A stretch of 34,988 nucleotides of DNA, from positions 1-34,988 of the forward strand of contig JAHKAP010000010.1 in the NCBI GenBank assembly GCA_018825985.1. The letters run 5' to 3'. The stretch is from Candidatus Omnitrophota bacterium. GTDB lineage: Bacteria; Omnitrophota; Gorgyraeia; Gygaellales; Profunditerraquicolaceae. Made by a program: the position numbers and the translations under genes. Shown in pieces: positions 1-34,988 of the stretch (within the stretch, counting starts at the first letter, position 1; every line of letters begins with the position of its first letter). The notes beneath the pieces are model-generated. The model did not search any database. It saw nothing but the letters and a program-made list of their open reading frames with translations, and had not been told where the DNA came from.

Positions 1-2
1 CT

Positions 3-140
3 TGGCAGTTAGCCAAGGAGAAAAAACCTGATTTAGATAAACGGCTATTGATGACTCCTGCTGTTGACCTGGATTTACTGCTTAACTATTATCTTACTTT
101 TTTTGCTCAAGGGGGTAAGAATGTGTTGACCGATCCCTAA
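3..140 (+). CDS. 3' end of a plus-strand CDS (partial, truncated by the window edge), hypothetical
   Basis: Frame 3 reads WQLAKEKKPDLDKRLLMTPAVDLDLLLNYYLTFFAQGGKNVLTDP* with no internal stop; convergent with hcp. Confidence 0.5.
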   Translation, partial: WQLAKEKKPDLDKRLLMTPAVDLDLLLNYYLTFFAQGGKNVLTDP

Positions 141-194
141 ATTATAAGGAAATTTTAGCTTTAGAAGTAGCGGAATATACCCCTCTAATTCATA

Positions 195-1496
195 TTAGGA
201 ATGCTCGTTGCCGCTTAGCATATCCCGCATGTCCTGATAAGGAGTAGTTATGGGCTTGATTTTGAATTTATCCGCCAGCACATTGAGAACGCCGGGAGAT
301 ATAAAAGCCGGCAGGCTCGGCCCGATCCTGATATTGTGGACGTCCAGATATAATAAGGTTAGGAGGATTGCCACGGCTTTTTGCTCAAACCAAGATAGGA
401 CGAAAGACAGCGGCAGCTCATTTACTCCGCAGTTAAATACCTTTGCCAGAGCTAAGGCTACTTGTATAGCAGAATAGGCATTATTGCACTGACCGATATC
501 TATCAGCCTGGGAATGCCGTCTATGGCCCCAAAATCCATCTTGTTAAAACGGTACTTTCCGCAAGCCAGAGTTAGAATTACACAATCCTTAGGCACTTTC
601 TCGGAAAATTCAGTATAGTAATTTCTCCCTGGCTTTGCTCCGTCACAGCCGCCTACCAGAAAGAAATGTTTAATCTTGCCGGATTTGACCGCGTAAACGA
701 TCTTATCCGCGATCCCCAGGATGGCGCTGTGGTGGAAACCGGTGAGTATTTTTTTGCCCGGGGCTTCCGGTAACGATGGAAGCGATTTGGCCTTGCTGAT
801 CAAGAGAGAAAAATCCCGATTCTTTATATGGGTTGCTCCGGTTATTCCTGTAATCCCTACGGTAAATAACCTACCCAGATAGCTGTTGTCAGGCGGCGTG
901 AGCACGCAATTAGTAGTTGCCAGTATAGCTCCCGGAAAATCGTTAAATTCTTTTTTCTGCTCCTGCCAGGCATTCCCATAATTACCAGCCAGGTGTTTAA
1001 ACTTTCTTAATTGAGGATAGCTATGCGCGGGGAGCATCTCACTATGGGTATAGATATTTATACCTGTTCCTTGGGTCTGGACCAATAATTCATAGAGATC
1101 CAGTAAGTCATGGCCGGTAACTACTATACCGGGGCCAATTCTCGTCCCGGTATCAACTTCAACAGGCGTAGGATTGCCGAAACGGTCTGTATGGGCTTTA
1201 TCCAAAAGCTCCATAACTTTCAAATTGATCTTTCCGCATTCCAATACCATGTCAATATATTGGCCCAAGTCAAAACTCACGTTAGTAACGGTTTTAAATA
1301 AGGCCTGGTGCATAAACGCGTCAACATCGTCATCTTTAGCCCCCAGTTCCCGGGCATGATAAGCGTAGGCCGCGATACCTTTTAATCCAAACAAAAGAAT
1401 ATCCTGAAGGCTCTGGATATTCTCATCCTTACCACAAACTCCGGATTTAACACAACCTGTGCCGCCTGCTGTTTGCTCGCATTGATAACAAAACAT
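195..1496 (-). CDS. hcp: Hydroxylamine reductase / hybrid cluster protein, short (class III-like) form
   Basis: N-terminal MFCYQCEQTAGGTGCVKSGVCG (CX2CX8CX5C), plus THSE, TTNC, GGCDG, LACGKYRF and IGQCNN cluster-ligand motifs; ATG at 1496 preferred because AAGGGGGC lies just upstream (the ORF track extends to 1514). Confidence 0.93.
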   Translation of the reverse strand: MFCYQCEQTAGGTGCVKSGVCGKDENIQSLQDILLFGLKGIAAYAYHARELGAKDDDVDAFMHQALFKTVTNVSFDLGQYIDMVLECGKINLKVMELLDKAHTDRFGNPTPVEVDTGTRIGPGIVVTGHDLLDLYELLVQTQGTGINIYTHSEMLPAHSYPQLRKFKHLAGNYGNAWQEQKKEFNDFPGAILATTNCVLTPPDNSYLGRLFTVGITGITGATHIKNRDFSLLISKAKSLPSLPEAPGKKILTGFHHSAILGIADKIVYAVKSGKIKHFFLVGGCDGAKPGRNYYTEFSEKVPKDCVILTLACGKYRFNKMDFGAIDGIPRLIDIGQCNNAYSAIQVALALAKVFNCGVNELPLSFVLSWFEQKAVAILLTLLYLDVHNIRIGPSLPAFISPGVLNVLADKFKIKPITTPYQDMRDMLSGNEHS

Positions 1497-1542
1497 ATCT
1501 GCCCCCTTTTTCATATAACAATTATTTTATTTAACCTTTGTA

Positions 1543-1570
1543 ATGATACCATAGTAGTGTCATTTGTCAA
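1543..1570 (-). promoter_or_regulatory. Putative hcp promoter with palindromic operator
   Basis: Minus strand TTGACA (1565-1570) - 16 nt - TATCAT (1543-1548); ATGACAC-N7-GTATCAT imperfect palindrome at 1543-1563 overlaps the spacer and -10. Confidence 0.5.
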
Positions 1571-1639
1571 GCAATATTATCCTATCGGCTTTTAATCGCC
1601 CCACTGTCCCGATCATATCGGAAACAGTTTCCTTCTTTT

Positions 1640-3082
1640 TTAGGAGATGTTGACGTCTTCCATGTGTAAAGCAGGATTGGACACCAGATTGACCCGGGTG
1701 CGAAATCTGCGCTCAACAAAACGCAGGGCGCTTTGATTATCTTTGGAGATCTCGGTGATGACCGCCGGATTTAAAGACAGGTTAACTTCTCTTGTAGGCT
1801 TAATTTTAAGATAGCGCTTTAATTCTTTTAAAGCATAAATAGACATGGTTACCGGAGATTTAACCTTGGCCCTACCCTGACAATAAGGACAGGTCTGATA
1901 AGAGAGTGAGGCCACGGTATTATGGATCCGCTCCCTGGTCATTTCAACCACGCCAAACTTAGAGATCCCTAATATGTCGTATTTAGCCCGGTCAGTACTT
2001 AATGCGTTCTTTAGGGTATTTAAAACCTCGCGGCGATGGCTTTCTCTCTCCATATCGATAAAATCAATAACAATTATACCGCCCAAATCCCGCAATTTCA
2101 ACTGGTGGGCTGCCTCAACTGCTGCCTCGCAATTAACTTTAAAAGCCATATCTTCCTGGCCAAGGTTGCGTTTAAATCCGCCGCTATTAACATCAATGAC
2201 CACTAAACCTTCGGTAGGCTCAATAATAATGTAGGCTTTAGATTTAAGGTAAACCTTGTTCTCAAAGGTCCTGAGGATCTGCCGCTCAACATCTTTGTCC
2301 TCAAACAAATCGTCGCCGCGGTAAAATTCAACTTTGCGCGAAAGTTGACGCTCGAAGGTCCGGATAAAATTCACGATCCGGTAATAGTCGGCTTTTGAAT
2401 CAACCACCAGTTTGGAAACATCCGCGCCAAAAGAATCCCTGACTGCCCTTAACACCAAATCATATTCCTCATAAACCAGGCTGGGGGCTTTCTGCCTTTT
2501 AGCTATCTTTTCCAGCCTTGCCCAGGTCTTAATCAAAAAGGACGCGTCTTTCCATAATTCCTGCTTGGATCTGCCGCAGGCCGCTGTCCGGACAATAAAA
2601 CTTATACCCTTAGGAAACTTCAACTCAGCAAGTATCTGTCTGAGGCGCTTTCTTTCAACATCGTCTTCAATCCTGCGGGATACTCCGGACTGGGCATTTA
2701 AAGGCATAAGCACCAGGTATCTTCCGGCTATACCGATCTCAGAAGATAAGCGCGGGCCTTTTGTACCGAATGATTCTTTGACCACCTGGACCAGCACCTC
2801 TTCGCCTTTTTTCACTTCCCTGGGCTTGGAGTGAGGCGTATCCAAAGTCTCAAAAGCATTCTCGATCTCAGAAAGATAAAGAAATCCGTTCTTGGGTAAA
2901 CCTATATCGACGAACGCTCCGCCGATAGACTGAATAATAGCCTCAATCTTACCCTTATATATATTGCCGACTATGGTCTTATCCTGAGGCCGCTCGATAT
3001 AGAACTCTTCCATCCGGCCGTCGTCAACGACAGCTACTCGCCTTTCTCTTGGGTCCGCATTAATCAATATTTCTCTTGCCAT
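1640..3082 (-). CDS. rng: Ribonuclease E/G family protein
   Basis: S1-like N-terminus (GNIYKGKIEAIIQSIGGAFVDIGLPKNGFL), VVIDVNSGG, CPYCQGRAKVKS zinc-link motif. Confidence 0.93.
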   Translation of the reverse strand: MAREILINADPRERRVAVVDDGRMEEFYIERPQDKTIVGNIYKGKIEAIIQSIGGAFVDIGLPKNGFLYLSEIENAFETLDTPHSKPREVKKGEEVLVQVVKESFGTKGPRLSSEIGIAGRYLVLMPLNAQSGVSRRIEDDVERKRLRQILAELKFPKGISFIVRTAACGRSKQELWKDASFLIKTWARLEKIAKRQKAPSLVYEEYDLVLRAVRDSFGADVSKLVVDSKADYYRIVNFIRTFERQLSRKVEFYRGDDLFEDKDVERQILRTFENKVYLKSKAYIIIEPTEGLVVIDVNSGGFKRNLGQEDMAFKVNCEAAVEAAHQLKLRDLGGIIVIDFIDMERESHRREVLNTLKNALSTDRAKYDILGISKFGVVEMTRERIHNTVASLSYQTCPYCQGRAKVKSPVTMSIYALKELKRYLKIKPTREVNLSLNPAVITEISKDNQSALRFVERRFRTRVNLVSNPALHMEDVNIS

Positions 3083-3109
3083 TTTAATTTAATACCTAAT
3101 CCTTTCTTT

Positions 3110-3193
3110 AACACGGATTTTCGCAGATTTTTTTACGGATTCCCACGGATTATCCGTGATGATCCGTTATTTTATCCGAGTACATCCGTGTTC
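3110..3193. repeat. ACGGAT-type nested palindromic intergenic repeat
   Basis: Outer arms AACACGGAT/ATCCGTGTT, inner perfect CACGGATTATCCGTG, intermediate ACGGAT/ATCCGT arms. Confidence 0.75.
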
Positions 3194-3491
3194 AAAATAT
3201 ACTCGCTTTCTTAATTGTAATCCCTTCCGGGAGCTGTTGTTCAAGCTTCTGTTGGAATTCTTTTGGGTTAATAAATTCTTTTAGCGTGACTGCCGCTTCT
3301 TCATTGTCGCTTTCCACGCCCAGCTTCAGCGCCCTTTTAAGGCTCAGCTTGGGATGAGGATTAAAACCTTCGCTTATTTTTACCGGCAGGTCCGCCCGGC
3401 GCAGGGCCCGCATAAATAAACGCATTAAATCCAGATGTGAGATATAACGCATTGCCCCGGCCTTGCCGAATGTAAAATTCATCTTTAACAT
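3192..3491 (-). CDS. DUF2344 / radical SAM-associated (TIGR03936-like) protein, apparently C-terminally truncated
   Basis: RYISHLDLMRLFMRALRRADLPVKISEGFNPHPKLSLKRALKLGVES is the DUF2344 N-terminal signature; stop codon abuts the ACGGAT repeat. Confidence 0.75.
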   Translation of the reverse strand: MLKMNFTFGKAGAMRYISHLDLMRLFMRALRRADLPVKISEGFNPHPKLSLKRALKLGVESDNEEAAVTLKEFINPKEFQQKLEQQLPEGITIKKASIF

Positions 3492-3493
3492 AT

Positions 3494-3904
3494 TTATTTA
3501 ACGCAAGTTTCCTTAACCAACGCTCCTCCGGTAGTAATAGTGAAAGATTGGATGCCGGTTATTTTGCAGTTTGAGGGAGTGGCCGAGCAAGTATAGCCTA
3601 AAGGATCCAGGCGCGGGCAGCTGTAGACATAACCCTTATAAGAGGGCTTATCGGTATAACCTTTATCCAGATACGACGGATAAGTGGCAAACAAATACGA
3701 AAACTGATCCGGATAGGCATTCTTATTATCCTTGGCATAATTCTCCAGGGCGGTTGAAATCGACTTTAAAGTCGATTGGGCGCTGGATTCATTATGGACA
3801 ATACTTAGTTTAATGATCTGCGTGATGGTCAGCCTCAAAAGTAAAGCTACCACGGCAATAATTATCATTATAATTACAAAACTGCGTCCTTTTTTATTTT
3901 TCAT
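3494..3904 (-). CDS. Pilin/pseudopilin-like protein
   Basis: Short basic N-terminus, hydrophobic helix, then AQSTLKSISTALENYAKDNKNAYP and paired cysteines; canonical GFTLIE is degenerate. Confidence 0.55.
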   Translation of the reverse strand: MKNKKGRSFVIIMIIIAVVALLLRLTITQIIKLSIVHNESSAQSTLKSISTALENYAKDNKNAYPDQFSYLFATYPSYLDKGYTDKPSYKGYVYSCPRLDPLGYTCSATPSNCKITGIQSFTITTGGALVKETCVK

Positions 3905-3917
3905 TTCAATCTTTCCC

Positions 3918-4023
3918 GAAATGGGGTCAGAATTATTTTCTTCGAAATGGGGTCAGAATTATTTTTTTTATACTTTTGCAATTAAAAAATAATTCTGACC
4001 CCATTTCTTTTGACCCCATTTCA
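3918..4023. repeat. REP-like inverted repeat, GGGGTCAGAATTATT type
   Basis: GAAATGGGGTCAGAATTATTTT twice, then AAAAAATAATTCTGACCCCATTTC and a second TGACCCCATTTC. Confidence 0.85.
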
Positions 4024-5334
4024 TTATAATCTATGGATCTTTTTGTTTTCAATGCCCTTATAAACATTACGGCTGTCAAAGATTACCCTGGAGTTCTCTA
4101 AAATCATTCCGTAATCAACATTAGTATGGTCAGTAGCTATGATCGCGCAATCAAAACCATTCAGCTTCCCGGATTTCAAATCCACTGACTTCAAATTTAT
4201 ATCCTTGAATTGAAGATAAGGTATCAAAGGATCGTAATAAGCCACCGAACCAGCCTCTTTCTTTAAAATCTCAATTATATCCAAAGGAGGCGATTGCCTT
4301 AAGTCCTTGATATCTTTCTTATAGGTAGCTCCGATAACCAAAATTTTAGCCTGGTTTAATTTTACCCCTTTCTGATTTAGTATCTCCTTGACCCTGCCTA
4401 CCACATAAACCGGCATATGCCGGATAACCCCGGATGCCAGTTTGATAAAACTGGACTTAAACCCGAATTTTTTAGCTTTCCAGTATAAATAAAGCGGATC
4501 CTTAGGTATACAGTGGCCGCCCACGCCGGGTCCGGGATAAAAAGGCATAAAACCAAAAGGCTTGGTTTTAGCCGCATCGACAACCTCCCAGATATCGATG
4601 TTCATCTTATTGGCCATCATAGCCATCTCATCGATCAGTCCGATATTGATCAGACGAAAAGTATTTTCCAGCAATTTCACTGTCTCGGCTACTCTAGGAG
4701 ATGAAACCGGAACTACTTGTTTTACGATCGACCCGTAAACTAACGCGCCCAAACGCGTAGCCTTAAGGGTAACTCCTCCGATCACCTTAGGGATCTTGTT
4801 TACCGGATATTTTAGATTACCCGGATCGATCCTCTCCGGAGAAAAACAAAGATAGAAATCTTTACCGTGCTTACGTCCATGTACCTCTAACAAAGGCAAA
4901 ATAACTTCTTCGGTAGTCCCGGGATAAGTAGTACTTTCCAGGATAACCAGGCAATCTTTCTTAAAATGTTCGGATATACCTTTAACCGCGCTTTTGATAA
5001 AAGATATATTCGGATGATTTTTTCTTTTTAATGGAGTAGGCACACAGATAAGTATAGCGTCGATATTCTTTAAAGAACTAAACCCGGATTCAGCCCTAAA
5101 TTTACCATTTTTAATAATTTCCCGCAGATCGCTGGTCGGGACATCGGTGATATAAGATTTCTTTTGGGAGATCCAGGCTATTCTATCTTTATCCACATCT
5201 ATTCCTAAGACTGAGAACCCTTTTTTAGCGAATTCTACAGCCAGGGGCAAGCCTACATAACCCAAGCCCACCACTGCGATCTTAAGTTTCTTACGAATGA
5301 TCATTTGTTTAAAACAACTGGCGAAATCTTTCAT
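4024..5334 (-). CDS. Nucleotide sugar dehydrogenase (UDP-N-acetyl-hexosamine 6-dehydrogenase, WbpA/WecC-like)
   Basis: KIAVVGLGYVGLPLAVEFAKKG Rossmann motif, ESTTYPGTTEE, GPGVGGHCIPKDP active site. Confidence 0.92.
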   Translation of the reverse strand: MKDFASCFKQMIIRKKLKIAVVGLGYVGLPLAVEFAKKGFSVLGIDVDKDRIAWISQKKSYITDVPTSDLREIIKNGKFRAESGFSSLKNIDAILICVPTPLKRKNHPNISFIKSAVKGISEHFKKDCLVILESTTYPGTTEEVILPLLEVHGRKHGKDFYLCFSPERIDPGNLKYPVNKIPKVIGGVTLKATRLGALVYGSIVKQVVPVSSPRVAETVKLLENTFRLINIGLIDEMAMMANKMNIDIWEVVDAAKTKPFGFMPFYPGPGVGGHCIPKDPLYLYWKAKKFGFKSSFIKLASGVIRHMPVYVVGRVKEILNQKGVKLNQAKILVIGATYKKDIKDLRQSPPLDIIEILKKEAGSVAYYDPLIPYLQFKDINLKSVDLKSGKLNGFDCAIIATDHTNVDYGMILENSRVIFDSRNVYKGIENKKIHRL

Positions 5335-5351
5335 GTTTAAATTGCAGCCTC

Positions 5352-7589
5352 CTAATAGGATTGAGACCCGGCCTTAGGCTTATTATAGCTCTGATCAAAA
5401 TTAATCGCCATTTCCGGGAAGGCTTTTAGTTTAAAAACAAACCAGACAGTCGCGCCTTCTCCTACCCTTACATTATAGGTAAACTCAAAAAGCCAACAAT
5501 GTAAATCCCTGGATATAGTATATTCCTGTTCCCTTAAGCCAGCCTTTCTCTCGTATGGCGCTGAGTCATATAGCTGATACCTTTCATAAACCTTGAATTT
5601 CCATTTTGGGGTCAGCCTCCATTCCGCGCTCGAGGTAAATTCATTACTGCCTTTACGGTTGAAACGCTGGCCAAAACCTATAGTCCTTTCAACTCCGAAG
5701 TTAAAACCTATATCATAATTAAAGATCGAAAGTTTATTGTAATTTGGGCTGCTGCGATCGGAACGATAATATGTAGAATCAGCGTCAAGGCTTAACCAGG
5801 AATACGGCCTGAGTTCCAAATCAAAGATTACGTCGGAAAAATTACTTCCCCTTTTTACTCCTGATTCCGGCTTAAGCAGGTAATTACTGTTGATCTTAAA
5901 ATTGGCTATATCCTCACCTTTAACCACGGTTGCCGCGGATTTCTTATCGACCTTAGTCCTTCTGGTCTGCAACTTATTGGATAATTCCAGGGCAATGGAA
6001 GAGCTGCTGGTATCGCCTCCCCCTCCGAATCTAAGTTTACTGGTAGGCATGGTTGAACCGTGATTATAAGAATAGCTGGCAGTGGGAGTGATAATATGCC
6101 GCAACCCGTTAATATTCAAATTCCATAAATTCGTATTAACATCAAATACCCGGTAGAACTTAGTGCTTAAGTCTGTGCCGGTAGAAAACATAGTCTCATA
6201 AGTATTGCCATAAATACCTTTATCATTTAAAGCCCATTGCTCGGAGATAAAAGGAGTAAAAGCGAAAATAAATACCCTGGAAGGCAGAGAAAACCTATTA
6301 GTGGTAGATAGTTTATTATAAGAAGTATCATTCCAGGAATCTGAAGGCACGGCGTTTTTATTATTATAACTTATAAAAGAACTGTCATCTTGAAAATAAA
6401 CCCAACTTTCGCCGATCTGACGGCTGGGAAGTGAGTATTTTATCTCCGGGAGCTTCTCTTCCTGGGTGTACCAGCGATTGGTCCTTTTCTGCATTAAAAC
6501 GTCGACGCTGGAATAATTGAAATTATGGTGCAGCAGAGCGTAAGATAAAGGCTGGGTGTCTTTCTCGTACTCCCTGGGAAAATAATCTTTCAGGATATTA
6601 TTATCCGTTCCGTAAATCGCCCGCCGGGAATCCACAATCTTATAATACTCGGAGATAAAATTTGTCCGGTCATCAATATTCCAATAATGCCGGTCCCTGA
6701 TAAAATACCTTTCAAATTTCCTCACCGGATAATCTTTCTCAGACAGGCTGCTGTCCCTTTGCTGGGTATAATAGAATTTCAAGTCGCCTTTACCAAAAAT
6801 CTGAGTATTGTAATTCGCGCCGAATCCTTGAGCATTACCCCACTTCTGACGATAATCCGCGTAAATCCTGCCGCTGAAATTATCGCTAAATTGATACCTC
6901 CAGGCGCTAAGTAAAAAATAACCCTCTTTTTTACCGTGGCCGGGAACTACCTGGACATGCATTAAGGGTTCTTTAAGGCTCTGGCTATATTTGGACAGAT
7001 AAGCCAAAGGCGCGTTATGCAGGAAAAAAATATTCTTGTAGGTCTGTATCTTGTCATCCGGGAATATATTTATCTTTTTTGACTTTATCCGGTAATGCGG
7101 CCGGTCAAAACTACAAGTGGTAAAATAACCGTTTAATCCCACATATTCCAGGTCGCTTATTTTCAAGACCTTTCTGGTCCGGCCGTAATAGGGATTAAAC
7201 CTGAACGTTGCGTTATAAACCGTCCCCTGTTTGGTATTAAAATTATAGAGCATTTTTGAACCTTCAACGCTGCCTCTTTCTTCATCAATCCTGACATGAC
7301 CTTCAGCCAACCCGTCCTTAGTCAGAGTATTTACGGTTATCTGGTCGCAGCTTAATTTAACATCCTTATAGGTTATATCCACTTTGCCTTTGGCTGTAAC
7401 CTCTTTATTATCGGAAGAATATTCCACAGTGTCGCCGTTTACCACTATCGGCCGGTCAACTGTTTTTTTCTCTATTTCCTCAGTTTCCGGGCCAACGGCT
7501 GTTTTATTTCCGGGGACCTCAGCAGCCAAAGAAATATTAAATAAACAAGTTAAAGCTAAGATTATTGATAAATAAATCCGCATGATCAT
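5352..7589 (-). CDS. lptD: LPS-assembly protein LptD (OstA-like)
   Basis: Signal peptide, OstA-like N-domain (VVNGDTVEYSSDNKEVTAKGKVDITYKDVKLSCDQI), long beta-strand-rich C-terminal barrel. Confidence 0.85.
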   Translation of the reverse strand: MIMRIYLSIILALTCLFNISLAAEVPGNKTAVGPETEEIEKKTVDRPIVVNGDTVEYSSDNKEVTAKGKVDITYKDVKLSCDQITVNTLTKDGLAEGHVRIDEERGSVEGSKMLYNFNTKQGTVYNATFRFNPYYGRTRKVLKISDLEYVGLNGYFTTCSFDRPHYRIKSKKINIFPDDKIQTYKNIFFLHNAPLAYLSKYSQSLKEPLMHVQVVPGHGKKEGYFLLSAWRYQFSDNFSGRIYADYRQKWGNAQGFGANYNTQIFGKGDLKFYYTQQRDSSLSEKDYPVRKFERYFIRDRHYWNIDDRTNFISEYYKIVDSRRAIYGTDNNILKDYFPREYEKDTQPLSYALLHHNFNYSSVDVLMQKRTNRWYTQEEKLPEIKYSLPSRQIGESWVYFQDDSSFISYNNKNAVPSDSWNDTSYNKLSTTNRFSLPSRVFIFAFTPFISEQWALNDKGIYGNTYETMFSTGTDLSTKFYRVFDVNTNLWNLNINGLRHIITPTASYSYNHGSTMPTSKLRFGGGGDTSSSSIALELSNKLQTRRTKVDKKSAATVVKGEDIANFKINSNYLLKPESGVKRGSNFSDVIFDLELRPYSWLSLDADSTYYRSDRSSPNYNKLSIFNYDIGFNFGVERTIGFGQRFNRKGSNEFTSSAEWRLTPKWKFKVYERYQLYDSAPYERKAGLREQEYTISRDLHCWLFEFTYNVRVGEGATVWFVFKLKAFPEMAINFDQSYNKPKAGSQSY

Positions 7590-7866
7590 TATTTGGGTAT
7601 TTTTTCGTAATCTTCTAAAAACCTCTGCGCGCCTATATCAGTCAGAGGGTGTTTGATCAATTGTTCAATAACCGCAAAAGGGCAAGTCACGATATCCGCC
7701 CCTATTTTAGCCGCATCCGCCACGTGCGTTGGGTTGCGCACTGAGGCTACGATTATTTCAGTCTTATAATTAGCATAAATCTGCTTAATATCAGCGATCA
7801 GGTCCATCCCCCGCTGGCTGCTTCTTTTATCTCTCTTATGCTCGCGGTATCGATAAAGATCTTCAT
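7589..7866 (-). pseudogene. Fructose-6-phosphate aldolase/transaldolase-like gene with internal deletion and frameshift
   Basis: ATG at 7866 gives [22 protein letters not shown]; another frame then gives [73 protein letters not shown]; the middle of the barrel is missing. Confidence 0.75.
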
Positions 7867-7939
7867 CCCGCACCTTCCTTCTTATTCATAAATCTAATAA
7901 CTTTTATTTAATAATTATTGAATCTCTGGAAGGTGCGGG
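7867..7939 (-). promoter_or_regulatory. Long-loop hairpin between ROK kinase and the FSA-like start, covering the Shine-Dalgarno
   Basis: CCCGCACCTTCC (7867-7878) and GGAAGGTGCGGG (7928-7939) are perfectly complementary, 12-bp stem with 49-nt loop. Confidence 0.6.
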
Positions 7940-7941
7940 GT

Positions 7942-8868
7942 TCACGCTTCTACTCCTTGATTGACCAAAATGGCTGCCCCGAATAAACCGGCGTCGCTGC
8001 CTAAAGCCGCGGACAAAATTTTTACATGCCTGGCCTGCACTCTCATCGCCCGTTCTAGGATGGTTTTTTTTACCTCTTTAAAAAGTATCTTGCCGGCATT
8101 AGCCACGCCTCCGCCAATTACAATACAATCCGGACTAAGTAAATTTACCACCGCGCTCAAGGCTAAACCTAAGCGCCGGCCTACATTTTTCCAGATATCC
8201 GCGGCTTTTTTATCGCCCTTATTAGCCAGATAGCTTAATTCTTCCAAAGATATTTGTTTATGAAATTTACTCTTTGCCTCTTTTAAAATAGCGTTATTAC
8301 CTATATAGGCTTCCAGGCAGGCCTGGCCGCCGCAATTACATTTTGGCCCATATTCATTTATGGGCAAATGCCCGATCTCACCGGTGGCATTGGTGAAACC
8401 ACGAAATATCTCACCATTTATGATCAGACCAGCGCCAACGCCTGTGCCTAAAGTCAGGCAGAGCGCATTCCGGGAACCCTTGGCCGCCCCTTTTTTATAT
8501 TCCGCCAGGGCCATCAGTTTAGCGTCATTGTCTAAAAAAACCGGCAAGCCGATTTTATGCTCCAGTATCAGTTTAAGTTTTACCTCTTTCCATCCGGGTA
8601 TATTGGGAAGAAAATGGACTATCCCATTTTTCGCGTCTATAGGTCCGGGAAGGCCTATGCCTACTCCATTTATCTCGGTCTTTTTTAAGTTATTCTCTGA
8701 TATAACGGTTTTTACCGAATCCGCGATCTGCGCGATCAATCCGGCCTTACTGAAGAAATTCCTGGTGCTTAATACTGATTTTGACCAAATCTTTAAATTA
8801 TGATCCAGAAGGGCTATTTTTATATTAGTCCCCCCCAGGTCAATAGCTATAGTTTTCTTTAACGGCAT
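7942..8868 (-). CDS. ROK family sugar kinase (glucokinase-like)
   Basis: AIDLGGTNIKIALLD, LTLGTGVGAGLI, GEIGHLPI, CNCGGQACLEAY zinc motif. Confidence 0.9.
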   Translation of the reverse strand: MPLKKTIAIDLGGTNIKIALLDHNLKIWSKSVLSTRNFFSKAGLIAQIADSVKTVISENNLKKTEINGVGIGLPGPIDAKNGIVHFLPNIPGWKEVKLKLILEHKIGLPVFLDNDAKLMALAEYKKGAAKGSRNALCLTLGTGVGAGLIINGEIFRGFTNATGEIGHLPINEYGPKCNCGGQACLEAYIGNNAILKEAKSKFHKQISLEELSYLANKGDKKAADIWKNVGRRLGLALSAVVNLLSPDCIVIGGGVANAGKILFKEVKKTILERAMRVQARHVKILSAALGSDAGLFGAAILVNQGVEA

Positions 8869-8935
8869 AGTTTTTTAATATACCGTAAACTCATTGCCTT
8901 GGCAAGAGATATGTTAAAAATTTATGCAAAAAAAA

Positions 8936-9232
8936 TTACGTTAATCCCGGAAGATTAAATCCGGTTACATCCTTCATTTTCAGGGCAGCCAGCTCATGAG
9001 AACGTTTTATAGCCCTATTCCAAGCGTCCTTTAGCGAAGATTCAAGATTATTAACCTCCAGGCCTGCCAGGCCTACGGTTATCTTCACCTGTTTTAACTC
9101 CTGAGAGCCATTCATAGTCAGTTTAACCAAGCCATCAGAGCTTAAAACCTCAAAATCAATATTATCTAACTCTTTCTTTACATCCTGCATCTTTTTCTGC
9201 ATATCCATTAACGCTTTTAGCTTATCCAGCAT
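8936..9232 (-). CDS. YbaB/EbfC family nucleoid-associated protein
   Basis: About 98 aa, MDMQKKMQDVKKEL start, LVKLTMNGSQELKQVKI core. Confidence 0.83.
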   Translation of the reverse strand: MLDKLKALMDMQKKMQDVKKELDNIDFEVLSSDGLVKLTMNGSQELKQVKITVGLAGLEVNNLESSLKDAWNRAIKRSHELAALKMKDVTGFNLPGLT

Positions 9233-9320
9233 ACCCCTCTCCTATTATGGGGACAGGCCCCCTATTCATAAATAATTCAAATATATACTGATTGCATAAC
9301 ACATTTAACTTTTAATCTTC

Positions 9321-9372
9321 AGGGGACACTCTGTCGTAAAATATATTATTCCGCATAGACAGGATGTCCCCT
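9321..9372. repeat. GGGGACA-type inverted repeat
   Basis: AGGGGACACTCTGTC...GACAGGATGTCCCCT, 15-bp arms with two mismatches. Confidence 0.6.
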
Positions 9373-9442
9373 GTCTATTTTATAAAAGTGCAAACTGACT
9401 CATCAGAACCAATTATGCTTCATCAAGTTATGAAAAAGGGAC

Positions 9443-9498
9443 CTGACCCCATATCTCTGACCCCATATCTCTGACCCCATATCTCAGATTCCATATCT
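9443..9498. repeat. 14-bp tandem repeat, 4 units
   Basis: CTGACCCCATATCT x3, then degenerate CAGATTCCATATCT. Confidence 0.85.
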
Positions 9499-9502
9499 CA
9501 TA

Positions 9503-10570
9503 CTATAGAAAACAATCTTCCAGCACTTTACCATCTATGGGATGAGTTTTTAAGTTCAAAATATGGGCTATAGTAGCAAAAATATCAGTGTGGTGGACCG
9601 CCCGGTCTATTTTTATATCTTTCTTTATTTTCGGCCCATAAACATACAGCCATGTTTGCCCAGTGGAATCGTATTCACTATGTTGCATGTAGTACCTATC
9701 GCGGCCGTGATCCGAAGTAACAAATAAATAAGTATTGTCTTTATAGAATGGGTCGCTTTGTATGTATTTCCATATATCAAAAATCCTTTCATCGGCATCT
9801 TTTATAGCTAAAACGTAGCGGCCGAATGTATCATAATGAGCGCTATCCGTACCATCCATAACAAAATGCATTATTTTAGGCTTATACCCATTTAAAATTT
9901 TTTTAACTATCCGATACCGCAATTCGTTATTTATATCCCAAAATGACCAGGAAAAATTTATCCGTCCGCTAAATTTTCTAGAATCTGAAGAATCATCCTG
10001 ATTGACTAATTTATTGAAAGACCTGATCGAATTCAATTCCTGCTTATTTAATAACTCTTCCGCTTCGGGAGACACGTGTGCAAATCTCACCCAGCCCGGG
10101 ATTGTGTTTACATCGTAAACCTGATCAATATAAGCTATTGTATCTTCGGTATTCCAATGGCCGACTGACCAGACCTTACTTGAGGGAAGGTTATATTGCT
10201 TAATAACATATTGAAAGACCGACGGAACTTTTAAATTAGAGTATGAAGACATAGTTTTGCCTGTATTAATCGCCAAGATAGATGGCTGATGAAAAGGCAG
10301 GTTCAAATTAACTAAATTAGTATATAATGTGCCATATTTTAACATATTATTCCATAGGTTAGAGATATATTGATGGCTTTCATCATTGATAGTCTCGCTA
10401 TTGCGCACCCCGCCTAATGTGCAAATAATAATATTAGGCATACCAGGCACATCTTCAGCCGTGTTTTCCCTTGCAAAATAATTTCGGCTCAGGATAAAAA
10501 AAAATGAGCAAATTACGAGAAAGGCCGAGATTACTTTATAATTAATATGTTTTGACCTGTGCATCTTCAT
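9503..10570 (-). CDS. Alkaline phosphatase/sulfatase-superfamily-like membrane-anchored or exported protein
   Basis: N-terminal TM/signal, PNIIICTLGGVR, MDGTDSAHYDTFGRY, FVTSDHGRDRYYMQHSEYDSTGQTWLYVYGP, HHTDIFATIAHIL; start set at the ATGA overlap (the ORF track extends to 10618). Confidence 0.75.
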   Translation of the reverse strand: MKMHRSKHINYKVISAFLVICSFFFILSRNYFARENTAEDVPGMPNIIICTLGGVRNSETINDESHQYISNLWNNMLKYGTLYTNLVNLNLPFHQPSILAINTGKTMSSYSNLKVPSVFQYVIKQYNLPSSKVWSVGHWNTEDTIAYIDQVYDVNTIPGWVRFAHVSPEAEELLNKQELNSIRSFNKLVNQDDSSDSRKFSGRINFSWSFWDINNELRYRIVKKILNGYKPKIMHFVMDGTDSAHYDTFGRYVLAIKDADERIFDIWKYIQSDPFYKDNTYLFVTSDHGRDRYYMQHSEYDSTGQTWLYVYGPKIKKDIKIDRAVHHTDIFATIAHILNLKTHPIDGKVLEDCFL

Positions 10571-13500
10571 TCTACCTCGGATATTATCTTTTGACCGCGG
10601 ACTCCATAAACATAACAATTTTTAGTCCGGATAACAACCGGTCTTATATAATCAATATATTTATAATCATCCGGCAAATCAATTATTCTTAATACAGTTC
10701 CTTTTTTTAAATCGAGGCTTACTAATTTCGGCTTTATGTCCGCAATATAATCTTTCATATATTCGGAATATGTACCCGGGGGGTCAATATAGCGCTTAGT
10801 AGAAATTATAAAATTTGCCTTACCTAAATACTCCTCAACATTAGATATATTATCGAAAATTCCCCTTACACCTTCGATATCAGCAAGCCACTCCTCTTTG
10901 CCTTTTGTTAAATCCAATGACGCGATATAATATTTTTCTTTGCTATGATACGGCAGGAATATTTTATCGCCAGATATAAAATAATATTTATCCTTATCCG
11001 TATTATACAATTCCCCTCCGGTCCGAAAATCTGTTTTTTCCAGGCCAAAACCCCAAAGCTGTCCGTCCTGTTTTCCAAAATCATATTCCCAATTTAAGGC
11101 TAGAAATCCATTTATTAGTTTATAGCTAGCTACGCTTTTCGACGGGATAATCCTCAATAAATTATTGTTGAAGGTTTCCAGGAAATACTTGCCTTTATCC
11201 CCCATAAAAAATTTACTGTTTGATTTTCTTTTTTCCAGATCTATAACATATGCTTCGGGAATAACATTAAAAACCATAAAACCATCAATAAAATAAACTC
11301 CGTATTCCGTATCATTGTTATTCAGAAAATCCAGCAAAATCTTGCCCCTATAACTAATATCCCTGCCATATACACTAATCTCCTTTAGGGGAGACACAAT
11401 ATATATATTATCTTTAAAAATATGCATTGATTTTATATAATCATATTCCAGAGATTGTGATTTTTTGCTGAATCCCGTAGAAATATCCAAAGAGTACATC
11501 TTATTATCAAAGACAATAATAATGTCGCTATCAATGAATCCAATATGCGAGCTTATATTAAAGCTGTTTAACGTTTTGATATTATTTATATCTTTCATAA
11601 CGCTCCACAGATATTTTCCGCTATGCGCGTCAATTCCTACAACATTTACACCGTCTTTGATTATAAGTGTATCCTCATAAAGATAAGCTTGATCGGCCCT
11701 TGATGTTCTCCTGAACCATTTTATCCCTCCAAATTCATCAACACAGATGATTTGGTCGATCCTTTTGATTAAATAAAAATCTAATTCTTCACTGCCTTTA
11801 ATAACCTCGACCGGAAACGGTCTTAACGATTGTCCGTAAATTTCGTACTGCCGTTTTAAACCAACGCCTGCTTTCTTCTTATCAACAGGCTTATCTTTAT
11901 CGTAATTTTTTAACAACCCTACGCCATAAAGTAAACCCCCCAGCCTTAAGTTAACGCCATCATAATTTACTATTTCATCGGCGTATTTTTTATTTAAATC
12001 TGCAATAAAATCATTCCAGAAATTATCCTTAAATTTGTCCTTGTTGTCTATAACAAACGGTATTAATTTATCCAAGGAAATATTTTTTTGTTTCAATAGG
12101 TTTAAAATACTGCTTTTTAATCTGGTTTCTTTATTATCCCCCGTATTCAAGCTTATAGCTTCTTTTAATGTTTTAAGTAATATGCCCTCCTGTTCTTCTG
12201 TGTATTTTAAATCCCCGGTATCTGCAGTTTGATAGGCCTTAAATTCATAATTAAATAAATTATTCTCATCCGCGATAAAAAAATTATTTCTAGTTGCATT
12301 TACAAGCCATCCACCAAGATGACCACCAATCTCTTTGCATTCAATAGAATCTTTAGCTGCCTTAAGTAAATAAATAAATTCGCCGCACTTAAATAACGTT
12401 ACTTCTTCGCTTAAATAGCTTACGCCGGACAAATATCCCCCTTTTATTTCAAACTCATAGATATTTTTACCAGTGGATAATTCAACTACTTTCAGGACAG
12501 CATTTTTTGTAATTTTATTTGTTTTTTCTAAAAAAACTGCTTTATTGCGGCTTACCCGCAAAATATAAAACTTCTCCGGATCAACTAATACCTGCTTTTT
12601 TAATTCCCCGGACTTTGAATCAATCATATAAAAAAAGTCTGATTCGCGCGGTTTATAGCATAAGGTCTGGCCGGCAACCTGGATAAATTCAGTATCGTAC
12701 TTAATCGGACATTTATTATTGGTATATGGTTTAAGGCAAGATTTATTCCAGTATTCAAATATATTGTACTGCTTGGGTGAATACTTCCTAATCCATATAA
12801 TTGAGCCATTATCCGAATCAATTGAAATTATCGCGCCATAATTGGTGCCAAGTATAACCTCATTGCCATTAACGCATGAAATTGAGCAGGCAGGAGATAA
12901 AAAAGATGATGTCCCGATATAAGTAGTCCATTTTAATTTGCCATCTAAAGCGCTAAATCCGCAAATGAATATTTCTGACCTGGCATTAATAAGCGTCAGA
13001 ATTAAAAATTTCTTATTTAGGATAGGTTTCGCGCCTAAAGTAAATTCACCGAGATTCTTCTGCCAGGCAATCTTCGGCTCAAGTATATTATCAAGCCTCA
13101 GGGCAATTAACTTATGATCTAGCTCGGTAAAAAGCATATCATCGGACAGCAACAATTCATAACCAGCTGAATTTTCATGCAAATGCCTAAATGTATTGTA
13201 GAATTCATAGCCGGATCCATCAAAATTGCCTAAAGACCAGATCTCATTTGAAGTTTTAAGGTCTAAGCAGAATATCCTATATTCATTACGCAATATAACT
13301 GTATTTTTAAAAGTTACCGGAAAAATTAAGCTCTCTTCGTACTTCTTTATCCATTGCCTCAAATCAGTAGATTTAAAAAAGAAATCTCTCAAATTGTCAT
13401 CTTTTAACGAATATTGCCACCTCCGGATAGCTTTATCGTTATTATCCAACACCTTCAAATCAAGACCGGATTTATCTTGAACAGGGATGGATAAGCTTTT

Positions 13501-14019
13501 TTTACCGGCATACTTCGGATTTACCCAAAGCGTATCGTTTTTTTTCAGTAAATCATTTTTATTATATTTCAAACTCAGGTTGTTTTCATATACGCGCTCG
13601 GCTTGCGGACTTAATTCCCGGATGTTAGAATCTGGTATAAAATCGCCATAGAAAGGCGCATTTAGGGATTGCGGAATATTATTAATAAAAATGTTTTCCA
13701 CCTCATTAATTATATTTTCATCCTCCATTTTAGTTATAAATCCATCGATTAATTCTTTTAATCTTTTTGCTGAATCTAAACTTTCTATTTTATTTCTTAT
13801 CTCTTTTAGTTCTTCATATGGATATGTAAGCAATTTTTCCCGGGCTTTTAAAAATGCAATCACGTTATCGCCGGAGAGATAACTCTCTAATTTGTTTAGA
13901 CCGTCCGGGCTTAGCATATCCATTGATATTATCGATTCACAATCTTGTGTAGATGCGAATGCCCATCCAAAGAAAATAACACAGATGAATATATTTATAA
14001 TAAATACCTTCTTCAGCAT
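10567..14019 (-). CDS. Large secreted PQQ-like beta-propeller repeat protein
   Basis: Signal peptide; repeated blade motifs such as LDLKTSNEIWSLG, FSALDGKLKWTTYIG, ISIDSDNGSIIWIRKY, VGIDAHSGKYLWSV, LDLTKGKEEWLADI. Confidence 0.8.
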   Translation of the reverse strand: MLKKVFIINIFICVIFFGWAFASTQDCESIISMDMLSPDGLNKLESYLSGDNVIAFLKAREKLLTYPYEELKEIRNKIESLDSAKRLKELIDGFITKMEDENIINEVENIFINNIPQSLNAPFYGDFIPDSNIRELSPQAERVYENNLSLKYNKNDLLKKNDTLWVNPKYAGKKSLSIPVQDKSGLDLKVLDNNDKAIRRWQYSLKDDNLRDFFFKSTDLRQWIKKYEESLIFPVTFKNTVILRNEYRIFCLDLKTSNEIWSLGNFDGSGYEFYNTFRHLHENSAGYELLLSDDMLFTELDHKLIALRLDNILEPKIAWQKNLGEFTLGAKPILNKKFLILTLINARSEIFICGFSALDGKLKWTTYIGTSSFLSPACSISCVNGNEVILGTNYGAIISIDSDNGSIIWIRKYSPKQYNIFEYWNKSCLKPYTNNKCPIKYDTEFIQVAGQTLCYKPRESDFFYMIDSKSGELKKQVLVDPEKFYILRVSRNKAVFLEKTNKITKNAVLKVVELSTGKNIYEFEIKGGYLSGVSYLSEEVTLFKCGEFIYLLKAAKDSIECKEIGGHLGGWLVNATRNNFFIADENNLFNYEFKAYQTADTGDLKYTEEQEGILLKTLKEAISLNTGDNKETRLKSSILNLLKQKNISLDKLIPFVIDNKDKFKDNFWNDFIADLNKKYADEIVNYDGVNLRLGGLLYGVGLLKNYDKDKPVDKKKAGVGLKRQYEIYGQSLRPFPVEVIKGSEELDFYLIKRIDQIICVDEFGGIKWFRRTSRADQAYLYEDTLIIKDGVNVVGIDAHSGKYLWSVMKDINNIKTLNSFNISSHIGFIDSDIIIVFDNKMYSLDISTGFSKKSQSLEYDYIKSMHIFKDNIYIVSPLKEISVYGRDISYRGKILLDFLNNNDTEYGVYFIDGFMVFNVIPEAYVIDLEKRKSNSKFFMGDKGKYFLETFNNNLLRIIPSKSVASYKLINGFLALNWEYDFGKQDGQLWGFGLEKTDFRTGGELYNTDKDKYYFISGDKIFLPYHSKEKYYIASLDLTKGKEEWLADIEGVRGIFDNISNVEEYLGKANFIISTKRYIDPPGTYSEYMKDYIADIKPKLVSLDLKKGTVLRIIDLPDDYKYIDYIRPVVIRTKNCYVYGVRGQKIISEVE

Positions 14020-14024
14020 AAACC

Positions 14025-14495
14025 CTATTCCTTAATAACTTCTCTGTTCAGGCCCCCTGCCGGGCCTATTTCAACCACCTCTTGTATTTTTATCTTAAAA
14101 ACTACAAAATCCTTTTCTATCCCTACCTCAAAGATCTTGTGTTTTTTACCGGTAGTTATCCCTTCAATTATCCGCTTAGTGGAAAAGGTTACCTGTCTAT
14201 CCACCAGCTCTTTGGCTATTTTTTCATATTCCTCCCCTTGCTCTATTATTTTTACCGCGCCGTTTATCTGATAACCAGATAGCCCATGCAGATCAATAAA
14301 AGACAAAGAAGCCTTAGGGTTTATCCTTAAATTATCCAAAGTCCTACTTTTAGTATAATCTATTAGATAAATAAAATTACCTTCCGTCTTCAGGAAAAAT
14401 TTAGGCACGGCATTGGGCCGGCCGCTGAAATCGCAGGTACCCATACTCACGAATTCCCTGTTGGTTAAGAAATCTTTTATTTTATCGCTTAGCAT
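14025..14495 (-). CDS. Pyridoxamine 5'-phosphate oxidase family protein
   Basis: FVSMGTCDFSGRPNAVPKFFLKTEGNFIYLIDYTKSRTLDNLRINPKASLSFID; ATG at 14495 preferred over the TTG at 14510. Confidence 0.8.
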   Translation of the reverse strand: MLSDKIKDFLTNREFVSMGTCDFSGRPNAVPKFFLKTEGNFIYLIDYTKSRTLDNLRINPKASLSFIDLHGLSGYQINGAVKIIEQGEEYEKIAKELVDRQVTFSTKRIIEGITTGKKHKIFEVGIEKDFVVFKIKIQEVVEIGPAGGLNREVIKE

Positions 14496-14506
14496 AAACC
14501 TTATCC

Positions 14507-15136
14507 TCAATAACCTAGGTTCTCGCCCGCTACAAATATTTTTAATCTTCCCGTAACAGCTTCAGCTTCTATAATCAAAATCTGGCAACACATCCTTTTA
14601 TATTCCGGAGAAAAACATTCATCCTGGCGGCAAATTCCGTCGGATGAACAAGCAGACTGCCAATTCAGCCGCTTGCAATTTAAAGGCGTAGCGTATTCCC
14701 TAGACCTTTTGATTGCCTCTTCCAAATTAGAAACAATCTTATTCACGCCGGAAACAATAATCACATTTTTCGCGTAAGAAACTCCGCTGATCCGGTTACC
14801 GAAAGCGCTAAAAAAAACCAATTCCCCGGACTTAGCAATAGCATTGGGGCTGGCTAGGTAATAATCTGCCTGGGTTGCCCCGAGCTTTCTTAATTCCAGG
14901 CTTTCTTCCCGGCTTAATCCAGGCAGATAAGGATTAAAAACTTTATTACCTCTTGTTTCCAAAGCTTTTACTATGCCTATCTGCTCCAGGGTCTTAGAAC
15001 CGGAAATACCTACGGAAGATGAAACCGGTATTAACTCCAATATACTATCCCTGGCTTGAATTGCCTTTTCGCAATATATACCCTGAATATTCCTTTTTTG
15101 CCAATTTCTTAACAAAACTTCTAAATTTTTGTCCAT
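14507..15136 (-). CDS. LUD-domain (lactate utilization, LutC/YkgG-like) protein
   Basis: SSVGISGSKTLEQIGIV, ADYYLASPNAIAKSGELVFFSAFGNRISG, C-terminal cysteine-rich segment. Confidence 0.82.
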   Translation of the reverse strand: MDKNLEVLLRNWQKRNIQGIYCEKAIQARDSILELIPVSSSVGISGSKTLEQIGIVKALETRGNKVFNPYLPGLSREESLELRKLGATQADYYLASPNAIAKSGELVFFSAFGNRISGVSYAKNVIIVSGVNKIVSNLEEAIKRSREYATPLNCKRLNWQSACSSDGICRQDECFSPEYKRMCCQILIIEAEAVTGRLKIFVAGENLGY

Positions 15137-15140
15137 ATTT

Positions 15141-15620
15141 TTAGTTACGAATTATTTTTTTATAATCATCTTTAGGAAAATAATTCTCCTGAAGCCGGAT
15201 ACTCCCCTTATCATTAACTATTACATAAGTTGGCACGCCAAAAACACCATAAGACCTGGCCACGCTGCCAGCCTGATCCAACAGCACCGGAAAAGTTAAA
15301 TTGTAAGGCTCAATAAATTTAGAGACTTTGGCCAATGGTTCACCGATATTTATAGCCAAAACTTCCACCTTTTCATTTTTTAACTCCTCACTCATCCGAT
15401 TTATTACTTTTAGTTCCTCGCGGCAGAAAGGGCACCAGGTAGTCCAAAATAACATAATTACCGACTGTTTGCCTTTATAGCTGCTTAAGGTAAATGGTTT
15501 ATTATTTAAATCCGGGAGCGTGAAATCAGGAGCTGGTTTTGCCTCTTCGGTAAAAGCCTGTGTGGAAAAAACCGCGAACATTAAACTAAAAATAAAAAAT
15601 AAACCAAAATATTTTTTCAC
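15141..15620 (-). CDS. TlpA/ResA-like thiol-disulfide oxidoreductase
   Basis: Signal peptide, PAPDFTLPDLNNKPFTLSSYKGK, FWTTWCPFCREEL active site, FGVPTYVIV. Confidence 0.9.
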   Translation of the reverse strand: MKKYFGLFFIFSLMFAVFSTQAFTEEAKPAPDFTLPDLNNKPFTLSSYKGKQSVIMLFWTTWCPFCREELKVINRMSEELKNEKVEVLAINIGEPLAKVSKFIEPYNLTFPVLLDQAGSVARSYGVFGVPTYVIVNDKGSIRLQENYFPKDDYKKIIRN

Positions 15621-16289
15621 TTAGATTCTCCCTATGGCAGTGTAAATATAATAAACTCCCACACTTATCAATATAAACGCGCAGAACCTTTCAATATACA
15701 ATAACCATTTGCCTAATTTGGGCAGCCCGATTAAAATACTGCTGAAAGTTCCGACTATAATCAAGATTAAGCCCATGCCATAGGCAAAACTTAATAAAAG
15801 GGTCATGCCGTAAAATACATCTTTTTTAGTAAAAAGTACGGTCAGGATACCGCCTAACACCGGAGTGACGCAAGGCGAGATTATTAATCCTGAGCTTAAG
15901 CCTAAAAATAAAGTCGACAAATAATTATTTTTCCTGAAAATCATCGGCTTGGCCAAACTTGGCAGAGATAACTGAAAGACACCAAGCATAGACAACCCGA
16001 AAATAATCATAACCAGGCCAACCAGAATATAAGTTACCGGGTGAGCGGTAAACGAGCCAAAAAATTTTCCGGTTAAAGAAGCCAAAAGCCCGAGTATCGA
16101 ATAAGTAATAGCTATACCACTGACATAAACCAGGCTTAAAGTAAATCCGCGGCGTTTAGAGCCGCCTGATCTTATCCCGATATAGCTGGCGCTGATAGGT
16201 ATCAAAGGATACACGCAAGGCGTGAAGCTTAAAATAACACCTCCAAAAAAAGCAAAGAGGTAATCTATAGGGTTACCTGAGGGATTCAT
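15621..16289 (-). CDS. ccdA: Cytochrome c biogenesis / thiol-reductant transmembrane protein CcdA
   Basis: FFGGVILSFTPCVYPLIP and GLIISPCVTPVLGGIL CcdA signatures, about 6 TM segments. Confidence 0.9.
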   Translation of the reverse strand: MNPSGNPIDYLFAFFGGVILSFTPCVYPLIPISASYIGIRSGGSKRRGFTLSLVYVSGIAITYSILGLLASLTGKFFGSFTAHPVTYILVGLVMIIFGLSMLGVFQLSLPSLAKPMIFRKNNYLSTLFLGLSSGLIISPCVTPVLGGILTVLFTKKDVFYGMTLLLSFAYGMGLILIIVGTFSSILIGLPKLGKWLLYIERFCAFILISVGVYYIYTAIGRI

Positions 16290-16584
16290 TTATCCAGTTT
16301 AAGTATTTTTTTTCGCCGGCAATTATCGGAAGAGCAATAATCTCCGGGACTTCATAACTATGCAATGATTTAACCAGTTTTATGATCTTCGAGATTTTAG
16401 TTTTTTTTGACTTTGCCACTAATAAAACTTCGCCGGCTTTGTCGATCTTTCCTTCCCACCAAAAAAAAGAAGTGATATTGTCAACCAGATTAACGCAGGC
16501 AACCAGCTTATTTTTTAACAACTCCGCAGTGATATGTTCCGCCTCAATCTTATTGGACGCGGTAATAAAAATTACACAGTGCAT
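16273..16584 (-). CDS. cutA: Divalent-cation tolerance protein CutA
   Basis: FITASNKIEAEHITAELLKNKLVACVNLVDNITSFFWWEGKI, SYEVPEIIALPI; start at the internal ATG after the flavodoxin overlap. Confidence 0.92.
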   Translation of the reverse strand: MHCVIFITASNKIEAEHITAELLKNKLVACVNLVDNITSFFWWEGKIDKAGEVLLVAKSKKTKISKIIKLVKSLHSYEVPEIIALPIIAGEKKYLNWINESLR

Positions 16585-17048
16585 CTTTTCACCAACCTGG
16601 CTATCCTGCCGCCTAATCTCAAACAATTCTTAAGAGCCCTTGAATCAGGCGCGCCGATAGATACCGGCCCGTAATGATCTCCCTGAGGATCGCCCTGGAT
16701 AACCATACCATGAATAAGCATAGCGTTTATAATATCCAGGATAGTGGTTTCGTTCCCTCCGGCAATATTAGCGCTGGAGGCAAATGCCGCCCCAACCTTT
16801 CCTTCTAATTTACCATGGAATTTAACCGTCTCATCCAAAAGTTTCTTGACCTGAAACGCCATGGTCCCATAATAAGTGGGAGAACCTATAACTATCCCGT
16901 CGTATTTAAGAAGTTCGTCAGCGCGGGTATCTATAACATCTTTTAAAACCGCATCCACCCCTTCTTCTTTAATCCCCCGGGTTATTTCTTCAGCCATTTT
17001 TTTTGTATTTCCGCTTTGAGAATAGTAAATTACCAATACTTGAGCCAT
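16572..17048 (-). CDS. Flavodoxin / WrbA-like NAD(P)H-dependent oxidoreductase
   Basis: VLVIYYSQSGNTKKMAEEI phosphate-binding loop, GIVIGSPTYYGTMAFQVK. Confidence 0.88.
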   Translation of the reverse strand: MAQVLVIYYSQSGNTKKMAEEITRGIKEEGVDAVLKDVIDTRADELLKYDGIVIGSPTYYGTMAFQVKKLLDETVKFHGKLEGKVGAAFASSANIAGGNETTILDIINAMLIHGMVIQGDPQGDHYGPVSIGAPDSRALKNCLRLGGRIARLVKRCTV

Positions 17049-17057
17049 TATAACCTC

Positions 17058-17804
17058 CTATTTCAACATCAATACTGACATCATTCTTCCGCAAGACTTT
17101 CCTTCCCGGCGAAAAGAGAAAAAATCATTTTCATTACAATAAGTACATAATCCGGAGTCGGATATATTAATATCATTTACTCCAGAATCTAATAACTGCT
17201 GCCGGTTAACTCCCGTTAGATCCAAGTAACTATTCTTCTCTCTGGAAATCAAACTCCCGGGAAATATGTCCCTGAACTCATCGCCTACCTGGAAACAGCA
17301 AGCGCGGATTGCCGGGCCGAAATTTACCCGCAGGTCCTCAGGCGAAGTGTTAAATTTATCTTGCATAAACATTACGGTTTTAGCTGTAATATCAGCCTGT
17401 GAACTACGCCAGCTGGCATGGACTAAACCTATAGCATTATTTTTTGGGTCATATAAAGATACTGGCAGGCAATCAGCGGTAAAGATAGCCAGAGGTACTG
17501 ATTTTAGGTTAGTGACAAGGGCATCGGTATCTTCAATTGAGGAATCATAAAAAAGAGCGCCTTTGCCTGAATCGTTCTTATTTACAAAATAAATGTTATT
17601 GGAATGGGTCTGCTTAGCGCAGACCAAATCTTGGTACTTGATTCCAGCTGGAGTTAGAAAATCACTGCGGCTGGCTATTGATCCGCAGGTATCCCCGTAA
17701 ACTAACGACATGTTCCCATGGCTGCGCCAGCTAAAAATTGCGATACAATCTTTATTAGATAAAATCTGAAAATTTTTATTCACCGCGCTAAAACACTCAG
17801 CCAT
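17058..17804 (-). CDS. pgeF: Peptidoglycan editing factor PgeF / YfiH laccase-domain protein
   Basis: KQTHSNNIYFV, FTADCLPVSLYDPKNNAIGLVHASWR, GPAIRACCFQVG. Confidence 0.88.
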   Translation of the reverse strand: MAECFSAVNKNFQILSNKDCIAIFSWRSHGNMSLVYGDTCGSIASRSDFLTPAGIKYQDLVCAKQTHSNNIYFVNKNDSGKGALFYDSSIEDTDALVTNLKSVPLAIFTADCLPVSLYDPKNNAIGLVHASWRSSQADITAKTVMFMQDKFNTSPEDLRVNFGPAIRACCFQVGDEFRDIFPGSLISREKNSYLDLTGVNRQQLLDSGVNDINISDSGLCTYCNENDFFSFRREGKSCGRMMSVLMLK

Positions 17805-18018
17805 TAGATATCTCAACTAATTTATCCCGGGACCTCTCTCCCTTGATAATCTTAACCTGGTATTTCTTTACCTTAAAATAATTTGCCAAAGAACTAATCA
17901 ACTGTTCATTAGCCAATCCCCCATAAGCAGGTTTAGTCAGGTAAACCTTTAAATTATTGCTTTCTTCTTTAACTAAATTTCGACTGGACTTGGGAACTAC
18001 CTTGATGTTTAAAATCAC
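17797..18018 (-). CDS. DUF167 family protein (YggU-like)
   Basis: NIKVVPKSSRN...VYLTKPAYGGLANEQLISSLANYFKVKKYQVKIIKGERSRDKLVEI. Confidence 0.88.
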   Translation of the reverse strand: MILNIKVVPKSSRNLVKEESNNLKVYLTKPAYGGLANEQLISSLANYFKVKKYQVKIIKGERSRDKLVEISNG

Positions 18019-18037
18019 CTGGCCTCTGGTTTACTTA

Positions 18038-18997
18038 TTATTCCAACTGGGGATTTTGGATAACCGCAATTAACCGATTATTGAATTGCTCAAGCCTCTT
18101 AGCCGCGTCTTTATATTTAGCGTCAGCCCCGGAAATATGTTTACCCAGGGTATTAAAATCGTCCTGGAATTTGGAAAAATCCATTTGCATCCGGCTTAAC
18201 TCGGCAAACACCTTCTGAACGTTCTTCTGGATATTTATCCCTCTTAACCCGTAAAGGATGGCCTGCAGATAAGCGTAAAATGTATTCGGCGAAACAAAAA
18301 CAACTTTTTTTAACTTAGTATAGGAACTCAATTCCTCATCTTTGCTGATATGATAATACACTGCTTCAGCCGGTATATACATCAGGGCAAAATCAAATGT
18401 CCCTTCGTCAGTCAGGATATATTTGGAAGCTACCTCGTCTACCCGCTTCTTAACGTCCCGGACAAACACCCGGTAAAAACTGTTCTTTTCATCTTCGGTA
18501 TCAACCTCGGAGAATTTGCGAAAATTCTCAAGGGGAAACTTAGCGTCGATACAAATAAGGTTTTGCCCCACCACTATCGCGGCATCAACTATATCCCCGG
18601 TCTTAAAGTGATGCTGGAGTTTGATATTTTCCTTAGGTAGGATATCCTCTAATAATTTACCTAATAAAGTCTCCCCCATCTCTCCCCTGAATTTCGGAGC
18701 CCGCAACAGGTCCTGGAGGCTTGAGATATCCTTGCTGATATCAATTATATGTTTATGGGTCTCTTCCAGCCGGCCTAAACTCTTCTGGACATCACCGAAA
18801 ACGGTATTGGCTTTATCCAACCTGTCACCGACAGTCTTATGGGTATCCAGCAAGGCCTGAGATGTTTCCTTTAAACGTTCGTTAACCTGCTGGGTAATAG
18901 AATTTAACTGCAGGTTAACCCCATTAGTCAACTTCAAGACTACTAAGATAACCACCACCATACCGGCTATAAAAATACCTATGACTAACCAGATCAT
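18038..18997 (-). CDS. rmuC: DNA recombination protein RmuC
   Basis: N-terminal TM and coiled coil; LLRAPKFRGEMGETLLGKLLEDILP, ICIDAKFPLENF, FALMYIPAEAVYY. Confidence 0.93.
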   Translation of the reverse strand: MIWLVIGIFIAGMVVVILVVLKLTNGVNLQLNSITQQVNERLKETSQALLDTHKTVGDRLDKANTVFGDVQKSLGRLEETHKHIIDISKDISSLQDLLRAPKFRGEMGETLLGKLLEDILPKENIKLQHHFKTGDIVDAAIVVGQNLICIDAKFPLENFRKFSEVDTEDEKNSFYRVFVRDVKKRVDEVASKYILTDEGTFDFALMYIPAEAVYYHISKDEELSSYTKLKKVVFVSPNTFYAYLQAILYGLRGINIQKNVQKVFAELSRMQMDFSKFQDDFNTLGKHISGADAKYKDAAKRLEQFNNRLIAVIQNPQLE

Positions 18998-19048
18998 ACT
19001 TGCTCCAATTTTACTTACCTATTGATTATACTACCAGTTACAGATTTA

Positions 19049-19768
19049 TTAAAGCAGATAATCCTTTTTTATTCTTTTTAGGCTTCTAAATATGTTTGTT
19101 TTTACTTCCGGGCAGACCTTTTCCAGCTCTTTAATCATCTTGCCAATCTTGGTGCGCTGCGATTTAACTGAATTCGGACACGAGCATTTATGATGAGGAA
19201 AATCCAGGGTCTTGGCAAACTTAGCTATCATATCCTCTTCAACATAAGCCAGGGGCCTGATAATAGTAATCTTGCCATCAAAAAGTACCTGCTTCGGGGA
19301 CATAGCTGAAATCTCCCCTTGAAAAAACATATTCATAAGAATCGTCTCAACAATGTCATCCTTGTGATGGCCTAAGGCAACCTTATTAAAATTAAAACGG
19401 TCAGCCGCTTTAAATAAAGCCTTTCTTCTGTTCCAGGAACACCAAAAACAGCTGATATCTTTACGGCTTTTCCCTTGCAGTATATCTATCTTCTCAACAT
19501 GGTATTCTACTCCCAATTTCTTAAAATATTCGGCTAAGATCTTAGGGTGATGACAGGGATAACCCATATCAACGTGAACTGCCATTATCTCGTACTTTAC
19601 CGGGACAAAACTCCTGCGGTCGGCCAGAATCTTAAGCAGAGAAAGGCTGTCTTTCCCGCCGGATACAGCCACTACGATCTTATCGCCATCCTGAATAAGG
19701 TCATAATCGCCTATAGCCCTGCCCATTCTCTTTGATATATAAAATTCCGGACCCTGTATTACTGACAT
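19049..19768 (-). CDS. TtcA-like PP-loop ATPase (tRNA 2-thiolation family)
   Basis: VVAVSGGKDSLSLL, CFWCSWNRRKALF, LGHHKDDIVETILMNMFFQGE, CSCPNS. Confidence 0.88.
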   Translation of the reverse strand: MSVIQGPEFYISKRMGRAIGDYDLIQDGDKIVVAVSGGKDSLSLLKILADRRSFVPVKYEIMAVHVDMGYPCHHPKILAEYFKKLGVEYHVEKIDILQGKSRKDISCFWCSWNRRKALFKAADRFNFNKVALGHHKDDIVETILMNMFFQGEISAMSPKQVLFDGKITIIRPLAYVEEDMIAKFAKTLDFPHHKCSCPNSVKSQRTKIGKMIKELEKVCPEVKTNIFRSLKRIKKDYLL

Positions 19769-19812
19769 ATACTCCCTTTTTTATTTATTCCCTATTTAAC
19801 GCTTATCTTGTA

Positions 19813-19888
19813 GAAATGGGGTCAGAAATGGGGTCAGAATTATTTTTTATTCCCGGTGCTCGAAAAAAATAATTCTGACCCCATTTCT
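19813..19888. repeat. REP-like inverted repeat, GGGGTCAGAATTATT type (second copy)
   Basis: GAAATGGGGTCAGAAATGGGGTCAGAATTATTTTTT...AAAAAAATAATTCTGACCCCATTTC. Confidence 0.85.
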
Positions 19889-19889
19889 T

Positions 19890-20561
19890 TTATTTTACCC
19901 GGCAGGATTGTTCGATAATGCCGGTGATTTCTTCAAGATCATTAACTACTATATCTGCCCGGCACAGGTATTCCTTAGGCAGGCTGGTGGCTAAAGCTAT
20001 ACAAAACATTCCCGCCCTTTTAGCCGATTCAATTCCGTAGGGGGCGTTTTCCACCACTAAACACTCTCCCGGCCGTACTTTAAACATCCTGGCCGCCTTT
20101 AAATAGGGATCAGGGTTGGGCTTACCCTTCTTAACATTATCGCCGCCAACAATACCACTAAATAAATCCCGGATATTTTTAGAAAGGATCTTTTTTACTT
20201 CAGAGGTAGGCGTTCCAGTAACTAACCCTAAAACATAACCCTGATTTTTAAGGCAGAGCAAAAATTCCTTTACTCCTTTAAAGATAAACCTTTTAAAATA
20301 ACGTTTGAATATTTTCTGACGTTCAATAAAAATCTTATCAATAATCTTCCGCGACGGCTCAATATGGGCCCGTTTTAAAAAATCTTCCAATGATTTCTGC
20401 CAACGTTCACCTTCTTTAGAATAAACATCAAAACAAGTCACTCTAACCCCGTAGGAACGCAAGGCCTCATACCAGGCCAGATAATGATAAGGCATAGAAT
20501 CAACTATAACCCCGTCCATATCAAAAATTATCGCCTCCGGCTTGAATTTTAATTTTTTCAT
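19890..20561 (-). CDS. HAD-superfamily phosphatase / beta-phosphoglucomutase-like
   Basis: AIIFDMDGVIVDSMPYHYLAW, LVTGTPTSEV, KKGKPNPDPYLKAA, VVENAPYGIESAKRAGM. Confidence 0.9.
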   Translation of the reverse strand: MKKLKFKPEAIIFDMDGVIVDSMPYHYLAWYEALRSYGVRVTCFDVYSKEGERWQKSLEDFLKRAHIEPSRKIIDKIFIERQKIFKRYFKRFIFKGVKEFLLCLKNQGYVLGLVTGTPTSEVKKILSKNIRDLFSGIVGGDNVKKGKPNPDPYLKAARMFKVRPGECLVVENAPYGIESAKRAGMFCIALATSLPKEYLCRADIVVNDLEEITGIIEQSCRVK

Positions 20562-20569
20562 AATATTTT

Positions 20570-20604
20570 GGGGACACCTTCCCGATTAGCTGCGATGGTG
20601 TCCC
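20570..20604. repeat. GGGGACA-type short hairpin (possible terminator or REP-like unit) at the 3' end of malQ
   Basis: GGGACACC...GGTGTCCC, 8-bp perfect arms, overlapping the malQ stop region. Confidence 0.5.
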
Positions 20605-22433
20605 TAGGAGCGGACGGAAAAAGCTATCATCTCTTTGATTTTAGAAGATACTGGATGCCCCGCTAATTCCTCCAGCGAAAGAGGAATGACTAAAGACCAG
20701 TTTTTCTCGCCAACGGTCCCGGGAGTATTTATCCGATACTGGTAAGTATCTCCGGAAAATATATTATCAAGATAGAGCAGGTCAATGATCAACTGAATAG
20801 AGAATATGGCCCTGGATTCCAAAACAATTCTTAAAACAGCGCTCAGGACCTCAGGATCATACTTCTCCCTCATTGGCCCGGATAGATTAAGCTGTTTCCA
20901 GAGTTTTTCTTTTTCCAAATAAGTATTCTTATAAAAATCAATGAAATCCGCTACTTCTTCTCTTTTTTTGCCTAAAATATTAACCAGGGCATCAACCGAA
21001 TTAATATCCTCTTTCCAACGCAGCCTTCCGTGTTCTGACCTGGCGGAATCGAACAATCTTTCTTGGGCATGTTTTACATCTATGCCCCGCTCTACGCATC
21101 GGCGGTTGAATAAATTCTCATCCATTGTCCCGGCTTCATTCTCCCACCAGGCCGGCCAATTAGTTGTATCGTGGGTAGATAAAACCGCGACTGAAAGCAT
21201 CCGGTATTCATCTGACGGTAAAAAATCATGCTTGGTTTTCCAATCTTTTACCCAGCGCTGGACATCATTTCCAGGAATTCCCAGTTCTTTCAGGGTATCA
21301 GTGCAAACTTTAGGAATAACCCCCAGATCCTCAGCGCAAAGGAACATGTCGGTATTCCCCAGCATCGTCAGTAATATATCCCGGCCGTGTTTTTCCCACT
21401 TCTTTTCGTCACCCGGATCAAAAAAACCATTCAATCCCTGGTTTTCAATCGGCTCATTATAAGGTATGCTCCAGATCCGGAATAATCCCACCACATGGTC
21501 TATCCTTAAGATATCGTAGAAATTCTGGGAATATTTAAGTTTCTCCTTGAGATAAAGATAGTTGTCAGCAGCAATCCTCTCCCAATTATAAGTAGGGGTT
21601 CCCCAGCGTTGTCCTTTCGCGCAATACATATCCGGCGGGGCGCCGGCCGCAAAATCCAACTTAAAAAATTCAGGATGGCTCCAGACATCCGCGCTATCCC
21701 GTGAAACCAGAATCGGCAGATCGCCTTTAATCAGGATGTTCCTGGCAACAGCGTATTCCTTAACCTGCTTAAACTGCCTGTAGAGCTGCCATTGCATCCA
21801 TTTTTCGAATAAAACCTCGCTGGCATGCTGCTTTAAAAATTCATCCAATTCCGGTTTATTGCGTTTTTTATATTTATCTTCCCAGTCATACCAAGCTGCC
21901 CCATTATAATAATATTTTAACGCTTTAAATAAAGCAAAATCGTCAAGCCAATATTTATTATCTTTTTGAAACAGTAAAAACTCATCATTTTTAATATAAG
22001 CCCCTTGAGAAAATATCCCCCATAATAAGTCAACCTTGGCTTTTTTTAAACTATAATCCACGCGCTGCCTGGGCATAGGGAACATTTTTCTTATTTTATC
22101 TATATCCTTTAGAATATTTAACCCCAACTCAGAGGATAATAAATCCAGGGAGATATAGAGCGGCTCCAGCCCAAAAGAAGTCACGGAATCATATGGACAA
22201 AAAGTTGAACCGACATCATTCATCGGTAAAAGTTGAATAATAGAATTACCGGTATAAACGCACCAGTCAATAAGCAATTTCAAGTCATTTAAATCCCCTA
22301 TCCCTGTGCTATCTTTAGAAAATACCGAAAATAAAGGCACCGTAACACCAGACCTTTTTTGCTTACCGATCCTCTCCCATTTTTTCTTCAAAACAGTATT
22401 AGAAAATTCCTTATTCGTACCGGCTTTAGTCAT
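20604..22433 (-). CDS. malQ: 4-alpha-glucanotransferase (GH77)
   Basis: IIQLLPMNDVGSTFCPYDSVTSFGLEPLYISL, ILIKGDLPILVSRDSADVW, LRIDHVVGLFRIWSIP, FLCAEDLGVIP, STHDTTNWPAWW. Confidence 0.92.
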   Translation of the reverse strand: MTKAGTNKEFSNTVLKKKWERIGKQKRSGVTVPLFSVFSKDSTGIGDLNDLKLLIDWCVYTGNSIIQLLPMNDVGSTFCPYDSVTSFGLEPLYISLDLLSSELGLNILKDIDKIRKMFPMPRQRVDYSLKKAKVDLLWGIFSQGAYIKNDEFLLFQKDNKYWLDDFALFKALKYYYNGAAWYDWEDKYKKRNKPELDEFLKQHASEVLFEKWMQWQLYRQFKQVKEYAVARNILIKGDLPILVSRDSADVWSHPEFFKLDFAAGAPPDMYCAKGQRWGTPTYNWERIAADNYLYLKEKLKYSQNFYDILRIDHVVGLFRIWSIPYNEPIENQGLNGFFDPGDEKKWEKHGRDILLTMLGNTDMFLCAEDLGVIPKVCTDTLKELGIPGNDVQRWVKDWKTKHDFLPSDEYRMLSVAVLSTHDTTNWPAWWENEAGTMDENLFNRRCVERGIDVKHAQERLFDSARSEHGRLRWKEDINSVDALVNILGKKREEVADFIDFYKNTYLEKEKLWKQLNLSGPMREKYDPEVLSAVLRIVLESRAIFSIQLIIDLLYLDNIFSGDTYQYRINTPGTVGEKNWSLVIPLSLEELAGHPVSSKIKEMIAFSVRS

Positions 22434-22441
22434 ATGCGCTC

Positions 22442-23506
22442 TCAAGTTTTAATGAAAAATGTATTTACATATCTCTGTATTTTTTCAAAATTATTCTCCC
22501 GGAAAAAACAGCTTAGAAATGAACAATCAGACTTGCATTTTCTCATCTCTTTCCTTTTTAATCGGGTTTCTTCCGAACGCCAAATATCATCGATAGCCGT
22601 AGAAGAAATATTCCCAATCGGATCCGACAACCAACATATCTTGACTGCGCCATCCGGTAAAATAGTCACTGCTTTATCATACGCCCGGCACTCCAAAATA
22701 GGACTGCTCAGACCCAAATAATATGATTTCAGCGCCAGTAAATACCTGGTTGAGCTTCGAATATATGGGCTTTTCTTTTTCCTCTCAATGATTCGGTCGA
22801 ATTCGCGCGATATTCTATCTTTGTCTTGCGGAAACAACCCGTTATCGGCTAAAGCTGAAATATTCTTTCCGTCATATCCTTTGCAGATCAATCCCTGAAA
22901 TGATATCCCCAGACCGTTTCTTTCAGAGAATTCGATTAAATCAAGAAGCTCAGCCAAGTTTTGACCGGTAATAACCGTATTTATCTGCGTCCTTATCCGG
23001 CCCTTAAGTTCAGCGATAGCCCCCATTGTATTCGCATAGGCTCCGGGGCCTCTTAGCGAATCGTGAGTTTTCTCTTGAAAACCATCTAATGAAAGAGCGA
23101 TAATATCTAAACCGCTTCTCTCTAGCTTATCAGCTACTTCGCTATTTATCAATGAACCATTTGTATTCAACATAGTTACCAGGCCCAAATTGAACGAAAA
23201 ATAAATTATTTCAAATAGATCCTGCCTTAACAAAGGCTCCCCCCCGGTTATTACCAGAGGAAAACATCCCAGCCATTTTTTTAGGTCCATAATAACTGCT
23301 TTCCAATCTTCAGTGACAAGCTCCTCGCCTTCGTGCCGCTGAAGGCAATGGCCACACCTCAGGTTACATTTATGATTAATTCTAATATCTACTCTCTGCG
23401 GCTTAGAATTTATACCAAAAGTACTAAAACTTACCAACTGCCTGAAAGCATCGTTAGCGCCGGCTAAAAAAATATTTTTTTTCTTTATGTTTAATTTCAT
23501 AATCAC
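22442..23506 (-). CDS. Radical SAM protein with SPASM/twitch-like C-terminal cysteines
   Basis: CNLRCGHC (CX3CX2C), ITGGEPLLRQDLF; C-terminal CRAYDKAVTILPDGAVKICW...CKSDCSFLSC. Confidence 0.88.
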   Translation of the reverse strand: MIMKLNIKKKNIFLAGANDAFRQLVSFSTFGINSKPQRVDIRINHKCNLRCGHCLQRHEGEELVTEDWKAVIMDLKKWLGCFPLVITGGEPLLRQDLFEIIYFSFNLGLVTMLNTNGSLINSEVADKLERSGLDIIALSLDGFQEKTHDSLRGPGAYANTMGAIAELKGRIRTQINTVITGQNLAELLDLIEFSERNGLGISFQGLICKGYDGKNISALADNGLFPQDKDRISREFDRIIERKKKSPYIRSSTRYLLALKSYYLGLSSPILECRAYDKAVTILPDGAVKICWLSDPIGNISSTAIDDIWRSEETRLKRKEMRKCKSDCSFLSCFFRENNFEKIQRYVNTFFIKT

Positions 23507-23586
23507 ATACCAATCTATAAGCTATGCCTCGGATAAATTATCAAGCAACCTGAAATCCGAAAAATTATAGAGCTTTTGCTATATAT

Positions 23587-25152
23587 TTAATCAATTTTCC
23601 GGCCATAAAGATCTATAAATATTCCGTCAAATTCTTTCCTATCCAAAACTAAATAATCTCTTTGAATCCATTCTCTTATTGCAGCTTCATGAAATCCTAA
23701 ATTATTACCTCTTGACCATGTCATAGAAATCAACCATAACCTTTTGAACTTTTTATTTTTGAAACGTTCCGAGGATCTTTCATTATCTAAAAATATAGGT
23801 ACGCATCTGTTTTGTGTATATCCCCTTAAATACTTACCCTTAAAATTTTTCCAATAAGGTCCGATTTTATTTAGAATTACAAAAGAAAAAATATCTATAT
23901 TTTTGCTAATTTTTTTTTGAATGTAGTATGATATTGTACTGCCAACCGGGCCGGAATAACCGATGGCATCACCCTCGATAAATCTTTTACCGATGTAATC
24001 TACCGCTGGCTCAACCGGCTTCTTCACATATACACCTATACTATGGTATCGGAATGCGGGCATATTATAAGTAAAATAGTTACGTAAACATAATACAACC
24101 GATGACAATATAATGACGTAAACAATAATTTGCAAACTTTTTAACCTGATTTTTTCTATGCCAGCAGCGATTATTATGTAATAAAATGGCGAGTATAAAA
24201 TTAGGTTTCTATCAAGATAAATAGGGATTAACTGTGAAATTAGAAATGTGAAAATAATGGGTGAGAATATGCAAAATAAGAGAAATGCCAGCACTTTTTT
24301 TCTATCTTGCCACCAAAAAAAGACTCCCAAAATAAACAACAAAAAGAAAACTACAGAAGTAATAAAATATACGCCCGGGGTTGCGTTATATCCGATATTA
24401 AAATTATCCAACGTAATCCCGATGGCGCCTAAATTAGGTTTTGACACCCAAAAACTACTGCTTAATTTACTGATATATCTTATTAAACTGGGAGCTAATA
24501 ATAGAAAACCCGATATAATAATTAATATATATACCAAGCCCAACTTAAAAATATATTTATATCTTCTTAAAAAAAGAGCAATAGACGTGAGGATAATTGC
24601 GTAAAAACAGAAATAATTTATGTATATCGATATAAGTGATGATAAAATTAAACCGATCCATAAATAAACCTTGCTCTCTTTTAAAACTCTGATAAAGAAA
24701 TATATTATTAATAGTGTGATAAAAATTGACAGGCTATAACCTCTCGCTTCCTGTGAATACCAAACGTGAATTGGTGAAATTGATAAAAGAAATGAACCTA
24801 TTAAGCCGACTTTGGTATTAAACAATAACTTCCCAATTTTATACATAATTGGCACTGACACCACCCCAAACAACATAGACAAAAATCTTAAGCTAAATTC
24901 GCTCATTCCAAACCAGAAAACCCAAAATTTTAATAAGATATTATATAAATAAAATTGTTCGCCGAAAATCTTCCGGGTAATGTCTCCATAGGTCAATGTC
25001 GTCATAAAATAAGCATAAACTTCATCATACCAAAGATCAGCGTCTCCTAATTTATAAATTCTTATAGCTATTGCGAGAGTCAGAATTAACCATAGCATTA
25101 ATGCGTTCTTTTGCTCTTCACGCAAATGGGTTAGCGAATTTAATTTCTGCAT
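23587..25152 (-). CDS. Membrane glycosyltransferase, GT39/ArnT-like
   Basis: Many TM helices; DADLWYDEVYAYF, SEFSLRFLSMLFGV, SPIHVWYSQEARGYSLSIF. Confidence 0.82.
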   Translation of the reverse strand: MQKLNSLTHLREEQKNALMLWLILTLAIAIRIYKLGDADLWYDEVYAYFMTTLTYGDITRKIFGEQFYLYNILLKFWVFWFGMSEFSLRFLSMLFGVVSVPIMYKIGKLLFNTKVGLIGSFLLSISPIHVWYSQEARGYSLSIFITLLIIYFFIRVLKESKVYLWIGLILSSLISIYINYFCFYAIILTSIALFLRRYKYIFKLGLVYILIIISGFLLLAPSLIRYISKLSSSFWVSKPNLGAIGITLDNFNIGYNATPGVYFITSVVFFLLFILGVFFWWQDRKKVLAFLLFCIFSPIIFTFLISQLIPIYLDRNLILYSPFYYIIIAAGIEKIRLKSLQIIVYVIILSSVVLCLRNYFTYNMPAFRYHSIGVYVKKPVEPAVDYIGKRFIEGDAIGYSGPVGSTISYYIQKKISKNIDIFSFVILNKIGPYWKNFKGKYLRGYTQNRCVPIFLDNERSSERFKNKKFKRLWLISMTWSRGNNLGFHEAAIREWIQRDYLVLDRKEFDGIFIDLYGRKID

Positions 25153-25288
25153 AGATAACTTTTTCGATCAATCACCAACATGCCTTTTGAATTAAAAAAC
25201 ACCCGACAATAAAACTTTAGAAGTTACTGCGCAACATACAGCCTCAGAGAGACTTTCCATATATTTCTCTAGATATAACTTTCCAAAA

Positions 25289-25738
25289 TCAGCCTTCTTT
25301 AATAAAAAAGAATCGCATTCTTCGAACTTCATTGATATAACTCAATGTGTTTAGATTCTGCGCTTTAAAATTAAACTTTACCTGGATAGAGGCTTTATCG
25401 TTTGATATATTTGGCTCCTCAATATTTAGATCACTTATAGATATATCAATCATCCTTTCCAATTGCGATTCAATATCTGCCCTGAATTCATCATATGTCG
25501 TAACACTGTTATCACTTTTTATTGTATAATTTTTTGAGACTTGGTCCATCATAGAATTTATATCCCGCCCTACAAAACATTGTAGATATGTTTCGACCGC
25601 TTTTTTTATTGCTACAGAATCTTTTTCCTGCGTTACGTTAGATGATGAAGGTTCCCCCTCGCCGGCGCATAAAGGTACTGTCCCATATAGTAAATGAATT
25701 GCTAAAATTAACCCTAAAATCGTAAACAATCTTTTCAT
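25289..25738 (-). CDS. Secreted NTF2-like/SnoaL-type protein, C-terminus interrupted by TGA
   Basis: Signal peptide; IKKAVETYLQCFVGRDINSMMDQVSKNYTI; ends MRFFFIKEG*, with FWKVISREIYGKSL* continuing in frame after the stop. Confidence 0.6.
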   Translation of the reverse strand: MKRLFTILGLILAIHLLYGTVPLCAGEGEPSSSNVTQEKDSVAIKKAVETYLQCFVGRDINSMMDQVSKNYTIKSDNSVTTYDEFRADIESQLERMIDISISDLNIEEPNISNDKASIQVKFNFKAQNLNTLSYINEVRRMRFFFIKEG

Positions 25739-25870
25739 ATCAGCCTCCTATAGGTAGCCCCAAAATATAATTAATTATCGTTTAGCCAGCCGCCCGAAAA
25801 AAATCTGTTAAAATTCTAAAAGGCCAAACGCTTTTTTTAAACATTCAACTTACTAATTACTTATTTTTGG

Positions 25871-27415
25871 TTAAAAATCAATGAGCTTAAATTTTCCTCC
25901 ATTGGTTATATTTAATTTATGGACATATTTTATCACAAGTTTTAACGCTGGATCAATTCTTTCTTTAAATTTTTCGGCTATTCGTTCATCCAATACGTTA
26001 TCCTGTAAATTCCTTCTAACAATATAAGCCTCAATCGTTTCGCTATCTTTTTGTTTAAATTGACATTCTTTTATACCCTGAATATCGCGCAAGATAACAG
26101 ATAAGGTCGAGGGATAAATTATTTTATCTTTAAAAAAAAGTTTTTCTGCAGCCCTGCCTTCTAATATAAGAAAATCACTGCCCCGGTTACAACGACATCG
26201 GCTATTATGCCTAACACCTATATCTCCACTTTCATAGCGAATAAACGGCATAGCGTAATTAAACAAATCCGTCCCTAGTATTTTGCCTCTTTCACCGCAA
26301 AATAGCTCATTGCCCCTTTCATCGGCAACTTCCATAATACAGCTCTCTTTTTCTTCATGATAATTACCATATTCGCAACCAAAGGCATTTACGGTTCCTT
26401 CTCTATTCGAATAAGCTGAGTAAATAAGGCATCCAAAGGTATCTTTAATTATCTTTCTCTGATGCGGCCATAAAGTTTCATATTTACTTATAAATACCCT
26501 GAATTTTAATCTATGTATTTTATTTTCGTTGGCTAAACAGGCAAATTCCAATAATAATGATGGATTCCCGGTAATACTTACCGGCTTGAATTTACTTAAA
26601 ATACTCAACTGCTCCAACCTGCATCTTCCGTTAAGCGGCATCGTCGAAACATACATAATATTACTGTCCGGAATAAAACAAGCGATACTTTTATGCGGCT
26701 TATAGTTATTCTTGGACCACCATCCATTTTTTGCATCTTCATCATAATTATAGAATAATTTTCCATCCATACTGGCATTATGGTCAGTGCCGCTAAAAGG
26801 CACTGACCATAATTGAGCGGTTCTAGCTATCGGCGAAATCCCCATCCATTCTAACCTGCGCTTAGAAATAATTGTCCATATTAGAATACGCTTTAGATCG
26901 CTGTATAATATAAGCGGTTTACCGGTAGTGCCGCTGGTGTAATATTTCTGCGCCCTAAAAGAATCTTTATATTTCAAAAAATCATTACTTATAAGCTGCT
27001 CCCTATAATTTATAACATCTTCCCTGGTTAGGGGAGGAATATTGCGAAGATCGCTTAACGAATTAAAATCTCTCCCAGGATCAAACCCGGATTTACGGAA
27101 TAAATTATTGTAATAAGGAACCTTGGCATAGGCGTAATTTAGAAGATTATACAATCTCTTAAAACGATATCTTTTAATTTCTAAATCGTCCCAATATTGC
27201 GATCTTTTAAAAACATTATGCTGATAGCACTCCCATGCAACCCATTTCAAAGGCCTTTTAAAAATTATAGACATCAAATAATGATACTCCCGGTTTTTTA
27301 TTTTATCTTCACTGATAGATAAAAACCATAATCTCCATGATTCCTTAACACTTAATTTAAACCCCCGCATATTTTCTAATTCCTCGAAATATTTAAATCG
27401 CATCATGAATCCCAC
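25871..27415 (-). CDS. CapK/PaaK-like adenylate-forming enzyme (paralog A)
   Basis: YYTSGTTGKPLILYSD P-loop-like motif, YSNREGT, FIRYESGDIG, CRCNRG, C-terminal GGKFKLI. Confidence 0.82.
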   Translation of the reverse strand: MGFMMRFKYFEELENMRGFKLSVKESWRLWFLSISEDKIKNREYHYLMSIIFKRPLKWVAWECYQHNVFKRSQYWDDLEIKRYRFKRLYNLLNYAYAKVPYYNNLFRKSGFDPGRDFNSLSDLRNIPPLTREDVINYREQLISNDFLKYKDSFRAQKYYTSGTTGKPLILYSDLKRILIWTIISKRRLEWMGISPIARTAQLWSVPFSGTDHNASMDGKLFYNYDEDAKNGWWSKNNYKPHKSIACFIPDSNIMYVSTMPLNGRCRLEQLSILSKFKPVSITGNPSLLLEFACLANENKIHRLKFRVFISKYETLWPHQRKIIKDTFGCLIYSAYSNREGTVNAFGCEYGNYHEEKESCIMEVADERGNELFCGERGKILGTDLFNYAMPFIRYESGDIGVRHNSRCRCNRGSDFLILEGRAAEKLFFKDKIIYPSTLSVILRDIQGIKECQFKQKDSETIEAYIVRRNLQDNVLDERIAEKFKERIDPALKLVIKYVHKLNITNGGKFKLIDF

Positions 27416-27423
27416 GCTTATGT

Positions 27424-28899
27424 TTAATTATACGCGCACTTGGAGCCCATATCAGAGAATGACTTGCGTATAGCCAAAACAAGTTTTTTGTCTTTAATAA
27501 TTGTAACGAGATAATAGACCGAAGAAATAAACAATAAAATCAACAGTGTTTTAGCGTCCCGTATCCCTATAATAAATTTAACCGAAACTATTAAAACAAA
27601 AACTGGCGAATAACGCACGATGCCCTGAGTTAAATAAATAAAAGCTGTCCGGGAATAAAGGCCCGCGATCGATAATAGCCATAATGATGAAAATAAATAG
27701 GCCAATGCGCTTATTATCCCGAATATGGTGATAGCGAATAACGCGTCTCTTGTCAGGTATCCCGCAACCAATAATGATAAACTAGCCAACAATAAAACAA
27801 AATTTATGGCTAATCCTCTGAAATATTTTTCCTTAACTCCTAATAATCTGCTGAGTGGCCAGAACGCAAATGAAAAAAATGCCTCTAATGATAAAACCTG
27901 TGCATAAACTCCAGCCTCAGCAAAACGGTTTCCCAGCAAGATCGCAAAAATATCCTTGCCGATAAACAACAATAAAAAAAATGGCAATATCGTAAATCCG
28001 GCCATCCTCTTGTATGCCGCTTCTACCAGATTTAGCAACCCATCCTCCCGGTATTCCGAAGCTTGTTGGAAGAAAACCTGCGAAAATCCCCTGCCCACAA
28101 AATTGAACGGAGCATTCAGCACCATCCTGCAAATGACATAGTATCCGACTATGGCTGGATTAAAAAGGGAGCTCAGGATCCAAAGTGGTAATTTAAGATT
28201 GATCTTCTGTATCAATAAAGACCACGAAGTAAATACCAAAAGTTTATTATACCTGGATATCCCAAGGAATATCCTTTTCCACGAAATATATTTTTTCAGA
28301 ACATCCATATCATTCCTTAGTAGATGATTTAACTGTATAAAAATAGATGCCATCTTGCCTATGATATCCCCGGCTATGAACGCCCATATACTGATATAGC
28401 CTAAATATGCGCATAACAATTTTATTATTCCGGAGATAAAGCAGGACATCACCATACAAACAGCAAGATGCCCAAAACGATTATTCCTGGAATTCCACAT
28501 TAAAAATACCAGGAGTATACCTTCTATTGCCGCTATAAAAGGGATAGACCAGACATACTGCCTTAAATTCGAGATATTAAATACGCGCATTATATTATCA
28601 CCGAAAAATAAAACCAGTAATATGCTTAAAACTGTGGAAATCAAAACAAAACACAGGCTAGCCGCTGAAAGATTAGCGGCTTTTTCATCTGTTTCAGAGA
28701 TCATAATAGAAATATCATAAAAAAAACAAGATAGGCTTCCGACAAAACTTCCGATGGATATAATTAGAGCGGCGATCCCGATTATTTCAACATTATAAAT
28801 CCTGATGATAAAAGGCATCATCATAATATTTATAATAGCTACCGCTAAATTACTACTAATAAGCTTTATAGCTCCGGATGTTAATTTTAAGTAGTTCAT
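27424..28899 (-). CDS. Oligosaccharide flippase (Wzx/MOP-like)
   Basis: About 12 predicted TM segments, polysaccharide-transporter-like pattern (VGYYVICRMVLNAPFNFVGRGFSQVFFQQASEYREDG). Confidence 0.82.
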   Translation of the reverse strand: MNYLKLTSGAIKLISSNLAVAIINIMMMPFIIRIYNVEIIGIAALIISIGSFVGSLSCFFYDISIMISETDEKAANLSAASLCFVLISTVLSILLVLFFGDNIMRVFNISNLRQYVWSIPFIAAIEGILLVFLMWNSRNNRFGHLAVCMVMSCFISGIIKLLCAYLGYISIWAFIAGDIIGKMASIFIQLNHLLRNDMDVLKKYISWKRIFLGISRYNKLLVFTSWSLLIQKINLKLPLWILSSLFNPAIVGYYVICRMVLNAPFNFVGRGFSQVFFQQASEYREDGLLNLVEAAYKRMAGFTILPFFLLLFIGKDIFAILLGNRFAEAGVYAQVLSLEAFFSFAFWPLSRLLGVKEKYFRGLAINFVLLLASLSLLVAGYLTRDALFAITIFGIISALAYLFSSLWLLSIAGLYSRTAFIYLTQGIVRYSPVFVLIVSVKFIIGIRDAKTLLILLFISSVYYLVTIIKDKKLVLAIRKSFSDMGSKCAYN

Positions 28900-28947
28900 G
28901 TTAAATACGGCTTGAATACAACGTTATCAATCGTACACCACTTAATT

Positions 28948-29135
28948 TTATGCGTCAAAAACATCTTTGCATAGAACGGCTAAGTCCGAGATACTCCTGA
29001 TTAGATTACAAAGGTCAACGGCATATCCTCCGCGGACAAAGGCTCCCTTGAGCACCGCCGTACCATACTGCGGAAAATAGATAAAGGAACCTGATTCTGA
29101 TAATTAGGAGATACAATAAGTTTTATCTCATCCAT
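28948..29135 (-). pseudogene. 5' remnant of a B12-binding-type radical SAM gene, frameshifted
   Basis: MDEIKLIVSPNYQNQVPLSI then, in another frame, YFPQYGTAVLKGAFVRGGYAVDLCNLIRSI; matches MSGKIKLILAPNYW...LPYGVAILKGSLIRGGYAADLCNLI of the 29145-30680 protein; near-identical DNA block GGATATGCCG(C/T)TGACCTTTGTAATCTAAT. Confidence 0.8.
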
Positions 29136-29144
29136 TTATAACCT

Positions 29145-30680
29145 TCATGCGTTAAAAATACATTTTAATATTCTTAAAATTTCGGCTTGAATACCTTGAT
29201 TCTTTCTATTTATCCCCAAAAAAGTCATTATGCGGACGAAAAATAAATACCGGGAAGGCGAACCAAAAGGCTTATTAATATATTTAGACGCTGTCCGGAA
29301 CAATAAACTATAATAACCATGGTTATAGCTGCCGCGCCTGGCTGTTATTGGGCTTAAAAGTTCGTATTCTATATTTCCCGCCCTATCATTATCCTGCCGG
29401 CCGCTCATCTCTTTATCGCAAATCAACGCGCCCTTATTTTTTCGCAAGATCCATAAAGCCAGTCCGCATATATATTTTTTACATCTGATAATAAACTCAT
29501 TAGTTGATTTTATATCATTATCTGATTCACCATCTATTCCCAGCATAAAATGCGCGTGCGACTTTATGCCTATATCATAGCAATTCTTTAAAGTCTCCTG
29601 TGCCTCCAAAACGGTATGCGATTTACCCAGGATTTTCAATATCCGGTCGGAACCGCTTTCAATGCCAAAACGCAGATACCTGTTCCCGGACTTATACATT
29701 TTACGCAACAAATCCGGCTTTAGTCGTTTCGGGACAGCTAAAGCCATCCAGTAAATATTTATATTCTCGGATATCAGCCTATCGCACAATCTTTCCAAAT
29801 ACCCCACATCATCATTGATTGTACTGTCAGTAATAAAAAAATACCCCGTATTATGCTTTTCTTTTAAAAAACGTATTTCATTTATTACTTTATCCAATGA
29901 TTTATATTCTTTCTTATCGGATACCCTATGTAAACAAAATATACATTTACCTAAACACCCGCTGGCGCACCTATAGGGTATTATAAATTGTTTTTTTTCT
30001 TTATTTATATAATAAGGCTCAAAATCAAAACCATCGTAATCCGGGAGGCCTTCATCTTCCAATCTGTAATCCTTTATTTCATTAATAAGTAACTCATTGT
30101 TATAGACGGTCTCCAGATTAGGGACTTCCTTTATACCGATATTTCCTTTCTCGTAATCTAAAAGCTTTAATATAGGCTCCTCGCATCTCCCCCTTAATAC
30201 ATAATCTATATATTTATATTTTGTCACAATCGGCTGGCTATAAAGATTAATCAACGGTCCGCCAAGAACTATCTTTGCCTTATATCTTTCTTTTAATCTT
30301 TTAGCAAGAACAAGGGCGGGTAAAAAACATGACTCTGAGCTGACTGAGATACCGAATATTCTGGAATTGTCCGGATAAATACTATCTAAAAGATGGTCTA
30401 CCAGCTTTTCTACGGCCCTGTCGTTATCCCCCAGATAATACCTGATAAGCCTATATTTATATGACTTACCTCGCAAGAGCCGGCTGAAACGGTTTCTTGT
30501 CTCAAATAACCGCTGCATATACATAATTAGATTACAAAGGTCAGCGGCATATCCCCCGCGGATAAGAGATCCTTTAAGTATCGCCACGCCATACGGCAAT
30601 ATACCATACGGCAAACCCCGCATCGCATCCCCATGAAGCCAATAATTTGGCGCTAAAATTAGTTTTATCTTACCAGACAT
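29145..30680 (-). CDS. B12-binding-domain-type radical SAM protein (1)
   Basis: N-terminal LPYGVAILKGSLIRGGYAADLCNL and IFGISVSSESCFLPALVLAKRLKERYKAKIVLGGP; CLGKCIFC (CX3CX2C); LRFGIESGSDRIL, HFMLGIDGESDNDI. Confidence 0.88.
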   Translation of the reverse strand: MSGKIKLILAPNYWLHGDAMRGLPYGILPYGVAILKGSLIRGGYAADLCNLIMYMQRLFETRNRFSRLLRGKSYKYRLIRYYLGDNDRAVEKLVDHLLDSIYPDNSRIFGISVSSESCFLPALVLAKRLKERYKAKIVLGGPLINLYSQPIVTKYKYIDYVLRGRCEEPILKLLDYEKGNIGIKEVPNLETVYNNELLINEIKDYRLEDEGLPDYDGFDFEPYYINKEKKQFIIPYRCASGCLGKCIFCLHRVSDKKEYKSLDKVINEIRFLKEKHNTGYFFITDSTINDDVGYLERLCDRLISENINIYWMALAVPKRLKPDLLRKMYKSGNRYLRFGIESGSDRILKILGKSHTVLEAQETLKNCYDIGIKSHAHFMLGIDGESDNDIKSTNEFIIRCKKYICGLALWILRKNKGALICDKEMSGRQDNDRAGNIEYELLSPITARRGSYNHGYYSLLFRTASKYINKPFGSPSRYLFFVRIMTFLGINRKNQGIQAEILRILKCIFNA

Positions 30681-30732
30681 AATTTAAAACTTCGGATTCC
30701 ACACGCACTCCAGATCAGCCTTTTTTGTCATC

Positions 30733-32223
30733 TCAACGATTTAAGCATAAAGATGAAATTTTGCTTTTTAGCCCATCTACCAGAAGACTAATTCTACTCT
30801 TTGGCTCAAGAACCTGGCTTAGCCTGCGATATGACCTGTCTATCTCCTTGACTTTATCTTTCCATTTCAAGCCATTGATCTCGTCAAATTCATAACACCA
30901 TTTTACCGGGTTCATAAAATTTGGCCTCAAGATCCTGATGCCATACTTGGCCGGATTTAAGAAAATATCAGTGCCATACTCGACCCTAAAATGGGCTATC
31001 TCGTAACTGGTTATGTAAAATTTATTCCTTTTTATAAATTCCAAGGTGGCCTTAATATCATTTTCGCTTTCATGCGGATAGCCCGCAATAAAAAAGAGTC
31101 TTGTCTCGATCCCCGCGTTGTGTGTCCAGCGTATGACTGATTCCATCTCTTCGGCTAAAAAAGGCTTATTCATGTTGCGTAATAATTTATTGCTCGCGGT
31201 CTCGGCCCCGAAATATAACGAATGGCAGCCGCTCTCTTTCATTTTATCTATTAAATCCCGGTCTAAACGGTATGGCGTGGCGTAGGAATGCCAATTGATG
31301 TCTATTTTACTTCCAATAATAGCATCACACAAATCATGCATATAATCATTGGAAATATTTATTTCTGAATTCACGAAATTGATCCAGCGCGAACCATATG
31401 TTTCAGTCAGCAATTTGATATCATCCACTACTTTAACTATTGATTTTATCTCCAGGGGATGATTTTTGCAAAAACCGCAGAAAGAACAATTAAAAGCGCA
31501 GCCGCGGGATGTTTCATAGGGTATGCGAAAACCAAAATGCGGGCCGATACTGGGATGCCTCGGAGCATTATAAATACCCGGATCAAGGCCCGAATAATCC
31601 GCGTTAGGTATCCGATCGATCGGATAACGTTTTCGGGTATTTGAAAACACCCGCCCATTCTTTCTATACATCAAATTAGGGACGGATTCGATGGAACGCC
31701 TGCCTTGCATACTTTCCAATAAGCCGTCGATTGGCGTCAAGGCGTCTGCGATCAGCATATAATCACAGGCTATTGATTGCTTAAAAAAAATGTCCCCGAA
31801 CAGGATCAGGTACGGCCCCCCCATTATTATCGGAACAGAAGTTGATTCTTTTATTATCCGGCTCATCAGGCTTGCGAAGAGAAAGGAGGAATATGACTGG
31901 ATAGAAAAACCGACCAGGTCATAACCGCTCCATTCCTGCCTCAGAACCCACTTCTTAAATGCATGGTACAGATAACCGCCTTTTTTCTTAATATTAAGGC
32001 AATATTCGATCTGACTATTATTCTTTAGAGCGCCTATGTCAACGAATCCCTTCTTTTTGGCGTACATCCGATCGCTTAAACCATTATTAAAAACGCTCAG
32101 GTCTACGAAATCCACAATATGCCCGCCCTTTCTCAAGTGAGCGGCTAAAACAGCCGCCCCGTAAGGAAGCTTAAACGCGGCTATCCCGCATACAGTGGGC
32201 GGAATTATCAATTTTATCTTCAT
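30733..32223 (-). CDS. B12-binding-domain-type radical SAM protein (2)
   Basis: KLPYGAAVLAAHLRKGGHIVDFVDLS, LVGFSIQSYSS, IIMGGPYLILFGD; CAFNCSFC; LYFGAETASNKLL, FFIAGYPHESENDI. Confidence 0.9.
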   Translation of the reverse strand: MKIKLIIPPTVCGIAAFKLPYGAAVLAAHLRKGGHIVDFVDLSVFNNGLSDRMYAKKKGFVDIGALKNNSQIEYCLNIKKKGGYLYHAFKKWVLRQEWSGYDLVGFSIQSYSSFLFASLMSRIIKESTSVPIIMGGPYLILFGDIFFKQSIACDYMLIADALTPIDGLLESMQGRRSIESVPNLMYRKNGRVFSNTRKRYPIDRIPNADYSGLDPGIYNAPRHPSIGPHFGFRIPYETSRGCAFNCSFCGFCKNHPLEIKSIVKVVDDIKLLTETYGSRWINFVNSEINISNDYMHDLCDAIIGSKIDINWHSYATPYRLDRDLIDKMKESGCHSLYFGAETASNKLLRNMNKPFLAEEMESVIRWTHNAGIETRLFFIAGYPHESENDIKATLEFIKRNKFYITSYEIAHFRVEYGTDIFLNPAKYGIRILRPNFMNPVKWCYEFDEINGLKWKDKVKEIDRSYRRLSQVLEPKSRISLLVDGLKSKISSLCLNR

Positions 32224-33614
32224 TTAGCGCCGGTCTCAAACTGGTTATTTAAATCAGAAATAATGAATTTAAATTTACCGGAGGGGTCCCTGGGTATCGA
32301 GTCCACAAATCTGACTTCTATTTCTATATCGTCTCCGATCAACTCTCTTAAAAAAGCCTTAAACTGCACAATAGTATCATCGGGAGCGCAACTATCCAGA
32401 ATAACATTGATTAACAATTGTGACCCGGATACCTGGACAAACTGGCACTCTTTTATCTTTTTCAATCTTGTCAACAGCTGCGCGAGTGTCGCGCTGTAAA
32501 TATATTTATTATTATAAAAAAGCTTTTCATTGCTTCTGCCTCTTAAAAGATCTATGGTTTTTAACCCTCGTTTGCATGGACAAATTCTCCCGGAAATCGA
32601 GGCAATATCCCCAATATCATAGCGTATCAACGGCATTATATAATTATGCAAGCCAGTGGCGACCAGACTGCCGCATTCGCCATCGGCTAATTGTTTACCT
32701 TTCTTAACTATCTCTACTATTCCATTCTCCATATCTATGTGTAAATTACCATATTCATAGCACTCGGTAGCAGAAAATAATCTCTCTTGCGTACCATAAT
32801 AATTAAATACCCTACATCCAAACTGCTTCTCAATGAGATCCTTTTGATAAGGGAATAAATGTTCAAAGGCACTCAAAAAAATCCTAAACCTTATTGAACC
32901 GATATTTCTTTCAGATGCACAACAAGCAAGCTGATAAAGTAATGAAGGATTGCCGTATACATAATCCGCTTTAAACATCTCCATCTCTTTTAAATATACG
33001 GGCAAAACTTTTCGATCTTGAGGCAAAGTAGATAGAGATAGAACCATATTATTTTTATGATACAACAGAATCTTGTTTCTATTTTCGTCTTCGAGAAACG
33101 GCCAGCACCATAAATTGACCCTTTTATTCAGCCGATTAATACCAAACCAATTTTTCCTGCGGGAATTAAACGCCCTGAAAATATAATAATAAAAACTTTT
33201 ATCAAAATATAGATCCAAAGGCTTACCGGTAGTGCCACTAGTGGTTTTCTTAACGTGTCTTTCTTTATGATATTTTTTTGAAATCATTTTATCAAAGTTA
33301 TTTATCAGACTATCTTTGGTTAAAACCGGTATCCTCTCCAAGTCTTTCAGCGAACTGAAATCTGCGATTCTTAACTTAATCCTGTTGAAAAGCTTGGAAT
33401 AATAAGGAACATTCTGGCCAGCGTACTTCAATAAATCTTTTAATCTCCTTAATTGATATAGCTCTAATTTTTCTATCGGATACCATTGCGAACGCAGGAG
33501 AAAATTGTAATATCTATGCTGAGCTATACAGCCCCACGGGTCTTTCTTGAAATTAATCCCCGGAGCAACAATAATCCTGATCATATTTCTCAATCTACCG
33601 ATATATCCCTGCAT
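32220..33614 (-). CDS. CapK/PaaK-like adenylate-forming enzyme (paralog B)
   Basis: KTTSGTTGKPLDLYFD, YYGTQER, LIRYDIGDIASI, CPCKRG, SGKFKFI; ATGA overlap with the downstream radical SAM gene. Confidence 0.85.
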   Translation of the reverse strand: MQGYIGRLRNMIRIIVAPGINFKKDPWGCIAQHRYYNFLLRSQWYPIEKLELYQLRRLKDLLKYAGQNVPYYSKLFNRIKLRIADFSSLKDLERIPVLTKDSLINNFDKMISKKYHKERHVKKTTSGTTGKPLDLYFDKSFYYYIFRAFNSRRKNWFGINRLNKRVNLWCWPFLEDENRNKILLYHKNNMVLSLSTLPQDRKVLPVYLKEMEMFKADYVYGNPSLLYQLACCASERNIGSIRFRIFLSAFEHLFPYQKDLIEKQFGCRVFNYYGTQERLFSATECYEYGNLHIDMENGIVEIVKKGKQLADGECGSLVATGLHNYIMPLIRYDIGDIASISGRICPCKRGLKTIDLLRGRSNEKLFYNNKYIYSATLAQLLTRLKKIKECQFVQVSGSQLLINVILDSCAPDDTIVQFKAFLRELIGDDIEIEVRFVDSIPRDPSGKFKFIISDLNNQFETGAK

Positions 33615-33638
33615 CAGTTTTGCGCACCCGCGCTTTAT

Positions 33639-34961
33639 TTAACTTAAAAAATATCCCGGCAAATGGCTAATATTTGATATGATCGTTTTATATTTGCCTG
33701 ATCTGCTTTTAATAATCTCTGTTACAAATTCATAATGTAGTTTTATCTTATTTCCTAGAAGGGCATAACATTTACGCAATAACAAATCTGTATCTCCTTC
33801 CTTAAATGCTTTATTCCTTACTATCTTAATCGTAATATTGTTATCACCGCCTTGTTCGATCTGATACTGTGCTATTCCCGAAAAACCATCTATCAAGTCA
33901 GTTAAAGGATAGTAAACGTTAGCTGCTCCTTCGGACAACTTCAACAATTCTACCTCTCGGCCTATAATCCTTTTTAACAATTTAGGATTTCTACCGCAAG
34001 GGCATTTATTAAGGGTTAAAATTCCCCGATCGCCTATTTTATATCTTATTAATGGCATAGTATATAACGAAAGGTTTGTTATCACTATGCTGCCCTCTCC
34101 TTCGTTTAAAATATTTCCCTGATCATCTAATGTCTCAAGTATCAAATTAGAGCTGTTTATATGTAAACCGTTATGAGCCCGGCATTCCCAGGCCATCATG
34201 CCGGATTCATTCGAAGCATAATTATCAAACACCTCAGCCTTAAAAATCCGGGTGATCAATTCCCTTTCTTTTTTCCCTAAGACTTCAGCGGTAGTAATTA
34301 TCTTACCCACCTTGATCCCGTTTAAGCCGATCTTCTCTATTTTTAAAGCCACCTCGATAATATTAGAAACGAAACCCCTGATCACGGTAGGCCGAAAAGA
34401 ATAGATTCTATTCAAAATCTCATCAGCATCACAATATACCGATATATAACTCTCCCTCATTGCACCTAAATAACTGCATAATTTCTTTTCTTGGAAATGT
34501 CTCTCGCCGGTAATATATAATATTTTATCCATAATTGAACAGCCATTTTCAAAGTTTACCATCTGATTGAATAGCCCTCTGAGGCGGTGCTCCCTGGGAT
34601 TTACGAAAATGTTTAAAGGCACCCCGGTAGAACCGCTAGTAACAAGATTCTTATATTTACTTATATTCTCTCCTTTGGCCGTAATATCCCACACATCATA
34701 TTGAGATAAATCCGTCCTGCTAGTTATTGGTATTTTTATTAAATCCGATATAACCCTAATTTGCTGAGGTTTTAGACAAACCGCGTCAAAGGTCTTCTTG
34801 TAATAAGCTACGTTATTATAAGCATGGATTATCAGCGACCTTAGTTTTCTTTCCTGGAGTTTCTTTATCGCTTGATCATCAAGATATAGCTCATTATGTA
34901 ACCTTGCTAAATCATACAAGTAAAATGGGGCAGTCAAATAATTTAATATCCGAGATAGCAT
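33639..34961 (-). CDS. CapK/PaaK-like adenylate-forming enzyme (paralog C)
   Basis: LVTSGSTGVPLNIFVNPRE, YASNESG, LIRYKIGDRGIL, CPCGRNPKLL, SGKYKTI. Confidence 0.84.
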   Translation of the reverse strand: MLSRILNYLTAPFYLYDLARLHNELYLDDQAIKKLQERKLRSLIIHAYNNVAYYKKTFDAVCLKPQQIRVISDLIKIPITSRTDLSQYDVWDITAKGENISKYKNLVTSGSTGVPLNIFVNPREHRLRGLFNQMVNFENGCSIMDKILYITGERHFQEKKLCSYLGAMRESYISVYCDADEILNRIYSFRPTVIRGFVSNIIEVALKIEKIGLNGIKVGKIITTAEVLGKKERELITRIFKAEVFDNYASNESGMMAWECRAHNGLHINSSNLILETLDDQGNILNEGEGSIVITNLSLYTMPLIRYKIGDRGILTLNKCPCGRNPKLLKRIIGREVELLKLSEGAANVYYPLTDLIDGFSGIAQYQIEQGGDNNITIKIVRNKAFKEGDTDLLLRKCYALLGNKIKLHYEFVTEIIKSRSGKYKTIISNISHLPGYFLS

Positions 34962-34988
34962 TATTAGGCTAATTAATAGCAGTATCGA

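Follow-up and report, generated by a model that had tools for sequence, protein, structure and literature searches.

The window analysed here, a stretch of 34,988 nucleotides, is an entire contig (C31) of an Omnitrophota genome assembled in 84 contigs (1.77 Mb), and its right limit at position 34988 is the contig end. It holds nine intact, co-directional open reading frames on the minus strand, numbered g1 to g9 from the left, which according to the ORF list and the domain search encode three PaaK/CapK-type adenylate-forming ligases, three radical SAM proteins, a Wzx-like flippase, a GT39/ArnT-like membrane glycosyltransferase and a small protein that appears to carry a signal sequence. The left neighbour malQ (20604-22445), which overlaps g1 by 4 bp, is in our reading a housekeeping gene, and g1 is the left end of the cluster. 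Since no sequence of the contig lies outside the window, the cluster breaks off at 34988. A sequence-only reading of this DNA had listed nine same-strand genes, and these were found at its coordinates with the domains it claimed; it had also considered that the cluster may run past the right edge, which agrees with the cut at the contig end and a probable continuation on another contig of the genome (C5), and the contig extension it had proposed found no sequence past position 34988. The window scan found no tRNA genes, and a PHROGs search of the window gave nothing informative. Predicted terminators were near the shuffled expectation, and promoter-like sites exceeded it moderately (72 versus 55.5, sd 7.4).

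Among the ligases, g9 (33639-34961, minus strand) comes first, at the contig end, and matches FlxY (1e-42) and DVU1553 (2e-41) below the cut-offs, g8 (32220-33614, minus strand) has its best PDB match in the phenylacetate-CoA ligase 4r1l (1e-22), and g4 (25871-27415, minus strand) is a diverged paralogue of g8 according to the ligase tree and its intact motifs. The P-loop TSG[ST]TGxP, RYxxGD and the GK[FY]K lysine are intact in all three, and 25 columns are invariant across eight aligned ligases. With P-loop, A7 and A10 lysine in place they belong to the adenylate-forming superfamily, as the earlier reading had held in calling them three divergent adenylate-forming enzymes, and they stay far below every equivalog cut-off (best 147 bits versus 300-650 for the phenylacetate-CoA ligase, FlxY and DVU_1553 NCBIfam models). 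In sequence and in their P-loop, lysine and CxC motifs they resemble the CapK/PaaK-type ligases (COG1541) of polysaccharide clusters, and their relatives likewise stand among glycosyltransferase, flippase and Wzy_C genes. Unlike such clusters, the window has three ligases in one locus, partners of the B12-binding radical SAM (B12-rSAM) and SPASM types, and ligase scores that do not reach the equivalog cut-offs. In the ligase tree, built from sampled Omnitrophota, g4 and g8 are sisters (support 99/91) and are joined (100/99) by a ligase on contig C26 of genome G340, which is also the nearest homologue of g8 among 386 genomes of the phylum (39%, E 2e-100). Ligase g9 is sister (93/89) to a ligase of G300 (L087) that is flanked by B12-rSAM genes on both sides, and the G312 and G099 ligases form one clade (100/100). 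The G340, G300, G312 and G099 ligases all stand beside or near B12-rSAM genes, and since the tree partners of g4, g8 and g9 share this setting, the association of ligase and radical SAM genes is older than the genome of the window.

Two of the radical SAM proteins, g7 (30733-32223, minus strand; Radical_SAM 2e-18) and g6 (29145-30680, minus strand; Radical_SAM 4e-20), are of the B12-binding type and 31% identical to each other; their cysteine motifs read CAFNCSFC and CLGKCIFC, respectively. The third, g1 (22442-23506, minus strand), carries Radical_SAM (5e-21) and SPASM (3e-7) domains, in agreement with the SPASM-type protein claimed before, and finds its best match in a G340 protein, SPASM1 (39%, 211 bits). 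CxxxCxxC is intact in all three. The AlphaFold model of g7 (pLDDT 81, pTM 0.83) has TsrM, OxsB, MgmA and AprD4 as its best Foldseek matches, with 13-16% identity to the solved structures. Through this predicted fold, with its N-terminal Rossmann-type domain, and through CxxxCxxC, which g6 also carries, g7 looks like the cobalamin-type radical SAM architecture and resembles cobalamin-dependent enzymes (TsrM, OxsB, MgmA and the HpnJ and PhpK families). AprD4 works without cobalamin and fits equally well by TM-score, so the fold does not settle whether g7 uses cobalamin. The B12-binding Pfam model scores 20.8 for g7, below its cut-off of 32.1, does not match g6, and lies above the cut-off for the B12-rSAM proteins of C5. 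While the two B12-binding-type proteins of the sequence-only reading stand, its dead third proved to be a remnant of a g6-like gene, restricted to some 50 N-terminal codons at about 28990-29140 on the minus strand and matched to g6 by blastn (81% DNA identity over 72 bp, 83% over 29 bp). In alignment A1, g6 lacks about 22 residues that g7 has in the C-terminal part, and both g6 and g3 look partly eroded.

The glycosyltransferase g2 (23587-25152, minus strand) matches PMT_2 at 6e-10 (40.1 bits versus a cut-off of 26.1), and W41, D43, E44, P298 and R315 are invariant across 25 homologues, with the acidic pair D43-E44 of the first loop present in 25 of 25, as in GT39/ArnT-type enzymes; its AlphaFold model, made from two sequences, has a pLDDT of 40. 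Although g2 is like ArnT/GT39 transferases in its domain and its invariant D-E pair, the recurrent partners of g2-type genes are B12-rSAM and U32 genes. The flippase g5 (27424-28899, minus strand) matches Polysacc_synt_3 at 3e-12 (46.9 bits, cut-off 23), so that the Wzx-like flippase and the ArnT/GT39-like transferase named earlier both lie above their family cut-offs. The small secreted protein of that reading is g3 (25289-25738, minus strand), which has an apparent signal sequence and no family match above cut-off, weak hits to PF24125/SnoaL hinting at an NTF2/SnoaL-like protein. Compared with the sole homologue found (L100:17912-18412; 34%, 90 bits), g3 is ended early by an in-frame TGA in an otherwise conserved stretch (KEG*FWKVIS versus KEGGAWKIVS). 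A Wzy-type polymerase was found neither in the window cluster, which may be incomplete, nor among nine genes of C5, and the cluster holds no nucleotide-sugar gene. The reported absence of classical cytosolic GT1/GT2 enzymes likewise stands for the window cluster, where no cytosolic glycosyltransferase was found, and is amended by a GT4 gene on C5, the probable continuation.

At its end, C5 carries co-directional genes for U32a, U32b, GT4, SPASM, methyltransferase, SPASM, ATP-grasp, B12a and B12b proteins. On G340:C26, a contig from another Omnitrophota family, homologues of both C31 and C5 genes stand in one array on one strand, in the transcription order B12-rSAM, Dph6-like, GT39, SPASM1, B12-rSAM, methyltransferase, SPASM2, ATP-grasp, B12a, B12b, B12-rSAM, U32a, U32b, rSAM, ligase, a gene that we read as FKBP-like, GT2 and flippase. 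The G340 proteins are related to those of the window (ligase to g8, 39%; GT39 to g2, 33%; SPASM1 to g1, 39%; a flippase is also present) and to those of C5 (B12a 65%, B12b 58%, SPASM2 52%, ATP-grasp 51%, methyltransferase 49%, SPASM1 48%, U32a 45%, U32b 41%). Gene order is only partly kept; G340 preserves the C5 succession of ATP-grasp, B12a and B12b, at 51-65% identity. Because genes of both contigs stand together in a different family, we infer that C5 and C31 belong to one locus. No end overlap between C5 and the window was found when joining was tried with 15 contig ends, and the final 139 bases of the window did not turn up a second time; C5 probably continues the cluster, with synteny as the sole basis for their adjacency. 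The locus would then probably be larger than the window, C5 adding a UbiU/UbiV-like pair, an ATP-grasp ligase, a methyltransferase, a GT4, two SPASM proteins and two B12-rSAM enzymes.

The U32a protein of C5 has the cysteine spacing CX6CX16CX38C, exactly that of the UbiU Fe-S motif (PMC6747719), and the U32 pair is adjacent on C5 and in G340, as in UbiU-UbiV, an O2-independent hydroxylase of a prenylated lipid (PMC6747719). Unlike in that system, the second U32 protein has CX14-16CX3C rather than CX12CX3C, and the pair lies outside the window itself. U32a of G340 deviates from the UbiU spacing (X13 and X37), U32b differs as well (X14-16), and the UbiU-like protein of C5 scores 80 of 440 bits against the UbiU profile, below its cut-off.

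In its exact form the nine-gene set appeared in none of the other genomes scanned, and across the phylum these enzyme classes recur as a mosaic rather than as a fixed set of nine genes. Mixed sets of C31- and C5-type genes occur in two further families, with ligase, GT39, methyltransferase, B12b-type and GT4 genes on G329:C19 and GT39, GT4, methyltransferase, SPASM2 and B12b-type genes on G311:C22. When g7 was used as seed across 85,462 species, ligase and GT39 genes were found alongside only in a close relative, Omnitrophota bacterium STD1_220 (G094, L123; 35-36%), and the next-best match, in an Elusimicrobia genome (29%), showed neither homologue. In most neighbourhoods of the best GT39 matches a B12-rSAM gene lies close by, frequently accompanied by U32 genes, and the 110 GT39 neighbours include 36 radical SAM, 21 B12-binding and 15 U32 proteins; the 106 neighbours of g8-like ligases include 20 radical SAM, 19 GT1/GT4, 6 flippase and 5 Wzy_C proteins. 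In order-wide scans with random placement as null, 8 of 48 g2-related GT39 matches lay within 12 kb of a strong B12-rSAM match versus 0.84 expected, and four within 3 kb versus 0.21 expected. A B12-rSAM gene was present at 8 of 32 g8-like ligase loci (2.4 expected, P=0.0015). Both comparisons are optimistic because the random-placement null ignores the clustering of radical SAM genes within genomes; these genomes carry many B12-rSAM genes, about 4 per Mb. The sequence-only reading had staked its shared locus on co-occurrence in relatives, and ligase, B12-rSAM, SPASM and GT39 genes do occur together above chance. Homologues of most of the genes plus a flippase share one contig in another family, and the nine-gene set as such is not conserved.

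Taken together, these observations suggest an oxygen-independent route to a cell-surface molecule that has not been described before. We see an even chance that the nine genes belong to a bigger Omnitrophota locus for the oxygen-independent synthesis of a lipid-linked surface glycan or glycolipid, interrupted at the contig end and probably resumed on C5. Gene content, active-site motifs, common strand and linkage are observed, and from them we infer each chemical step. The ligases g8, g4 and g9 would convert carboxylic acids to adenylates or thioesters. The B12-rSAM enzymes (g7, g6, B12a, B12b) and the SPASM enzymes, joined by the UbiU/UbiV-like pair, the methyltransferase and the ATP-grasp ligase of C5, may tailor the activated group or the lipid carrier by methylation, hydroxylation, oxidation or amidation. 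The GT4 would build on a polyprenyl carrier, the flippase g5 would move the product across the inner membrane, g2 would add a sugar on the outer side, and g3 may act as a periplasmic helper. Surface chemistry fits the finding that ligase homologues at other places in the phylum have polysaccharide genes as neighbours. The earlier proposal of acid activation, radical tailoring and surface export has partial support from gene co-occurrence and from the polysaccharide context of the ligases, with the amendment that the locus is probably larger.

The end product could instead be an unusual membrane or quinone-like lipid, its ring or alkyl chain tailored by the B12-rSAM, U32 and methyltransferase enzymes and its head group glycosylated by GT39, with no repeating glycan. 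The B12-rSAM enzymes of C5 are nearest to hopanoid HpnJ (98.6-116 of 577.6 bits; g6 and g7, 62-82 of 578), and all B12-rSAM proteins match the ladderane-lipid family TIGR04072 (g6 and g7, 94-102 of 360 bits), but every one of these lipid-enzyme scores lies below its cut-off. Related clusters (L028, L078) encode HMPTM zinc ribbon proteins, a family that includes the tetraether synthase Tes. The UbiU-like U32a also agrees with a lipid product, UbiU and UbiV acting on a prenylated lipid (PMC6747719). However, the Wzx-type flippase, the GT4 of C5, the GT2 of G340 and the many glycan clusters with ligase homologues point to glycan assembly, and we regard such a lipid as unlikely.

An ordinary, fast-shuffling O-antigen or EPS cluster, in which radical SAM and ligase genes are incidental and share no pathway, appears quite improbable. 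It would account for the unrepeated gene set, the eroded genes and the fact that the majority of the g8-like ligases of the phylum lie in GT4/Wzx/Wzy clusters without B12-rSAM genes, the ligase loci that lack a B12-rSAM gene being mostly ordinary glycan clusters. Against it stand the above-chance co-localisation of B12-rSAM genes with GT39 and with ligase genes, the ATP-grasp, B12a and B12b order kept in G340, and the grouping of radical SAM-associated ligases in a few branches of the ligase tree. A RiPP-like product, with a precursor peptide modified by SPASM and B12-rSAM enzymes and groups added by the ligases and ATP-grasp, would suit these typical RiPP maturases, the below-cut-off matches of g6 and g7 to the RiPP families ApyD and rSAM_ocin_1 and the ATP-grasp gene on C5, but is very unlikely given that no precursor-like gene was recognised among ORFs of at least 80 aa, that ORF and domain searches found neither a protease nor a RiPP leader-binding domain, and that GT39 and a flippase are atypical partners.

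Returning to the lipid-linked surface glycan or glycolipid, Wzx/Wzy O-antigen and EPS clusters likewise have a flippase, a GT39-like transferase and, as on the probable continuation C5, a GT4. Unlike them, the present cluster has no polymerase or nucleotide-sugar genes, and radical enzymes or ligases make up more than half of its genes. In the open-licence literature on CapK ligases and polysaccharides, U32 and radical SAM proteins, and cobalamin radical SAM enzymes and polysaccharides, we came across no published cluster that unites these enzyme classes, each of which is known on its own; nor did a characterised O-antigen or EPS cluster with the same gene set turn up there, a match that would have spoken against the earlier reading.

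Omnitrophota are widespread and none has been isolated (PMC10066038), and the main text of the Omnitrophota literature checked does not mention radical SAM enzymes. A wider reading, which we hold to be doubtful, is a phylum-wide O2-free assembly line for a new class of surface glycolipids, in which PaaK-activated acids and a polyprenyl-type lipid would be tailored by several cobalamin-radical enzymes and a UbiU/UbiV-like hydroxylase and then transferred by GT39. If the proposed surface pathway is right, the locus would point to a kind of surface chemistry not seen before that relies on radical enzymes, and it would give functions to the CapK-type ligases of glycan clusters and to the abundant, unassigned B12-rSAM and U32 families.

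Radical SAM genes are abundant in the 1.77 Mb genome from which the window derives, with about 69 radical SAM matches above the Pfam cut-off, and many of these genes are arranged as tandem arrays. Such arrays lie on contigs C32, C45, C26, C80, C68 and C5 of this genome (loci L203, L204, L205, L027/L103, L207 and L206), with about 10 matches within 13 kb on C32 alone, and arrays of a similar kind are present in related genomes (L031, L032).

Outside the cluster, a 99-aa ORF (3192-3491) located next to the RNase E/G gene (1640-3082) may represent a stand-alone DUF2344-type domain; in this position, fusion to a radical SAM domain would be expected. The low-GC stretch at 9503-14019 (34%) encodes a protein of 1150 aa in which BamB-like PQQ repeats are present, followed by a second protein that we take to resemble a member of the alkaline phosphatase superfamily.

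Within the cluster, the gene of the small secreted protein (25289-25738, minus strand) is shortened by an in-frame TGA in comparison to its homologue in locus L100. This codon may reflect a nonsense mutation, erosion or an assembly error.

Radical SAM proteins with an HMPTM zinc ribbon (PF23545), a group that includes the tetraether synthase Tes, are encoded in loci L028 (12584-13900) and L078 (10894-13309), where their genes adjoin those of a ligase, a B12-binding-type radical SAM protein and GT39. In the family Profunditerraquicolaceae, GT39 genes flanked by genes for B12-binding-type radical SAM and U32 proteins are recurrent (L104-L122, L028, L078, L100), and the order U32, GT39, radical SAM, B12-binding-type radical SAM, U32 is found in both L108 and L122. 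It is possible that this gene set constitutes a separate module of its own.
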